Shown one piece after another: positions 1 through 64,000 of a stretch of 64,000 bases of DNA; position 1 is the stretch's first letter, and each line of letters starts with the position of its first letter. The notes below the pieces were generated by a model. That model did no database searches. It was not told where the DNA came from and saw nothing but the letters and a program-made list of their open reading frames with translations. The DNA comes from Candidatus Pantoea floridensis (GTDB lineage Bacteria; Pseudomonadota; Gammaproteobacteria; Enterobacterales; Enterobacteriaceae). Location of the stretch: NCBI RefSeq assembly GCF_900215435.1, contig NZ_OCMY01000001.1, positions 682,001 to 746,000 of the forward strand, written 5' to 3'. A program made the position numbers and the translations under genes.

Positions 1-67
1 TGAGACGATTGCACCGGGAGAGAATTCACCGGAAGTGTCTTCTTCGTCAGCTACCAGTCTGCAATGA
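1..67 (+). CDS. lptE: LPS assembly lipoprotein LptE, C-terminal end only
   Basis: The frame starting at base 2 is open from the window edge and ends with TGA at 65-67. It encodes 21 residues rich in Ser, Glu and Pro, as is usual for the disordered LptE tail. The stop overlaps the holA start as ATGA, the arrangement found in enterobacterial lptE-holA operons. LptE is the outer-membrane plug of the LptD translocon. The assignment rests on synteny with holA and nadD because too little protein is present for a domain match. Confidence 0.75.
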   Translation, partial: ETIAPGENSPEVSSSSATSLQ

Positions 68-1095
68 TCAGGATTTATCCTGAACAACTGAGCGCGCAGC
101 TTCGTGAGGGGCTGCGCGCCTGTTATTTTCTCACCGGTAATGAACCGCTTCTGATTCAGGAAAGCGCCGATGCTATCCGCGCAACAGCCACCGCGCAGGG
201 ATTTGAAGAACATTTTAGCGTCACCGTGGATGCGCAAACTGACTGGGATGCCCTTTTTGTCAGCTGCCAGTCACTTAGCCTTTTTACCCAACGCCAAACC
301 TTAACGCTGCAACTGCCAGAAAATGGGCCAAACGCGGCCATTGCTGACCAGCTGATAAAACTGGCTACGCTACTGCACAGCGACATTCTGCTAGTGCTCC
401 GCATGGCGAAGTTGACCAAAGCTCAGGAGAACAGCGCCTGGTTCAAAGCACTGAGTGCACAGTCAGTGTTAGTTCCCTGTCAGACGCCGGAACAGGCTCA
501 GCTGCCGCGTTGGGTCGCCGGCCGCGCCAGGGCGATGAAACTCAACGTTGATGACGCCGCCATTCAGCTGCTCTGCTACTGCTACGAAGGTAATCTGCTG
601 GCGCTGGCCCAGGCGTTAGAGCGCCTGTCGCTGCTGTGGCCAGATGGCAAACTGACGTTGCCGCGCGTAGAAGCCGCCGTTAACGACGCTGCGCACTTTA
701 CGCCATTCCACTGGGTTGATGCATTGCTGGCGGGTAAAAGCAAACGTGCCCTGCACATCCTGCATCAGCTGGAAAAAGAGGATAGCGAAGTGGTGATTCT
801 GCTGCGTACGCTGCAACGCGACTTGCTGACGTTGCTCCATCTGCAGCGTAATCAGGCTAAACAAGCACTGCGCACGTTAATGGACCAGCAGCGTATTTGG
901 CAAAATCGCCGCGCACTGTTTACCGAAGCACTGCAGCGCCTTGATGCGCGCCGTCTACAACGCGTGGTCCATCTGCTGGCAGAACTGGAGCTGAGCATGA
1001 AGCAGGATTACGGGCAAAATCTCTGGCCGCAGCTTGAGACCTTGTCGCTGCTGCTCTGTCATCGCGATTTCCCCATAAGCTTTACCGATGTCTAA
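64..1095 (+). CDS. holA: DNA polymerase III delta subunit HolA
   Basis: HolA is the clamp-loader subunit that opens the beta clamp during replication. The protein has 343 residues, the same length as E. coli HolA, and begins with the typical MIRIYPEQL. It contains the early [10 protein letters not shown] segment of the family's degenerate AAA+ fold, and the helical C-terminal domain includes LWPQLE. The ATG overlaps the lptE stop and the 3' end overlaps nadD by 8 bases, so translation is probably coupled. Nothing looks broken. Confidence 0.96.
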
Positions 1096-1732
1096 ACTTT
1101 ACGCCCTCTTTGGCGGCACTTTCGATCCCATTCATTATGGCCATCTGCGCCCGGTAGAAGCGCTGGCGCAACAGGTGGGCCTGAAAAAAGTCACGCTGCT
1201 GCCAAATAATGTGCCACCCCATCGCCCGCAGCCCGAAGCCAGTGCCCAGCAGCGCGTGGCAATGTTGCGCTGTGCTATCGCCGATCGTCCGCTGTTTGAG
1301 ATTGATACGCGCGAACTGGAACATGACACGCCCTCATGGACGGTCGCCACGTTGGAAGCATTGCGTGCCGAGCGCGGCGCAGAACAGCCCCTCGCGTTTA
1401 TCGTTGGTCAGGATTCTCTGCTAACGTTAGCCAAATGGCATCGCTGGCAAGATCTGCTGTCGCTGTGTCATTTACTGGTGTGTAAACGTCCCGGCTATGC
1501 GACGCAGATGGATACACCAGAGATGCAGCGCTGGCTTGATGAGCATCTTGCCGATGACGTGCAGCAGCTGCATCACTCATCCGCTGGACGGATTTGGCTG
1601 GCCGATACGCCGCTGCTCAATATCTCCGCCACAGAGATCCGTCAGCGCCGCCACGCGGGCGCCTCGTGCGCTGATTTGCTGCCTGATGCAGTCATCGACT
1701 ATATCGATAGCGTTGGCTTATATCGCGGTTGA
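1088..1732 (+). CDS. nadD: Nicotinate-mononucleotide adenylyltransferase NadD
   Basis: NadD transfers AMP from ATP to nicotinate mononucleotide to form deamido-NAD in NAD synthesis. The 214-residue protein carries the nucleotidyltransferase signature [12 protein letters not shown] at residues 9-20 and the late SATEIR motif near residue 180, both of which bind ATP phosphates. It overlaps holA by 8 bases. In E. coli phpB (cobC) follows nadD; here that gene is missing and rsfS comes next after about 90 bases. A TATACT hexamer at 1743-1748 lies in this gap, but I saw no convincing -35 element. Confidence 0.96.
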
Positions 1733-1823
1733 TCGCAGCATGCTATACTGCGCCGCTTCATTTTCGGCTACTTTTTTCCAATCGCTAGCCCGTCCGTAAT
1801 CACCTGTTTTTAAGGGGAACCTT

Positions 1824-2141
1824 TTGCAAGGTAAAACACTCCAAGACTTCGTTATTGATAAGATTGATGATCTCAAAGGCCAGGACATCATTGCTATCGA
1901 TGTTCAAGGCAAATCCAGCATCACCGATTGCATGATTATTTGCACCGGCACCTCGACGCGTCACGTCTCCTCAATCGCCGATCACGTGGTGCAGGAATCA
2001 CGCGCTGCGGGCCTGAAACCGCTAGGTGTAGACAGTAAAACGGCCTCCGATTGGGTGGTGGTTGACCTCGGTGACGTGATTGTACACGTGATGGAAGCAG
2101 AGAGCCGCCAGCTGTATGAGCTGGAAAAACTCTGGAGCTAA
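1824..2141 (+). CDS. rsfS: Ribosomal silencing factor RsfS
   Basis: RsfS (YbeB, Iojap family) binds ribosomal protein L14 and blocks joining of the 30S and 50S subunits during starvation. The protein has 105 residues and matches E. coli RsfS closely, including the [22 protein letters not shown] core. The start is TTG at 1824, preceded by AAGGGG at suitable spacing; no in-frame ATG would keep the conserved N-terminus. It lies three bases before rlmH and is certainly co-transcribed with it. Confidence 0.95.
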
Positions 2142-2144
2142 GCC

Positions 2145-2615
2145 TTGAAACTGCAGCTTGTGGCCGTCGGCACCAAAATGCCCGACTGGGTTCAGACCGG
2201 TTTCATGGAATATCTGCGCCGCTTCCCCAAAGATATGCCGTTTGAATTGATAGAAGTCACTGCCGGTAAACGCGGCAAGAACGCAGATATCAAACGCATT
2301 CTGGAAAAAGAGGGTGAAGCGATGCTGGCCGCCGTAGGTAAAGGAAATCGCATCGTCACGCTGGATATTCCAGGAAAACCGTGGGAAACGCCGCAGCTGG
2401 CGCAGCAGCTCGAACGCTGGAAGCAGGATGGTCGTGATGTCAGCCTGTTGATCGGCGGTCCGGAAGGCCTGGCGCCCGCATGCAAAGCCGCTGCCGAACA
2501 AAGCTGGTCGCTTTCCGCACTCACGTTGCCACATCCGTTGGTGCGTGTGCTGGTAGCAGAAAGCCTGTATCGTGCGTGGAGCATCACCACGAATCATCCT
2601 TATCATCGTGAATAA
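2145..2615 (+). CDS. rlmH: 23S rRNA pseudouridine-1915 N3-methyltransferase RlmH
   Basis: RlmH is a SPOUT-class enzyme that methylates N3 of pseudouridine 1915 in helix 69 of 23S rRNA, using S-adenosylmethionine. The 156-residue protein has the trefoil-knot SAM motif LIGGPEGL and the C-terminal [18 protein letters not shown] block ending in HPYHRE. It is one residue longer than E. coli RlmH, from a small insertion in the [10 protein letters not shown] loop. Translation starts at TTG 2145 immediately after rsfS. The Ser-Ala-Leu-Thr-Leu-Pro-His segment is intact, so it should be active. Confidence 0.96.
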
Positions 2616-2648
2616 ACGCCTGACAACCCCAGACAAAAAATGTAGCGG

Positions 2649-4553
2649 ATGAAATTACAGAGCAACGCCTTTCGCGATTACACTGCCGAACAGAAACTTT
2701 TTGTCCGCCGAGCGTTGGTGGCCTTCTTTGGCATTCTGCTGCTCTCCAGCATACTGGTGGTCAATCTGTACCACCTGCAAATCCTGCGCTTTGACGACTA
2801 CAGTACGCGTTCGAATGAAAACCGCATCAAACTGGTGCCGGTTGCGCCCAGCCGCGGAATTATTTTCGATCGGAATGGCGTGCCGTTGGCGTTGAACCGC
2901 ACTATCTACCAAGCTGAACTGATGCCGGAAAAGGTCGAAAACCTGAAGCAGACCTTACAGGATCTGCGACCGGTACTGGATCTGACCGATGACGACATTG
3001 ATGCCTTTGAAAAAGAGCGCAAACGCTCGCGTCGCTTTACCTCAATTCCGGTAAAAATCGGTTTGAACGAGGTGCAGGTAGCACGTTTCGCCGTCAATCA
3101 ATACCGTTTTCCTGGCGTGGAAGTAAAAGGCTATCAACGCCGCTACTATCCTTACGGCCAGACGCTGACGCATGTGGTCGGCTATGTGTCTAAAATCAAC
3201 GATCGTGATGTGACGCGTCTCGATCAGGAAGGAAAATGGCCAAACTATGCGGCAACGCATGATATCGGCAAGCTCGGCATTGAGAATTACTACGAAGATG
3301 TGCTGCACGGCAAAACCGGTTACGAAGAAGTTGAGGTCAACAACCGTGGCCGCGTGATCCGTCAGCTGCACGAGCAGTCACCGCAGGCCGGACGCGATAT
3401 TTATCTGACGGTAGACCTCAAGCTGCAACAATACATCGAAACGTTACTGACCGGCAGCCGCGCGGCGGTGGTGGTGAGCGACCCACGTACCGGCGAAATC
3501 CTCGCGTTAGTATCAACGCCCAGCTATGACCCGAACCTGTTTGTCGACGGCATCACCAGCAAAGATTATAAAGCGCTGCTAAGCGACGAAAACCGTCCGC
3601 TGTATAACCGTGCGCTGCAGGCCTCCTATCCACCGGCTTCCACCGTTAAACCTTACGTTGCCGTCTCGGCGTTAAGCGCGGGCGTCATTAATCGCAATAC
3701 CAGCCTGTTCGATCCCGGCTGGTGGCAGTTGCCGGGTTCGGAAAAGCGCTACCGTGACTGGAAAAAATGGGGTCATGGCCGTCTGAACGTGACGAAATCG
3801 CTAGAAGAGTCAGCGGATACCTTCTTCTATCAGGTCGCATATGACATGGGCATCGATCGCCTTTCAGAATGGATGACCAAGTTCGGTTACGGCCATCGTA
3901 CCGGCATCGATCTGCCGCAGGAGAGCGCGGGCAACATGCCGACGCGTGAATGGAAACTTAAGCGTTTCAAAAAACCCTGGTATCAGGGTGACACCATTCC
4001 CGTTGGCATCGGCCAAGGTTACTGGACCGCCACGCCGATACAGATGAACAAAGCGATGATGATTCTGATTAACGATGGCGTGATTAAGGTGCCGCATCTG
4101 CTGCGCGCCACTCGTGAAGGGCAGACCATGGTGCCTTATCGCCAGCCGCCGGATGCGCCGATTGGCGACATTCACTCTGGCTACTGGGAAATTGCCAAAG
4201 ACGGTATGTATGGCGTCGCAAACCGCGCCAACGGAACGGCGCATAAAAGCTTTGCCGATGCGCCGTATAAAATCGCCGCCAAGTCCGGTACAGCGCAGGT
4301 CTTCGGTCTGAAAGAGAATGAGACCTATAACGCACACAAGATTGCTGAACGTTTACGCGACCACAAATTGATGACGGCTTTCGCACCGTACGATAAGCCG
4401 CGCGTGGCGGTCACTATGATTCTGGAAAACGGCGGTGCGGGCCCGGCAGTGGGCACCGTGATGCGCCAGATTCTCGACCACATTATGTTAGGCGACAACA
4501 ATACCGTGCTGCCAGAAGCCGCACCGACGCCGCCCGGCTACGAAGGTGAATAA
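2649..4553 (+). CDS. mrdA: Penicillin-binding protein 2 (peptidoglycan DD-transpeptidase)
   Basis: PBP2 is the transpeptidase of the rod-shape elongasome and pairs with RodA. The 634-residue protein has one membrane anchor near residues 20-42, a PBP dimer region, and a transpeptidase domain. The active-site STVK lies at residues 331-334 and KSGT at 545-548, with an SAD motif in the middle position typical of PBP2. The gene follows rlmH by 33 bases and is followed by rodA after two bases, so the pair is translated together. Length and motifs match the family and there are no anomalies. Confidence 0.97.
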
Positions 4554-4555
4554 AG

Positions 4556-5674
4556 ATGTCCATGAACGATAATCCGCAGAAAAGGTCGATCTGGACGCGT
4601 ATCCATATTGACCCGTTATTTATGCTGATCATTCTCAGCCTGCTGGCCTATAGCGCCGTCGTCATCTGGAGCGCCAGCGGACAGGACCCGGGCATGACTG
4701 AGCGCAAGTTCGGACAAATAGCCATGGGTATTGTGATCATGCTGGTGCTGGCACAGGTGCCGCCACGCGTCTATGAAAGCTGGGCGCCCTACCTCTACAT
4801 TGTCTGCGTGATTTTGCTGGTCGCGGTCGATGCCTTTGGCCATATCAGTAAAGGCGCGCAGCGCTGGCTCGATCTCGGTTTCGTGCGTTTTCAGCCCTCG
4901 GAAATTGCCAAGATTGCCGTGCCGCTGATGGTGGCGCGCTTTATCAACCGCGATGTGTGCCCGCCAACGCTGAAAAATACCGGCATCGCACTGGTGCTGA
5001 TTTTCATGCCCACGCTGCTGGTGGCGGCGCAACCTGACCTCGGCACCTCGATTCTGATCGCCGCATCCGGTCTGTTTGTCCTGTTCTTATCCGGTATGAG
5101 CTGGAAGCTGATTGGCGTGGCAGTGCTATTAGTGGCGGCTTTCATCCCCATTCTGTGGTTCTTCCTGATGCATGATTATCAACGTGACCGCGTGATGATG
5201 CTGCTGGATCCGGAAAGCGATCCGCTTGGCGCTGGTTACCACATCATTCAGTCTAAAATTGCCATTGGCTCGGGCGGCCTGCGCGGTAAGGGCTGGCTAC
5301 ACGGTACGCAGTCTCAGCTCGAGTTCCTGCCTGAGCGCCATACCGACTTCATTTTTGCGGTGTTAGCGGAAGAGCTCGGCCTGGTTGGCGTATTGTTATT
5401 GCTGGTACTCTATTTGCTGCTGATCATGCGCGGCCTGATTATCGCCGCTCGCGCGCAAACGACCTTTGGCCGTGTAATGGCTGGCGGTTTGATGCTGATT
5501 TTATTCGTTTATGTTTTCGTTAACATTGGCATGGTAAGTGGTATCTTACCGGTGGTTGGCGTACCGCTGCCGCTGGTGAGTTACGGCGGATCGGCATTGA
5601 TTGTGTTAATGGCTGGGTTTGGCATCGTGATGTCGATCCATACTCATCGAAAAATGTTATCTAAAAGCGTTTAA
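4556..5674 (+). CDS. mrdB: Peptidoglycan glycosyltransferase RodA
   Basis: RodA is a SEDS-family glycosyltransferase that polymerises lipid II in the lateral wall together with PBP2. The 372-residue protein has about ten hydrophobic segments and the SEDS hallmarks AQPDLGTS and [18 protein letters not shown], followed by [10 protein letters not shown] near the C-terminus. It starts two bases after mrdA stops. A second ATG two codons downstream (4562) is possible, but the first is better placed after the preceding stop. The gene is complete. Confidence 0.97.
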
Positions 5675-5684
5675 GAGGCTGCAC

Positions 5685-6767
5685 ATGCGTAAGGACTGGC
5701 TTGGGGTTGCACTGGCATCATTGGTACTGGCTGCCTGTTCCACACCGGAACCGCAGAATAACACTGCGCCACCGCAACCGGCCTATAACGGCCCGGTGGT
5801 GGAAATCCCCGGCGTAGAACCGCGTTATGAACCGATCAATCCTTCTACCAGCCAGGATTACAGCGTCAATGGTAAAAGTTACCGCGTGATTAAGGATCCG
5901 TCGAACTACAGCGAAGTGGGTTTGGCGACCTGGTATGGCGATGAAGCACAAGGTAATCGCACCGCTATCGGTGAATCTTACGACCCTGAAGCAATGACCG
6001 CCGCGCATCCCACGCTGCCACTGCCAAGCTATGTGCGCGTGACCAACCTCGCTAACGGCCGCCAAATTGTGGTGCGGGTTAACGATCGGGGTCCTTACAC
6101 GCCGGGACGCATTATTGACCTGTCGCGAGCCGCAGGCGATCGCCTGAATATTTCCAACAACACCCGCGTACGCGTTGATTACATTAAAGTGGCACCCGAT
6201 GGTTCCGTCTCCGGGCCCGGAACCATTGGCACTACCGTTGCCAAACAGAGCTATGCCCTGCCCGCTCGTCCAGACCTGGGTGGCGGCATGGTCATGACCG
6301 GTGGCAGTGCCGCCGCGCCTGCACCGCAAGATGTACGCCCCGTGGATAACAGTACGCTGCAAAGTAATGGCAACATGGGCGCCCCCGTGCAGAGCAGTGG
6401 TTTTCTTGGCGCACCGCAGCCCTTAGCCAACGGCGTGCTGGAAGGCAGCGAACCGCCACCAGCGGCACCGGTTCCCTCGTCACCAGCAGCAGCAAGTGCC
6501 GCACCCGCCAGCAGCCAAAATGCCCATGCAGGCAGCGGCTATGTGGTGCAGGTTGGTGCCATTAACGATGCCACGCGTGCGCGTCAGCTGGCGGATAGCC
6601 TGGGCAAACGCTTTGGCGTACCGGGTGCAGTTGAAGCCAATGGCAACGTCTATCGCATCCAGCTTGGTGGCTTTAAAAGCCGCGCCGATGCAGTTGCGTT
6701 GCAGCAGCGCCTGAACACGGAAGCGCAAATGAGCTCATTTATTACCACTGCCCGTCCTTCGATGTAA
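5685..6767 (+). CDS. rlpA: Septal ring lytic transglycosylase/lipoprotein RlpA
   Basis: RlpA is an outer-membrane lipoprotein that binds glycan strands lacking stem peptides; in some bacteria it cleaves them. The 360-residue protein has a signal peptide with lipobox LAAC (Cys18), a double-psi beta-barrel domain at about residues 80-170 including the RVNDRGPY motif, a low-complexity Pro/Ala/Ser linker at about 190-280, and a C-terminal SPOR domain (YVVQVGAINDATRARQLA onward). It lies 10 bases after mrdB. The linker composition is typical for enterobacteria. Confidence 0.95.
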   Translation: MRKDWLGVALASLVLAACSTPEPQNNTAPPQPAYNGPVVEIPGVEPRYEPINPSTSQDYSVNGKSYRVIKDPSNYSEVGLATWYGDEAQGNRTAIGESYDPEAMTAAHPTLPLPSYVRVTNLANGRQIVVRVNDRGPYTPGRIIDLSRAAGDRLNISNNTRVRVDYIKVAPDGSVSGPGTIGTTVAKQSYALPARPDLGGGMVMTGGSAAAPAPQDVRPVDNSTLQSNGNMGAPVQSSGFLGAPQPLANGVLEGSEPPPAAPVPSSPAAASAAPASSQNAHAGSGYVVQVGAINDATRARQLADSLGKRFGVPGAVEANGNVYRIQLGGFKSRADAVALQQRLNTEAQMSSFITTARPSM

Positions 6768-6828
6768 CGGACAGTGACATTTCCTGCTGAAACTGATTTG
6801 CAAAGCAAGATGTCGCCCGATCGGACGT

Positions 6829-6838
6829 TTGCTATAGT
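6829..6838 (+). promoter_or_regulatory. Putative extended -10 promoter for dacA
   Basis: TTGCTATAGTTA contains TGC followed by TATAGT (6833-6838), an extended -10 arrangement about 47 bases before the dacA ATG. No good -35 hexamer is visible 17 bases upstream. The 117-base gap after rlpA fits a separate dacA promoter. This is pattern recognition only. Confidence 0.4.
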
Positions 6839-6884
6839 TAGGCACTTTTTTCACTCTAAACCCACGGATGTTGTAGTTCTGAAC

Positions 6885-8096
6885 ATGAATACGCTGAAAC
6901 CTTCTCGTTTTCTGAAACGCCTGACAGTGGGATCACTGATCGCCCTTTCTCTCAGCCACGTCGCTTTTGCGGACGATGTGAACCTTAAGACTATGATTCC
7001 GGGCGTGCCGGACATTGATGCTGAAGCTTATGTGCTGATCGACTATAACTCCGGTAAAGTGCTGGCCGAAAAGAACGCGGATGCACGTCGCGATCCGGCG
7101 AGCCTGACCAAAATGATGACCAGCTACGTGATTGGTCAGGCGGTCAAGGCGGGCAAAATCCATAACGATGACATCGTTACCGTGGGAAAAGATGCCTGGG
7201 CTACCGGTAATCCCGTATTCAAAGGTTCATCGCTGATGTTCCTCAAACCGGGCGATCGCGTACCGGTTTCACAGCTAACGCGCGGTATCGTGCTGCAGTC
7301 GGGGAACGATGCCTGCGTAGCCATGGCTGACTACGTCGCAGGTAGCCAGGATGCATTCGTCAACCTAATGAACAACTACGTTGGTGCGCTGGGCCTGAAA
7401 AACACCCACTTCCAGACAGTGCATGGTTTGGATGCAGAAGGCCAATATAGCTCGCCGCGCGATATGGCGCTGATCGGTCAGGCGCTAATCCGTGACGTAC
7501 CGGATGAGTATGCGGTTTACCGTGAAAAAGATTTCACCTTCAATAATATCCGCCAGACCAACCGTAATGGTTTGTTGTGGGATACCAGCCTGAACGTTGA
7601 TGGCATCAAAACCGGTCATACGGATGCAGCAGGCTACAACCTGGTGGCCTCTGCAACAGAAGGCCAGATGCGTTTGATCTCAGCGGTAATGGGCGGCCGT
7701 ACCTATAAAGGTCGTGAAACCGAAAGTAAAAAACTGCTGACATGGGGCTTCCGCTTCTTCGAAACGGTGGCGCCACTGAAAGCTGGTAAAGAGTTCGCCT
7801 CTGAACCGGTTTGGTTTGGTAATAGCGATCGTGTGCAGCTCGGCGTGGAAAAAGATGCCTATCTGACCATCCCGCGTGGCCGCATGAAAGATCTGAAAGC
7901 CAGCTATGTGCTGAACAACACCGAACTGCACGCACCGCTGCAGAAAAATCAGGTGGTTGGCAGCATCAACTTCCAGCTTGATGGCAAAACCGTTGAGCAG
8001 CGTCCGTTGGTGGTGTTGAACGAAGTACAGGAAGGCGGTTTCTTCGGCCGCATTATTGATTACATCAAATTAATGTTCCATCACTGGTTCGGCTAA
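6885..8096 (+). CDS. dacA: D-alanyl-D-alanine carboxypeptidase DacA (PBP5)
   Basis: PBP5 removes the terminal D-Ala from pentapeptide stems and controls cross-linking and cell shape. From the ATG at 6885 the protein has 403 residues, exactly the E. coli length; longer in-frame starts upstream add a non-signal sequence and are rejected. It has a cleavable signal peptide ending near AFA-DD, the catalytic SLTK at 73-76, SGN at 139-141 and KTG near 242. The C-terminal amphipathic membrane helix [13 protein letters not shown] is intact. A strong terminator follows. Confidence 0.96.
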
Positions 8097-8145
8097 GGCG
8101 CGCTTGAAAAAACGCCAATTTGCCCCCAAATAAGTTACTATCTTT

Positions 8146-8176
8146 GCTCCCGCCCCGGCGGGAGCCTGTTTTTTTA
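8146..8176 (+). terminator. Rho-independent terminator after dacA
   Basis: A GC-rich stem (GCTCCCGC at 8146-8153 pairing with GCGGGAGC at 8158-8165) is followed by CTG and seven T. It lies 50 bases after dacA and just before ybeD, so ybeD is either read through or has its own promoter. Confidence 0.85.
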
Positions 8177-8193
8177 AGCACCGGAGTGAATCT

Positions 8194-8457
8194 ATGAAAA
8201 CCAAATTGAATGAACTGCTCGAATTCCCTACCCCTTTTACCTATAAAGTGATGGGTTTGGCGCAGCCGGAGCTGGTTGATCAAGTGGTTGAAGTGGTGCA
8301 GCGCCACGCGCCAGGCGATTATAAACCTGACGTTAAACCAAGCAGCAAAGGTAACTATCACTCAGTGTCGATTACCATCACCGCCACCCACATTGAGCAA
8401 GTTGAAACCTTGTACGAAGAGCTGGGCAATATCGAAATCGTGCGTATGGTGCTGTAA
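8194..8457 (+). CDS. ybeD: YbeD family protein (DUF493)
   Basis: The 87-residue protein has exactly the length and sequence style of E. coli YbeD, with [20 protein letters not shown] at the N-terminus and [12 protein letters not shown] at the end. The fold resembles ACT-like allosteric domains, and a regulatory role in lipoate metabolism has been suggested from its position beside lipB; no biochemical function is established. The ATG has a GGAGTG ribosome-binding site overlapping the end of the dacA terminator region. Confidence 0.92.
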
Positions 8458-8463
8458 TTCTGG

Positions 8464-8489
8464 CGCTGGCAAAGTCCACTTTGCCAGCG
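8464..8489 (+). terminator. Hairpin between ybeD and lipB, possible weak terminator
   Basis: A perfect 10-base inverted repeat (CGCTGGCAAA at 8464-8473, TTTGCCAGCG at 8480-8489) begins 7 bases after the ybeD stop. It is followed by TTATACT rather than a T-run, so termination would be weak. It could also be an mRNA-stability element. Confidence 0.5.
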
Positions 8490-8526
8490 TTATACTCTGC
8501 CCTCCACTCTCTATCGGATCTTCGCT

Positions 8527-9183
8527 TTGTCAGCTAATACGCTTCTTGTTCGTCAACTCGGCCAGCGCGATTGGCAACCCATCTCAGATGCGATGCATCA
8601 CTTCACCGATCGGCGCGACAGCACCACGGCCGATGAAATTTGGCTGGTTGAGCATCATCCCGTGTTTACTCAAGGCCAGGCAGGCAAAGCGGAACATTTG
8701 CTGATGCCGGGCGATATTCCGGTGGTACAAAGCGATCGTGGCGGCCAGGTCACCTATCACGGGCCAGGCCAACAGGTGATGTATGTGCTGATTGACGTGA
8801 AACGCCGCAAGATGGGCGTACGTGAATTAGTGACAGCGTTAGAAGAGACGGTGATTGCGACGCTGGCCGACTATGGCATTAACGCTCGTGCTCGCGCGGA
8901 TGCGCCGGGCGTGTATGTTGGCGATGAGAAGATTTGCTCGCTCGGTCTGCGCATTCGCAAAGGCTGCTCATTTCATGGTTTGGCGCTCAATGTGGCGATG
9001 GATTTAGCCCCCTTCTTACGCATCAATCCCTGCGGATATGCGGGCATGCAGATGACGCAACTCAGCCAGTTCCAGCCAGGCGTTACGCCCGCAGATGTAC
9101 AGCCGCGACTGGTCGCGCATTTTGCGCTTTTAACCGGATTTAGCCAGCTGGAATGGCGCAGTGAGGACGCGATTCAACCTTGA
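8527..9183 (+). CDS. lipB: Octanoyl-[acyl-carrier-protein]:protein octanoyltransferase LipB
   Basis: LipB transfers octanoate from ACP to lipoyl domains, the first step of lipoate synthesis. The 218-residue protein shows the [12 protein letters not shown] motif, the lysine in the [12 protein letters not shown] segment and the catalytic cysteine in [13 protein letters not shown]. The start is TTG at 8527, in line with the conserved LLVRQLG N-terminus; no ATG is available there. In E. coli ybeF lies between lipB and lipA, but here the 170-base gap holds only a promoter-like sequence. Confidence 0.96.
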
Positions 9184-9251
9184 CTGTACGTGCGAATTTA
9201 CAAAATTGTAACTTTTGCACCGGCTAATCGGCTGCTTATGAGCAGACGAGA

Positions 9252-9260
9252 TGATATAAT
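9252..9260 (+). promoter_or_regulatory. Extended -10 promoter element upstream of lipA
   Basis: TGATATAAT at 9252-9260 is a consensus extended -10 (TG, one base, TATAAT), about 94 bases before the lipA ATG. The -35 position (CTGCTT) is poor, which is normal for extended -10 promoters. It explains how lipA is expressed separately from lipB. Confidence 0.6.
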
Positions 9261-9353
9261 TTTTGCCATATTTTCAAAAAAAGTTGAAAGCCTGGTTCTC
9301 AGTTTGAGTGAGGAAGCTTTCAAATCGCAATCCCGACCGGAACCTGCAGATTT

Positions 9354-10319
9354 ATGAGTAAACCAATTCAGATGGAACGTGGCGTCAAGTATCGCGATGC
9401 CGACAAAATGGCGCTCATCCCGGTGAAAACCGTGGTGGTTGAGCGTGAAGAAATTCTGCGTAAGCCGGAATGGATGAAGATCAAACTGCCTGCGGATTCA
9501 AGCCGCATTCAGGGCATCAAAGCCGCGATGCGTAAAAATGGTCTGCACTCCGTGTGCGAAGAAGCCTCTTGCCCTAACCTCGCAGAGTGTTTTAACCACG
9601 GTACCGCAACCTTTATGATTCTCGGCGCAATCTGTACCCGTCGCTGCCCCTTCTGCGATGTGGCACATGGCCGTCCAAATATGCCCGATGCCAACGAACC
9701 GCTGAAACTGGCACAAACCATCGCCGATATGGCGCTGCGTTATGTGGTTATCACGTCTGTGGATCGTGATGACCTGCGTGACGGCGGTGCACAGCACTTT
9801 GCCGACTGCATCACGGCCATTCGCGAAAAAAGCCCAACCATCAAAATTGAAACGCTGGTGCCTGACTTCCGTGGTCGTATGGATCGTGCGCTGGAAATTC
9901 TTAATGCCACGCCACCGGATGTGTTCAACCACAACCTGGAAAACGTACCGCGCGTTTACCGTCAGGTACGCCCTGGTGCGAACTATGATTGGTCACTGAA
10001 ATTGCTGGAGCGTTTTAAAGAAGCGCATCCGGAAATTCCAACCAAATCAGGTTTGATGGTTGGCCTTGGCGAAACGAATGCCGAAATCATTGAAGTGATG
10101 CGCGATTTGCGTCGCCACGGCGTCACTATGCTGACGCTGGGACAGTATTTGCAGCCAAGCCGTCATCACTTGCCCGTGCAACGTTATGTCAGTCCAGCTG
10201 AGTTTGACGAGATGAAAGAAGAAGCGATGGCGATGGGCTTCACCCATGCGGCCTGCGGCCCGTTTGTACGCTCTTCGTATCACGCTGACATGCAGGCAAA
10301 AGGCCTGGAAGTGAAATAA
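9354..10319 (+). CDS. lipA: Lipoyl synthase LipA
   Basis: LipA is a radical-SAM enzyme that inserts two sulfurs into octanoylated lipoyl domains. The 321-residue protein carries the auxiliary cluster cysteines C68, C73 and C79 ([12 protein letters not shown]) and the radical-SAM cluster cysteines C94, C98 and C101 (CTRRCPFC), the same numbering as in E. coli. The C-terminal RSSYHAD, whose serine ligates the auxiliary cluster, is present. A clear terminator follows. All functional residues are in place. Confidence 0.97.
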
Positions 10320-10360
10320 GATTGCGTCTTCAACACGCGCTATGAGATAAAAAACAAAAA

Positions 10361-10386
10361 CCAGACTGGCAACAGTCTGGTTTTTT
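10361..10386 (+). terminator. Rho-independent terminator after lipA
   Basis: The stem CCAGACT/AGTCTGG (10361-10367 and 10374-10380) has a six-base loop and is followed by six T. The preceding A-run makes it potentially usable from the opposite strand too, where tatE converges. Confidence 0.9.
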
Positions 10387-10431
10387 ATCAACGTAATAAA
10401 TACTTACACTTATTGACGTTCAGCGCAGTAA

Positions 10432-10635
10432 TTACTCTTTGTGGCTTACCCGATCGGCGGGCACTTCTTCAGCGCTATTTTTGGATGCGCCGGATTCATC
10501 ATCTTTCATGGCTTTTTTAAAGCCTTTGATTGCGGAACCCAGATCGCCACCCAGTGAACGTAACTTGTTGGTGCCAAAAAGCAGTACGATGAGCGCACCG
10601 ATGATCAGCAGTTTGGCAATACTGATACCTTCCAT
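10432..10635 (-). CDS. tatE: Sec-independent protein translocase TatE
   Basis: TatE is the TatA paralogue of the twin-arginine translocase. The 67-residue protein has one N-terminal membrane helix ([20 protein letters not shown]), the conserved FG hinge, an amphipathic helix ([15 protein letters not shown]) and a short acidic tail ending in SHKE. This tail and the total length match E. coli TatE rather than TatA. Its position beside lipA is conserved in enterobacteria. Confidence 0.94.
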
Positions 10636-10732
10636 AATTTACCTTTCAACCATTGTGAAAAACGGACCTGCCTATTAACGCGCAGTTTATAGCCGGCCTC
10701 AACTGCAATCTGTAACAGAGTGAGACCACGGG

Positions 10733-11503
10733 CTAGATAAAGCGGCTGAGAAAGGCCTGCGTCCGCGGATGCTGTGGATTGCCAATCACCTGTTCTGGCG
10801 CGCCCTGCTCCACCACCACGCCGCCATCCATAAATACCACGCGATCGGCTGCTTCACGCGCAAAACCAATTTCATGCGTGACCACAATCATGGTTAAGCC
10901 TTGATCGGCTAAGGTCCGCATGGTGGCTAGCACTTCGCCAACCAACTCAGGATCGAGCGCCGAGGTGGGCTCATCAAATAGCATCAGCGCCGGTTTTATC
11001 GCCAGCGCACGAGCAATGGCCACGCGCTGCTGCTGCCCGCCTGAAAGATGACGCGGCCAGGCATCCGCTTTATCACTCAATCCCACCGTAGCGAGCAGTT
11101 CGCGTGCATGCTTTAGCGCGTCTTGCCGTGGAAACTTGTGCACGCCAATCGGCGCCTCAATGATATTTTGCAGCACCGTCATATGCGGATAGAGATTGAA
11201 CTGCTGAAATACCATGCCAATTTTCTGACGCTGATGCGCAATTTTACGCGCCGATAAACGGTGCAAGATGCCACGTTTAAGTTCGTAACCGATCTGATCC
11301 TCACCAACCATGATCGAACCGGCATTCATGTCCTCCAGATGGTTAATGCAGCGCAGGAAAGTCGATTTACCCGAACCTGACGGCCCCAGAATCACCACCA
11401 CTTCGCCAGGAAACACATCGAGATCAATGCCTTTCAGCACTTCATTATCGCCATAACTCTTCTGCACATTACGTGCTCGCACCAGCGGCTGAACCTGATT
11501 CAT
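10733..11503 (-). CDS. Amino-acid-type ABC transporter ATP-binding protein
   Basis: This is the ATPase of a polar-amino-acid (HisP/GlnQ type) importer. The 256-residue protein has Walker [10 protein letters not shown] near residue 40, the Q-loop, the signature [15 protein letters not shown], Walker [13 protein letters not shown] and the switch histidine in VTHEIGFA. It overlaps the permease gene by four bases (ATGA), so the two are translationally coupled. The substrate cannot be read from the ATPase. It is the last gene of the minus-strand operon that starts at 15118. Confidence 0.93.
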
Positions 11504-12459
11504 ACATCCTCCTTCAACCGCTGTGCGACGGCCGGTGTTGGATCGTTTGCCACGTTGCGGCGTTTATTCATCACTCTGCGCGTAGTGCCGCGTGCGTAGT
11601 AACGTTCAATCGCGGATTGGCCCACGTTGAGAATAGAGGTGATAAACAGATACCAAATCACCGCCACCATCAGCATCGGGATAATTTCAAAGGTGCGGTT
11701 ATAGACAGCCTGCACCGAATACAACAGATCGCCCATGGCGATCACGCTCACCAGCGACGTGGCTTTGATCATGCTGATCAGCTGATTGCCCGTCGGTGGA
11801 ATAATCGAACGCATCGCCTGCGGGATAATGACACGGCGTAACGCACGGCTGCGGCTCATGCCAAACGCCTGCGTGGTTTCCACCTGACCGTTATCCACAG
11901 ATAGCAAGCCCGCGCGAATGATTTCGGCCATGTACGCCGCTTCATTAAGCGCCAGCCCGGCAATCGCGGCGGTGAGTGGCGTAATCAGATCGTTGGTGTT
12001 CCAGCTGGCAAAGGTGATATCCGTCCAGGGAACACTGATTGAAAGTGTAGGAAATAGCGTCGACAGGTTGTACCAGAAAATCAGTTGCACCAGCAGCGGC
12101 GTACCGCGGAAAAACCAGATATAGAGCGACGCTATGCCACTCAGCAATCTGTTTTCCGATAGTCGCCAGACACCGAGTAACAATCCCAGTAGCGTGCCGA
12201 GAATCATCGACACCACCGTCAAGCCAAGCGTGACCTGTAGCCCCTTCATTACCGAACCTTCGGTAAACCACTGCAGCACCACTTTCCATTCGAAATTGGG
12301 GTTAGTCGCCACCAGCCAGAGGAAATCAGCGGCGATAACCAGCACCACAATCCATGAGATCCAGCGCCCATACGTGGGTGCACTGCGGGCGAAAGCCACA
12401 TCGCGCTGCTGCACGTCGGCCTTATCCCTGGCTCGCGAATTGTTGGTGATGAGACTCAT
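11500..12459 (-). CDS. Amino-acid-type ABC transporter permease
   Basis: This 319-residue inner-membrane protein belongs to the HisM/GlnP permease family. An N-terminal arm of about 30 residues precedes five or more membrane helices. The ATPase-contact EAA loop is clear: [20 protein letters not shown], followed by the conserved [19 protein letters not shown] region. It overlaps both neighbours by four bases. Only one permease gene is present, so the channel should be a homodimer. Confidence 0.92.
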
Positions 12460-13343
12460 TTTGCCGCCCCTTGCGCCAGGTTACGACCTGGTTGCTGTAA
12501 TACGTTACCGTCTAGTTTCCACTTCTTCATGATCGCCGCGTAAGTGCCGTTGCTAAACAGCTCTTTGTACGCGTCCAGTACCACGTTCCCCAGTTCCGAA
12601 CCTTTCGGCACCACGGTGCCCTGGAAAATATCGCCAAAGCCGTTTTTCTTGCCTTTGCCCGATAATTCCAGTTGACCGTTAGCCTGCTCGATAAAGTAAG
12701 TCAGCGGCGCCTGTGATGAGAAGAACGCATCGGAACGTTTAGACCGAACGGCTAAAATCGACGAAGGCTGATCGGTAAACGATTGCACGACCACTGCCGG
12801 TTTACCCGCCGCAACACAGGCATCTGACTGCTTGCGAATCACCTGTTCAGCTGAACCGGCTGCCATTACCGCAATGCGCTTGCCGCAGGTATCTTCCAGC
12901 CCGTTGATCTTTGAGGGATTACCTTTCTGTACGCCAAACACCACAAACTCCTGCACAAAATCGATAAAGTCGACCTTCTGCTGACGATCCGGATAATCAC
13001 CAATGGGGCCAATCGCCATTTGATAGCGGCCAGAATTGATGCCGGTGAGCACACCGGATAGCCCGCTCACGGTTGCATGCTCTATCTTCACGCCCAACAG
13101 CTGCGCCAGCGCTTCGGTCAGATCGGCGGATGCGCCGTCCATTGTGTGCGGCCCATTAACGATTTCATACGGAGGAAAAGATCCGTTATTTACTGAGATC
13201 ATCTTTCCACTGCGCTTAATTTCCGCTGGCAGGCGATCGTGCAGTGCCTGATCCATTTTTTGCGCAGGAATAGCCTCCGCGGCCTGAGCGAAACAGGCCG
13301 TCAGACCTAATGAAAGCGCGATGGCGGTAGCAAAAGTTTTCAT
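12456..13343 (-). CDS. ABC transporter substrate-binding protein (SBP_bac_3 family)
   Basis: This is the periplasmic solute-binding protein of the importer. From the ATG at 13343 the N-terminus MKTFATAIALSLGLTACFAQ reads as a clean Sec signal peptide, preceded by GGGGA at good spacing. An upstream in-frame ATG at 13361 would add six residues and directly abut the preceding stop, so it cannot be excluded. The mature part has the two-lobed polar amino-acid-binding fold with FPPYE and GAIG-like segments. The ligand is unknown; the neighbouring amidase gene points to an amide or amino-acid-like compound. Confidence 0.88.
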   Translation of the reverse strand: MKTFATAIALSLGLTACFAQAAEAIPAQKMDQALHDRLPAEIKRSGKMISVNNGSFPPYEIVNGPHTMDGASADLTEALAQLLGVKIEHATVSGLSGVLTGINSGRYQMAIGPIGDYPDRQQKVDFIDFVQEFVVFGVQKGNPSKINGLEDTCGKRIAVMAAGSAEQVIRKQSDACVAAGKPAVVVQSFTDQPSSILAVRSKRSDAFFSSQAPLTYFIEQANGQLELSGKGKKNGFGDIFQGTVVPKGSELGNVVLDAYKELFSNGTYAAIMKKWKLDGNVLQQPGRNLAQGAAK

Positions 13344-13361
13344 CAGTCGATTCCCCAGCAT

Positions 13362-14156
13362 TCAAAGTGGTTTAAGTTCAGGACGCGCAAAACAGCGATT
13401 TTCCAGCACCGGCAGCACACTGCGCGCATAGGCGATGCGCTGTGGATCGAGATCGGCAAACACCAGTGCGGCCGATTCAGGTGCTTTGGCTATCGCTACG
13501 CCGAGGGGATCGATCACCAGGCTGTTACCGATATTGCGTGGACCACATTCGCCCACCGCCACCATGTAACAGGTATTTTCCAGCGCCCGCGCTGTGGTCA
13601 GTAACTCCCAATGCATCTCTTTCAGCGGGCCTTTCACCCACGCGGCCGGCAGCACCAACACCTCGGCGCCATCCAGCACTAAACGGCGCGCCAGCTCCGG
13701 GAAGCGCACGTCATAACAGGTCATCAGGCCCACTTTCATGCCGGCTACTTCGACCAGCGGCGGAATTTCTCGTCCGGGGTTAACACGCTGTGACTCCTGC
13801 ATGGCAAAAGCATCGTACAGATGCAGCTTGACGTACTTTGCGATGATTTCACCGTTGCGGATGGCGATCAGCACGTTCAGCGCTTTCTCTCCTTCGGTCG
13901 GCACATGCACGCTCATCATGGTGGTGAGCATGTTGCCTTTGCTGACAGCCAGCAGCTGCGTAACGAAAGGACCATCAAGCGGCTGCGCGGCTTTCAGTAC
14001 CAGATCGGGATCGGCGATATCGCGCGCCAGCACGCCCTCTGGCAGTACCAGCAGATCCGCGCCACCCGCCAGCGCCTTATTCATCAATCCGATGCAAATA
14101 TCGGTGTTTTCTTGCCATTCACGGCTGACGGCAAATTGCCCCATTGCGACTTTCAT
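13362..14156 (-). CDS. ybeM: Carbon-nitrogen hydrolase, YbeM/Nit1-like (deaminated glutathione amidase family)
   Basis: The 264-residue protein is a nitrilase-superfamily amidase closely resembling E. coli YbeM along its whole length. The Glu-Lys-Cys triad is present in LVLPEGVLARD, YVKLHLYDAF and LMTCYDVRFPEL. YbeM homologues hydrolyse deaminated glutathione, a repair reaction. In E. coli ybeM is also next to tatE, so the locus is ancestral, but here the gene sits inside an ABC-transporter operon, two bases from its upstream neighbour. That context suggests a role in using an imported amide as well as, or instead of, repair. Confidence 0.87.
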   Translation of the reverse strand: MKVAMGQFAVSREWQENTDICIGLMNKALAGGADLLVLPEGVLARDIADPDLVLKAAQPLDGPFVTQLLAVSKGNMLTTMMSVHVPTEGEKALNVLIAIRNGEIIAKYVKLHLYDAFAMQESQRVNPGREIPPLVEVAGMKVGLMTCYDVRFPELARRLVLDGAEVLVLPAAWVKGPLKEMHWELLTTARALENTCYMVAVGECGPRNIGNSLVIDPLGVAIAKAPESAALVFADLDPQRIAYARSVLPVLENRCFARPELKPL

Positions 14157-14158
14157 GA

Positions 14159-15118
14159 TTATTCTCCTCGTGCCGCCGCCGGAAAGATCGCCTCTGGCGT
14201 TAGCAATGTTTTCGTTAGGCTTTGCTGGAATAGCTCATTAGCAAAGTCGGCAATCATCTTTTTGTTAGCGGCAAAGCCGTTTTGATTCCAGTCGGCAGGT
14301 AATTCCTGCGCGGTACGTCGCAAATCATCCAGCAGCCACGGCGTGGTATCCGCGTATTTTTCGCGCTTCTTCATCCACATATGGTAGGAGCGATCGATAA
14401 TCTCGCTCAGTGCCTGGGGCAGCCAGGGATGCGCGTCTGCCAATGCAGGTTTTATTGCCAGGATATGAATGCCTGGCACGTAACCAACACGATTAAAGTA
14501 GTCACGCTCAGCAGCGGCGAAATCTAGCTGCAGCTGGCGCAGCCCTGAATCGGCAAGGAAAAAACCTTCCGGCATAAACGGCGTGAATACCGCATCCAGC
14601 TCGCCCGTTTTCAGCAGGTCGATCAGTGGACGCTCCCCCGGCGCTGGCTCGATGCGACCCGGACGACCAAAACCGGCCAGGCGATCGACAACAGGATGTT
14701 CCGCCGTCAAACGCCCGGCAAACCAGTAGGCATCATCGATCTCAACACCCGCTTCACGCAGTACGGTGCGCGTCCAGGTGTTGCCGGAATCCTGCCATCC
14801 CGTCACGCCAATCTTTTTACCCTTCAACTGTGCAGGCGAAGTAAGCGGGCTCTCACGCGTGGTGATGATGCAGCGCTGACGGAAACCGCGCATGAGAAAA
14901 TGCGGTAATCCCAGCAATGAGGAGTCGCCTTTCGCGCGGGCCTGAGCAAAGCGGCTGAACGACACTTCACCCGCATCATATTGATCGCTGGTTGCCAGGT
15001 TATCAACCAATGTGCCCACGCGATCAATTTCCAGCGAAAACCCTTCTGGCTTGATGTCGCCAAGTGCCAGCGGGGTGAAGTAATCCCAGTCACGCACCGC
15101 CAGTCTAATGGTTACCAT
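14159..15118 (-). CDS. NMT1/PhtD-like substrate-binding-fold protein without a signal peptide
   Basis: This 319-residue protein resembles the ABC-type solute-binding fold of the NMT1/ThiY and 4,5-dihydroxyphthalate decarboxylase groups. It starts VTIRLAVRDWDYFTPLALGD and carries the LKGKKIGVTGWQDSGNTW segment. No signal peptide is visible, so it is probably cytoplasmic and could be an enzyme or sensor rather than a transport receptor. It is the first gene of the five-gene operon and diverges from the MocR regulator, implying it acts in the regulated pathway. The exact reaction is not readable. Confidence 0.7.
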   Translation of the reverse strand: MVTIRLAVRDWDYFTPLALGDIKPEGFSLEIDRVGTLVDNLATSDQYDAGEVSFSRFAQARAKGDSSLLGLPHFLMRGFRQRCIITTRESPLTSPAQLKGKKIGVTGWQDSGNTWTRTVLREAGVEIDDAYWFAGRLTAEHPVVDRLAGFGRPGRIEPAPGERPLIDLLKTGELDAVFTPFMPEGFFLADSGLRQLQLDFAAAERDYFNRVGYVPGIHILAIKPALADAHPWLPQALSEIIDRSYHMWMKKREKYADTTPWLLDDLRRTAQELPADWNQNGFAANKKMIADFANELFQQSLTKTLLTPEAIFPAAARGE

Positions 15119-15214
15119 AGTTATGCTTTCCCCGTCTGTTTTGCCAGCCTTATAGCTGTGATGGTTTTTGCAGCAAATAGTGCTTGAATTTGAGTCTAAA
15201 ACGCGAATACTAAT

Positions 15215-15244
15215 CTGAACAATCTATTATTTGTTACTGAACAA
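15215..15244. promoter_or_regulatory. Candidate operator: direct repeats between MocR gene and ABC operon
   Basis: CTGAACAA occurs twice (15215-15222 and 15237-15244), 22 bases apart, about two helical turns. Between them TTGTT (15231-15235) forms an inverted pair with the second AACAA. The pair lies just before the MocR ATG at 15256 and 97-126 bases before the divergent operon. MocR regulators often bind direct repeats, so autoregulation and control of the operon are plausible. This is inference from the repeats alone. Confidence 0.4.
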
Positions 15245-15255
15245 AGGATTTTCTT

Positions 15256-16611
15256 ATGACGCAAATTGTGGATTTGGCGTGGCTGAGTCAGCACATCACT
15301 GATGCTTCGGTGAAAGGCATTACGCATGCCACATCAACCTTGATTCGCGATGGCGAGATTGCTGTGGGCATGCAAATGCCCGCCGTGCGTGAGCTGGCAG
15401 AACGATTGGGGGTGAGTCCGGCCACCGTGTCGGCGGCCTGGGCGCAGCTAAAAAAGCAGAAAGTGCTGGCGGGGAAAGGCCGCAGCGGTGTGTGGGTGAG
15501 CGGCAATAGTGTGATGCCGCGCCCTATACGTTTCGAGAAAATTGGCAATTACGGTGAAAATGTTCGGGCATCATTGGCAATGGCTTCGCCCGATCCGTCC
15601 CTGCTGCCAGATCTGCGTCAGGCGATGCTGGCAGGCCTTGCCTCCCCTCAGTTGAACAGCTATCAACGTGAGGCGATTTCCCCCCAGTTGCAGACCGCGA
15701 TTACGCCACGTTGGCCTTATCCCGCTGAAGCCTGGCTGGCAACCGATGGCGGATTTGATGCCATGAATCTGATTGTGCAAACGTTGCTATCACCAGGCGA
15801 TCGCGTGGTCATTGAAGATCCTACCGCCACACGTCTGCTGGATATTCTCGACAATATCGGTGCGGAAATACTGCCGCTGCCGTGCGATGAACAAGGACCG
15901 ATAGCCACCGCTCTCGCTACGCTACTGCAAAAATCTCCGGCGATGTTTATCTATCAGCCCCGTACCCATTCAGCCACCGGACACAGCGTCAGCCAGCGGC
16001 GTAGCGCCGAGTTAGCCCGCGTGCTGGCGAACAGCACAACTATCATCGTGGAGGACGATGGTATTGGCGATCTATCGAGATGGCCAGTATGGAGCCTTGG
16101 CTTCCACTACCCCGAGCGCGTGCTGCACGTACACTCGTTTTCCAAAGCGTATGGCCCGGATTTGCGTCTGGCGGTGCTGTCTGGTACTTCAGAAATGGTG
16201 AAACGTTTACAGGCCTGGCGTAACTTTGGCGTTAGCTGGACCAGCCGTATTCTGCAGGATGCCGTGGCGTGGATGCTCAATGATGAAGATACTCAGCAGC
16301 GTGTTCAGCATGCGAGGGCCACCTATGCGCAGCGTCGTCAACAGTTGCTGGCCGCGTTGGCGAAACGAGGACTTCTCCTCGAGGAACGCGATGGATTGAG
16401 CGTGTGGATCCCCGTGCAATCTGAACAATACGCGATGATCACGCTGGCAGCACGTGGCATTGCCGTGCTGCCAGGCGAACGCTGTAGTATCAATAGCAGG
16501 CAATTCATTCGCGTCAGCGCGGCGCTGCTACCTTTCGCACAACTTGACAGTATCGCCGACGCCATCGTGATTGCCAGCGGCCGTGAACTCAATCTTAGCT
16601 CAGAGCTTTAA
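15256..16611 (+). CDS. MocR-type (GntR-HTH/aminotransferase) PLP-dependent transcriptional regulator
   Basis: The 451-residue protein joins an N-terminal GntR winged helix (about residues 15-85, with AVRELAERLGVSPATVSAAW) to a fold-type I aminotransferase domain. The PLP lysine is in HSFSKAYGPDLRL, and QPRTHSATGHS corresponds to the substrate-loop region. It reads divergently from the ABC/amidase operon and is its likely regulator, perhaps sensing an amino compound through PLP. Its 3' end overlaps the convergent GNAT gene by 17 bases. Confidence 0.9.
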   Translation: MTQIVDLAWLSQHITDASVKGITHATSTLIRDGEIAVGMQMPAVRELAERLGVSPATVSAAWAQLKKQKVLAGKGRSGVWVSGNSVMPRPIRFEKIGNYGENVRASLAMASPDPSLLPDLRQAMLAGLASPQLNSYQREAISPQLQTAITPRWPYPAEAWLATDGGFDAMNLIVQTLLSPGDRVVIEDPTATRLLDILDNIGAEILPLPCDEQGPIATALATLLQKSPAMFIYQPRTHSATGHSVSQRRSAELARVLANSTTIIVEDDGIGDLSRWPVWSLGFHYPERVLHVHSFSKAYGPDLRLAVLSGTSEMVKRLQAWRNFGVSWTSRILQDAVAWMLNDEDTQQRVQHARATYAQRRQQLLAALAKRGLLLEERDGLSVWIPVQSEQYAMITLAARGIAVLPGERCSINSRQFIRVSAALLPFAQLDSIADAIVIASGRELNLSSEL

Positions 16612-17020
16612 TGTGGTAGCGCGGAGACTCCACATAACCTTCGCGTGCATAGAACTGATTAGCTTTAAGGCGTGAAGAGTGGCAATGCACTTCCATACGG
16701 TCACAGCCGTGCGAACGCGCCAGCTGTTCAGCATGATTCAACAATTGCTGGCCACTGCCCTTACTGCGTTCGCCTTCGGCAATACAGAAATAGCTGATGC
16801 GGGCAAAATCGCCGGCCAACGCCAGTTGAGGAATAAAATGAAGTGAAAGAAAACCCAAGACCTGGCTGCCATGTTCAGCGACCAGCAATATTTCGTCTGG
16901 ATGATGACAAAGCTGCTCCAGACGCTTATCAATAAACCCTTCCGTCGCGCTGTAGCCTAATTCGGTTAGCAACGCACTCAACGCAAAACTGTCTTTTGCC
17001 TCTGCCTGACGTATGTTCAT
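16595..17020 (-). CDS. GNAT family N-acetyltransferase
   Basis: The start at 17020 is chosen because AGGAGG lies four bases upstream of this ATG; a longer frame from 17035 would include the ribosome-binding site itself. The 141-residue product begins MNIRQAEAKDSFALSALL and has the acetyl-CoA-binding signature in EGERSKGSGQQLLNHAEQLA. It ends with the usual FYAREGYVESPRYHIKAL. The substrate is unknown. It converges with the MocR gene and overlaps it by 17 bases. Confidence 0.88.
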   Translation of the reverse strand: MNIRQAEAKDSFALSALLTELGYSATEGFIDKRLEQLCHHPDEILLVAEHGSQVLGFLSLHFIPQLALAGDFARISYFCIAEGERSKGSGQQLLNHAEQLARSHGCDRMEVHCHSSRLKANQFYAREGYVESPRYHIKALS

Positions 17021-17222
17021 CCTGCCTCCTGACATTTCCCTGAGCAGTTATATAGCGTTGCCAGCGAAAAATCTGCAAGTAAGGATTGTTGTAGGGTTGT
17101 TACGGGAATTATCTGTGAGATGCGCCGCAGAATCTGCCTTGTCATAGTAACGTCATGTCGGCTTAAGGCTGGCTTAATCTGGGACTGCCATGCTGTGGAA
17201 AATCACTCTCTGAGGCAAGAAA

Positions 17223-17321
17223 ATGAAGAATCTGGTTCCACATGATTTTAACGAGTTAATGGCGCTCAGCGTCAGTACGCTCGCCGTGGTTGCATGGATG
17301 ATTCTCTGGTGGCAGGCATAA
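17223..17321 (+). CDS. Small predicted membrane protein, 32 residues
   Basis: ATG at 17223 follows GAGG at good spacing. The product is 32 residues with a polar N-terminal third (MKNLVPHDFNELM) and one hydrophobic segment (ALSVSTLAVVAWMILWWQA) running to the C-terminus. A bidirectional terminator begins directly after its stop, which supports a real short transcript. I do not recognise it as a named family. It lies between the GNAT gene and cspE. Confidence 0.55.
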   Translation: MKNLVPHDFNELMALSVSTLAVVAWMILWWQA

Positions 17322-17327
17322 AAAAAA

Positions 17328-17347
17328 CCCGCCATTAGGCGGGTTTT
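17328..17347. terminator. Bidirectional terminator between the small membrane ORF and cspE
   Basis: CCCGCC (17328-17333) pairs with GGCGGG (17338-17343) around ATTA. The stem is flanked by an A-run on the left and TTTT on the right, so it can terminate both convergent transcripts. Confidence 0.85.
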
Positions 17348-17365
17348 CAGAATTCGAACTGTTAA

Positions 17366-17575
17366 TTACAGTGCGATAACGTTAGCAGCTGATGGGCCTT
17401 TAGCGCCGTCAGTGATTTCGAACTCAACGCGTTGACCTTCAGCCAGAGTTTTGAAACCGTTGCTGTTGATAGCAGAGAAGTGTACGAACACATCTTTGCT
17501 GCCATCTTCTGGAGTAATGAAACCGAAGCCTTTCGACTCATTAAACCACTTTACGTTACCTTTGATCTTAGACAT
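17366..17575 (-). CDS. cspE: Cold-shock-family RNA chaperone CspE
   Basis: CspE melts RNA secondary structure and acts as a transcription antiterminator. The 69-residue protein is nearly identical to E. coli CspE, with RNP1 KGFGFI at residues 15-20 and RNP2 VFVHF at 29-33. cspE-pagP adjacency is conserved from E. coli, although the intervening crcB of that locus is not present here. The leader upstream of the ATG is AT-rich, as is usual for csp genes. Confidence 0.96.
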
Positions 17576-17725
17576 CTATATTACCTTTACATGAAAAAAG
17601 GACACTAAACTGTGTCGACGTCTAGTACAGCAATTGCGGTGACATTTGTCCAGTGCGATTTGATGAAAAAGTGATAAATATTGATTTTTTGCGTCCTGAT
17701 CACACTTTCTGCGCATCGCTAACGC

Positions 17726-18298
17726 TTAAAACTCCACCCTCAACCAGGCAAAGTAAACGTTGCCGTTATTGTGCGTTCCAGGAATATACGTCATCTGGAA
17801 CGTCGCAGGTCCATATCCGATTGATGCCAAAGGTAAAATAAAGGGAACGGGAATATATTTCCAATTATCCCTCGCCGTCACGCCTACGGTATAACCTGCG
17901 CCCAGATGAAAATCTTGATTGTTTAAGGGTCGCCAGGTGGCCTCCCAGCCGTAGCCGGTTATCGGCTCCCATTTGTTAAAAGAGTCTTTAAATGCCATGG
18001 CATAGATGCCGTGCCAATTACCCTTTTCATCCCAGCGCGATACACCAGCACCCGCGCCCCAGGGACGTTCATTGTATTTTTTGATGTGTCTGTCGTCGTA
18101 AGTCCAACGATTATGCCAGGTGATTGCAGGTAAATAAAAATCGTAATTCTGCGGTTGTGACCATGTTTGGGAAACATTGTCGCTGAAAGTACTCCAGCCA
18201 GATTTAACGGCTTGCGATGTGGTTTCTGCTGATGCCGAAAACGAGACCGATGAGGTCAAAATACAACCCAACAGGGCTGCAGAAATTTGCCGATTCAC
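17726..18298 (-). CDS. pagP: Lipid A palmitoyltransferase PagP
   Basis: PagP is an eight-stranded outer-membrane barrel that transfers palmitate from phospholipids to lipid A, protecting against cationic peptides. The 190-residue precursor has a signal peptide ending near SASA-ET, then an amphipathic helix and the barrel. The catalytic residues are visible: His62 in TWHNRW, and Asp105-Ser106 in AFKDSFNKW. The C-terminus ends in the outer-membrane signature FAWLRVEF. I could not make out a clear PhoP box upstream. Confidence 0.95.
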
Positions 18299-18697
18299 AA
18301 CGATATTTCCTATGGGTCATTCTAAAACTTCAGCCCCACAGCGATGAGGTTTTCGTCTACATGCAGAACTGAGTTTTTATTTTAATGTGCTGAAAGTGTA
18401 TTAAAAAAAAGACGCCACTCTCTCCAGGCCTTTTCTTGTTTCTTAAACATTCGAGCGGTTAATTTTGCCTTAAGAAGAAGAAGTGATTTGAAAGGGCAGG
18501 TAAACGAATGAGTGATATGGCTTTATGTACAAAAAATGCAAACTCTGAGAAACGGTCACATGGTGCAACCATATTGTATTCAACAAGTTAGAGAGAATTA
18601 TTCACGCGCAGAATAAATTAATAAAATTTAACATTTGAACTCAGCGCACGAATAAGATAAATCTCGACTTTCCAGGACGGAGAGGGAAGGAACAAAG
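18299..18697. other. Intergenic region between pagP and the zinc-ribbon gene
   Basis: About 400 AT-rich bases. It must hold the pagP promoter on the minus strand and the promoter of the next gene on the plus strand, but no consensus pair stands out. A 27-codon frame at 18508-18591 has only a weak ribosome-binding site and was not accepted. No repeat or stable hairpin was noticed. Confidence 0.5.
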
Positions 18698-18883
18698 ATG
18701 ACGATTCGTTGCAGCCGCTGTGGTTGCGCTAAATTCTTTTACACTTCATACCATCGTGAAAAGGTGGATTTGCCAGACCATCATGGGGCCTGTTGTGCAC
18801 AATGTTATAAGCCGCTGAATCTCGCCGATATCTGTGAATTAGTGATGGACGATCAGAATGCCACTAAAGCCTGTGCCGAATAA
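18698..18883 (+). CDS. Small zinc-ribbon-like protein, 61 residues
   Basis: ATG at 18698 follows AAGGA at good spacing. The protein has two Cys pairs, CSRCGC near residues 5-10 and CCAQC near 32-36, in a spacing typical of a small zinc ribbon. The rest is polar with an acidic C-terminus. I do not recognise a named family. The hairpin directly downstream marks the end of a short transcript. A role in nucleic-acid or protein binding would be a guess. Confidence 0.7.
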   Translation: MTIRCSRCGCAKFFYTSYHREKVDLPDHHGACCAQCYKPLNLADICELVMDDQNATKACAE

Positions 18884-18890
18884 AGCATGA

Positions 18891-18908
18891 AGGCACCCGA
18901 AGGTGCCT
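18891..18908 (+). terminator. Hairpin after the zinc-ribbon gene
   Basis: AGGCACC (18891-18897) pairs with GGTGCCT (18902-18908) around a four-base loop, starting 7 bases after the stop. No T-run follows on either strand, so it is a weak terminator or a processing hairpin shared with the convergent yohP transcript. Confidence 0.5.
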
Positions 18909-18915
18909 GTCTATA

Positions 18916-18999
18916 TCAGAAGATAAGTTTAAATACGCCGGTTAAAGTTAATAACCCAACGATGAAGATGATGGCTATGACCCACAGGATTATTTTCAT
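18916..18999 (-). CDS. yohP: Small inner-membrane protein YohP
   Basis: The 27-residue product begins MKIILWVIAIIFIVGLLTLT and ends GVFKLIF. It matches E. coli YohP in length and at most positions as I remember that sequence. YohP is a stress-induced single-span membrane peptide whose mRNA itself localises to the membrane. AAGGAG lies seven bases before the ATG, supporting translation. Confidence 0.82.
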   Translation of the reverse strand: MKIILWVIAIIFIVGLLTLTGVFKLIF

Positions 19000-19258
19000 T
19001 GTTCGCTCCTTCTTGTATGAAAAATAAGGTATCTGTTATCCAGTATAGATGATGATTCTGGTTTCGCTTCCCTCCTTAAACGTGCCCATGCCTATTAACG
19101 CCGCTGCGCTTGTCTGAAAATTAATTTCTGCGAGACAGGTCGCAGCGTTCAATTTTCATCCGCCTTGTTAGTGCATTTACCGCCTATCCACAGTCTAAAC
19201 TTATAGCGCCTGAAGAGGCCTCAATTGTTATCAATGCCTACGTAACAAGGAGATGATT

Positions 19259-19504
19259 ATGAGCACAATTAATACCAGCATGGGGCGTTATAGCCTTAAG
19301 GCAAAGGATTACGGCAACCACATAAGTGGCAGCATTGCCATCAACGATGAAGGTGGTACGCAACTCACCATGCAGGAGTTTGAAGAGCATTATCTTGACG
19401 ATGTCGTCAACAATGTCATTTACCCTATCACGGGTGGGAACCGTGAAATCACGCGTGCACTGCGCGATCAAATGGTCAAAGCGGGCTTCGAACAGCCGCA
19501 CTGA
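19259..19504 (+). CDS. Hypothetical protein, 81 residues
   Basis: The start at 19259 is preferred because AAGGAG lies six bases upstream; the ATG at 19253 directly abuts that site. The protein begins MSTINTSMGRYSLKAKDYGN, then has an acidic stretch (MQEFEEHYLDDVVNNVIYPI) and a basic C-terminal segment (REITRALRDQMVKAGFEQPH). It is soluble with no membrane segment, Cys pairs or known motif. A clear terminator follows, so it is monocistronic. Function unknown. Confidence 0.78.
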   Translation: MSTINTSMGRYSLKAKDYGNHISGSIAINDEGGTQLTMQEFEEHYLDDVVNNVIYPITGGNREITRALRDQMVKAGFEQPH

Positions 19505-19510
19505 GTTTTT

Positions 19511-19532
19511 GGGCCACAGCTTGTGGCCCTTT
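19511..19532 (+). terminator. Rho-independent terminator
   Basis: GGGCCAC (19511-19517) and GTGGCCC (19523-19529) form a seven-base stem with an AGCTT loop, followed by TTTACTT. It ends the 81-residue hypothetical gene. Confidence 0.8.
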
Positions 19533-19609
19533 ACTTAATTTACTGACTTGCGGTTATCGCCGTTTTCGTCGCAGGATGCGTTATTGACCATGATAAGGAG
19601 ATTAACCGC

Positions 19610-20692
19610 GTGAGTACTCAACATCGCATTCCCCCTTCCCACCTGCATCAGTTTGTTCAAGCCATTTGGCTCCATGCTGGCAGCAGCGCGCAAGAAGCTC
19701 AATTAGTGGCTGAACACCTGGTTGCCGCAAACCTGGCGGGACATGATTCACACGGCGTCGGCATGATCCCAAGCTATATGAACTCGCTGGCGCAAGGCTT
19801 TCTGCAGCTGAACCAACACCCAACTGTCGAAAAAGATGCTGGCGCGGTACTGACGCTTCATGCTAACAACGGGTTTGGTCAGGTTGCTGCATATGAGGCG
19901 ATGCAGCTTGGCATCGAGCGTGCAGCCAAATTGGGCATCGCGGCAGTGGGACTCCATCATTCGCATCATATTGGTCGCATCGGTCATTGGGCGGAACAGT
20001 GCGCCGCAGCGGGTTTTGTCTCTTTCCATTTCGTGAACGTGATGGGCGATCCGATGGTTGCCCCTTATAACGGCAGCGATAGACGTTTTGGCACCAATCC
20101 CTTCTGTGCAATTTTCCCGCGCCGTAATACCAAACCCCTGTTGCTCGATTTCGCCACCAGCGGTATCTCCTTCGGTAAGACTCGGGTGGCGTGGAACAAA
20201 GAGCAGCAGGTTGCGCCGGGTTATCTGATCGATCATCAGGGCAAACCGACCACGGAACCGGGCGTAATGCACCAGGCACCTTATGGTTCGCTGATGCCGT
20301 TTGGTCTGCACAAAGGTTATGCGCTGGCGACGATGTGTGAAATTTTCGGCGGCGCGCTGTCGGGCGGTCGCACCACGCATGATGAGACGCTGGTCACCAG
20401 TCACGATGCCATTTTCAACTGCATGACAACCATTATCGTGGACCCGGAGGCGTTTGATGCACCAGCCATGCAAGAAGAGGCTGAATCATTTCTTGATTGG
20501 GTGAAACAGTCACCTCAAAGTGGCAATGAAGCCATTCAGGTGCCGGGTGAATGGGAAGAACACAACAGAGTGGCGCGCTATCGCGACGGTATTCCGCTTG
20601 ATAACAACAGTTGGCAGCAAATCTGTGCAGCGGCGCTGCAAGCGGGTATGCCTCAGGAAGAACTCGCGGCTTTCCGTGCGCTAACGCAGTAA
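19610..20692 (+). CDS. hcxB: Hydroxycarboxylate dehydrogenase B (YbiC, malate/L-lactate dehydrogenase family)
   Basis: The 360-residue protein belongs to the LDH2/MDH2 family of NAD(P)-dependent dehydrogenases and resembles E. coli YbiC throughout. Visible family blocks are NLAGHDSHGVGMIPSYM, HHSHHIGRIGHWAEQCA, RFGTNPFCAIFP and HKGYALATMCEIFGGALSGG. YbiC reduces 2-oxo acids such as hydroxyphenylpyruvate. The start is GTG at 19610 with AAGGAG upstream. The gene stands alone and ends at a bidirectional hairpin before the convergent gntT. Confidence 0.9.
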   Translation: MSTQHRIPPSHLHQFVQAIWLHAGSSAQEAQLVAEHLVAANLAGHDSHGVGMIPSYMNSLAQGFLQLNQHPTVEKDAGAVLTLHANNGFGQVAAYEAMQLGIERAAKLGIAAVGLHHSHHIGRIGHWAEQCAAAGFVSFHFVNVMGDPMVAPYNGSDRRFGTNPFCAIFPRRNTKPLLLDFATSGISFGKTRVAWNKEQQVAPGYLIDHQGKPTTEPGVMHQAPYGSLMPFGLHKGYALATMCEIFGGALSGGRTTHDETLVTSHDAIFNCMTTIIVDPEAFDAPAMQEEAESFLDWVKQSPQSGNEAIQVPGEWEEHNRVARYRDGIPLDNNSWQQICAAALQAGMPQEELAAFRALTQ

Positions 20693-20701
20693 ACGGCGCA
20701 A

Positions 20702-20724
20702 GGCTGAGGCGCGCAGCCTCAGCC
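20702..20724. terminator. Bidirectional hairpin between hcxB and gntT
   Basis: A nine-base perfect stem (GGCTGAGGC 20702-20710, GCCTCAGCC 20716-20724) with a five-base loop lies between the convergent genes. No strong T-run follows on either side, so efficiency is uncertain. Confidence 0.6.
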
Positions 20725-20731
20725 TGAATGC

Positions 20732-22048
20732 TTATATAACGCTGGCCAGCAGCAAACATCCCACCAAACCACACACAGAAATGATGGTTTCCAGCGCTGA
20801 CCATGAGCGGAAGGTTTCGCCGATGGTCAGGTTGAAATACTCTTTGAAGAGCCAGAAGCCCGGATCGTTCACATGCGAGAAAATGACGCTGCCTGAGCCA
20901 ACGGCAATCACCATCAATTCTGGGCTAGCACCACTGGTAACAATTAGCGGTGCGACAATCCCGCCTGCGGTGATCGCCGCAACGGTGGCCGACCCTAATG
21001 CAATGCGCAGCACGGCGGCAATCGACCACGCCATAAAGATCGGCGACAGATTGGTTGCATGCATCATATTAGCGATGTATTTATCCACACCGCTGTCCAC
21101 CAGCACCTGTTTAAACGCCCCGCCGCCGCCAATAATCAGCAGCATCATGGCGATAATTTTAATGGAATCTGTAATGGTAGCCATCACCTCATCCATGCTG
21201 CGTCCACGGTTTAGCCCGAAGGTAAAGATGGCAATCAGTACCGCGATCAATGTAGCCATAATCGGGTCGCCGAAAAACTCCGCATAAGGCAACAGCACGT
21301 GACCTTTTGGCAACAGCATTTCCGCCACCGCACGCAATGCCATAAGTACTACGGGCACCAATGCTGTCCAGACGCTGACGCCAAATCCTGGCATCTCTGC
21401 CTCGGTAAAAGTTTTCGGATTCCACAATCCTTCCGGGATCGGTTTATCAATTCCTTTCAGGAAACGCGCATAAACCGGACCAGCAAGAATCACGGTAGGA
21501 ATACCCAGCAGCGTACCGTAGAGCAGCGTTTTACCCATATCTGCGTTAAACAGTGTGGCAATCGCTGTTGGGCCCGGATGCGGTGGCAGGAAACCGTGCG
21601 TGACGGAGAGTGCCGCCGCCATCGGTACCCCCACGTACAGTAAAGGAACTCGCGCGGAGGCGGCGATGCTGAATACCAGCGGCAACATCAGCACAAAGCC
21701 CACTTCATAGAACAATGCAAAGCCCACGGTGAAGCCCGTTAGCACCAGCGCCCACTGAATATGCTTCTGCCCGAATTTGGCAATCAGCGTGGTGGCAATA
21801 CGTTGCGCCCCGCCGCAATCTGCCAGCAGTTTTCCCAGCATCGCACCAAAGCCCATGATCAACGCCAGACTGCCCAGGGTACCGCCTACCCCGTTTTTAA
21901 TCGAGATAATAACTTTATTGACCGGCATGCCCTGCATCACGCCCACGGCCAGCGCGACCAGAATCAGCGCAATAAATCCGTTCAGTTTGAAACGGATCAT
22001 CAGCAGCAGCAGTAACGCTACGCCAATCGCCACATAGAGTAATGGCAT
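20732..22048 (-). CDS. gntT: High-affinity gluconate permease GntT
   Basis: GntT imports gluconate by proton symport across the inner membrane. The 438-residue protein has the same length as E. coli GntT and matches it in many blocks, for example TGFTVGFALFYEVGFVLMLP, HGFLPPHPGPTAIA and IFSHVNDPGFWLFKEYFNLT. About 12-14 hydrophobic helices are visible. Two GntR-type operators lie 111-140 bases upstream of its ATG, consistent with induction by gluconate. Confidence 0.93.
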   Translation of the reverse strand: MPLLYVAIGVALLLLLMIRFKLNGFIALILVALAVGVMQGMPVNKVIISIKNGVGGTLGSLALIMGFGAMLGKLLADCGGAQRIATTLIAKFGQKHIQWALVLTGFTVGFALFYEVGFVLMLPLVFSIAASARVPLLYVGVPMAAALSVTHGFLPPHPGPTAIATLFNADMGKTLLYGTLLGIPTVILAGPVYARFLKGIDKPIPEGLWNPKTFTEAEMPGFGVSVWTALVPVVLMALRAVAEMLLPKGHVLLPYAEFFGDPIMATLIAVLIAIFTFGLNRGRSMDEVMATITDSIKIIAMMLLIIGGGGAFKQVLVDSGVDKYIANMMHATNLSPIFMAWSIAAVLRIALGSATVAAITAGGIVAPLIVTSGASPELMVIAVGSGSVIFSHVNDPGFWLFKEYFNLTIGETFRSWSALETIISVCGLVGCLLLASVI

Positions 22049-22158
22049 AATTTTTCTCCACTTTTGCGCACGGTAATCTACCGGCAGCGGTTTATTTTGG
22101 TTATCCCAGAGGATGTTGGATACAGCAGCGTGCGGGATGAATAATCACCACGGCCACG

Positions 22159-22188
22159 ATGTTACGGGTATCATGTTAAGGGTAACAT
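22159..22188. promoter_or_regulatory. Two overlapping GntR-type operators
   Basis: Two 16-base near-palindromes, ATGTTACGGGTATCAT (22159-22174) and ATGTTAAGGGTAACAT (22173-22188), overlap by two bases. Both match the ATGTTAC...GTAACAT pattern recognised by the gluconate repressor GntR. They lie between gntT and the divergent alcohol dehydrogenase gene, so one repressor could control both. Family knowledge supports the gntT link; control of the dehydrogenase is inference. Confidence 0.72.
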
Positions 22189-22330
22189 TGTGCATAAAGC
22201 ACCTGGCGCAGCGGCGGAATTTCTGTTTTGAGAAGGTGATCAACTTTTTGCCTGTGCGTTATCAGAATGTTTGCAGCGGGAGTGTCACGGCTTTTCGTTA
22301 CACTAGGGTCTTTCGCCATTTAAGAAGGAC

Positions 22331-23482
22331 ATGCAGGTGAGTGAGAATCTGATCGCGTTGTACAGTAATCAACAAACCCTGTTTGGTCGCGGCAGTATCG
22401 ACCAGTTAATTCCCCTGCTGGCAGCCGATACTCAGCCAACGCTGCTGTTTTGCGGTCGCTCTTTCCTCAACGGTCCGGCCTGGGCGCGCCTGGGCGCTGC
22501 GCTGAACGATCGGATTATTGGCTATGAGATTGTCAGCCATGAAGCCTCGCCGGATGAGATCGACGCCTGGGTGCGGCGCTGGCGCGGTCACGTTGATCGT
22601 GTGGTGGCGATTGGCGGCGGCAGCGTACTGGATGCCGCCAAAGCTTTCAGCGCGATGATGCAACATCCACTCAACACGGCGCGCTATCTGGAGAAAGTCG
22701 GTGATACCCCGGTGCAAGCCGTAACCTTACCGCTGATCGCCATTCCCACCACCGCGGGCACCGGCAGCGAAGTCACGCAAAATGCCGTCGTCACCGATCA
22801 GCAACACATTCAGGTCAAAGCCTCGCTGCGTCATCCGGTATTTGTGCCACAGGTGGCGATCCTCGATCCCAATCTGCTAAAGGGCGCGCCGGATAGCGTG
22901 TTGGCAACCTGCGCTATTGATGCCTTTACCCATTTATTTGAAGCTTATCTGTCACGCAAAGGTAATTTATTTACCCAGCAAACCGCGTTAAATGGGCTGC
23001 TGCTATTCTTCAAAGCCTGGCCGGATTTGAATCGTGACGATGAGCGTGGGGATGCGGCACGCGAGGCGATGATGATGGCATCGTGGTTGGGTGGCGTGTG
23101 TCTGAGCAGTGCCGGTTTGGGCGTGATCCACGGTATTGCTGGTGAACTGGGAGCGATTAAACCCTTTCATCACGGCGAAGTCTGCGGACGCTTACTCTTC
23201 CCATTCCTCGATGTGCTGGCGGAAACCGAACATGCTGAACAGCAGCGTTTGATGGCACAACTCGGCCAGCTGCTGCTGCCAGACGATCCGGCTCCGCCGG
23301 CATTAGCGTTGAAAGCCTGGATTCAACAGCACGCGATTGTGCCTTTCTGGCTAGATGGACCAACGCTCTCAGCCAGCGACGTTGAATGGATCGTGACGCG
23401 CGCCAACAGCAAAAACGGCTGGATCAGCTACGATGCCCCCACATTGATGGAGATGATCGCCGCAGCCTGGCGCATTATTTAA
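22331..23482 (+). CDS. Iron-containing alcohol dehydrogenase family protein
   Basis: The 383-residue protein is a type III (metal-dependent) NAD(P) alcohol dehydrogenase. It has the GGGSVLDAAKAF nucleotide-binding motif near residue 95, TTAGTGSEVTQNAV, and metal ligands in CAIDAFTHLFEAY and GVIHGIAGELG...FHHGEVCG. The start is taken at ATG 22331; GTG at 22337 has better spacing to AAGGAC and is a real alternative. It diverges from gntT across shared GntR-like operators, suggesting a place in sugar-acid or polyol metabolism. The substrate is unknown. Confidence 0.88.
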   Translation: MQVSENLIALYSNQQTLFGRGSIDQLIPLLAADTQPTLLFCGRSFLNGPAWARLGAALNDRIIGYEIVSHEASPDEIDAWVRRWRGHVDRVVAIGGGSVLDAAKAFSAMMQHPLNTARYLEKVGDTPVQAVTLPLIAIPTTAGTGSEVTQNAVVTDQQHIQVKASLRHPVFVPQVAILDPNLLKGAPDSVLATCAIDAFTHLFEAYLSRKGNLFTQQTALNGLLLFFKAWPDLNRDDERGDAAREAMMMASWLGGVCLSSAGLGVIHGIAGELGAIKPFHHGEVCGRLLFPFLDVLAETEHAEQQRLMAQLGQLLLPDDPAPPALALKAWIQQHAIVPFWLDGPTLSASDVEWIVTRANSKNGWISYDAPTLMEMIAAAWRII

Positions 23483-23489
23483 GTGATAG

Positions 23490-23513
23490 CGGGCAGCCGA
23501 TGCTGCCCGTTTA
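23490..23513 (+). terminator. Terminator after the alcohol dehydrogenase gene
   Basis: CGGGCAGC (23490-23497) pairs with GCTGCCCG (23502-23509) around a CGAT loop, followed by TTTAAT. It separates this gene from the convergent HAD gene. Confidence 0.75.
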
Positions 23514-23517
23514 ATCA

Positions 23518-24345
23518 TTAGCCGGTAAACGGGGCTTTGCCCGCCAGCATGTGCTCAATCACCTGTAAAACCCCCTCTTCATTGTTGCTGGGTGCTTCGA
23601 AGCGTGCCGCGTTTTTCACCTTCTGTGGCGCATTCGCCATCGCAAAGCTAAAGCCCGACTGCTGCAGCATTTCGAGGTCGTTACCGCCATCACCAAACAC
23701 CAAAATTTCACTGCGTTCGATGCCCCAGCGCTTGCCCAGCAGATCAAGCCCGTGGCCCTTATGGTTGCCGGGCACAATCAAATCCACCGAACCGTGTCCA
23801 CTTGAGGTCGCGGCGGCTGCGCCATGATGCAGGCGTTCGATGTCCGCCATCAGCGGTTCCACATAATCATCTGACAAATTTAGCGCGAACTTGAACAGCT
23901 TATCATCGGCCACTTCATCCAAGCTGCGGATAGGCTTCAGCCGATGGCAGTAGTGACGCATTTTCACCAGCCATGATTCATCGAGACCATCGAAGTAGTA
24001 CGCACTTTCACGTCCGCACAGGATGTAGCGCAGTTCGGGATAATTGCCGTTGTGCAGCGTATCCAGCACCGCATCAATGTCCTGTCGTGAGAAAGCACCG
24101 CAGAACAACTCTTCATCACGATCGATAATCCATGCGCCGTTCTCCGCCACAAAGGCTATTTCACTGGCAATCTCAGGGAAGAAGGATTTGAGTTGGTAAT
24201 ATTGGTTGCCGCTGGCCACGACAAATTTGATACCGCGCCGTTTCATTTCCTGATAGCAGGCGTTAAAACGCGTGCGGTTGAACTGTTTTTTGTCATCGAG
24301 GAAGGTGCCGTCTTTGTCCACCGCCACCATTTTTACCACAGTCAT
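23518..24345 (-). CDS. ybiV: Cof-type HAD sugar phosphatase, YbiV (SupH)-like
   Basis: The 275-residue protein is a HAD-superfamily IIB phosphatase. The nucleophile motif VDKDGTFLDD lies near residues 9-19, the motif II region is FVVASGNQYYQL, the lysine is in NHKGHGLD and the acidic motif is GDGGNDLEML. The central FVVASGNQYYQLKSFFPE and VAENGA stretches are very close to E. coli YbiV, which dephosphorylates sugar phosphates. ATG 24345 is preferred because AAGGAG lies five bases upstream; ATG 24348 and GTG 24351 sit too close to it. Confidence 0.86.
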   Translation of the reverse strand: MTVVKMVAVDKDGTFLDDKKQFNRTRFNACYQEMKRRGIKFVVASGNQYYQLKSFFPEIASEIAFVAENGAWIIDRDEELFCGAFSRQDIDAVLDTLHNGNYPELRYILCGRESAYYFDGLDESWLVKMRHYCHRLKPIRSLDEVADDKLFKFALNLSDDYVEPLMADIERLHHGAAAATSSGHGSVDLIVPGNHKGHGLDLLGKRWGIERSEILVFGDGGNDLEMLQQSGFSFAMANAPQKVKNAARFEAPSNNEEGVLQVIEHMLAGKAPFTG

Positions 24346-24423
24346 CATCACTCCTTAACGTATAGAAAGGAAAAACGGGTCGGATAGAGAATAACCTGGT
24401 GAGCGGATAAAGCGGAGAGAAAC

Positions 24424-24445
24424 ACGGATGGTCGCGGCCATCCGT
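24424..24445 (-). terminator. Hairpin after the RcnB-like gene
   Basis: ACGGATGG and CCATCCGT form an eight-base stem (24424-24431 and 24438-24445). On the minus strand it is followed by GTTTCTCT. It starts about 10 bases beyond the stop of the RcnB-like gene. Confidence 0.65.
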
Positions 24446-24454
24446 TTGCAAACG

Positions 24455-24928
24455 TTAGTTGAAAGCGCCGTTAAGCAAAATGGCAGTGATGATGCCAGTT
24501 GCTGCCGCTACCAACACATAATTACCATCGATATATGCCCAATGTTCGCCGCGTGGCGGCTCATAAAGACCGCGATTGCGCCAGTCATCTACGCGATAGT
24601 GCGGTCCGCGAAACTCTGGTGGCGCAGGGTAGCCGCGACGGAAGTCATGACCGCCCCAGGCAAAGCGATCGCCGCCATGATGGCCTTCCGGCATGCGATG
24701 TTCAGCATAATGATCGTGACGATCGGGGCCCGGGCCGCGATCGTGATGGTCGCCACGATCCGGTCCACGGTTATCGCCACGATCGGGACCGCGTCCGTGA
24801 TCCTGATGTTGATCGCCGCCGTGTGACTGCCAGCGTTGATCGCCAGGGCCATCCGCCCATGAGGCGCCAGAAAACAGTGTGCTGCATGTAATAAGTGACG
24901 CAATAAGAGTTAATGTTGTTTTTTTCAT
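24455..24928 (-). CDS. RcnB-family periplasmic protein with a His/Asp-rich linker
   Basis: The ATG at 24928 has GGAGG seven bases upstream and gives a signal peptide MKKTTLTLIASLITCSTLFS ending near SWA. The 157-residue product has a central region (about residues 30-95) very rich in His, Asp, Gly and Arg. The C-terminal RcnB/YohN domain reads YRVDDWRNRGLYEPPRGEHW and then YIDGNYVLVAAATGIITAIL. E. coli RcnB helps nickel and cobalt homeostasis and is shorter, so the His-rich insert is an extension that may bind metal. No rcnA or rcnR is in the window. Confidence 0.82.
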   Translation of the reverse strand: MKKTTLTLIASLITCSTLFSGASWADGPGDQRWQSHGGDQHQDHGRGPDRGDNRGPDRGDHHDRGPGPDRHDHYAEHRMPEGHHGGDRFAWGGHDFRRGYPAPPEFRGPHYRVDDWRNRGLYEPPRGEHWAYIDGNYVLVAAATGIITAILLNGAFN

Positions 24929-25137
24929 GGTGTTGCCTCCAATAATAACGGCGGTTGCTGTGCCGTTGAGCATTACTATTGATTAAATGGAGGCGGAAAA
25001 GCATTTCCAAAATTCTTAAAAAACGAAGACTTACAAGAAATTACGTCAAATTATCACTTTCTTAACGATTGTGTATTCTTTGACATTAATTCATTAAATG
25101 AAGTACGCAGGCATGTAATCGTAATAGCAGGTGGAAT

Positions 25138-25165
25138 AAAAAATCCCGACCACAAGGATCGGGAG
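25138..25165 (-). terminator. Rho-independent terminator of a short minus-strand transcript
   Basis: On the minus strand TCCCGATCC and GGTCGGGA form a stem with one bulged base and a short loop, followed by six T (25143 down to 25138). No accepted gene lies directly upstream on that strand, so it may end a small RNA or a short peptide mRNA. Confidence 0.7.
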
Positions 25166-25422
25166 GATAATTCATTTCCGTAAATGACATAAAAGGGTAA
25201 ACCCTGCAAACATGAGGGTAAAACTGAAGCACACAACGCCACACCACTAGCATTGCCAATAAATAATATCATTTAAAATTGAAAAACTCTGTTCAAACGT
25301 GCTGATTTTCAGAAAAATACGCAAAAACTCATCAAAGGTAAGAAATAACATTTATCGCGAGAGAATCCGTATCAAATAAGGTCTGTGCTCTGACCAGCCC
25401 CTCGCACATGAAGAAAACCGAA

Positions 25423-25485
25423 TTAGACTGCTGGTGCCAGCACAAAATAAAAAACAATAAAATCAATAAAATGAATGTAAGCCAT
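25423..25485 (-). CDS. Possible 20-residue hydrophobic peptide
   Basis: The minus-strand frame encodes MAYIHFIDFIVFYFVLAPAV. GAGGGG lies five bases before the ATG, a strong ribosome-binding site for such a short frame. The product is nearly all hydrophobic or aromatic, like small membrane peptides and type I toxins. No antisense RNA or homologue is recognised. It could be a chance reading in AT-rich DNA. Confidence 0.35.
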   Translation of the reverse strand: MAYIHFIDFIVFYFVLAPAV

Positions 25486-25675
25486 CACTTCCCCTCGCTT
25501 TCCCCTTTCAAAGTTTAGCGTTATTCATTAATGAACTCTGTATTAATAAGATAGAATCACTCCTAAGAAAGATTAATGCACAACAGTGATTACTATCGCA
25601 CTTAATATTACGTATGTTGTGCAGTGCTTTAATACGTCGGCGTGATTTTCCACCTTATTTAAGGAGAAAGATCTC

Positions 25676-26188
25676 ATGGAAAGAATATTAGTCAGCGCCT
25701 GCCTCATGGGATATGCAGTCCGTTATAATGCCAGTGATAAAGCCTTGATATCAGAAACGCTAGTGCGCTGGCGTGCTGAACAGCGCCTGATCATTCACTG
25801 CCCAGAGCTGGCCGCCGGTTTGAACACGCCACGTTTACCCGCCGAAATTCGGGGTGGTAGCGCAGCGCACGTTTTATCCGGAGCGGCGCGCATTATTGAA
25901 TCAGATGGTCATGATGTCACCCAACACTATATTTTGGCGGCGTGGTTAGCGCTGCGCACAGCGCAGGAGGCGAACTGTCGTTTTGCTCTGCTTACCGATG
26001 GCAGCCCGACTTGCGGGAGTCGACGCATTTATGACGGTAGCTTTAGCGGCCAGCAGCTAGCCGGTCAGGGTGTTGCGGCAGCATTACTGCGCCAGTATGG
26101 CATTGAAGTCTTCGCTGAATCACAGCTTGCTGAACTCATTCATCGTGTGGATGATGCGGACAAATGTCGCGTTGTCGATGCAGGATGA
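25676..26188 (+). CDS. DUF523 family protein
   Basis: The 170-residue protein shows the DUF523 pattern: ILVSACLMGYAVRYNASDK at the N-terminus, HCPELAAGL near residue 40 and the Cys motif DGSPTCGSRRIYDG near residue 115. Several conserved cysteines (Cys9, the HCPE cysteine and the SPTCG cysteine) suggest a metal or cluster site. The biochemical role of the family is not established. AAGGAGA precedes the ATG. Its 3' end overlaps the convergent DUF1272 gene by 49 bases. Confidence 0.87.
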   Translation: MERILVSACLMGYAVRYNASDKALISETLVRWRAEQRLIIHCPELAAGLNTPRLPAEIRGGSAAHVLSGAARIIESDGHDVTQHYILAAWLALRTAQEANCRFALLTDGSPTCGSRRIYDGSFSGQQLAGQGVAAALLRQYGIEVFAESQLAELIHRVDDADKCRVVDAG

Positions 26189-26379
26189 CGTACCAATGCC
26201 GCGGCAGGCCGAATGGGGCGCCGCACCAGTTCACCGCTGCAATTAGGACAGCGCTGCGCCAGCCTCCCTTCCGCACACGTCACGCAGAAGGTGCATTCAA
26301 ACGAACAGATGCGCGCATCAGATGCGTCCGGCGGCAGATCTTTATCGCAGCATTCGCAGTTAGGGCGTAGTTCCAGCAT
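26140..26379 (-). CDS. DUF1272 zinc-binding protein
   Basis: The 79-residue product begins MLELRPNCECCDKDLPPDAS, the characteristic DUF1272 start. It has four Cys pairs (CECC, CSFECTFC, CVTCAE, CPNC) and ends in the GELVRRPIRPAA segment. It is probably a small zinc-binding protein of unknown role. The start is chosen at 26379, six bases after GGGAG; an adjacent ATG at 26382 is nearly equivalent. The C-terminal part is encoded opposite the end of the DUF523 gene. Confidence 0.85.
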   Translation of the reverse strand: MLELRPNCECCDKDLPPDASDARICSFECTFCVTCAEGRLAQRCPNCSGELVRRPIRPAAALVRHPASTTRHLSASSTR

Positions 26380-26447
26380 CATTTTCTCCCGTTCATTTCC
26401 AGCCTCTATCTTCACTAGAATCACGCTTGCGTACCAGTCAGCGTACA

Positions 26448-26482
26448 GACATCAGATAGCCAAATTGGGACATCAGATGTCC
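26448..26482. promoter_or_regulatory. Candidate operator upstream of yhfZ
   Basis: GACATCAGAT occurs at 26448-26457 and again at 26469-26478, 21 bases apart. The second copy is part of a perfect 15-base palindrome GGACATCAGATGTCC (26468-26482). This helical phasing is typical of a dimeric repressor bound to two sites. It lies 111-145 bases before yhfZ, which itself encodes a DNA-binding protein. No factor is known for this sequence. Confidence 0.5.
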
Positions 26483-26592
26483 GCTATCGCTACAAAACAT
26501 TTGTGACCTGTCTCGCACTCCGCTTCTTCCCTGCTTGCTGCTCGAGGTAGAATAAAACATCATTTAAATGTTCACAAAAATGAAGATTAAGC

Positions 26593-27486
26593 ATGAGTAA
26601 AGGTTTTATCAAAAAAGAAGGTCTCGCCTTAGTCAGTCTGGCTCGCTATTTATTCAGGCTCAAACCCGGCGACCGTTTGAAAACCATTGATGTGCTGTCC
26701 AGTGAACTGGCGCTCTCTGTGGGCGTAGTGCAGAACGCGCTGAAGAGTCTTGAAGCGGCCCAGTGCGTCACGCTGGATCGCCGCGGACGCAACGGCACGG
26801 TGCTTAGCAAGATGGATTTTCCTCTGCTGCTTGAGCAGGCCGATATCGGCAACATTTTGTGTGCAATGCCGCTGCCTTATACCCGACTCTACGAAGGGTT
26901 AGCCAGCGCCATTAAAACGCAGTTCAGTGGTTACCCGCTCTATTTTGCTCACATGCGTGGTGCTGAAGTGCGTATCGATTGCTTAATCGATGGCGTCTAC
27001 GACATGGCGGTAGTTTCACATCTGGCAGCGGAAAGTTATTTGCAGCAGGGCGACGTCACGGCGGTGCTGAATTTTGGTTCCGGTAGCTATGTGGCCGGTC
27101 ACCAGCTGCTCTACCGCAAAGGCAGTAAAGCCAGCATTCGCCGCGTCGGCATTGATCCACGCTCGCCGGATCAGCGCCTGCTCACTGAACGCGTCTTTGC
27201 AGGACAAGAAATTGAACGCGTTTCGCTGCCTTATAACCTGACGCTGGCAGCGCTACAGCGGGGCGATATTGATGCCGCGATTTGGAATATAACAGACGAA
27301 GCGGCAGAAGGATTGGTGCAGGAACCGATTGAGTGTGCCGATGCAATGAAAGCCTCTGAAGCGGTGCTGCTGATTCATAACGAGGCAAAAGTGATTCAAC
27401 ATTTAGTGCAGTCGCTGATTGATATTCCACAGCTGCTGCGTCATCAACAAGATGTCGCGCTTGGCATCAGGGAACCGAGTTATTAG
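26593..27486 (+). CDS. yhfZ: YhfZ-like transcriptional regulator
   Basis: The 297-residue protein resembles E. coli YhfZ over its length. Residues 1-80 form a GntR-like winged helix (RLKTIDVLSSELALSVGVVQ, then a wing with RRGRNGTVL). The rest looks like a periplasmic-binding-protein-type effector domain, with the highly conserved stretch AMPLPYTRLYEGLAS. It heads the yhf operon and is the likely local regulator. The ligand is unknown. It is followed by yhfY after 11 bases. Confidence 0.88.
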   Translation: MSKGFIKKEGLALVSLARYLFRLKPGDRLKTIDVLSSELALSVGVVQNALKSLEAAQCVTLDRRGRNGTVLSKMDFPLLLEQADIGNILCAMPLPYTRLYEGLASAIKTQFSGYPLYFAHMRGAEVRIDCLIDGVYDMAVVSHLAAESYLQQGDVTAVLNFGSGSYVAGHQLLYRKGSKASIRRVGIDPRSPDQRLLTERVFAGQEIERVSLPYNLTLAALQRGDIDAAIWNITDEAAEGLVQEPIECADAMKASEAVLLIHNEAKVIQHLVQSLIDIPQLLRHQQDVALGIREPSY

Positions 27487-27497
27487 CAGGTATCAAC

Positions 27498-27851
27498 ATG
27501 GAAACACGTTTACAGATTTTACACGACGCGCAGGTTATCGATAAGGATGTCTATCACGGCATGCTGGCGGTAATTGCGCGACTGGAGCAGCACTGGAATC
27601 TGCGTATCCGCCATGCGCAGGGAGAAATGATGATTACGCACATGGCCAACGCCATGATGCGAGCACGCCAGGGCGATATTATCCCGGCGATCGACGCTGA
27701 GATTTTAGCGGAGATCACCCGTTCCGACTTTTACGCCAACATCCAGGAAATGCATCACGATTTGCTCAGCCTCTTTGCTTTTACCGTTCCAGAGTATGAG
27801 CAAGGCTATCTGCTTGCCAACCTCTATGGACTGATAGTGGCGCAACAATAA
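27498..27851 (+). CDS. yhfY: YhfY-like PRD-domain protein
   Basis: The 117-residue protein is a single small helical domain resembling the PTS regulatory domain (PRD) as in E. coli YhfY. It contains the histidine-bearing segment MITHMANAMMRARQGD, typical of a PRD phosphorylation site. It has no DNA-binding part, so it may modulate YhfZ or another operon product. It lies in the operon between yhfZ and yhfX. Function is inferred from family and position. Confidence 0.83.
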   Translation: METRLQILHDAQVIDKDVYHGMLAVIARLEQHWNLRIRHAQGEMMITHMANAMMRARQGDIIPAIDAEILAEITRSDFYANIQEMHHDLLSLFAFTVPEYEQGYLLANLYGLIVAQQ

Positions 27852-27914
27852 AGCGCAGCGTGATGTTATTTACACCATAAATATTCAAAAAAATGAAAAT
27901 AAAGGACGTTATTG

Positions 27915-29081
27915 ATGTTCCTTAATGCGCTGGAAAAACAAAATCCAGCCCTGATGGAAGCCGCGCTACGTTTTTGGCAGCGCGGCGAAATCCGCCCCGA
28001 CAGTTATGTGATTGATGTCGATCAGGTGCTGGAAAACGCCAGATTGTTGCACGCTACTGCTGCACACTATGGTCTTAAACTCTATCTGATGAGCAAGCAG
28101 TTTGGACGTAATCCACTGTTGTGCAAGCTGATTTTACAACAGGGCTTTCACGGCATTGTTGCCGTGGATTTCAAGGAGGCCCAGCGACTGTGGCAGCACG
28201 GTTTACCGGTAGCCCATGTGGGTCATCTGGTGCAGTTGCCAGAACAGCTGATTGATTATGCCGTGGCACAACGCCCAGAGGTCATCACTGTTTACAGCCT
28301 CGAGAAGGCGGAGAGCATTGCCGCCGCCGCACGTCGCCATAATCATATCCAGCCGCTGCTCCTAAAAGTGGTCGATCAGGGTGATGTGGTTTATCCCAAT
28401 CAGGAAGCCGGTTTTACGCTAGCCGAATTGCCAGCCGTGTTGACGCACCTGCAGGCGATTGAGGGGATCACCATCATCGGCGTGACCCATTTCCCCTGCA
28501 TGGCATTCTGCGATGCGGCGCAACAAACGCGCCCCACTCCCAATCTGCAAACCTTACTGACCGCCAAAACGCTGCTACAGCAACACGGCATTGCCGTGCA
28601 GCATGTCAACGCGCCATCCGCCAGTAGCGTATCGACGTTACCGCTGCTTGCCGCTCACGGCGTAACGCATGCCGAACCGGGCCATGCGCTTACCGGCACG
28701 CTGCCGGCCAATCAGCACGGCGACGGCGCGGAGAAAATCGCCATGATCTATCTCTCCGAAATCTCGCATAACCACCAGGAGAGCAGCTATTGCTACGGCG
28801 GCGGCCACTATCGTCGTAGTCATATGCAGCGCGCTGCGGTATGGCATCAAGGTTGGCAGCACTGCGCAGTGAAAGCGATTGACAGTGACAGCATTGATTA
28901 CACCTTACCGCTGGCCGGTCATTGGCCGATTGGCAGCGCCGTCGTGATGTGCTTCCGCACCCAGATATTTGTGACACGCAGCGACGTAGCGTTAATCGGG
29001 GGAATTAGCCACGGCAACCCCCGGCTGCTCGGCTTGTTCGATAGCCTTGGCAACGCACTGCAAGAGGCGACAAATGAATAA
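27915..29081 (+). CDS. yhfX: YhfX-like PLP-dependent racemase-family protein
   Basis: The 388-residue protein has the alanine-racemase-type PLP barrel. The likely PLP lysine is Lys61 in [15 protein letters not shown] 27915 is preferred over the in-frame TTG at 27912 because AAAGGA lies eight bases upstream. The C-terminal part has the [14 protein letters not shown] segment seen in YhfX. The substrate is unknown; the family acts on amino acids. Its stop overlaps the start of yhfW by 8 bases. Confidence 0.87.
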
Positions 29082-30321
29082 ATTTTTGGTGCTGGTTATC
29101 GACAGTTTTGGCGTGGGTGCCATGGAAGATGTCGCCAAAGTACGTCCACAAGATATCGGCGCAAATACCTGCGGCCACATTCTGCAAACTTTTCCCGCGC
29201 TGCGTCTGCCGGCGCTGGAAAAACTGGGGCTGATTAACGCGCTGCATATGGCTGCGCCTGACTTCAACGATAGCGTTATGCGTGCCAATCCCGCGGCAGC
29301 GTTCGGTGTGGCGCAGTTGCAGCATGAAGGCGGCGACACTTTCATGGGTCATCAGGAGATCATGGGCACGCTCCCCTTGCCGCCGGTGCGCATGCCTTTC
29401 TCCAGCGTCATCGACAATGTGAAAGCAGCGTTAATCCACGCGGGGTATCAGGTTGAGCAGCAGCGCGTCAGCGGTTTATCTCTGCTTTGGGTTAATGATG
29501 CTGTCGCGATTGGTGACAACCTCGAAGCTGATTTAGGTCAGGTGTTTAATATTTGCGCAAATCTATCCGCAATATCTTTTAGCGACGTAGAAAGCATTGG
29601 CCGCATTGTTCGGGCACACGTCGAAGTGGGTCGCGTTATTGCCTATGGCGGATTGCTGGAGAGCAGCGCGCAGATCCTCGCAGCCATTGAAACTAAGCAA
29701 GATACCTACATTGGTATCAACAGCCCGAAGGCGGGGGTTTACCAGCACGGTTTCCAGGTGGTGCATCTCGGTTACGGTGTGGATGCCAGTACCCAAGTGC
29801 CACAGCAATTACATCAGCAAGGCATCCCCACCGTGTTGGTGGGCAAGGTGGCGGACATCGTTGAGAACCCGCACGGTCGCAACTATCAGCGTCTGGTCGA
29901 TTCACAAACCATTCTGGATATCACCGCTGAAGAGATGCAGCGCCCAGAGGCTGCTTTTATCTGCACCAACATTCAGGAAACCGATCTTGCAGGGCACGCC
30001 GAGGATGCGGCGCGCTATGCGGAACGGCTGACACTGGTCGACAACGCCCTTACCGGCCTGATCATGCAGATGGATAGCAGCGACTGCCTGGTGGTGATGG
30101 CCGACCACGGCAACGATCCCACCGTCGGCCACAGCAAACATACTCGCGAGCAAGTCCCGCTTTTAGTTTATCGCCCAGGCCAGCAGGCTTGCGCGCTCGG
30201 TATACGCAGCACCTTGTCTGATGTCGGTGCCACCGTGTGTGAATTTTTCCATGCTCGCGCACCGCAAAACGGCCGCGCGTTTCTGGCGGCGCTTAATGCC
30301 ACCAGACTTCTATCAGCTTAA
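29074..30321 (+). CDS. yhfW: YhfW-like phosphopentomutase/alkaline-phosphatase superfamily metalloenzyme
   Basis: ATG 29074 has AGAGG six bases upstream and overlaps the yhfX stop; a longer frame from 29047 is less likely. The 415-residue protein has the metal-binding pattern of phosphopentomutase: [12 protein letters not shown] (Asp10), [10 protein letters not shown], and the C-terminal [20 protein letters not shown]. It should isomerise or hydrolyse a phosphorylated substrate using two divalent metals. In E. coli php follows; here yhfU follows directly. Confidence 0.87.
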
Positions 30322-30339
30322 TCAAACCAGGTGACAACC

Positions 30340-30702
30340 ATGATCAACATTGCCATTGGCGGACAGTTAAACAAAAACGAAATCAAAGAGTGTCTGGAGA
30401 AGTTCGGAAAGGACAAGTTCAGCGCCCATATCTTCACCGACATGGATGCAGCGATGAAGGTAAAAATCGGTAGCTATGACTACTACCTCGGTGCTTGTCA
30501 GAGCGGTGCAGGTGGCGCGTTGGCCATGGCGTATGCGCTGCTTGGCCGCGATAAATGCGCCACCATCGCCAATGCCCTCACACAGCCCAGCGAAGAGAAA
30601 GTTGCGCAGCTGCTGGCGAGTGGTACCAAAGCCTTTGGTTTTACTAACGATCGCGCCGAAAACGCCGTGAAAGCGTTCGTTGCGGCACTACTAAACGCAT
30701 AA
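30340..30702 (+). CDS. yhfU: YhfU-like protein (DUF2620)
   Basis: The start is taken at ATG 30340, six bases after AGGTGA; the GTG at 30331 is an alternative. The 120-residue soluble protein resembles E. coli YhfU, especially in DMDAAMKVKIGSYDYYLGAC followed by QSGAGGALAMA. This looks like a small-molecule-binding or phosphosugar-type Rossmann domain, but no reaction is known. It lies between yhfW and yhfT in the operon. Confidence 0.83.
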   Translation: MINIAIGGQLNKNEIKECLEKFGKDKFSAHIFTDMDAAMKVKIGSYDYYLGACQSGAGGALAMAYALLGRDKCATIANALTQPSEEKVAQLLASGTKAFGFTNDRAENAVKAFVAALLNA

Positions 30703-30773
30703 AAACAGGGGCCGGCGTCGCGATGACGTCAGTTCCAGCTAAAGCACCACGCAGCTTTTTACAGGGTGACACC

Positions 30774-32057
30774 ATGGAATCCATCAATCTTATAAAAATC
30801 CTCCTCTTTGCGATGATGGGAGGCTATGCCACTTTTCTCGCGAATCGCTCAATCGCGGTGTATCACGACGGTCTGCGTCCGATTATGCCGGAGTTTATCA
30901 ATGGCAATATGAGCCGCAAGGAGTTGGCGGGTATCTCGTTTGCGATCAGCATCGGCTTCATTACCGGTTTCGCCATGCCCATCACGCTGGCCACCGGGGT
31001 GATTGTTATCCATATTGTGTTATTAACCGCCGATATCATCGGCGTCTCGTTCAACAACACCAAGCTGGCGGTGCTGCTCGGCACGATTTATGGCGCATTA
31101 GTGACCGTTGCGCTGGACGGTATTATCAAAGGCTTTGCCTATTTGCCGGTGAATTTCCTGGACGCGCTGGCGGCGGTGGGCGATCCGATTATCTATGCCT
31201 TCGTAGCATTCCCGGCTATTGCCGTTGGTTATCAGTTTGGTAAAAAAGCTGGCCTGATTACCATCATCTTCTCGTTCTTAGGCCGTGTAGTGATTGAACG
31301 CATCAATCCGCTGACCGTGGCAGGCAACGAAATATCACTGAGTCCGGAAGGCATTGCGATGCTGGTCGGCATGATCTGCCTGCTTTTCTTTGCCTCTCGT
31401 GATAAATCTCGCAGCGAAGAGATTGAGCACAGCATGTTTGATGACAACATCAAACGTATCCGCAAAAACATCTTCTATCTGATGCCGATGGCAGCGCTGA
31501 TCGCCATCACCGCGCACTATCACTGGCTGGCAGGCGAACCGATTGCCGCCGCACTCGTGGGCAAAGGCAGTATGACTTCGGCAGCGATTGTCGCTATCGT
31601 CCAGGCACTTGCCTTTATGCCATTAATCATTACCACCGCGATGATCAGCGGCGTCTATGGCACCAATGGCTGGTGCGACTGGTTCCTTGGCCTCGGCTAT
31701 CTGGCGCCTAATCCGCTGGTGGCCGGTATTCTCGGTGCCAGTGCGATGGGCATTGAAGTAAAAAGCCTGAGCCGAATCGGGCGTGCCATGAACCGCTTCC
31801 CGGCGTTAAAGATGTCCGGCGATAACATCCGCACGTCTATGACGCAGATTCTGGAGATCGCTCTGCTGGTAGGCGGCGTAAATGCCGGTAATCAGATTTG
31901 GGCTGGAACCGGCATGTTTGTGGTGGTCAGCCTCTATATTCTCAATGAAATCAGCGGACGTCCGGTGATGAAGTTAGCGGCAGGCCCGATTGCTGCCATT
32001 ATCGTCGGTGTGCTGGCCAATATTTTTGCCGTGTTGGGATTGCATATCGTTGCCTGA
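30774..32057 (+). CDS. yhfT: YhfT-like membrane transporter
   Basis: ATG 30774 follows AGGGTGA at five bases and gives a 427-residue inner-membrane protein; a longer frame from 30723 starts with a polar unrelated stretch. About ten hydrophobic helices are visible. FLANRSIAVYHDGLRPIMPE near the N-terminus and the GYLAPNPLVAGILGASAMGI region match E. coli YhfT. It is probably the permease supplying the substrate of the operon. It is the last gene here; E. coli also has yhfS. Confidence 0.86.
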   Translation: MESINLIKILLFAMMGGYATFLANRSIAVYHDGLRPIMPEFINGNMSRKELAGISFAISIGFITGFAMPITLATGVIVIHIVLLTADIIGVSFNNTKLAVLLGTIYGALVTVALDGIIKGFAYLPVNFLDALAAVGDPIIYAFVAFPAIAVGYQFGKKAGLITIIFSFLGRVVIERINPLTVAGNEISLSPEGIAMLVGMICLLFFASRDKSRSEEIEHSMFDDNIKRIRKNIFYLMPMAALIAITAHYHWLAGEPIAAALVGKGSMTSAAIVAIVQALAFMPLIITTAMISGVYGTNGWCDWFLGLGYLAPNPLVAGILGASAMGIEVKSLSRIGRAMNRFPALKMSGDNIRTSMTQILEIALLVGGVNAGNQIWAGTGMFVVVSLYILNEISGRPVMKLAAGPIAAIIVGVLANIFAVLGLHIVA

Positions 32058-32067
32058 TTGAGCGCTG

Positions 32068-32093
32068 AAGCGACGTGCTCAGGCTCGTCGCTT
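32068..32093 (+). terminator. Hairpin after yhfT
   Basis: AAGCGACG (32068-32075) pairs with CGTCGCTT (32086-32093) over a ten-base loop, 10 bases after yhfT. No long T-run follows, so it is a possible but weak terminator. Confidence 0.45.
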
Positions 32094-32186
32094 TGACGTT
32101 CAAGCGAACCATCTTTCCTAAAAACATTACATTCCGCGTCAGGCGTTCTATAGTTCAGTCGCCATATCTACTGACGAGACTATGTA

Positions 32187-33290
32187 ATGCGTATTAAAGG
32201 ACTTAATTTAGGCTTCTTTATCGTAATTTTGGCGATTGTCACTTTCGCCTTTTTTGATGTGCTAACACCCTATTTCTCTGCCATTTTCTGGGCCGCAATT
32301 CTGGCGGTCATTTTCCATCCGTTGAAGACACTGTTACGAAACAAAATGGGCGATCGTAATGGTTTAGCCTCGTTCGCGACGCTGCTGATTATCTGCCTGA
32401 TTGTGTTTACACCGTTGGCGCTAATCACTTCATCGATGGTGGTCGAGGTCAATACGGTTTACACCAAGCTGCAAAATAACTCCGCGCAATTCCCGGCGGT
32501 GTTTGCCGATCTGCTGCAGCATCTGCCCTCCTGGGCGCGCAACTATCTCGCCGAAAACAATCTGAACAATGCGCAGGAAATTCAGCAGAAGCTCTCAGGT
32601 TTTGCGCTGAAAGGCGGTCAATACATGGCGGGCAGCGTATTCCTTATTGGTAAAGGCACATTTACCTTTACCGTTGGTTTCGGCGTGATGCTTTATCTGC
32701 TGTTTTTCCTGCTGAAAGACGGCGCCTGGCTGGTGAATTTAATGCTGGAAGCGCTGCCGCTCTCTACCTACGTGAAACATCACCTGATGATGAAATTCGC
32801 GGCAGTATCGCGTGCCACGGTAAAAGGCACGGTGGTCGTTGCGGTCGTGCAAGGGGTGCTTGGCGGCATCGCCTTCTGGATCACCGGCATTGATGGCAGT
32901 TTGTTGTGGGGAACCTTGATGGCGTTTCTGTCGCTGATCCCGGCGGTGGGCTCGGCGATTGTTTGGGTACCGGCGACCATCTTCTTTTTCGCCACCAGCG
33001 CGATATGGAAAGCGCTGTTCCTGATTGGCTTCTTCGTGGTGGTCGTTGGCCTGGTGGATAACATTTTGCGTCCGCTACTGGTAGGCAAAGACACCAAAAT
33101 GCCTGACTACCTCATCCTGATCTCCACGCTAGGTGGCATGGAAGTTTACGGCATTAACGGCTTTGTGATTGGTCCGCTGATTGCCGCGCTGTTCATTGCC
33201 TGCTGGAATCTGCTTTCCGGTCGCGATAACCGTGAGAATTCCGAAGAGATTGACGAAGAGTTTATCGAAGAGGGAAAAACTCGCGAGTAA
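32187..33290 (+). CDS. AI-2E family membrane transporter
   Basis: The 367-residue protein belongs to the AI-2E/PerM exporter family. It has an N-terminal helix pair, a soluble loop (about residues 90-140), and a C-terminal cluster including VQGVLGGIAFWITGI, VGLVDNILRPLLVGKDTKMP and NGFVIGPLIAALFIACW, the family signature. The C-terminal 20 residues are highly acidic. Family members export quorum signals or act as sodium/proton antiporters; the substrate here is unknown. It stands alone. Confidence 0.88.
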   Translation: MRIKGLNLGFFIVILAIVTFAFFDVLTPYFSAIFWAAILAVIFHPLKTLLRNKMGDRNGLASFATLLIICLIVFTPLALITSSMVVEVNTVYTKLQNNSAQFPAVFADLLQHLPSWARNYLAENNLNNAQEIQQKLSGFALKGGQYMAGSVFLIGKGTFTFTVGFGVMLYLLFFLLKDGAWLVNLMLEALPLSTYVKHHLMMKFAAVSRATVKGTVVVAVVQGVLGGIAFWITGIDGSLLWGTLMAFLSLIPAVGSAIVWVPATIFFFATSAIWKALFLIGFFVVVVGLVDNILRPLLVGKDTKMPDYLILISTLGGMEVYGINGFVIGPLIAALFIACWNLLSGRDNRENSEEIDEEFIEEGKTRE

Positions 33291-33298
33291 GCGTTGAG

Positions 33299-33324
33299 CG
33301 TGGCTACCTTCACCGGTAGCCACG
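33299..33324 (+). terminator. Hairpin after the AI-2E transporter gene
   Basis: A perfect ten-base stem (CGTGGCTACC 33299-33308, GGTAGCCACG 33315-33324) with a six-base loop begins 8 bases after the stop. The following TTGGTG is a poor T-run. Confidence 0.6.
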
Positions 33325-33401
33325 TTGGTGCATGAGAATATCTGTCAGCCATTTGTTATCATCGCTGCATCGAGTACAGCCTGCGACGAAACGAGAAAAT
33401 T

Positions 33402-34082
33402 ATGTCCATGGATTCCCCCCTGCCGCGTGCAAATCAGGTCCTGTCCGTGTTCGATTTTGACGGCACGTTGACCATCCACGATAGCTTCATCCCCTTTCTA
33501 CGCTTCAGTTTTGGCAAGCGCGTATTTGCACGTAAATTGACGAAACTGATGCTGCCAACCCTGCGCTGTATGCGAAAAAAGCTCACGCGTGACGAATTAA
33601 AAGAAGTGTTGATTGAGACATTTTTAACCGGGGTTGAGGAGCAGTGGCTACGCCAGCAGGCACAACGTTTCTGCGAAGCAAACTGGCATAAATTGATGCG
33701 CCCAGCTGGATTGCTGGCGGTTGCTGCGGAGGTTAATGCCAGCGCGGAAGTGACCATCTGCTCAGCCTCACCGGCGATGGTGCTCGCCCCTTTCGCAGAA
33801 CGTTTGGGCATCAATCTTATCGGTACCCAATTAGAGGTCGTTGACGGCATTCTTACCGGAAAGATAACCGGCCATAACTGCCGCTGTGGACAAAAGGTCA
33901 AGCGGCTGGAGCATGTTTATGGCCCGCTGCATAACTATCACCTGCGCGCCTGGGGCGACACACGCGGTGATTTTGAATTATTGGCCGCTGCACAAGATCC
34001 ACACTGGCGCCATTTCCACCCAACGTGGAAAAAACGCCGTATGCCATTGGAAAAACTGCGCATGCTGCGGCTTGATCCTTAG
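33402..34082 (+). CDS. HAD-IB family phosphatase
   Basis: The 226-residue protein has the HAD subfamily IB motifs: SVFDFDGTLTIHDSF near residue 16, TICSASPAMVLAPFAERLG as motif II, and WGDTRGDFELLA as the acidic motif. The subfamily includes SerB-like phosphatases acting on phosphoserine or lipid phosphates; the substrate cannot be assigned. A second ATG two codons downstream is equally possible as start. It converges with terC. Confidence 0.86.
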   Translation: MSMDSPLPRANQVLSVFDFDGTLTIHDSFIPFLRFSFGKRVFARKLTKLMLPTLRCMRKKLTRDELKEVLIETFLTGVEEQWLRQQAQRFCEANWHKLMRPAGLLAVAAEVNASAEVTICSASPAMVLAPFAERLGINLIGTQLEVVDGILTGKITGHNCRCGQKVKRLEHVYGPLHNYHLRAWGDTRGDFELLAAAQDPHWRHFHPTWKKRRMPLEKLRMLRLDP

Positions 34083-34107
34083 CGACGCAGGCGTCGTCAG
34101 AAGAGTT

Positions 34108-35145
34108 TCAGTGACCTTCTTTTTCCTCGGGTTTAGCCGGGAACATGACGCTAAGCACAATTCCCACCGCAAGCACGCCCAGTACGACAAACAGGCTGGC
34201 GTTGGCAGAGAGACTATAACCGTGGTGCCAGAGATGATCGCTGGCGTTGAGCCCCAGTTTCACCGCAATGAAAAACAGCAGCACGATAACGGCTTTTTCA
34301 AGATGAACCAGATACTGCTTCAAGGCTTCGAGCACAAAGTAGAGGGTGCGCAAGCCAAGAATGGCGAACATCATGGCGCTGTAGACGATCAGCGGTTCGC
34401 GACTTACCGCGATGATGGCAGGAACGGAATCGAAGGCGAACATCACATCAGAGAGCTCAACTACCGCCACACACAGCATTAACGGCGTGGCATACAGTGC
34501 CGCTTTCTTCCCGCGTCCAATCACCACGTCGTGGTTTTCTGGCTTTTGCAACTCAGCATCGATTGTTTTTTGATGAAGCAGAAAAGCGTTGCCGTGCATT
34601 TTAGGCCAGATGGGAAAGAAGCGCTTAACCAGGCGGTAGGCCAAATGCTGTGAGTAATCCTCGATCTCATCACTGTCGCCGCCGCTTTTTAGCATCATCA
34701 CCGCCGTCCAGGCAACAATCACTGCAAACACAAGCTCGACGTAGGGGCCAAGGCTTAGCAATCCGGTACCAATCGCAACAAAGATGCCACGAAAAACAAT
34801 CGCACCAATAACGCCCCAATAGAGCACGCGATGACGATAGCGATCCGGTATGGCGAACCAGGAGAAAATCGCCATCATCACGAACAGATTATCGACCGAT
34901 AGCACTTTCTCCAGCGCGTAGCCGGTTATAAACAGGCTGGCAACTTCGGCACCGTGATGAAGATAGAGGAAAGCGGCGAAGGTCATGGCGACAATCACCC
35001 AAAATACAGACCATAATGCCGCGCTCTTCAGCGTAATGGGCTTGTCGTTACGATGCATGAACAGGTCGATAAAAATAGCCCCAACGGACAGTGCGAGAAA
35101 AACAATCACTGTCTCTGGTGGGAATCCAATGTGCGTAGATACCAT
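34108..35145 (-). CDS. terC: TerC family membrane protein
   Basis: The 345-residue inner-membrane protein closely resembles TerC of the tellurite-resistance ter operon, including VVELSDVMFAFDSVPAIIAV, EKVLSVDNLFVMMAIFSWF and GLRTLYFVLEALKQYLVHL. The conserved intramembrane aspartates suggest metal ion transport. Most ter operons also have terZABDE; none is present here, so this is an orphan copy. It is transcribed alone, with a 300-base gap upstream. Confidence 0.9.
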   Translation of the reverse strand: MVSTHIGFPPETVIVFLALSVGAIFIDLFMHRNDKPITLKSAALWSVFWVIVAMTFAAFLYLHHGAEVASLFITGYALEKVLSVDNLFVMMAIFSWFAIPDRYRHRVLYWGVIGAIVFRGIFVAIGTGLLSLGPYVELVFAVIVAWTAVMMLKSGGDSDEIEDYSQHLAYRLVKRFFPIWPKMHGNAFLLHQKTIDAELQKPENHDVVIGRGKKAALYATPLMLCVAVVELSDVMFAFDSVPAIIAVSREPLIVYSAMMFAILGLRTLYFVLEALKQYLVHLEKAVIVLLFFIAVKLGLNASDHLWHHGYSLSANASLFVVLGVLAVGIVLSVMFPAKPEEKEGH

Positions 35146-35450
35146 GAGTAACCCTTAGAAGACCAAAAACTTATCGGCCAAATTCTACAGGATAAAAGCC
35201 AAGAGTAATGGCAATTTCACGCAGCGCATTTTGCCGCGTGTGATAGCAAAAATCAGCACTGCGAAAATGATCCGCCGCTCATGATAGCGGAAGGAAACGC
35301 TAATGGCCTCGCTGATATTCGTGCAGAAGCCGAAAGCTTGCTGTGAAGTGAGAGCGTTATTTTTTTGAATTAATTAATCCAACAAAAAACTCGCGGAGCA
35401 CCTTAAAAACATGGCGGTGAATTATAGTAACTTTCAGTGAAACTCAGGAG
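35146..35450. other. Intergenic region upstream of terC
   Basis: About 305 bases holding the terC promoter (minus strand) and the 3' end of the regulator transcript. A short CCGCT/AGCGG inverted pair lies near 35271-35286, and an AT-rich stretch (TTTTTTTGAATTAATTAATCC) near 35360. No gene or clear terminator is visible. Confidence 0.45.
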
Positions 35451-36152
35451 TCATTTAAATAACTCGTCGTGAATTTTAAAAAGCTCGGGATCTGAATTGA
35501 TACCCAATTTCTTCATGCCAGCCTGCTTATGGCCGCTGATGGTTTTGCGGCTTCGCTTTAATTTTTTTGCAATTTCCAGCACGGTCATGCCGTTCAGAAA
35601 ACAGTAAATAACCTCAGCTTCGCGTGGGGTCAGGAGTAAATTCAGACGCTCACGCATCGGTAGCGAGGGCTTATCGTCGTTTGTTAGCCCAGCGGCGCGC
35701 CGTTTACAACCCGACAGTTGTGATAATTCTACGTCAAGATCAGTGGGAATGTAGAGCTTATTTGCAGCAAGCGTTCGTATCGCTTCGAAAAAATTGGCAC
35801 TCTCCTCTCGCTTGTTAATGTACCCCCTTACACCAAGCTGAAAAGCCGCACGGATAAGCGCCAGTGTTTCCACAGAAGAAGCCATCAGAATGCGCATATC
35901 CGGGTAATGGGCAAGAATCTTACGGATCAGAGAAAGGCCATCCAATTCGCCTTCATTCAAAATATAGTCAAGCACCAGAACATCTGGCTTTTCAACCAAA
36001 AGTGAATTCATTAATTCGCTGCTGCTGCTGAAACAGCCCAGCACAACGATATCTGGATGCTGACATGCCATATATTCGAACGAATAACGTATCATCGGAT
36101 GATCATCCAAGAGAATGACAGAAATCTTGGTGGGTATAATGGAGTATTTCAT
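35451..36152 (-). CDS. LuxR/NarL-family response regulator, RcsB-like
   Basis: The product has an N-terminal receiver domain and a C-terminal LuxR helix-turn-helix (LLTPREAEVIYCFLNGMTVL and KKLKRSRKTISGHKQAGMKK). The receiver keeps the acidic pair in LLDDHP, the phospho-acceptor Asp in VLVLDYIL, and the switch Ser/Lys (MASS, INKREE). The start at 36152 matches the usual length of RcsB-type regulators; the frame stays open to 36236 and neither start has a good ribosome-binding site. It diverges from the hybrid-sensor gene at 36364. No kinase is cotranscribed with it. Confidence 0.82.
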   Translation of the reverse strand: MKYSIIPTKISVILLDDHPMIRYSFEYMACQHPDIVVLGCFSSSSELMNSLLVEKPDVLVLDYILNEGELDGLSLIRKILAHYPDMRILMASSVETLALIRAAFQLGVRGYINKREESANFFEAIRTLAANKLYIPTDLDVELSQLSGCKRRAAGLTNDDKPSLPMRERLNLLLTPREAEVIYCFLNGMTVLEIAKKLKRSRKTISGHKQAGMKKLGINSDPELFKIHDELFK

Positions 36153-36237
36153 TGGTTTCACACACATCAGCTTCTGTAATGCGTTCAGATGATACCGATA
36201 ACCCTGATAATCCGTGCTCATCCTATGCTTATGCATT

Positions 36238-36255
36238 TGTAAGTAATGACTTACA
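36238..36255. promoter_or_regulatory. Inverted repeat in the divergent regulator/sensor promoter region
   Basis: TGTAAGT (36238-36244) and ACTTACA (36249-36255) flank AATG, a perfect seven-base inverted repeat. It lies between the RcsB-like regulator and the hybrid-sensor gene. The half-sites resemble the TGTAAG/CTTACA halves of E. coli EvgA boxes but in the opposite arrangement. Binding by one of the local LuxR regulators is possible, not shown. Confidence 0.4.
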
Positions 36256-36363
36256 CTTTTCAGCAGATAATGTAAACAAGACTAACCTTGGAGGTTTATT
36301 CATCAATAATAGGCAAAATAATAAATACAAATTCGCTTAAAAAGTAATGCCTGCATCCTAAAC

Positions 36364-39249
36364 ATGAAATTCATTGCACCGATAATCTCTTTGTTGCTAC
36401 TGTTTCTTCCTTTTATGCTCATTGCAACTCCTCAAACGCTGCAGCTATTACCTCGCATGAAAGTCGATCCCCCTATAGTGGAATTTTCTCCCAAGGTGAG
36501 CACCTGGCTGAAAATACATCCGGTAATTAATGTCGGCGTGTGGGGAATGTCGCCTCCTCCGCTCAGTTTTGGTATCGAACGTGGCGTACTGACTGGAATA
36601 GATGCGGATTATCTGCAGGTCCTGGAAAATGCGCTGAAAGTCCATTTTCGTCTGCAGTACTATGAAGACAAAGAGCAGGCGTTGGCGGCATTAAGTAAAG
36701 GGGCAATTACTCTGCTGGCAGTGTGGAATCCGGCAATTAATAATTGGCAGGATGTGAGATCATCATTGCCATGGTTATACGATTACAATGTTCTAATAAC
36801 CGCTGCTAATAATGAGTTGAACTCACAAACGTTAAAAGAGGATATTCTGGCAAAGCTTGATAACGTCGCCGTTGTGCCTCAGGATTTGCCCGTGAGTTCG
36901 CCATTCCCCTTTAAAAATGATCATCACGTTGCTAACGATGTCCTTCCCGGCCAAACCAGCAGCTTGCTGATTAATCCTGCTCCAGCCCATATTCTGACCC
37001 GAAATCAGCAGGCCGATCATATTTGGCTAGTGCCCCATCCTCTGCAGAGTGACACTAATTTTAGCTTTGGCGTGAATAAGGCTTCACCCGAACTATTGGC
37101 TGCAATTAATGAAGTTTTGCAGCACTTACCGGCCGCTAGCCGCTTACGTATTGCACAGGGCTGGGGACTGGGCGATATCCCATCACCTATTCCCAGCCAG
37201 CTTGGGCTAACGAAACCCATGCAAGATTGGCTGCAATCCCATCCAAAAATGATCGTCATCGTCGATTCACGCCGTGCCCCCTTTAGCTACGTGAATGCTC
37301 ATGGGCAACCCGATGGTTTGGCCATCGGTATATTACGGTTTTTTACTGAGCACTACGGCCTGAAGTTTGACTACAAAATCGTACATAGCGATCGTGAAAA
37401 GACCAGGCTAATAAAGCGCCATCCTGAAGCCATTATTGCCGGTGAGCTTACCCTTCCCGATTACCAGGATACGGCGACATTATCACCGCAACACAGTACG
37501 CCATGGTTAATGACACCCGCTGTATTGTTGATGAAAACGGATATTATGCGCCCCAGTTCATTGCACGACCTGAGTGGTGAACATATTGCATTGCCGCATT
37601 ACAGTCCTTTGCGCCCCTGGCTTGAGACCTGGTTTCCACTGCTGCAATTAGAATTGAGCGATAGCACAGCACAGGCAATGGCCTGGCTAGAAGAGGGCAA
37701 GGTAAGGGGCGTCATTACCAATCAATTTACCGCACACTATTATCGCTACCGCCAGCATGGCGAGCGCTTTTCACTGGTACTGCCAATCAGAGCGCTAAAT
37801 GCCAGCTTTGCCGTTGCAGACAGTGATTCTATGGTTCTTTCTATTCTCGATCTTGCGCTGCAGCAAACCCCGCCAATCACTTTTCTTGAGATGGCACAGC
37901 GCTGGCGCAACGTATCACGACCGTTAAATGACGATTCAAACTGGTCTCCCTCGTTTGGCTTATTGCAAATCATTTTTAGCGCGGTGCTGCTGACAGCGCT
38001 GGCGGCAGCGCTATGGATCGGTTATCTGCGCCAAAGACTGCGCGAACTAGTCAGGAATTTGCACGGCCGGCAAACCTTGATTGAACAGTTGCAATCCGCG
38101 CGCGAAGAGAATGTGAAAATCGTCAAATCTCACGGTGTATTTATGAAGAGTATGGGCTACGAGGTACGAACACCGCTAAATTCACTGTTGGGTTTGTTGG
38201 AAGTAGAGCTGACAAGATATCAGGATAAAGGCCAGCATAATGAAAATCTGCAGGCTGCTTATGAGTCGGCCTGTTCGCTACAAATGCTAACCAGTGATGT
38301 ATTCGATATTTTCCGCGCCGAAAATGATGATTTCGAACCTGCCCCGCGTGTTGTCAACCTGCCCTCGCTGGTTAACAGCACGGTTGCACTTTATCGCCAG
38401 CAAGCCGAAGAAAAGGGTCTGAAAATCAGTACCGATGTTGAAACCAGCACGCCGCTGGTTGAGTGCGATCCATTGCTGGTAATACGTATGCTCTCCAGTC
38501 TGCTGCGTAATGCCATCAAACATACAACACAGGGCGAAATAAAAGTGTTGCTGTGTCAGCTGACAGAACCGGTTGAGGGGCGAGTTTGTATGGTGCTGGA
38601 AGTGGGAGATCAGGGAAACGGTCAGCCCGAACATTTCACCCTCACCCACTCACCGGCCACTTCCGAGCAGGTAGCAGCGTGGGCTGAGTCGGGCTTTAGT
38701 CTTGCCGACTGTCAGCTTCTGGCGCAGAGCGCAGGTGCAACGCTCAGTATCGATCGTAATGATCAAGGTGGGACACTCGTCTCATTACAATTTTGTGCTG
38801 CTTCAGTCAGCCTAACCTCCTCTCAACCGTTGGTATTGCCGGCTAAGCCAGGCCTGATCTTGATTGTGGATGACTACCCTCCCGCCTGCATGCTTCTAAG
38901 GCAGCAGTTGAATAAGTTGGGATATAGCGTGCTGGCCGCCAGCAATGGCCGTGATGGGCTAGCGCTGTGGCAGCAGCATCGTCAAAAAATAAAGGCGGTT
39001 ATCACCGATTGTACAATGCCAGAAATGGATGGTTTCACGCTAACTCAGGCGATTCGCCAGCGGGAGAGTGAAAGCACACGCTTACCTTTAGCCATATTTG
39101 GACTGACAGCCATGAGCCTGCAAGATGCTGAGCAAGCCTGCCTGGCCGCAGGCATGAATGCCTGTCTCACCAAACCCATTTCAGTAGAACAGATTAAGTC
39201 GTTATTAACACCACTATCCGAGGGGCTTGTCGATGCCACGACTTATTAA
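36364..39249 (+). CDS. EvgS/BvgS-like hybrid sensor with degenerate kinase (His to Tyr) and intact receiver
   Basis: The 961-residue protein has a signal sequence, two periplasmic SBP_bac_3-like domains (about residues 50-270 and 280-525), a membrane helix near 540-560, a kinase-like region and a C-terminal receiver (about 830-950). The H-box reads MGYEVRTPLN where functional kinases have SHE: Tyr599 replaces the phospho-accepting His. The N-box asparagine and G1 DQGNG remain, but the G2 box is degraded (ESGFSLAD). The receiver keeps VDDY, VITDCTMP and LTKP. There is no PAS or HPt domain. It probably relays or titrates phosphoryl groups rather than making them. The LuxR partner follows after 41 bases. 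Confidence 0.88.
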   Translation: MKFIAPIISLLLLFLPFMLIATPQTLQLLPRMKVDPPIVEFSPKVSTWLKIHPVINVGVWGMSPPPLSFGIERGVLTGIDADYLQVLENALKVHFRLQYYEDKEQALAALSKGAITLLAVWNPAINNWQDVRSSLPWLYDYNVLITAANNELNSQTLKEDILAKLDNVAVVPQDLPVSSPFPFKNDHHVANDVLPGQTSSLLINPAPAHILTRNQQADHIWLVPHPLQSDTNFSFGVNKASPELLAAINEVLQHLPAASRLRIAQGWGLGDIPSPIPSQLGLTKPMQDWLQSHPKMIVIVDSRRAPFSYVNAHGQPDGLAIGILRFFTEHYGLKFDYKIVHSDREKTRLIKRHPEAIIAGELTLPDYQDTATLSPQHSTPWLMTPAVLLMKTDIMRPSSLHDLSGEHIALPHYSPLRPWLETWFPLLQLELSDSTAQAMAWLEEGKVRGVITNQFTAHYYRYRQHGERFSLVLPIRALNASFAVADSDSMVLSILDLALQQTPPITFLEMAQRWRNVSRPLNDDSNWSPSFGLLQIIFSAVLLTALAAALWIGYLRQRLRELVRNLHGRQTLIEQLQSAREENVKIVKSHGVFMKSMGYEVRTPLNSLLGLLEVELTRYQDKGQHNENLQAAYESACSLQMLTSDVFDIFRAENDDFEPAPRVVNLPSLVNSTVALYRQQAEEKGLKISTDVETSTPLVECDPLLVIRMLSSLLRNAIKHTTQGEIKVLLCQLTEPVEGRVCMVLEVGDQGNGQPEHFTLTHSPATSEQVAAWAESGFSLADCQLLAQSAGATLSIDRNDQGGTLVSLQFCAASVSLTSSQPLVLPAKPGLILIVDDYPPACMLLRQQLNKLGYSVLAASNGRDGLALWQQHRQKIKAVITDCTMPEMDGFTLTQAIRQRESESTRLPLAIFGLTAMSLQDAEQACLAAGMNACLTKPISVEQIKSLLTPLSEGLVDATTY

Positions 39250-39290
39250 AATCGCACTTCATTTTTTAATATTACAAGGAGGTCTCACCG

Positions 39291-39911
39291 ATGAAAATAA
39301 TCATTTATGATGGTCACCCACTGATGCGTGATGGACTCAAACGATTGATCACCGATCGGGGAGATGTGGTGGTAACGGCTACCTCCGACGCAGATCAATT
39401 GCTTGCCGCCGCGTGTTCAGGCGAAGCTGATTTATTGTTGATCGACCCGGTCACGCTGCCTGCAACCGTGCTGGATAACCTGCGCCAACCGGGTGAGCGA
39501 GAAGACTATCTACGCTGTTTGGTTTACACCGCTTCGGAAAGTGCAGCCTATCTCCTGCGCGGTGCAAGCGTTGCACTCCAGGGATGTCTGAGTAAAAAGT
39601 ACTGCGCAGAAGCGCTGAACGAAGCGCTGGATGGATTGGCGAAAGGAAAATTGGTTTCATTGCCCCTCTCCTCGCTACAACCAGATAACAGCGATCGCAG
39701 ACGTGCGGATAAGCGTTTACTGAATGGACTGACGCGACGTGAGCTACAAATACTGCGTCAATTAGGTGCCGGAAAATCAAATAAAATGATTGCTGAAGAG
39801 ATGGAACTGAGTAATAAAACTATCAGTACCTACAAACGCAATATAATGCATAAGATGAAAACCAGTAATTTCAGTGAGCTTATTGATTTTGCCCGACGCA
39901 ATGGCTTTTAA
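39291..39911 (+). CDS. LuxR-family response regulator, EvgA-like
   Basis: The 206-residue protein has a receiver domain and a LuxR helix-turn-helix (GLTRRELQILRQLGAGKSNK and EEMELSNKTISTYKRNIMHK). The phospho-acceptor Asp is in LLLIDPVTLP, and VYTAS and CLSKKY supply the switch Thr and Lys. The acidic pocket is IIYDGHP with one Asp where most regulators have two. AAGGAGG precedes the ATG. It is cotranscribed with the degenerate hybrid sensor and converges with the complete EvgS-like gene 72 bases away. Confidence 0.86.
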   Translation: MKIIIYDGHPLMRDGLKRLITDRGDVVVTATSDADQLLAAACSGEADLLLIDPVTLPATVLDNLRQPGEREDYLRCLVYTASESAAYLLRGASVALQGCLSKKYCAEALNEALDGLAKGKLVSLPLSSLQPDNSDRRRADKRLLNGLTRRELQILRQLGAGKSNKMIAEEMELSNKTISTYKRNIMHKMKTSNFSELIDFARRNGF

Positions 39912-39983
39912 TCTTCCGCATAATGACGCCAACATTCTTACTCAGAAATGGTTAAAGATGCTGGCATTATTAAAAAAGCTATT

Positions 39984-42900
39984 TTAAAGATGTTCCTCTG
40001 AAACATTTGCCAATTTCTTCGCACTGTGTAAGCGAGTCAAATAATGTTCGAGGCGAATTATCAAGTCCCTGAGCATTGAATCCAGCATTTCACTATTTAA
40101 AGATTCATTACGACAATCAGCTTCAAGTTGCAAACACGCCTCCGCCAGGGCGTTTTGTCGAGCAATTCGCACACTACCGGTAATGCGGTGCGCCAGGTCA
40201 GCTATTTTGAACTTATCTTTCGGCAGCCTCAACCGCTTCATCTTAGTGAGATCTTCCTGCAGCGTGGTGACCATCAATTCAATCATGGTCGCTTCCATTT
40301 CTCGATCTGCTTTTTGCATTTCAACCTCTTTGGATTCCTGTATCAACGGCGGAAGTTCATCCCCCGACTGATGCAGATGCAGTGCGCGCGTCAGGCTGGT
40401 AATTGAGCAGGGTTTAAACAAACAACTGTCCATACCCGCTTCCAGACAGCGCTGCATCACTTCATGCATGGCACTGGCAGTAAAACCAATAATCCACGCA
40501 CGTTTCCGGTTTAGTTCCTCTTCTGATTCACGCAAAATTCGCGTTAGTTGATAACCGTTCAGATTAGGCATGTTGCAATCGGTGATGATGATATCGAAAG
40601 TCTGCTTTTGCCATAGGTCCAGCGCTTGATAACCGTCTTCCGCGACCTCTGCCTCCTGGCCTAACCAGCTTAATTGACGAGCCAGTAACAACCGATTTGC
40701 AGCATTATCATCAACCACCAATATTCGCATCGCTGGCAGTTTCTTTTCCTGCTCACACTCAACTTCTTCTTCAATAGTGCTGTTTTCTTCACGCACGCGT
40801 GGCAGCGTCATGGTCGCACTGGCGCAAGTTCCCGCCCCTTTATCAGAACTGAGCGTAAGGGTTCCCCCCATATTTTCACAAATACTGCGACTGATATAGA
40901 GCCCAAGCCCAGTCCCGGAACGACGATTTTCAGCCTGACTGAACGGACGGAATAGATTTAATTGCTGGACCGGATCAATGCCAATTCCGCTATCCTGAAC
41001 CTCGATGCGATAGTGCACCATATCGGTAGCTTCATCATGTGTCTGGTGGAGCGTTAGCGTCACGCCACCTAAATCAGTAAATTTAATCGCATTGCTTAAT
41101 AGATTGGACAGTACTTGCTTAATACGCAGCGGATCCACCATTACGCGGATAAGGGGTTCTGAGGGGAAATGCTTGGTAAGGCTGATATTTTTATCCAGAG
41201 CCAGCCCCTGAAATACCTTCATCAAATTGTCTATCAATTTTCCCAGATGCACGGGTTCCGGATGATATTCCAGATGTCCGCCTTCAATACGCGACAGATC
41301 GAGAATATCACCAATCAAACCCACCAGACTTTCGGCCGATTCATACGCAACCTCTAACGCCTGTAAATCATGTTCGTCACGGCGACCCTTTTTGAGCGCC
41401 ATATCCAGCATGCCAATAATCGCGTTCATCGGCGTGCGGATTTCATGGCTCATGGTAGAGAGAAACACGGACTTGGCGCGATTTGAATCTTCTGCTCGCT
41501 GTTTAGCTTCGCGAAGTTCTGCGAACAGAGCTTCCCGTTCAGAGATATCAAGCCATCCTCCGATAATACCGATCACCTCACCCTTACTATTGTGATAGGG
41601 CTGGATCCACTGATAAACAGTGATGCCAATGGAGCTATTCGGGTTATCCCACAAGTCGTAACGGCGATCTTCGAATATCGGCTTATTACTCGCAATCACC
41701 TCCATCATTTGATGATGATAAAAGGCGGCTTGTTCAGTCGTACGTAAGCCCGGATGTTCTTTGATGGTTTTTCCCAGCGCTTCTTCATAGGCCACGCCGG
41801 TTTCAATCAGATAGCGCTCATTACAGTAGGTCAGGCGTCCTTCCCGATCGCGTAACGACACCGGAAAAGGCATGCTGGTCACGAGACTCTCCAGTTGCCC
41901 CAGCTGATCATTCAACTGGCGACGGAGCGCCGCTTTGCGGCGTATCACAAGGCGTAAATAGTAAGCCCAGCTCGCCAGCAAAATCATCATGATGCCGCCC
42001 CCAATGGCACAGGTAAAAATCACAGGGCGAAAGCGTGTCCATGTGGTGTCCACAACCACCAGATCGCTGGGGCGCCAGCGGTTGGCCATATTTTCCAGTT
42101 CAACGGGAGGAATGGACAGCAGAACCTTGTTAAGCACATCGCGTAGCTCCGGGTCAGCCCGGCCAATAGCAAAAGCCAGCCACACAGGATGATCGTGAAG
42201 CGTGCCAACGATTTTTAGCTTGGAGCCGTAAGTCGTTTTAATCTGGTACTCTGCCATTGAAAGAACATTGGTCGCAGCATCCGCTTTTCCGTCCAGAACA
42301 CTTTGCAGCATCTCCTGTCCGTTCTCGAGCTCCAGAATGTTGATTTCTGGATAACGCTTACGCAGCATATCCTCTACCGCCGACCCTTCGAGAATAGCCA
42401 GCGTTTTACCGCGTAAATCTGGCAAGGCGCGAATGTCATTTCGATCGCCACGGACGACCAGCGCATAAGGAGTACGCAAATAAGGGCGGGTGAGCAAAAT
42501 TTGCTTATCCCGCTCAACGCTACTTGAAAGCGTGGTGATCATATCGACAGCTGAGGTATTGACCAGTTTCATCATTTCACTGGTGGTATCGACGGCTTCG
42601 AAACTAAAACGCATACCGGTTTGAACGCCCACGACCGTAAGCAAATCGCCGACCATGCCACGTAAAATACCGTTGCCATCAATAAATGAGATCGGGGCTG
42701 TCATATTGCCGCTGTAAAGCGCAACTTTGACGATAGGGTGCGCTTTCATCCATGCTCGCTCAGCGGGAGTAAACTGCAGCGGCTGGTTCCAGTAATCAAA
42801 GCTGCTTAAATCAGGGCGCCACTGTCGCAGCAGCTCAAGAGATTCATATTCCGAGACGCTATCAAGCGCTTTGTTCATTAAAGCCAGCAGCTGAGGGTTA

Positions 42901-43613
42901 CGACGACTCAGGGCAAAACTGATTTCTTTGGTGGGAATAGAGTTAAAACGGGTGATATTCAAATCACTCAGTAAATTACGGTTGAGAGCATACCGATTCC
43001 CAAGGAATGCTCTGGCTTGACCGAAATTTACGGCATTAAGCGCATCCTGAAAATTATCGTAGAGACGGAAATTGGCCTTCGGATAGAAACCTTGTACCTC
43101 TTCAAGTGGCAAATAATCACGCACCATAGCGACACTAACGCCGGCAAGATCGTCTGGCAATGGCAGCCCGTCTACCCGCTCAATGGCCAGGATCGGCTTT
43201 TCAGTGGCATAAGGCTTCGTCAGAACAAAATTACCGTGGCTATTAAAGAGGCTAACTGAAGGAAGAAAATCAATTTTTCCTTCAGCTAGCGCATTCCATG
43301 CCTGCTCTCTGGTTTCAAACATCTCGACCCGCAATGGCAGACCCAATTGGTGCTCTACAATGGCGGCATAATCAGCACTCAATCCTTCGTATTCGCCTAT
43401 CGGGTTACTCATACCAAACGGCGGAAGATCGTAACGAAAGATGCCCATCACCAACTGCTGTTTGTGCAATAGCCAGGCCTGTTCAGTAGTTGAAAAACTA
43501 AGCGGCTTCAGCTCCTGCAAGGGGGCACGCGCGAGTAACTTATAATCATGTGCTGCCAGCGGCATGCTGGACAAGAGGAGCAAGAAGGCGAAGAGTAGGC
43601 AAAAGGTACGCAT
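39984..43613 (-). CDS. EvgS/BvgS-like hybrid sensor histidine kinase
   Basis: The 1209-residue protein has a signal peptide, two periplasmic SBP_bac_3-like domains, a membrane helix near 530-550, a PAS region (about 560-690), HisKA with MSHEIRTPMN (His723), HATPase with NLLSNAIKFT and GTGLGLYISRS, a receiver (VVDDNAANR, IITDCNMPNLNG, LFKPCS) and a C-terminal HPt domain with LAHRITGSVRI near residue 1140. This is the full EvgS/BvgS phosphorelay architecture and length. It lies 11 bases downstream of its regulator gene. The signal is unknown. Confidence 0.92.
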   Translation of the reverse strand: MRTFCLLFAFLLLLSSMPLAAHDYKLLARAPLQELKPLSFSTTEQAWLLHKQQLVMGIFRYDLPPFGMSNPIGEYEGLSADYAAIVEHQLGLPLRVEMFETREQAWNALAEGKIDFLPSVSLFNSHGNFVLTKPYATEKPILAIERVDGLPLPDDLAGVSVAMVRDYLPLEEVQGFYPKANFRLYDNFQDALNAVNFGQARAFLGNRYALNRNLLSDLNITRFNSIPTKEISFALSRRNPQLLALMNKALDSVSEYESLELLRQWRPDLSSFDYWNQPLQFTPAERAWMKAHPIVKVALYSGNMTAPISFIDGNGILRGMVGDLLTVVGVQTGMRFSFEAVDTTSEMMKLVNTSAVDMITTLSSSVERDKQILLTRPYLRTPYALVVRGDRNDIRALPDLRGKTLAILEGSAVEDMLRKRYPEINILELENGQEMLQSVLDGKADAATNVLSMAEYQIKTTYGSKLKIVGTLHDHPVWLAFAIGRADPELRDVLNKVLLSIPPVELENMANRWRPSDLVVVDTTWTRFRPVIFTCAIGGGIMMILLASWAYYLRLVIRRKAALRRQLNDQLGQLESLVTSMPFPVSLRDREGRLTYCNERYLIETGVAYEEALGKTIKEHPGLRTTEQAAFYHHQMMEVIASNKPIFEDRRYDLWDNPNSSIGITVYQWIQPYHNSKGEVIGIIGGWLDISEREALFAELREAKQRAEDSNRAKSVFLSTMSHEIRTPMNAIIGMLDMALKKGRRDEHDLQALEVAYESAESLVGLIGDILDLSRIEGGHLEYHPEPVHLGKLIDNLMKVFQGLALDKNISLTKHFPSEPLIRVMVDPLRIKQVLSNLLSNAIKFTDLGGVTLTLHQTHDEATDMVHYRIEVQDSGIGIDPVQQLNLFRPFSQAENRRSGTGLGLYISRSICENMGGTLTLSSDKGAGTCASATMTLPRVREENSTIEEEVECEQEKKLPAMRILVVDDNAANRLLLARQLSWLGQEAEVAEDGYQALDLWQKQTFDIIITDCNMPNLNGYQLTRILRESEEELNRKRAWIIGFTASAMHEVMQRCLEAGMDSCLFKPCSITSLTRALHLHQSGDELPPLIQESKEVEMQKADREMEATMIELMVTTLQEDLTKMKRLRLPKDKFKIADLAHRITGSVRIARQNALAEACLQLEADCRNESLNSEMLDSMLRDLIIRLEHYLTRLHSAKKLANVSEEHL

Positions 43614-43624
43614 TTGTCCGTCGT

Positions 43625-44251
43625 TTACAGCAATTCATTACGTCGGGCAAAATCAATCAATTCAATCAGCGTCTGCGCATTCAGCTTCTGCTTCAGGCGA
43701 TGCTTATAGGTACTAATGGTCTTTTCACTGAGTAACAACTGGTCACCAATCTGCTTATTACCCAAGCCTTTAGCAATAAGGATCAGCACGCTGAGCTCAC
43801 GATCGGAGAGATCGCCCAAGAGTTTATTATCATCGCCAGCACCTGCTGGTAAAAGTGGCGAGTACTGGTCATAACGAGGAAAATAGCTGTAGCCACGCAT
43901 GACGACGCGAATAGCGTCAGTGAGCTCACTAAGATCATCTGTTTTTGTTACAAAACCATCGGCTCCAGCTTGTTGGCAGCGCTGAGCAAAATGCGCACTA
44001 GCCTGTGAGGTCAACACCAGAATCTTGAGCGGCAACGCAAGGGAGCGCAAACGCTCCAAAACTTGCAGCCCATCTATTTTAGGTAGGCCAATATCCAGCA
44101 GCACTAAGTCAGGTGAGAGGTCGCGTGTTTTTTGTACAGCATCCACGCCGTTATCGGTCTCACCAACCACAATCATCTCGGTACGCTCCAGTAGCATTTT
44201 CACTGCGAACCGAATCACAGGATGATCGTCAACGATGATCACTTTTTTCAT
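43625..44251 (-). CDS. LuxR-family response regulator, EvgA-like
   Basis: The 208-residue protein is a standard NarL/LuxR regulator: acidic pair in IVDDHPVIR, acceptor Asp in LVLLDIGLPKIDG, LTSQ and VTKTDD in the switch, and a C-terminal helix-turn-helix (DLSDRELSVLILIAKGLGNK and LLLSEKTISTYKHRLKQKL). It is first in the evgA-evgS-like pair. The tail LIELIDFARRNELL closely resembles that of the regulator at 39291, so the two are recent paralogues. About 830 bases of upstream DNA hold its promoter. Confidence 0.9.
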   Translation of the reverse strand: MKKVIIVDDHPVIRFAVKMLLERTEMIVVGETDNGVDAVQKTRDLSPDLVLLDIGLPKIDGLQVLERLRSLALPLKILVLTSQASAHFAQRCQQAGADGFVTKTDDLSELTDAIRVVMRGYSYFPRYDQYSPLLPAGAGDDNKLLGDLSDRELSVLILIAKGLGNKQIGDQLLLSEKTISTYKHRLKQKLNAQTLIELIDFARRNELL

Positions 44252-45076
44252 TTTCGTCAGATGTCCTGGAAAATAGGGTTAAAAATCACGAACGTAACGC
44301 CGTACAGAGGCTGGCTAAGATAGCGGTTCAATACAGATGAATCTGTAGGAGATTGCTTATCCTGTTGCCAGTCAGTACGACTCGCCATTACATAGCGACG
44401 TAAATTACGGGGCTTTTTAATCCCAAGGTAAAAAAATAAACCCCAAGACCTTTCGCAACTTTTTCGGATAAAAATCGGCAATTAAACGGACATAACTAAA
44501 GCCACTCCAGGGTTATCTGCATTAGCTAAATCACTGTTTAGAAAAAGTATCTGTGAATGCCGATGGCAATTAAGCGGTAGCCTTGTGTGAGGAGGGTAAA
44601 ATCCATGCTTTCCTAAACGTCCGAGCACTTGATTCGCTAAGCGCTTGCACACTAACGTTATACTTTGCCGCTCATAATCGCTCTTTGCGCCAATGATTTT
44701 TTCAACAAATATATTACTGATTTGCAGAAGACTGTTTGAGATTACCTCTTTTCGAGCACAGAACAACGGATATGCCACAGGCAGTAACCATGGAGATGAA
44801 CGGCAGAATTATTGTTTTAAAACAATGAGTTAATTTTTACTGGGCGTTATTTCCCGCCAGTAAATTAGCGCTACATTTTTTGGAAAATTACTATATGGAT
44901 AATAAAAGCCCCGACGGAGAGCCGGGGCAAGAGGTAAATCGTTCTTTTTTATATTTATAGGCTTGTAGTTATCACCGGGATGGTAATTTTTGCTACGTGA
45001 TACAAGGTACGGTATTTTTTATAAAAATAATGTCAGCAAATGACGGTAGCTGTGTCAGAAAATACTCACTCCTGCT
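44252..45076. other. Long intergenic region between the EvgA-like gene and the T6SS operon
   Basis: About 825 bases. It contains the terminator of the T6SS operon at 44902-44928 and must contain the EvgA-like promoter. Two minus-strand frames (44257-44481, 44482-44778) lack ribosome-binding sites and protein-like composition and are not accepted. The region is AT-rich near 44800-45000. Nothing else is recognised. Confidence 0.5.
44902..44928 (-). terminator. Terminator of the T6SS operon
   Basis: On the minus strand GCCCCG (44928-44923) pairs with CGGGGC (44913-44908) around a nine-base loop, followed by TTTTATT. It lies about 150 bases beyond the last gene of the T6SS operon and is the only strong terminator between 61.8 and 44.9 kb on that strand. 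Confidence 0.78.
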
Positions 45077-45694
45077 TTATTCTTTTTCTTCTTCAATCCT
45101 TTTCTTGCTGAAAATAAAATGTTCAGCTTGCTGTTTTTCGTACTCCCAGTCGTGCATTGATAAACCAGCGAATTCAAAGCCAATCATATGGACATCGGGA
45201 CCGGCAATAGGTAACTGAAGATAATGATTGAGAATATAAAGTAAGGTATATCCTGAGGAGGCCATTTTACCCCCTGAAACATAGGGGATAAAATCCGTAC
45301 AGAAAACAGCGTCGAAGGGATCCAGGAATTTTACATTATCGACATTCACAAAATCATAATAATCAGAGAGAGCGAAGTATCGAAGGCGACCTTCTTCTCT
45401 ATTCAGAGGGCTGTGATGACCATGAAAAAGAGGTTGTGCGGAGAACTGACGACGAATAACCACCGTGTCTCCAGTATGTTGCGCCACTATTTCATGGTTA
45501 AAATAATTAAATACAATAAGCAGGTCCTGAGAACCGGTAACAATGTGTTCAGAACGTACCTTTGAAGAGTTAGCGATAACAAATATATTCTTATATTTTG
45601 GCACTACCTCCATCCAATCAAAGAAGTAATTTATTTTCTCCATAACACTTTTGCATTTAACAGGAGGTATGTTTTCTATGGTTTCTAATCTCAT
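45077..45694 (-). CDS. GT29 (sialyltransferase)-like protein at the end of the T6SS operon
   Basis: The 205-residue protein shows three motifs in the order and spacing of family 29 glycosyltransferases. An L-motif-like segment IFVIANSSKVRSEHIVTGSQ lies at residues 37-56 and is followed by VFNYFN. An S-motif-like segment MASSGYTLLYILNHYLQLPI lies at 144-163, followed by GFEF at 172-175. A VS-like His181...Glu186 (HDWEYE) comes near the end. Such enzymes use CMP-sugars. No signal peptide or membrane helix is seen, and it is shorter than most members. GGAAGGGGGG precedes the ATG, 17 bases after tssE. It could modify a secreted T6SS part or be an effector; no immunity gene is visible. Confidence 0.55.
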   Translation of the reverse strand: MRLETIENIPPVKCKSVMEKINYFFDWMEVVPKYKNIFVIANSSKVRSEHIVTGSQDLLIVFNYFNHEIVAQHTGDTVVIRRQFSAQPLFHGHHSPLNREEGRLRYFALSDYYDFVNVDNVKFLDPFDAVFCTDFIPYVSGGKMASSGYTLLYILNHYLQLPIAGPDVHMIGFEFAGLSMHDWEYEKQQAEHFIFSKKRIEEEKE

Positions 45695-45711
45695 TATTTA
45701 CCCCCCTTCCT

Positions 45712-46203
45712 TTAGACCAACTGTAAGTTAATGCTTTCCGTTTCAACTTCATAGCGAGCCCCTAAGCTTAAATCAAAGGGATGCGGTGACCATGCCACCA
45801 GTGCATGAATATTGAAACTGATTATCCCCTGCTTAATGGGAGAGCGACGCTCCCCATTCAGACTGACAATAATACTTTCCGGAATGAGCCGGGGTTCAAA
45901 ACGAATTAAAGCATCACGTATTAGATACTCGAGTCTCGTCCAGTTATGCGTATTGGTATAACTACCTACTTGAGGTGACACGCCGTAGTTAATGACCGAA
46001 CGTGCAACTTCACTATGTTTTGCAGGCTCGAGCTGAGGCTCAATATTTGCATTATTTAAAATTTCACTAATATTTTGCAGAATCAGCGTTTTCATCATCC
46101 GCTGATCGAAGTGAAATTTATCCCATGGCTCATCCACTCTTTTTGGCTCGTCATCGAGTAAACGCTCAAGCAGACAGGGTAAAAAGGGCTTTTTCTCTTT
46201 CAT
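45712..46203 (-). CDS. tssE: T6SS baseplate protein TssE
   Basis: TssE is the gp25-like wedge protein that starts sheath assembly. The 163-residue protein begins PFLPCLLERLLDDEPK, typical of TssE, and has a gp25-type core with SVINYGVSP, RLEYLIRDALIRFEPRL and a C-terminal beta segment (SFNIHALVAWSPHPFDLSLG). It follows tagJ by 15 bases. Its usual partners TssF and TssG are absent from the window. Confidence 0.88.
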   Translation of the reverse strand: MKEKKPFLPCLLERLLDDEPKRVDEPWDKFHFDQRMMKTLILQNISEILNNANIEPQLEPAKHSEVARSVINYGVSPQVGSYTNTHNWTRLEYLIRDALIRFEPRLIPESIIVSLNGERRSPIKQGIISFNIHALVAWSPHPFDLSLGARYEVETESINLQLV

Positions 46204-46218
46204 AAGATGACTGCCATA

Positions 46219-47016
46219 TTAAATGCTAATTTCGCCCGCTTCAAACAGTGAGCATTCACCACTACTGCTTACCCACATTTTACGGCCCTGCCCGATATAA
46301 CGGTCGCTTTCGCTTTCCTGCCATTCCGTGCGAGAGCCAGTCAGTAAACTCACGTCGCTTTCACTGTTAAGTGGATAGCGCGAAGGGATATAACCCTTAT
46401 GCGTTTGACCTTTTACCACAACTGTAGCTGGAGCCCAGATCAGATCGGTTAGGCTGGTAGGCTTCTCAACGTTGAGCACTTCAATGTCAGAGAACGGTAC
46501 CCAGCGATAGCCGCCAGCAAAGATGAACTCACACACTGGGCCCAGGCGGTCGTCACCATCGGCAATCCAATCAAATGTTTCTAATCCTTCACTTTTTCCT
46601 GACATGGCGGTAGCCGCTTCCAGCGCTCGGTGACGATACTCCTCACCCTTCGTGGCTTCTCCCTCGTGATAAAAGGCATTCGCTTTATTCAGCAGCTCAC
46701 ACCATTCAGGTAATGCATCCCCCAGATTGCCGGCCTCGCGTTGTCCTGCTAACACTAACTGACGCAAACGTTCACTGAGAATAAGATTTTTAAAAAGTTC
46801 ACACTGGCGTTGAGTATCGTCATCGGTCTTCTCTACGATATCAAGCTGGCGTAGTGCGCGATCCCAATCAGCCTGTAAGCAATAAAGTTTGAACAGCCTC
46901 ATGCGTAAATCACTGCTAGCTGGCTGTGATTTGACAGCAGCGACAGCCTGAGCAATGGCCTGAGGCAAACTATCAATGCCAGTAAATTCGTTATTAGTGT
47001 TAAAATTAATTTTCAT
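46219..47016 (-). CDS. tagJ: T6SS accessory protein TagJ (ImpE/SciE family)
   Basis: The 265-residue protein matches the ImpE family: an N-terminal helical repeat with LRMRLFKLYCLQADWDRALR, a linker, then a beta-rich C-terminal domain with GPVCEFIFAGGYRWVPFSDI, LTDLIWAPATVVVKG and GYIPSRYP. TagJ contacts the sheath protein TssB and modulates ClpV-dependent recycling in systems that have it. That is notable because no ClpV gene is visible nearby. Confidence 0.87.
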   Translation of the reverse strand: MKINFNTNNEFTGIDSLPQAIAQAVAAVKSQPASSDLRMRLFKLYCLQADWDRALRQLDIVEKTDDDTQRQCELFKNLILSERLRQLVLAGQREAGNLGDALPEWCELLNKANAFYHEGEATKGEEYRHRALEAATAMSGKSEGLETFDWIADGDDRLGPVCEFIFAGGYRWVPFSDIEVLNVEKPTSLTDLIWAPATVVVKGQTHKGYIPSRYPLNSESDVSLLTGSRTEWQESESDRYIGQGRKMWVSSSGECSLFEAGEISI

Positions 47017-47034
47017 TTCTCTTCCTGATTATTT

Positions 47035-47841
47035 CTACAAGTGGCTATCCAGCCCCATTTTATAAAGTTCGCGATACAGTAATTCTGAAACGACACGTTT
47101 TTCAATCTGCTTAAGATGTTCTGGTGCAATTTCTCGCAGTAGCTCAATCTTAATATCCTGCTCAGTTTCAAAAATATCATCGTGATCAATCATTAACTCT
47201 CTAAATACCCGCTCCATCATGACTTCTGCTTCGACGACACATTCGGAAACGGTCTTATTCTTAAGGCATTCGTTCACATTTAAGTTATCACTTAAACGCT
47301 CGCGCTTTGAATAGACATTCTTTTTCTCAACATCTCGCGGCGTGTGATGTTGCTCGCCCCATAAGAGATAATGCTTATATTCTTGCGTTAATGATTTTAG
47401 AGGATCAATTTCTTCAGCGTGATGGCTCTCTTGCTTTGCATCATCACCATAGGGCGTGTAATGGCCGCCGTGGTTGATCAGTAACTCTAGCTCAGGAAGA
47501 TCCCCCTCAGCCGGTAATAGGCTATTTGCCAGTTCATCTGCAGGTGGAGCAATGACCTTAAGCAGGTAATGCCCAATCTGTATTAGCATCCCTCCTCGTA
47601 GCAGGCGAGTTGTACCGTTTTCAAATGGCTGCCCGTCTATAAGGCAAACATAGTCATGGGCTTCAACACATAACATCAGTTGCTGCTGCTGAAGCCAGAA
47701 AATAACCTGATCTTCTTGTTCAACAGCTTGATCATTAAAGCCGCCTGTCGACGGGCTAAACCATACAGGGCTATCACGTTGATGGTGTTCATCTAACGTA
47801 ATATCATTATGCAGCTCCGGCCAGATGATCTGAATCTGCAT
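47035..47841 (-). CDS. T6SS-associated TagK-like protein with degenerate FHA region
   Basis: The 268-residue protein has an N-terminal FHA-like beta region (about residues 1-95) in which the usual GR and SxxH phosphothreonine motifs are not recognisable, ending in GGMLIQIGHYLLKVI. A His/Asp-rich linker follows, then an alpha-helical C-terminal part starting DPLKSLTQEYKHYLLWGE, which recalls the TagK domain of enterobacterial T6SS loci. It starts one base after the PAAR gene ends. The assignment to TagK is by recall, and the role is not known. Confidence 0.6.
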   Translation of the reverse strand: MQIQIIWPELHNDITLDEHHQRDSPVWFSPSTGGFNDQAVEQEDQVIFWLQQQQLMLCVEAHDYVCLIDGQPFENGTTRLLRGGMLIQIGHYLLKVIAPPADELANSLLPAEGDLPELELLINHGGHYTPYGDDAKQESHHAEEIDPLKSLTQEYKHYLLWGEQHHTPRDVEKKNVYSKRERLSDNLNVNECLKNKTVSECVVEAEVMMERVFRELMIDHDDIFETEQDIKIELLREIAPEHLKQIEKRVVSELLYRELYKMGLDSHL

Positions 47842-47842
47842 G

Positions 47843-48106
47843 TTAACCGCCGATCAAGACATTGCCTGAGCCACTCACAATCGTTGCTCCACAGGCTGTT
47901 GAGTCACTAATACGAGCCGCAGGTTGATTATTGATAAATACCGTACCAGACCCCGAAGCGACGACTGTTGAACCATCAATGCTACACACCGCATTACTTA
48001 TTCCGACAGCTGCAGCCGGCAAGCTATTTATCATCACATTCCCTGAACCACTAATAATGCTACCACCATGACTTATTGAGTCACTTATCCGAGCTGCTGG
48101 TTTCAT
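47843..48106 (-). CDS. PAAR-domain spike-tip protein
   Basis: The 87-residue protein is a stand-alone PAAR protein that caps the VgrG spike. Two similar halves are visible, AARISDSISHGGSIISGSGN and AARISDSTACGATIVSGSGN, with His and Cys residues placed to bind a metal at the tip. It has no C-terminal extension, so it carries no toxin domain itself. It lies between vgrG and the tagK-like gene. Confidence 0.9.
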   Translation of the reverse strand: MKPAARISDSISHGGSIISGSGNVMINSLPAAAVGISNAVCSIDGSTVVASGSGTVFINNQPAARISDSTACGATIVSGSGNVLIGG

Positions 48107-48184
48107 TTCACTATTCCTTTATTTAGCGCTCTATAAATGGGGGGAGAGTTCTCCCCCCAAGGTTTATCTACCTAACCAGTCCCA

Positions 48185-51181
48185 TTACGGCTCTGGCGTC
48201 TGCGAATCCGTCGGCGTCGGCGTTGGGGTTGGCATCGGCGTGTCCGTCGGCGGCGGCGTGTCTGTCGGCGGCGGCGTGTCCGTCGGCGGCGGCGTGTCCG
48301 TCGGCGGCGGCGTGTCCGTCGGCGGCGGCGTGTCCGTCGGCGGCGGCGTGTCCGTCGGCGGCGGCGTGTCCGTCGGCGGCGGCGTGTCCGTCGGCGGCGG
48401 CGTGTCCGTCGGCGGCGGCGTATCCGTCGGCTTCGGCGTATCCGTCGGCTTCGGCGTGTCCGTCGGCGGCGGCGTGTCCGTCGGCGGCGGCGTGTCCGTC
48501 GGCGGCGGCGTATCCGTCGGCGGCGGCGTGTCCGTTGGCTTCGGCGTGTCCGTCGGCTTCGGCGTATCCGTCGGCTTCGGCGTATCCGTCGGCGGCGGCG
48601 TGTCCGTTGGCGGCGGCGTAATCGGCGGCCGCGTAATCGGCGGCTCTGTGATCGGCGGCTGCGTAATCGGCGGCTGCGTGATTGGTGGATCAATGATTGG
48701 CGGTGGTACCGGCGGATCAATAACAGGCGGCCATACAGGCAAGACTGGCAGTGGAATAGGTAAAGCCATGCCACCCATGATTGCTTTCGGTGACATCAGC
48801 CCGCCTACACCTTTAAGCCCTGCTAATGCGCTCAGCCCTAATCCACCGCCAACGGCACCGGCGGCGGCGGCAATGCCTGCACCGGCACAACCCGCCCCAT
48901 CACCTGGGTTAATCTGAACGATGCCCCCTTCAATGACCACGCGCGATTTACCAATAATTTTGACGGTATCGCCCGACAGTATCAGCTCACCTAAAGTACC
49001 CACGCTGACTATTGCACCACCAAACAGCGTGGCGGCGCCCCCAACGGAGGTCATCTGCGCACCACCGACGTTAATCAACTGCGCACCGCCAACGTTGGTC
49101 AGGATCGCCCCGCCTACGTTGGTATTAATGGCTCCGCCTACGTTGGTGATGATGGCGCCTTTTACATAATTTTTGACTGTGCAGGCGACGTTCTTTTCAA
49201 CTGACCCGGTTATGTTGGTGATAACGGTGCCACCAATGTTGGTGTTAACGGCACCGCCAACATTGGTATTGTGCGCACCGCCAATATCCGTCTTAACTGC
49301 GCCGGCAACACTCGTTTTATGCATTCCTCCCACAATCATGTTGTAGCCAGAACCAATTTCCATGCTTGCCTGGCTACCGATCAATTTGGAGTAACTGCCC
49401 CCCACATTTTTGCTGTAATCGGCCCCAACGATGATGTCACGATTAGCGCCCACCTCAAGGTTGTAATTGGAACCGATAGCATAAGTGGCATTCGCACCTA
49501 CGTTCTTGGTGTAATCCGTTCCCACCACCAGAGTGCGATTCTTACCGACGCTAATATCAGAATTAACACCGATGGTTTGCGTTTCATCATTCTTGGTCAG
49601 GCGATCCATGTCGCGTTCCGCCTGTTCCCAGTACAATTCCTGGCCAGGCTTATCTTCGAAACGCACACCGTTGTAATTACTTTTACCACCACCAATAGTG
49701 CGGCTGATAAGCCCACTTTGTGTAGCATTTACCGGAAGATCCCAGGGCGGCATGGTGACGTTGTTATACAAGCTACCGGTGATCATTGGACGATCGGGAT
49801 CGCCATTGATAAAGTCCACCACCACTTCATGGCCGACGCGTGGAATATAAATACCACCGAAGCTATTACCTGCCCACGCCTGGCTAACGCGCAACCAGCA
49901 AGAGTCAGATTCACGGTTAATGCCGTAACGATCCCAGGTAAAACGCACTTTTACCCGGCCATATTCGTCGGTCCAGACTTCTTCACCTGGCGGTCCCACT
50001 ACAATCGCGTTTTGCGGACCATAAGTACGTGGCTTTGGAACTATCTGGGGATGACGATAGATTTTTGTCGTCGGCTGCACGGTAAATTTGCAGTGAATAC
50101 TGAACATATCTTTATTGGTGACTTCGTTGATCTCCTGGATGTCCAGTTCACTGGAGATCACCATATATTCGCGGTTGACTTTGTTGACCGGATAACCGAC
50201 CAGCTCAAAATGCGTTCCGCAAACAATCCCTCTTAACTCGCCACTCCCGACCGCGCGTGAGCCCTTTGATCCACGCTCTTCGGTACGAATACGCGCTAAC
50301 TGCTCACCAATAGCAGGTTGCTCGTAATCACCAGGCCAGTGGAATACCTCCATCTCATTGAAGCTGGTTTTTCTTGCTTTGACATCAATGGAAAGGATAT
50401 CGGCGCGCGACTTAGTGAAGTCATAATCGTTGGTTACCCAGCGACCGCTGGTTAACATCTCCTGATGTTCAAATACAGAGATATACTCGGCATCGGCTTT
50501 AGGATTTTCAGGCTGATAATCAATAACATGGTAAGCTTCACTTGGGCTGGCTTTGTGTGCACCAACGTGATCCACCAGGATCAACTTATGCTTTTGGTCC
50601 TGATGTTCGTAGAACCAATAGATCCCCCACTCTTCCATCAGACGCTCAATAAAATTGAAGTCTGTCTCGCCATACTGGACCTGATAGTCCATCGTCGGAT
50701 AACTGGTTGTCAGCCGCTTCTCATAAGAGAAGTGGTAGTCAGCCAGCACCTCATCGATAATATCGACCACTGATTTTTGTTGGAAAATTTTGTAGTCAGT
50801 GGTTAACGTGGTCAGCCATAGCCAGGGGCGGATAACAATCTCGAAAAGTGCCTGATTGGCATCGCGCCCTTTAAAGCGCGCTTTTTCAACCAATCCTGAA
50901 ATCTCGCGTTGACCGCGTCCAATCCCGATGAGGTGATCGAGACCGTTTCCATCCAGTTCGATGAAGACGGTCATCTCTTTGCCAATTAACGCCTTGATAT
51001 CCACATTCGAGGCAGATTGCCATGGAATAAGCGGATTTGCGGGCGTTTTTACCAGCAAGGTATAGCTGTATAAAGTGGAGAAGGTTTCTTCCCCCTTTAT
51101 TCTATTCAGTACCAGAGCAGGTTCACCCAGTAACATGGGCATCGCTGGACTGCTTAGTGTTATCGTCCTAGACATAGTCAT
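48185..51181 (-). CDS. vgrG: VgrG spike protein with a long Pro-Thr-Asp repeat tail
   Basis: The 998-residue protein forms the trimeric T6SS spike. Residues 1 to about 400 are the gp27-like part (TYSYTLLVKT, SLYNNVTMPPW later), then the gp5 OB segment with VGPPGEEVWTDEYGRVKVRF. A beta-helix region (about 500-770) has repeated NVGGA units. Then a PPIT-type repeat (about 825-854), 21 hexapeptides of type PTDTP-P/K (about 855-980) and a short PTPTPTD tail follow. No catalytic effector domain is visible. The tail is encoded by near-identical 18-base repeats. This length and tail are unusual for VgrG. Confidence 0.9.
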   Translation of the reverse strand: MTMSRTITLSSPAMPMLLGEPALVLNRIKGEETFSTLYSYTLLVKTPANPLIPWQSASNVDIKALIGKEMTVFIELDGNGLDHLIGIGRGQREISGLVEKARFKGRDANQALFEIVIRPWLWLTTLTTDYKIFQQKSVVDIIDEVLADYHFSYEKRLTTSYPTMDYQVQYGETDFNFIERLMEEWGIYWFYEHQDQKHKLILVDHVGAHKASPSEAYHVIDYQPENPKADAEYISVFEHQEMLTSGRWVTNDYDFTKSRADILSIDVKARKTSFNEMEVFHWPGDYEQPAIGEQLARIRTEERGSKGSRAVGSGELRGIVCGTHFELVGYPVNKVNREYMVISSELDIQEINEVTNKDMFSIHCKFTVQPTTKIYRHPQIVPKPRTYGPQNAIVVGPPGEEVWTDEYGRVKVRFTWDRYGINRESDSCWLRVSQAWAGNSFGGIYIPRVGHEVVVDFINGDPDRPMITGSLYNNVTMPPWDLPVNATQSGLISRTIGGGKSNYNGVRFEDKPGQELYWEQAERDMDRLTKNDETQTIGVNSDISVGKNRTLVVGTDYTKNVGANATYAIGSNYNLEVGANRDIIVGADYSKNVGGSYSKLIGSQASMEIGSGYNMIVGGMHKTSVAGAVKTDIGGAHNTNVGGAVNTNIGGTVITNITGSVEKNVACTVKNYVKGAIITNVGGAINTNVGGAILTNVGGAQLINVGGAQMTSVGGAATLFGGAIVSVGTLGELILSGDTVKIIGKSRVVIEGGIVQINPGDGAGCAGAGIAAAAGAVGGGLGLSALAGLKGVGGLMSPKAIMGGMALPIPLPVLPVWPPVIDPPVPPPIIDPPITQPPITQPPITEPPITRPPITPPPTDTPPPTDTPKPTDTPKPTDTPKPTDTPPPTDTPPPTDTPPPTDTPPPTDTPKPTDTPKPTDTPPPTDTPPPTDTPPPTDTPPPTDTPPPTDTPPPTDTPPPTDTPPPTDTPPPTDTPPPTDTPMPTPTPTPTDSQTPEP
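48240..48617 (-). repeat. 21 tandem 18-base repeats inside vgrG
   Basis: The sequence GTGTCCGTCGGCGGCGGC is repeated 21 times over 378 bases, with a few variants (TTC for GGC, GTA for GTG, GTT for GTC). The variants change Pro to Lys in some units or are silent. It encodes 21 PTDTP-P/K hexapeptides in the minus-strand reading frame. A shorter 15-base repeat (PPIT units) follows to about 48690. Very low divergence between copies suggests recent expansion by slippage or conversion. Other frames stay open by chance. Confidence 0.95.
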
Positions 51182-51218
51182 TCCTGATATCAGAAAAGTA
51201 ACGTTGAGCGCGTTGCAC

Positions 51219-51908
51219 TCAGGTCACCGGGTTAACAACTGCTTTCCGTTGTGATTCAATTATTTTTCCATGCCTGTTCTGCCTCCAGAGCCAGAGAAAC
51301 TCTGAATCCGAAACGCACTCAGGCCAACTCCTCCATGGCATGACATCAACACATCGTTTCCCTTCCAGCTCAAAATCCGCATCGCATCGCATGTCACTGA
51401 GGCGGGTATGAATGTGTGAAAGCTGTGCTGAATTCGATAGTTTTGACCGCCAGCCGGAAGACAAACTCGATGCCACCAAATCACGGCAATCTGCCTCTAT
51501 TTGTTCGCAAATATGGCGAGGGTTGTCATGTTGCGCTAGCGTGGACAGCGAGCGCATCATCCAAAACGGTAGACTGTCTTCAATTGTCAACAGCCGCACC
51601 ATCTCTGAGGCCCGAAGCAATACGCAAACGCCATGTGGCGTTTCAGTGTTGTCATCGAATACAAGGGCACCGGTCAGATAATGATCCGCCGATATGCCAT
51701 CTGCAGACATAACAAAGCACCATGGGTAACGACACAGTTCTGGTTGCGTTAATAACGAAGGTTCTGCAGGAGCAAGCGTCGAAATTAAAGAGGCAACTTC
51801 TGCCTTAACCCGCTGCATCTCTCCTTTTTTGCGTTGACTCTTTTCCCCGGAAAGCTCAGGCAAAAAACTCAGCAAATGCGCATGCTGCTTGCTGCGTTTC
51901 ATCCACAT
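51219..51908 (-). CDS. T6SS-operon protein of unknown function
   Basis: ATG 51908 follows AGGGAGG and begins MWMKRSKQHAHLLSFLPELS. The 229-residue product is soluble with no signal peptide. Residues 60-125 (ELCRYPWCFVMSADGISADH, then TGALVFDD) vaguely recall the core of TagF proteins, but the family's GDF start motif is absent. It lies 13 bases after tssM and before vgrG, so it is part of the operon. It may be a chaperone or adaptor for VgrG loading. I do not recognise a family. Confidence 0.7.
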   Translation of the reverse strand: MWMKRSKQHAHLLSFLPELSGEKSQRKKGEMQRVKAEVASLISTLAPAEPSLLTQPELCRYPWCFVMSADGISADHYLTGALVFDDNTETPHGVCVLLRASEMVRLLTIEDSLPFWMMRSLSTLAQHDNPRHICEQIEADCRDLVASSLSSGWRSKLSNSAQLSHIHTRLSDMRCDADFELEGKRCVDVMPWRSWPECVSDSEFLWLWRQNRHGKIIESQRKAVVNPVT

Positions 51909-51921
51909 ATTTCCTCCCTTA

Positions 51922-54900
51922 TCATCCCGGGCAGCGGAATCCGCGCAACATGCCCTGCAGATTCTGATTGCCATTACCCAGCCCACCAATTTCCAGCTCT
52001 ACTGGCTTGCCACCCAGTGACCAGCGATAAATTCGACTGTCTGCACCCTGGCTCGTTACGCGTTCGGCGCTGTCCAGCCAATGCATAACCGACCATGCAC
52101 CGTGGAATGTCAGATCTGGCAGTGCCGATGATGGGAGCCTCTGGCCGGTCATCGTAACGGAAGAGGTCAATCCACCTGATGGCCAGTGAAACGCCATCGG
52201 CATGACCGGGCCATGTGAGTAACGCAGCGTCTCTCCGCCAACGCTCAGCATCAGTTGCGCTATGTCCGGAGAGAGGTAGTGCACGCGGGTAGACAAATTC
52301 AATGACACTTTGCGTCCATCCGCGTCAAAGAATGCATCACGGACGGCGGCAGCTTGCTGGAAGAAGGAGAGTCCTTCACCGCCGCCATTGCCTTTATAGC
52401 GCCATGGGTAAGTTGATGTATCAACCTTGTCGGCCATGTTCTGTTTGAACCAGCTATCAACCACACCATCCACTGCAAAGAAGCGCTCAAAATCATTGAG
52501 TGATACCTCTTGCTGGCTTTTAGCAAAGGGATAGCGTCCTTGCAGCGTTTTACGACAAACCTGGCCAATGCCATTATCAATGGCTGTAACACTCAGCTTT
52601 ACAATGCTCTTTTGGATGCTTTCATTGGAACGTCCCAGCAGAGGCATCAAAATCCCCTTCACTGGCTCAGGCCACGTCCGCGATTCCGCCGCCAGGCGGG
52701 AACTATCCATTCCCATAACCGGGATGTCACCCTCATCAAGCGCACTGCTGTAAACCACATAGCGGGTATACTGATCGGTGAGCAGATTCATCAGCCGGTT
52801 AAGCCCAACGGTTTGGTTCGGGTTATATCCCGTGCCGTCTTGATCGCCTTTCACGAAAAGTCGTAGTGAACTGAACGGAAAATCAACATATTGATGAATA
52901 AGCCGTTGTTCACGGAAATCGACACTGTCTTTTAATCGCGTAGCTTGTTGTACCAGTCGGCCGGTTCTCAGCTCAGTCTGTAAAGCTGTTTGCAGCGTTT
53001 TATCCTTGGTTTCCGCCAGAGTCGTCTCACTGACGGCACGTTCCAGCAAACCGCGCAGTGGCGAATTATCTGCGACCAGGGTTCTTAACAGCGATACATC
53101 CATACTGAGATTCTGCTGTCCCCCCATCGGTATCAGACGAATACTCGAGAGGAATTGCTGCCACTGATGCGCATATTCCTGCAGATAAAGAATCAGTACC
53201 TCATCACGCAGCGTGAGAGGATTTACCACGCGCCCCGTCTTTCCCAGTACCCAACTATCCTCACGCTGTAAGCCGATCAACGACGTAGCGAGCTGCTTCT
53301 TTACCAGGTTTCGCCACCCGTCACGGGTGAAAATGCCGGGTACACCCTCAGGCTGATTTTCGATAGCATTTTGCTTAAAAATCATCGGCGCCTGAGGGTC
53401 AACCATCGCCTGCAGGGTGACACTTGGCGGTGCTACCAGCTGCAGTTTCTGCTTTAAATGCTGCCAAATTCTGGTGGTTTGCGGGATCTGCACCAGCATA
53501 TCCCTGGCGCGCTTAACCAGCGGTTGATCGATTGGCGATGATTTTTCTCGCCATCCTTTCGAGGAGAAAAGAGCATTCAGATGACTGTCAAACGTCTCCT
53601 GTTCACCATAAGCATCGATCATGCCTGAGGCTTTCCATTGCTGGTTGATCTGGGCAATCAGGAAGCCGGCATCGGCATCTCCCTCACCATTCAGCATGAG
53701 GTAAAGCTTCAGCGCATCCCACGCAGCAAGTGGATCATTATCGACTACGGCTTTGTTCAGAGAGATGGCTGCCTGCAACTGCAATTTTGGCAGCAACGCA
53801 TTCTGTAAAAAGAAGGTGTAGAGTTTGTCCGCACGACGTTCAACGGTGGCAGGTGTGTAAAGACCATAGCGCCAGTTCAGCGGAGGATTACTGATATCCA
53901 GCCCCAAATACTGCTTCAATGCCAACGTGCTATACAGGACGCCCGGTAACAGCTGCTGTTCAGGATGATCAACATATTCAACAACTTTTTCAGTCAGTTG
54001 AGTCGTACGAACACCAATAGTCGCCAGATAATCGTCATTCAGGTGGAAACTGGTAACAATTCCCCATATCAGCCAGACAGCGAGCATCGTTGCCGCAAGA
54101 TGGCCTGCGAAGTTCTGCAAGCGATCGCGCGTACGCATGCGCAGGCTGGAACTGACTAAATCACGATCGGCACTGATCACATCACTGAAAAGCTGACGCA
54201 GGAAGTAATGTTTTCCCCAGGGAGAGTTATCGATAACTCCGCCCTCTGCTTGTTGAAGACCATATGATGCTGCTGTTTCAGGATATTGATGTTCCACAAC
54301 ATTACGCCAGCGCTGAACAACCGTGTTGTTGTTGAGCAACCCCTTTTCGGCTGGCTGACAGCTACTCATAAAGTAGATGCCACGCAATGTGGTATTGAAC
54401 TGTGTTTCGTCATAGCGCGATGACAGGAAAATATGCTGCAGCATTTCGGTCACGCCCTGCGCTAATAAACGAAAATCCTGCGGTACGGCATACATCTGTT
54501 TGCGATCGGTGACGTCATATTCTTCCAGCTGACGCTGGCAAAGCGTACTACCAAGACGGCTTTCCAACTGAGCCAGCGTTTCGCTGATCTGCTTACCCAG
54601 TTCGGCTCCGCTGTCGTGTGATTGACGTTCAAAGGGAAGCGTTACACCAAGAACCTGTTCACGCTCAATCGCTGTGAGATTACGGAAATAGGCGCTAAAA
54701 CCGGTCAACATATCCATTCGGGTGATATTGACGTATACCGGAAAACGTAATCCCAGAGTTTCTCGCGCCTCGCTGAGCCTTGAGCGTAATGCCGCGGCGA
54801 TACCGAGGCGCTCAGACTGAGTACGGTGCAAAATATCTTCAACCGAGAGCGTCACAACCACGCCATGAATACTGTGTTTAGGACGGTACTTTTTCAATGC

Positions 54901-55689
54901 GCCTAAGATGCCACGCCACTCCTGCTGAACATGCTCTGCTTCCTGCAGATATTTACCTGAGGTGTCCAGGAAAAGCGCGTCATTGGTGTAAAGGCACTCA
55001 ATATTATCGGTAGAAGGATTTTCACGGTCCTGACGATTCAGCTGTTCTGGCAATGGGAAATCGAGTCCCGATGAGAACAGCATGGTGGTTTTACCGGCGT
55101 TTTTAGGTCCAATTATCATGAACCACGGTAAGCGTGTTTTACTGTCGCTGAAGCTGAAAAAACGGCGCCACAATGGCAAGGCACGATGAACACGCTGGGT
55201 ATGTTTCACACCCGCTGCAATGATCTGCGTGATAGCGCTCATGTCTGGTTTAGCTTCTACCGCAGCTGACCTTTTACTCATCAGTGAGTTAAGTAACGCC
55301 GGGTTTACAGCCAGCGCCTGCAACAGCCGCCAAAGTCCATACAGCCCCGTCAATACCAGCAGCACAGCAATGACTGCACCGCGGTTTATATTGCTTTTGA
55401 GCGGATAGTTTTCCCCAATCATGATATGGGGACCCAGAGTCCAAACCATCGCCATCGCAAAGAGCGAGAGATCTAAAAACAGTGGCAGACGATTCCAGCG
55501 CAGAAGCAGCATCACAAACAGCATCACCAACATAATGATGCGGTTTTCAGCACCCGCCCAAGGGGTAGCCTCACCAAAACCAAACCAGGGGCCGAGGTAC
55601 CAAACCGCCGCCGCCAGCACGCAATAAACAGCGATCAGAGAAAAGCGTCTTAATCCTGTTCCTGAGAAAATTCGATTAAACACTGACAT
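51922..55689 (-). CDS. tssM: T6SS membrane complex protein TssM (IcmF)
   Basis: TssM spans the inner membrane and reaches through the periplasm to TssJ. The 1255-residue protein has three N-terminal membrane helices (about residues 18-34, 50-64 and 103-120), a cytoplasmic domain with Walker A GPKNAGKTT (194-202), a fourth helix near 540, then a long periplasmic region ending in the C-terminal beta domain. The Walker A is intact. It lies 10 bases after tssL. Confidence 0.94.
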   Translation of the reverse strand: MSVFNRIFSGTGLRRFSLIAVYCVLAAAVWYLGPWFGFGEATPWAGAENRIIMLVMLFVMLLLRWNRLPLFLDLSLFAMAMVWTLGPHIMIGENYPLKSNINRGAVIAVLLVLTGLYGLWRLLQALAVNPALLNSLMSKRSAAVEAKPDMSAITQIIAAGVKHTQRVHRALPLWRRFFSFSDSKTRLPWFMIIGPKNAGKTTMLFSSGLDFPLPEQLNRQDRENPSTDNIECLYTNDALFLDTSGKYLQEAEHVQQEWRGILGALKKYRPKHSIHGVVVTLSVEDILHRTQSERLGIAAALRSRLSEARETLGLRFPVYVNITRMDMLTGFSAYFRNLTAIEREQVLGVTLPFERQSHDSGAELGKQISETLAQLESRLGSTLCQRQLEEYDVTDRKQMYAVPQDFRLLAQGVTEMLQHIFLSSRYDETQFNTTLRGIYFMSSCQPAEKGLLNNNTVVQRWRNVVEHQYPETAASYGLQQAEGGVIDNSPWGKHYFLRQLFSDVISADRDLVSSSLRMRTRDRLQNFAGHLAATMLAVWLIWGIVTSFHLNDDYLATIGVRTTQLTEKVVEYVDHPEQQLLPGVLYSTLALKQYLGLDISNPPLNWRYGLYTPATVERRADKLYTFFLQNALLPKLQLQAAISLNKAVVDNDPLAAWDALKLYLMLNGEGDADAGFLIAQINQQWKASGMIDAYGEQETFDSHLNALFSSKGWREKSSPIDQPLVKRARDMLVQIPQTTRIWQHLKQKLQLVAPPSVTLQAMVDPQAPMIFKQNAIENQPEGVPGIFTRDGWRNLVKKQLATSLIGLQREDSWVLGKTGRVVNPLTLRDEVLILYLQEYAHQWQQFLSSIRLIPMGGQQNLSMDVSLLRTLVADNSPLRGLLERAVSETTLAETKDKTLQTALQTELRTGRLVQQATRLKDSVDFREQRLIHQYVDFPFSSLRLFVKGDQDGTGYNPNQTVGLNRLMNLLTDQYTRYVVYSSALDEGDIPVMGMDSSRLAAESRTWPEPVKGILMPLLGRSNESIQKSIVKLSVTAIDNGIGQVCRKTLQGRYPFAKSQQEVSLNDFERFFAVDGVVDSWFKQNMADKVDTSTYPWRYKGNGGGEGLSFFQQAAAVRDAFFDADGRKVSLNLSTRVHYLSPDIAQLMLSVGGETLRYSHGPVMPMAFHWPSGGLTSSVTMTGQRLPSSALPDLTFHGAWSVMHWLDSAERVTSQGADSRIYRWSLGGKPVELEIGGLGNGNQNLQGMLRGFRCPG

Positions 55690-55699
55690 GTTTCATCCA

Positions 55700-57061
55700 T
55701 TAATAATTAACTAATATTTCGACGCGACGGTTTTGTGCTCGTCCCTCAGGCGTGGCGTTACTGCCAACGGGCTGACTATCCCCTTTTCCTTCAACTCGAA
55801 TATTTTCAGCAGGGATGCCGGCCTGTTGCAGCCATTGCGCCACACTGGCAGCGCGTTTTTCCGAGAGGACCTGATTACTCGGAAGGCCAGGCTTATTGAT
55901 GGGTTGCGAGTCGGTGAAACCGACAATCAGCGTCTTGCCATTTACGCGATGGATCTCTTCAGCCACACGCTTGAGGATACTTTGCATGCTTTCCAGCACA
56001 TCAAATGTGCCGGTTTTGAACATGCCGTCACCGCGGAATATCACCAGGCTGCGCTCAGGCGTTTCGTCCACAGTAACCAGCTTGCGGGCGATCTCTTCCT
56101 TAAGTAATTCGGCTAACCTTAGCTTTCCAACTGCCGGTTCTGGAGGCAGGGTTATGGGTGAACGTGCAGAAGCATCAATGCGAGTGACGATATCGCTAAG
56201 CGGGATCATCAAGTGATATTTGGCATAGATAAAACTACCGGCGATCAATACTCCGGCGACAAGCATGGAGATACGGACAGGAACATAAAACTGATAGCGT
56301 TTTTTGCCACTGCGCACCGGAACGCCTTGCGGTGACAGAGCCATGCCTCGGTCTTCCCGAGAGCTTTGTAATAGTGTCAATAGACGTTGGCGAATGCGAT
56401 TAAGTTGGCGCTCACCGTTTTCAATAATGCTATAACGCCCCTCGAAGCCAAGGCCGAGAATAATCAACTGAACTTCAAGAACGTCGGCATATTCCTGAGG
56501 TGACATGGACAAGCGGCCCACCAGCAGGAAGAATTTTATGCCGCCATCGTTATCGCCTTCAAAGTGATTAAGCAGGTTGCCTTGCGACCAGTTGACATCT
56601 TTACTCCACGAACGCGCCAGAACGGCTTCGTCCAGTGCGGTACACATGCAATAGCGCACAATGGCCATCTTCTTCCAGGAAATATCTGCCTCATCGCAGA
56701 CGACGCTGAAGAGCGTGATCTCTTTTTTCAGCGTCTCCTTCAGCAAATTAGCTTCATCTTTCCCGTTCACTTTTTCGGGCATTTCGCTTAACGCACGCAG
56801 TAATGGCTGCGCCGCTTCAAGTAATGGCAGGGACGCATTTTTAACGCGATTAACCCGCTCATGAATGCTTTCACTTCGCAGACGACTGCTGTCATAACGT
56901 TCATTTATTGCGTCATGATTTATCGCCGGATTGGTCTTGAAATCTGAAAAGCTGGTCGATTCATCGAGCAGGAAATGTCCCAACTCCTGGCCGTTACTAT
57001 CGGTATCCGCCTGGTTATCAAAAAACGTGCTGTTCAGGTTAAAATTGTCATGCTCGCTCAT
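55700..57061 (-). CDS. tssL: T6SS membrane protein TssL with C-terminal OmpA-like domain
   Basis: The 453-residue protein combines the TssL/DotU cytoplasmic domain (about 70-250), a membrane helix near 265-285 (RISMLVAGVLIAGSFIYAKY) and a C-terminal OmpA-like peptidoglycan-binding domain (FRGDGMFKTG, VGFTDSQPINKP, SEKRAASVAQWL, NRRVEI). This extended form anchors the complex to the wall. The start overlaps the tssK stop by one base (TAATG), so they are translationally coupled. Confidence 0.93.
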   Translation of the reverse strand: MSEHDNFNLNSTFFDNQADTDSNGQELGHFLLDESTSFSDFKTNPAINHDAINERYDSSRLRSESIHERVNRVKNASLPLLEAAQPLLRALSEMPEKVNGKDEANLLKETLKKEITLFSVVCDEADISWKKMAIVRYCMCTALDEAVLARSWSKDVNWSQGNLLNHFEGDNDGGIKFFLLVGRLSMSPQEYADVLEVQLIILGLGFEGRYSIIENGERQLNRIRQRLLTLLQSSREDRGMALSPQGVPVRSGKKRYQFYVPVRISMLVAGVLIAGSFIYAKYHLMIPLSDIVTRIDASARSPITLPPEPAVGKLRLAELLKEEIARKLVTVDETPERSLVIFRGDGMFKTGTFDVLESMQSILKRVAEEIHRVNGKTLIVGFTDSQPINKPGLPSNQVLSEKRAASVAQWLQQAGIPAENIRVEGKGDSQPVGSNATPEGRAQNRRVEILVNY

Positions 57062-58407
57062 TAGTCACGAATCCCCCACAGTTCCATTTTCAGGTCAGGG
57101 AAATCACCGGCAATGTGCAATGCAATAGCGCCGCTACTGGCAATGCGATCCCAGAATGGACCACTCTTAGCCAGTTCAAAGTAAACGTGGCCGGCGCTGT
57201 AGGGAATCTGACGCGGAGGGACAGGCAGAGGATGGATTTCCAGGCCAGGCAAGTGCGAACGTACCAGTTCATGCAATTGCTGCGGTGCACTGAATTTTGC
57301 CTGAGCCAGGTATTGATGCTGCAGAATATCCATAGGTAGCTGCGCAGATACCGCGACAACCAGATTACTGAAACCGCGCAGTTCATTTGGCAGCACATTC
57401 GCCGACCAGACACCGTTACCACGTGATTCCAGCGTGATCATTTGGCCCGCACGCACCAGAATCTGGTTGAGCTGTTCATGAATATCATCAACCAGGGGGC
57501 GGATAGAGGCATAAAGGCTAGCGTGCTTGTAGCCTGGCGCCGATCGTGGTCTGCGTGTTTTCACCCGTATAAAGGTAGAAAGTTCGCCCGCAAATTTGGC
57601 CAGTTCCTGGTAGAGCATGATGGGTGGTAACTCAGGAATGGTGCGCAGATGGTCGAGCAATGGCTCATATTTATTAAAGATTTGCAGTAAAAGATAATCA
57701 ACGATTTCTGCACTCGCACTCGCTTTACCGTCACTGTTTGATAATCGCGTTGCCAACATTCCCGCACGCATTTTTACCAGACCGTTCAGATGCGTCAGCC
57801 ATTCGCTGAGCAGCTGGTTCGCGCCATAACCTGTCACGGGTGGGATGTAATCATCAACATGCAGTAATACGCTGCCATCAGGCTGGATAGCGCGTACGCG
57901 CGTCAGCGGTAATCCAATCCACGACTCCGTCATTTCGCTTTCTGACACCAAACGGAGGCGCAACTGCGCCAGCTGCACAGGTTTAGGTCCCTGGTGAATG
58001 GCATTGGTATCATTCAGCTCAGCTTCATTGCCGTAAAAACGCGCCAGAGAACCGCTATCGTACTCATCGAAAATAGTTTCATTACTATTATCCAGGCGCA
58101 GCGGCACAGCCAAATAAATCATCTTGCCAAGATGTTCAGGTGCGATAGTTAATGGCTGCGGCAGATCGGCATGTCCTGGAATATCAAATGGCGTACCATC
58201 CGGCAGAACACCGCTCGCAGCGCGGAGAACCAGTTTTCCATATGAAAGCGCTTCACGATCAATTTCATAAGCTGAAAAACCCCAAAAAAAGGGCGTAAGG
58301 GTGAGAGCTCGCTTATGAGAGTAATATTCCAGGTAACGCTCTTGCTGTTGAAAGAGTTGAGGGCGCAGAAAAAGACCTTCACTCCAGACGACTTTTTTTG
58401 TTCTCAT
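57061..58407 (-). CDS. tssK: T6SS baseplate protein TssK
   Basis: TssK trimers connect the baseplate to the TssJLM complex. The 448-residue protein begins with the typical VVWSEGLFLRPQLFQQQERY, then shows the LPLTRVRAIQPDGSVLLHVD region, the HLNGLVKMRAGMLATRLSN segment and a C-terminal domain ending GDFPDLKMELWGIRD. It follows tssJ by two bases. It is complete and ordinary in length. Confidence 0.93.
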   Translation of the reverse strand: MRTKKVVWSEGLFLRPQLFQQQERYLEYYSHKRALTLTPFFWGFSAYEIDREALSYGKLVLRAASGVLPDGTPFDIPGHADLPQPLTIAPEHLGKMIYLAVPLRLDNSNETIFDEYDSGSLARFYGNEAELNDTNAIHQGPKPVQLAQLRLRLVSESEMTESWIGLPLTRVRAIQPDGSVLLHVDDYIPPVTGYGANQLLSEWLTHLNGLVKMRAGMLATRLSNSDGKASASAEIVDYLLLQIFNKYEPLLDHLRTIPELPPIMLYQELAKFAGELSTFIRVKTRRPRSAPGYKHASLYASIRPLVDDIHEQLNQILVRAGQMITLESRGNGVWSANVLPNELRGFSNLVVAVSAQLPMDILQHQYLAQAKFSAPQQLHELVRSHLPGLEIHPLPVPPRQIPYSAGHVYFELAKSGPFWDRIASSGAIALHIAGDFPDLKMELWGIRD

Positions 58408-58409
58408 AA

Positions 58410-58970
58410 TTAATTTACCGGTTTAACTGAAGTTGTCAGATTATTCATTCTGACTTGAATATGAGGCTGCCAAACTTTGTCTCGTTTAAAATAACGTTGA
58501 AACCAACTGCGCTTGGGTTTCTCAGGAATAATATAAAGCACCTTCCATTCCGAGTCGGATATGTCTCGATAGGCCGTTATCACACCCAGAGCAGTAACAT
58601 TTTTAGGCGTCTCAATAACTTTATCTTTTTTCTCACCGGGGACAATCATTGTGTCGTAAATAAGCGAAATCTGACTAGTAAGTTCAGGATCCCTACTCTC
58701 AGTAAGAGTAATGAAATCACTGGCCATAAATGCTTGCTGTTGATTCAATTGATACACCGTAATACGAAGAGGGTTTGCTTCTCCTGCGTCATTTTTATTT
58801 ATAGTGTTGGATGCATCAAAAGTAATTTTTACGGATTCCGTATGTGCACTCGAATCATTATTCGGCGTGCTTTGGCAAGACGTTAGCATACTGGTCATCG
58901 ATAAAATGATTAACATCGTTAGCCAACGCCGATGGGAGGCGGCAGCATGATGCATTATTTTAGTAATCAT
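58410..58970 (-). CDS. tssJ: T6SS outer-membrane lipoprotein TssJ
   Basis: The 186-residue precursor has a long basic start, a hydrophobic signal and the lipobox MLTSC with Cys32 as the lipidation site. The mature beta-sandwich carries PLRITVYQLNQQQAFMASDF, typical of TssJ. GGAGGA precedes the ATG. The C-terminus has a basic segment (KPKRSWFQRYFKRDK) that is a little longer than in many TssJ proteins. It anchors TssM to the outer membrane. Confidence 0.91.
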   Translation of the reverse strand: MITKIMHHAAASHRRWLTMLIILSMTSMLTSCQSTPNNDSSAHTESVKITFDASNTINKNDAGEANPLRITVYQLNQQQAFMASDFITLTESRDPELTSQISLIYDTMIVPGEKKDKVIETPKNVTALGVITAYRDISDSEWKVLYIIPEKPKRSWFQRYFKRDKVWQPHIQVRMNNLTTSVKPVN

Positions 58971-59026
58971 TACGTCCTCCTTTAATATGAATAAGTAAAA
59001 GTAAAATTAAGGCGAGCGTTCCTTAA

Positions 59027-59051
59027 CCCTGCCACGCTTAATGTGGCAGGG
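59027..59051 (-). terminator. Hairpin after hcp, possible attenuator
   Basis: CCCTGCCAC and GTGGCAGGG form a nine-base stem (59027-59035 and 59043-59051) 19 bases beyond the hcp stop. On the minus strand it is followed by TTAAGG, not a T-run. It may reduce read-through into tssJ and so keep Hcp more abundant than the membrane proteins. Confidence 0.5.
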
Positions 59052-59069
59052 CTTGTAACAAGAACTTAA

Positions 59070-59555
59070 TTAGCTATGCTGGTTTGCTTTTACATCATAA
59101 GTCGCAGAGATAACACCAGACTTATGACCTTCAGCATTCTGCATTACATAATCTTCAGTTACTTTGGTGAAGGAGAAGCTAACTTCTTCACGTGGACGAG
59201 TTTCGTCTTTATGAGAGCCACCCATTCCAACTTTAGTAATGATTACGTCAGTGAACTTCAGAATCATGTATTCCAGTGGATCGCCACCAGCTTTACGCAC
59301 GGTGAAAGCGATATTTTTAATATGCTTACCAGTCAGACAGTAGCTCAACAGGTTTGGACTTGCTTTGTCGGTATAATGCTGGAACACGAAGTCAGCAACA
59401 GTAGCACGACCAGAACCACCGCCTGAACCGCTGTGCATATTCTTAGGCTGCAATACGTCCCATTTCCATTCCAGAACCTGGATCTCGTTTTTATGAGTAG
59501 CATCTAAAGATTCACCTTCGATGCCATCAATTTTAATAAACATATCTTGGGCCAT
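59070..59555 (-). CDS. hcp: T6SS tube protein Hcp
   Basis: Hcp hexamers stack into the inner tube. The 161-residue protein has the family pattern MAQDMFIKIDGIEGESLDAT, SGSGGGSGRATVADFVFQHY, AFTVRKAGGDPLEYMILKF, and an EEVSFSFTKVTEDY segment near the end. There is no C-terminal toxin extension. It is separated from tssC by 187 bases and from tssJ by about 100, unusually loose for this operon, with hairpins on both sides. Confidence 0.95.
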   Translation of the reverse strand: MAQDMFIKIDGIEGESLDATHKNEIQVLEWKWDVLQPKNMHSGSGGGSGRATVADFVFQHYTDKASPNLLSYCLTGKHIKNIAFTVRKAGGDPLEYMILKFTDVIITKVGMGGSHKDETRPREEVSFSFTKVTEDYVMQNAEGHKSGVISATYDVKANQHS

Positions 59556-59588
59556 AATTTCCTCTCATGGACTAGTTGTGTATAGATT

Positions 59589-59609
59589 ATTCAATGCGAT
59601 GCATTGAAT
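59589..59609 (-). other. Hairpin in the tssC-hcp spacer
   Basis: ATTCAATGC (59589-59597) and GCATTGAAT (59601-59609) form a perfect nine-base inverted repeat with a three-base loop. No T-run follows on the minus strand. It may be an mRNA processing or stabilising element, or a binding site near an hcp promoter. Confidence 0.45.
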
Positions 59610-59742
59610 GATACGAGACTACTGCACTGAATATATCCAGCACGTATTCTCAATTAATTCAAAGTAATTACATTTACTTTGAGTCTTAAATATTCGATTC
59701 AGACATTGTCCTTAATGTCCATTGTCAAACCGAATAGTTAAA

Positions 59743-61248
59743 TCAGGCTCCGCCTTTAACAGAAGGAAGTTTGGCTACCATACGCAGAGATACGGTTAAA
59801 CCCTCCAACTGGAAATGCGGGCGCAGGAAGAATTTGGCTTGGTAATAGCCAGGGTTGCCTTCAACATCTTCAACAATAACTTCAGCAGCAGCCAGTGGAC
59901 GGCGAGCTTTAATTTCAATTGAGGAGTTAGACGGATCACCATCGACGTAATTCATTACCCAGTCGTTTAACCAGCGCTGCATATCGTCGCGTTCTTTAAA
60001 CGTACCGATTTTGTCACGCACAATACATTTCAAATAGTGTGCAAAACGTGAACAAGCGAACAGGTAAGGTAAACGCGCTGAAAGCGTGGCGTTAGCTGTT
60101 GCGTCAGCATCATAATACTCTGCTGGCTTCTGCAGTGATTGGGCGCCAATGAAGGCGGCAAAATCGGTATTTTTACGATGCACCAGCGGGATAAAACCGT
60201 TTTTAGCCAGTTCAGATTCACGACGGTCTGAGATAGCGATTTCGGTCGGACATTTCATGTCTACGCCGCCATCATCGGTCGGGAAGGTATGGCACGGTAA
60301 ACCTTCAACTACACCGCCACTCTCAACACCACGAATCATGGTGCACCAGCCGTTCTCTTTAAAGGAACGGTTGATATTTACCGCCATCGCATAGGCAGCA
60401 TTCGACCAGACATACTTGCTGTGGTTTTCGCCGTCGGTGTTCTCTTCGAAATGGAAGGCTTCAACCGGGTTGGTAACGGTGCCATATGGCAGACGAGCCA
60501 GGAAGCGCGGCATTGCCAGGCCAATATAACGAGAATCTTCAGACTGACGCAGACTGTTCCAGGCCGCGTATTCCAGATTCTGAGTAAAGATTTTAGTTAG
60601 ATCGCGTGGATTAGAAAGTTCCTGCCAGGAATCCATCTGCAATACGTTCGGCGATGCACCTGCAATGAATGGCATGTGTGCAGAAGCGGCCACTTTACCA
60701 ATCGATGACAGCAGATCCACGTCGGCAGCAGAGTGATCGAAGAAATAGTCCGCCACCATACAGCCGTATGGCTCACCGCCGAGCTGGCCATACTCTTCTT
60801 CATAGATCTTTTTGAAGAGTGGGCTTTGATCCCATGATGTCCCTTTATAGCGTCGCATACTGCGGCGTAATTCTTCTTTGGATACATCCATAAAGCGCAG
60901 CTTTAACTTTTCATCGGTCTCGGTATTGGTTACCAAGTGATGCAGACCTCGCCAGGCACTTTCCAACGACTGAAACTCTTCATGGTGAAGAACCAGGTTA
61001 ATTTGCTCTGACAGCTTGCGATCAATTTCGGCAATAATTGAGGCGATACTTTTATAAGCATCGTCAGATACCGTCACCGAGTTTACCAAGGCCTGTTCAG
61101 CCAGCGTTCTCACTGCGCCTTCAACTGCAGCTTTGGTCTGTTCGGATTTAACTTTAAACTCTTTATTCAGCAAAGAACTAAATGCACTTGCCTGAGAAGC
61201 GGCTTGTGCTGCCGCATTTTGTTTTTCCATCATTCGTGAAGTTGACAT
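59743..61248 (-). CDS. tssC: T6SS sheath protein TssC
   Basis: TssC is the large subunit of the contractile sheath. From ATG 61248 (five bases after AAGGAG; ATG 61251 is the alternative) the protein has 501 residues. Family blocks include FQSLESAWRGLHHLVTNTET, YGCMVADYFFDHSAADVDLL and RFAHYLKCIVRDKIGTFKER. A C-terminal GYYQAKFFLRPHFQLEGLTV also fits. It pairs with TssB encoded just upstream, 15-18 bases away. Confidence 0.94.
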   Translation of the reverse strand: MSTSRMMEKQNAAAQAASQASAFSSLLNKEFKVKSEQTKAAVEGAVRTLAEQALVNSVTVSDDAYKSIASIIAEIDRKLSEQINLVLHHEEFQSLESAWRGLHHLVTNTETDEKLKLRFMDVSKEELRRSMRRYKGTSWDQSPLFKKIYEEEYGQLGGEPYGCMVADYFFDHSAADVDLLSSIGKVAASAHMPFIAGASPNVLQMDSWQELSNPRDLTKIFTQNLEYAAWNSLRQSEDSRYIGLAMPRFLARLPYGTVTNPVEAFHFEENTDGENHSKYVWSNAAYAMAVNINRSFKENGWCTMIRGVESGGVVEGLPCHTFPTDDGGVDMKCPTEIAISDRRESELAKNGFIPLVHRKNTDFAAFIGAQSLQKPAEYYDADATANATLSARLPYLFACSRFAHYLKCIVRDKIGTFKERDDMQRWLNDWVMNYVDGDPSNSSIEIKARRPLAAAEVIVEDVEGNPGYYQAKFFLRPHFQLEGLTVSLRMVAKLPSVKGGA

Positions 61249-61266
61249 CATGTCTCCTTATTTACT

Positions 61267-61794
61267 CTACGCAGGTTTCGCTTCAGAGCCGTCATTGCTC
61301 TTTTTAGGCGCAGAGGCCAGAGAATTTAACAGCGCTTTATCCTGCAGAAGTTTCATCACTAACTCTTCCGCTCCCGCTTTACCGTCCATATAGGTCTGCA
61401 GGTTGGCAAGTTGAGTACGTGCTTCTAGTAGTTGGGAAAGAGAATCAACTTTTCGAGCAATTGCATCAGGCTCAAAGTCACTCATACTTTCAAAAGTTAC
61501 ATCAATCATCAGCTGACCTTCACCGGTCAGTGTATTCGGTACCGCAAATGCCACACGTGGACGCATTGCTTTCATACGCTCATCGAAATTATCGATGTCA
61601 ATTTCCAGGAATTGACGATCGGCAACCAGTGGCAACGGTTCAAGTGGTTTACCCGATAAGTCTGCAAGTACACCCATTACAAATGGAAGTTCAACTTTCT
61701 TTTCAGAACCGTATATTTCAACGTCGTATTCAATTTGAACGCGAGGCGCTCGATTTCGCGCAATAAACTTCTGCGAATTATTTTTATTAACCAT
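61267..61794 (-). CDS. tssB: T6SS sheath protein TssB
   Basis: TssB is the small sheath subunit. The 175-residue protein starts with a short tail, then RAPRVQIEYDVEIYGSEKKV, LPFVMGVLADLSGKPLEPLP and RQFLEIDIDNFDERMKAMRP, all typical. It is the first T6SS gene and lies 79 bases downstream of the fimbrial subunit gene on the same strand. I saw no clear terminator between them, so read-through from the fimbrial operon cannot be excluded. Confidence 0.94.
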   Translation of the reverse strand: MVNKNNSQKFIARNRAPRVQIEYDVEIYGSEKKVELPFVMGVLADLSGKPLEPLPLVADRQFLEIDIDNFDERMKAMRPRVAFAVPNTLTGEGQLMIDVTFESMSDFEPDAIARKVDSLSQLLEARTQLANLQTYMDGKAGAEELVMKLLQDKALLNSLASAPKKSNDGSEAKPA

Positions 61795-61873
61795 GATAAC
61801 CTTTCTGCATTTTATTATTTAAACGTACCCGAATGTTAATCCGGAATCATTAATCACTCATTTCTTACTGCAG

Positions 61874-62470
61874 TTACTTGTAAGTCAGGTCAATGGTGGA
61901 GCGAGTTTGCACAAGCCCCGCACTCACTGCTCCATTACTCTTAGCATAATAACTGGCGATAAAGTTGTGTGTCACTTCATCACCACTTGCAGGAATTAAA
62001 TACTCCTGAAAGCTGTTATTATCGTCGATACTCAGTTGTGTACCGTCAATTTTCCGCACCCGCACTTGAACATCATTGCTGTAATCGTTGCCGGTGCTAT
62101 TCACCAGGTTACCCGTCTCACTGTCTGATGTATTTCCACCACTGGTGGTAAAACGCATCTCAATGGTACGGTTAACCGGGCAATTTCTCAGAGAAATAGG
62201 GAATTGCGTGCTCCCTACCTCATCTCCACTTTTTTGTAATAATTGCGATGATACCGTGGGCAATACCACCGTTCCTGATTCACCACCATTATTAACGCTA
62301 ACGTCGCAAGTCTGCGCCAAGAACGTTCCCAAAAAAGTAACTTCAATATTGCAGCTGCCTTTCGTTGAACAACTCTTTGCCGACGCGGCGAAACCAATTA
62401 GCAGTAAGGTCATGCCAAGTAAAGGTTGCAGAATGTTTAATGAAGTTTTTCCGCCTAGTTGCGTAAACAT
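61874..62470 (-). CDS. Chaperone-usher fimbrial subunit (pilin-like)
   Basis: The 198-residue precursor has a hydrophobic signal (LLGMTLLLIGFAASA) and the pilin pattern: a Cys pair at TCDVSVNN and LRNCPV, VVLPTVSS-type strands, and a C-terminal donor strand ending RSTIDLTYK with the penultimate Tyr. GGAGG lies four bases before the ATG. It overlaps the usher stop by 16 bases. It may be a major or minor subunit or adhesin; the fimbrial type cannot be named. Confidence 0.82.
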   Translation of the reverse strand: MFTQLGGKTSLNILQPLLGMTLLLIGFAASAKSCSTKGSCNIEVTFLGTFLAQTCDVSVNNGGESGTVVLPTVSSQLLQKSGDEVGSTQFPISLRNCPVNRTIEMRFTTSGGNTSDSETGNLVNSTGNDYSNDVQVRVRKIDGTQLSIDDNNSFQEYLIPASGDEVTHNFIASYYAKSNGAVSAGLVQTRSTIDLTYK

Positions 62471-64000
62471 GTCACCTCCAGTTGGACCATGCTCAGATCC
62501 TCAGAAACAGCCTTATTCACAGGTGCAGCATCTTTCGCTATACATTTAAGCTTCTCTTCACCAACCGTTGCTAATAGCGGCCCTTGCGCCGGATCCCAGC
62601 CACGGATAAAGGCTTGACCACCTTGCCCTACCACGCTTTGACTCTTGCCGTTCGCATCCATAAGATCGGTCCCAATAGGCAGGTAACTATGAGAACTGTC
62701 GCGTAATGTCAGAATCATTGGGGTCCCGGTGATCGTATTCATCACGACAGGTATTGCGGCACCCTGACGTGGAAAAATGTGTTTCTCGTTGTCCAGAACA
62801 TCTACAGTGTCGGGCAACCCTTTCGCATCCAACTGGATAACATTCTCACGGTAAGGGTACAGAGAAGGCTGTATGGCATAGCCGAATCGGTTAACTTTTG
62901 CCCCCTGACCATTAAGTAACCTTGCTCCCGCAGCTCCTTTCGCCTCAATAATGGCAAAAGGAGCATCATTGATACTTGGCCCAAGTGTGACACCACCTTT
63001 ATGAGCCACAGCACTACCTCTTAATGAGCCTGCAAACTGCGTGTTAAAATCATTCGCCGTTGCACTCAAGCCAACTTGAGCAATTGATGATTGGTATTGA
63101 ATATTACCGCTCACCGCTTTATCGTTCGCTCTATTACCTACGTTGGCACCTACACCATATGTCAGCTCCCCCTGGTCACCCTGATAGCCGGAAGCATTAG
63201 TCTGGAATGTTGTGCCACTTTGATTACTGTTACTCACTGTGCTGTATAACGAATTAAATAACGGTTTTTGGTTATAATTACCACCAATAGGTATATTAAC
63301 GGCCAACTGGATAATATTTTCATCATTGCCATTTCCAGCGCGCGAACGCGATCCTGTAATTGAATAGCCAAAACGTCCCAGGGAATGATTAAAGCTTATC
63401 GAATATTGGCGCGAATCCGTTTTCCCGCCCCAATAACTGGCTAAACTTCCGCTAAACCATAAAGATTTATTATCGTCAATACGCTGGTTAACACTTGCTG
63501 TAAAACGGTTCTGCGTGCGGTAGTTGATGTAAACATTATCCGCCTCACTGCGTTCTTTAATTAATGACGTATTACGAGCCAAAGCCATCTCACGAAAACT
63601 ATAATAACCTTTGGAAGAGTAACGATAAGCTGCCAGAGTAATGTTAGTATTTGTTGGGTCAAGATATTTGCTGTAATTTACCTGATAACTATTCCCTAAA
63701 CGCTGAGTGTTATTGGCTAAAACACTACGTGCATTTATGACATCAAAAGAGATCCCACCTATTGGCGTATTGAAAGCCTGGCCCAGACCAAACGCTTTAT
63801 AGTGTTCACCAATTAATGTTCCGCCATACATGGTCCAGTAATTCATCAAACCGCGATGATACGTCGCCTGAAAGAGATCGGGATGGTCATAAATTTGCTC
63901 CTCCTTTAACTGTCCAAGTGCTAGAGAAAACCGTGAAGAACCTTCTCGTAACAGCATGGGCGGAGCAGAAAACGGAATCAATTGCTGCCTGATGCGGCCA
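62455..64000 (-). CDS. Fimbrial outer-membrane usher, C-terminal part
   Basis: The frame is open from the right-hand edge and ends at 62455, so the N-terminal domain is outside the window. The visible part covers the barrel and plug regions (LIPFSAPPMLLREG, GLMNYWTMYGGTLI, AAYRYSSKGYYSF) and the C-terminal domains (GVTLGPSINDAPFAIIEAKG and the YRENVIQLDAKGLPDTVDV stretch) through to a final Cys-containing EVTCLRN. It resembles FimD throughout. It precedes the pilin gene and shares its strand. Confidence 0.9.
   Translation of the reverse strand, partial: GRIRQQLIPFSAPPMLLREGSSRFSLALGQLKEEQIYDHPDLFQATYHRGLMNYWTMYGGTLIGEHYKAFGLGQAFNTPIGGISFDVINARSVLANNTQRLGNSYQVNYSKYLDPTNTNITLAAYRYSSKGYYSFREMALARNTSLIKERSEADNVYINYRTQNRFTASVNQRIDDNKSLWFSGSLASYWGGKTDSRQYSISFNHSLGRFGYSITGSRSRAGNGNDENIIQLAVNIPIGGNYNQKPLFNSLYSTVSNSNQSGTTFQTNASGYQGDQGELTYGVGANVGNRANDKAVSGNIQYQSSIAQVGLSATANDFNTQFAGSLRGSAVAHKGGVTLGPSINDAPFAIIEAKGAAGARLLNGQGAKVNRFGYAIQPSLYPYRENVIQLDAKGLPDTVDVLDNEKHIFPRQGAAIPVVMNTITGTPMILTLRDSSHSYLPIGTDLMDANGKSQSVVGQGGQAFIRGWDPAQGPLLATVGEEKLKCIAKDAAPVNKAVSEDLSMVQLEVTCLRN

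Follow-up and report, generated by a model that had tools for sequence, protein, structure and literature searches.

A T6SS cluster that begins in the window (the whole stretch of DNA analysed here, 64,000 nucleotides) and continues past its edge holds three glycosyltransferase-type genes as judged from sequence, namely GT60, GT25, and GT29-like. The same cluster encodes a VgrG with a mucin-like, Pro/Thr-rich C-terminal tail. Taken together, the mucin-like tail and the cluster's own sugar-attaching enzymes indicate that the T6SS tip is probably sugar-decorated. The GT29-like enzyme may extend an O-glycan begun by GT60 on the tail of its own VgrG, a proposal that we consider evenly poised.

Layout of the T6SS cluster and its last gene

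The features are listed below, with positions in the window or in L053, the locus past the window edge.

44908..44928, minus strand: intrinsic-terminator-like hairpin of 8 pairs (7 G-C), then TTTTATTATC; closes the operon
45077..45694, minus strand: GT29-like gene (205 aa), with which the T6SS operon ends; the protein bears the motifs ANS 41-43, DLLIVFN 57-63, D76, SSGY 146-149, GFEF 172-175, and HDWEYE 181-186
45695..45711, minus strand: 17-nt gap from the tssE stop to the GT29-like ATG, with the Shine-Dalgarno-like sequence AAAGGAAGGGGGG
45712..46203, minus strand: TssE (PF04965)
46219..47016, minus strand: ImpE/TagJ (PF07024)
47035..47841, minus strand: TagK-domain protein (NF033419 of NCBIfam, 61.7 bits, cut-off 40)
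47843..48106, minus strand: PAAR spike tip (PF05488)
48185..51181, minus strand: VgrG, 998 aa (PF05954, PF04717, PF22178)
48188..48688, minus strand: mucin-like C-terminal VgrG tail, residues 832-998; proposed acceptor
51922..61794, minus strand: TssM, TssL, TssK, TssJ, Hcp, TssC, and TssB, the remaining T6SS operon (Pfam)
61874..63981, minus strand: chaperone-usher fimbrial subunit and usher (PF00577, PF00419), embedded in the T6SS cluster
L053:11450-12790, plus strand: GT60-type GlcNAc-transferase, 446 aa (PF11397, 264 bits vs cut-off 21, E=2.8e-78)
L053:16109-16846, plus strand: GT25 protein (PF01755, E 3e-7 across 36 residues)

The operon runs in the order TssB, TssC, Hcp, TssJ, TssK, TssL, TssM, an unknown gene, VgrG, PAAR, TagK, ImpE/TagJ, TssE, and the GT29-like gene, with the fimbrial subunit and usher upstream of TssB. 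Past the window edge (L053) come a fimbrial chaperone and subunit, ClpV, and then the divergent series TssF, TssG, TssA, fimbrial adhesin, GT60, DotU-like, OmpA, DcrB, LuxR, and GT25. In this part, the ClpV-type AAA protein, TssF, TssA, the fimbrial adhesin, PF11397, the DotU-like protein, OmpA, DcrB, the LuxR-type regulator, and GT25 were assigned by Pfam; the fimbrial chaperone, fimbrial subunit, and TssG were read by eye and from their place in the cluster comparison. A 148-aa ORF past GT25 (L053:17503-17949) resembles the N-terminal part of VgrG (TIGR01646, below the cut-off).

Chaperone-usher fimbrial genes (L053:1659-3076 and 61874-63981 of the window) are embedded between ClpV and TssB, and a fimbrial adhesin-like gene adjoins GT60. 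The cluster order with its fimbrial genes is conserved in G025, Morganella, and Phaseolibacter (blastp). Chaperone-usher fimbrial genes are also carried by T6SS-C of Enterobacter cancerogenus and by the C. rodentium T6SS, according to the available part of PMC10797944. Likened by this description, the window cluster shares with them an embedded chaperone, usher, and fimbrial subunit, whereas that part of the article mentions no Pro/Thr-rich VgrG tail for either system.

A preliminary description, made from the sequence alone, had reported a 205-residue ORF as the end of the operon. The ORF was borne out and lies on the minus strand, which had not been stated; the plus-strand frame at 45077-45694 is interrupted by stops. 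In the translation, NSS (42-44), SSGYTLLYIL (146-155), GFEF (172-175), H181, and E186 occupy the positions given to them. The strong ribosome-binding site that had been claimed corresponds to the Shine-Dalgarno-like sequence AAAGGAAGGGGGG in the 17 nt that separate tssE from the ATG, its first letters being part of the tssE stop codon. The hairpin at 44928-44908 and the T6SS genes upstream agree with the claim that the gene lies inside the operon, next to the terminator. The claimed lack of an immunity gene also held among ORFs of at least 80 aa: downstream of the terminator there are a doubtful 98-aa GTG ORF, a response regulator, and a sensor kinase, and nothing immunity-like was seen 3' of the gene. 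The regulator is LuxR-type and the kinase is a hybrid sensor kinase (39984-44251 of the window). A LuxR-like gene and a protein of ~950-1020 aa, resembling this pair, follow TssE in G251, G102, G323, and G213. The GT29-like gene has a GC content of 0.38 and the window as a whole one of 0.506, a difference that suggests import.

The Pro/Thr-rich VgrG tail and its linkage to GT60

The VgrG tail comprises 167 residues (75 Pro, 52 Thr, 1 Ser), mostly as (PPPTDT)n. Proteins were scored by their best 40-residue window as the lesser of Pro and Thr+Ser, and those scoring at least 10 were called Pro/Thr-rich. Among the 30 proteins of the window's own cluster (G000) that were scored, VgrG reached 15 and all others 6 or less.

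PF11397 was found in 23 of 295 family genomes, also in G025 and G038 of the same genus, and in none of 14 well-known control genomes. In all 25 PF11397 genomes examined, the enzyme adjoins the genes of this T6SS cluster (OmpA-like match); a TssA match stands beside it in 24, the other one being cut by the contig. In G038 (L067:8028-9388), GT60 is matched by a pair of ORFs that lie in different frames, so that the assembly seems to contain a split or shortened gene. An orthologous VgrG was found in 25/25 genomes, and its tail is Pro/Thr-rich in 23; the remaining two hit contig ends. The tail repeats differ between clusters (PTETPTETP, PTPTPT, PPPTDT, EPTETP, TTPEP). Other VgrGs, taken from the same genomes and from ten PF11397-free genus relatives, never scored 10 (0/43, maximum 7; 43 of the 57 listed). 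Among the flank matches to other cluster proteins, at least one of 25 OmpA-like ORFs scored 10, and the other families scored 7 or less.

Common descent in one T6SS lineage alone could explain this linkage; settings outside the lineage therefore matter. On plasmids, GT60 relatives occurred at 8 loci, 5 of them with a clear Pro/Thr-rich neighbour. Two betaproteobacterial plasmid T6SS clusters with GT60 have VgrGs that end in PPPPSSE or EPSTEEP repeats. A Cupriavidus plasmid also has a T6SS cluster with GT60; its VgrG frame is broken in the record, and Pro/Thr-rich stretches lie in neighbouring frames. On an Azospirillum thermophilum plasmid (L205:10007-15234), the PF11397 gene has as its neighbour a contractile injection system whose sheath gene, like the gene preceding it, contains PTPTPT runs. 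A Phyllobacterium zundukense plasmid (L209:3110-10927) has a GT60 relative in the vicinity of type I secretion genes; it lies behind an RTX protein of 2173 aa that contains PTPEPTPQYTPS repeats. On a Klebsiella aerogenes plasmid (L200:18693-21044), the PF11397 gene lies close behind that for a beta/gamma-crystallin-like protein with a PTPTPT linker; fimbrial genes and no T6SS genes were matched at this locus. The Klebsiella pair is a minimal enzyme-substrate candidate.

Other loci gave no clear neighbour of this kind. At a Granulicella GT60 locus, 6 of the 17 neighbouring CDS were scored and none exceeded 7. In Methylobacterium (unannotated), ORFs of at least 300 codons were scored; two reached 10-11 and were judged to be probable shadow ORFs, which left no clear case. 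Stop-to-stop ORFs in GC-rich records score 9-11 by chance, and annotated genes were therefore relied on there. GT60 relatives were also found at three phage loci, in Xanthomonas phage XacN1 (L203:5998-7371) and two Stenotrophomonas phages; the one locus examined had no Pro/Thr-rich neighbour within 6 kb.

GT29 likeness and occurrence of the last gene

The 205-aa protein (P0001) had no significant match in Pfam, NCBIfam, PHROGs, or PADLOC, and none to PDB sequences. The preliminary description had named a match to a different T6SS family as evidence against its assignment of the protein to GT29; no known family was significantly matched in the 205 aa. PF00777 was not matched at E <= 10 by P0001 or by six relatives, nor was it matched anywhere in the window's own genome. 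Hits to a WDR5 profile (E 0.21), a homing-endonuclease fusion (E 0.26 and 0.03), and a ribosomal protein (E 1) were judged to be chance.

Two relatives of P0001 were found in the protein database (98% and 57% identity), and a second search there gave five further ones. The family alignment, A3, has 8 rows. Residues invariant in 8/8 rows include A41-N42-S43, D57-L58, F62-N63, D76, R82-Q83, S146, G148-Y149, G172-F173, F175, H181-D182-W183, and E186; P0004, P0006, and P0008 have PSTGY in place of the window's SSGY. Four motifs (ANS, SxG, GFxF, HDWxxE) are thus retained in relatives of 28-30% identity. We take ANS (with N42), SxG, and HDWxxE to be counterparts of the L-motif, the S-motif (S-x-G), and the VS motif (H-x4-E), respectively.

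In hhalign, scores of 33.6 (P 3.6e-4) and 30.6 (P 7.4e-4) were obtained against 19 bacterial proteins from a GT29 search, 15 of which carry PF00777, and scores of 29.4 and 27.5 against a 13-row GT29 subset. The best of 399 column shuffles scored 21.5 and 22.7, and the best of 16 unrelated real families 18.4; the probability that hhalign reported for the GT29 match was only 12-37%. Because the motifs are kept at 28-30% identity and the GT29 profile match lies above all controls, the likeness is more than chance. In a 21-row alignment that includes GT29 rows, N42, N63, G148, G172, H181, and E186 are invariant, and D57, D76, and S146 occur in at least 90% of rows.

Bacterial GT29 proteins (PF00777; 13 rows aligned, 175-205 aa; e.g., the Magnetococcus sp. 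PR-3 'glycosyltransferase family 29 protein', P0009) share with the window protein the motif order GN/NS, D..xxxN, P-S/T-x-G, GF-D/E-F, and HD-x3-E, at 11-16% identity. The window protein differs in having ANS for VGN, FN for RMN at N63, and a shorter loop ahead of the final His. By these sequence comparisons, the protein is a remote GT29 relative outside PF00777 membership. The preliminary reading as a GT29 protein therefore stands in part: the remote relationship is supported by profile-profile comparison and motifs, but a PF00777 match is absent. In the predicted structure, the first helix begins with residue 15 and the first strand with residue 36; a membrane anchor would have little space ahead of them, as would suit an enzyme of the cytosol.

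Among 61 genus genomes, only the window's own has the GT29-like gene. A profile search found it in 3/295 family genomes: G000 (own), G153 (Morganella morganii Mm1), and G171 (Phaseolibacter flectens ATCC 12775). A 38-residue match in G157 (E 0.006) was dropped as chance. In 394 genomes of the order, the window's own gene alone was convincing; short pieces in G468, G555, and G556 (E 0.001-0.006, two with internal stops) were also dropped as chance. Scans with the single protein found no relative in genome contigs or in plasmids and phages. With A3, Phaseolibacter and Morganella were found in genome contigs, and no relative was found in viral contigs. The gene is present in 1 of 6 genomes of the genus of Morganella Mm1; for Phaseolibacter, one genome only was searched.

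In G153 and G171, the gene lies elsewhere in the genome, away from the T6SS cluster, and these unlinked relatives bear an N-terminal extension. The T6SS cluster and GT25 occur without the GT29-like gene in G338, a genome from the genus of G153. In Phaseolibacter flectens (L006:6959-11208), the gene stands between a phage tail-fibre assembly gene and the gene for a 640-aa pectate lyase protein (PF00544), whose long N-terminal part we presume by eye to be harpin-like. A GT29-like gene at the equivalent place in other clusters was rejected, as none of the ORFs of at least 90 aa in the examined flanks beat E 1.1 against A3. In the flanks of the 24 other clusters, the TssE end was seen in 13 and the DcrB end in 24. 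GT25 lies at the DcrB end of 4/25 clusters (G000, G153, G251, and G338; the G110 contig stops at DcrB). TssE is the final T6SS gene in three genus relatives of like gene order. G054, a genus relative with a 91% complete assembly, has the TssE end of the cluster and no PF11397 match. All three family carriers of the GT29-like gene are among the 23/295 PF11397 carriers (hypergeometric 4.2e-4, or 5.4e-3 without the window's own genome, treating the two 295-genome family samples as identical).

These data bear on other roles for the protein. It might be a glycosyltransferase that is secreted as an effector and reaches eukaryotic or bacterial cells through this T6SS or another system; an immunity gene would then be absent because the target is eukaryotic. 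Such a role would suit the last place in a T6SS operon, the low GC (0.38 vs 0.506), the N-terminal extension of the unlinked relatives, the Phaseolibacter neighbours, and a possible cargo place in a relative (G311 has a 1410-aa PAAR-bearing ORF on the opposite strand, a few ORFs past TssE). We nevertheless consider an effector unlikely, since the 205 aa matched no known toxin domain and no PAAR, Hcp, or VgrG domain, glycosyltransferase-type partners lie within the same cluster, and the GT60 cluster, for which an effector would have no use, is present in all three family carriers.

The gene might instead encode a transferase for a surface glycan (LPS, capsule, or fimbria) that was imported recently and is co-transcribed with the T6SS by happenstance. 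In favour of this stand the GC of 0.38, the very narrow spread (1/61 genus and 3/295 family genomes), the unlinked copies in two relatives, and the fimbrial genes in the cluster. It seems improbable in view of the co-occurrence with the GT60 cluster, the 17-nt spacing past tssE with a strong ribosome-binding site of its own, and an inspection by eye that showed no polysaccharide operon in the ORF list of the window and the adjoining 20 kb. A GT29-like scaffold with other chemistry (e.g., pyrophosphokinase-like or non-catalytic) is highly unlikely, as the His and Glu of H-x4-E and the Ser and Gly of S-x-G are kept in 8/8 family members, and the His, Glu, and Gly in 21/21 rows including GT29.

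Proposed glycosylation of the spike

We favour a role of the GT29-like protein in O-glycosylation of the VgrG tail. A cytosolic GT60-type protein GlcNAc-transferase would start the glycan on tail threonines, and GT25 could lengthen it next. The GT29-like glycosyltransferase would then add, in the cytosol, a further sugar, which is probably terminal, CMP-activated, and acidic. VgrG would thus be glycosylated before the spike is loaded and fired. The suggested order GT60, GT25, GT29-like rests on what these families do elsewhere; GT60 enzymes also act on trypanosome mucins. Besides CMP-sialic acid, CMP-Kdo can serve as the donor for GT29-type enzymes; it is available in bacteria making LPS core, so that sialic-acid synthesis would not be required.

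In Dictyostelium, GT60 enzymes start mucin-type O-glycosylation in the Golgi, according to the available part of PMC3188802. The cluster's 446-aa protein is like these polypeptide alpha-GlcNAc-transferases in matching PF11397, and the acceptor proposed for it shares with mucins a richness in Pro and Thr. Unlike the Dictyostelium enzymes, it is bacterial, T6SS-encoded, and presumably cytosolic, with a putative donor and acceptor. The window VgrG resembles 'evolved' VgrGs, as the available part of PMC10763514 presents them, in its C-terminal extension past the gp5-like spike, but low-complexity Pro/Thr repeats stand there in place of an enzyme domain with a fold. No word beginning with 'glycosyl' was found in the main text of PMC10797944, PMC4256274, or PMC10763514. 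A Morganella T6SS survey, in its available part, has one 'glycosyltransferase' in the effector/immunity table and describes proteins of this kind, along with two others, as 'frequently encountered' (PMC13129497). Among the literature matches listed, with subscription journals mostly outside the scope, no title or abstract start described a glycosylated VgrG or a mucin-like spike.

We hold with moderate confidence a more general reading. A PF11397-marked class of T6SS (23/295 family genomes; also Burkholderiaceae) may fire a mucin-armed spike that is O-glycosylated in the cytosol by a dedicated GT60-type enzyme, with accessory GT25 and GT29-like enzymes varying the chain by strain. PF11397 proteins may be general protein O-glycosyltransferases that act on Pro/Thr repeats, both in bacterial injection machines and in secreted proteins. 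Were this reading correct, a contractile weapon of bacteria would have as its tip a glycoprotein built like a mucin, which would raise the question of why a spike needs glycosylated bristles, be it for passing mucus or capsule, holding cargo, camouflage, or adhesion. Bacterial PF11397 proteins would gain a concrete substrate, and glycoengineering would gain a small O-glycosylation system.
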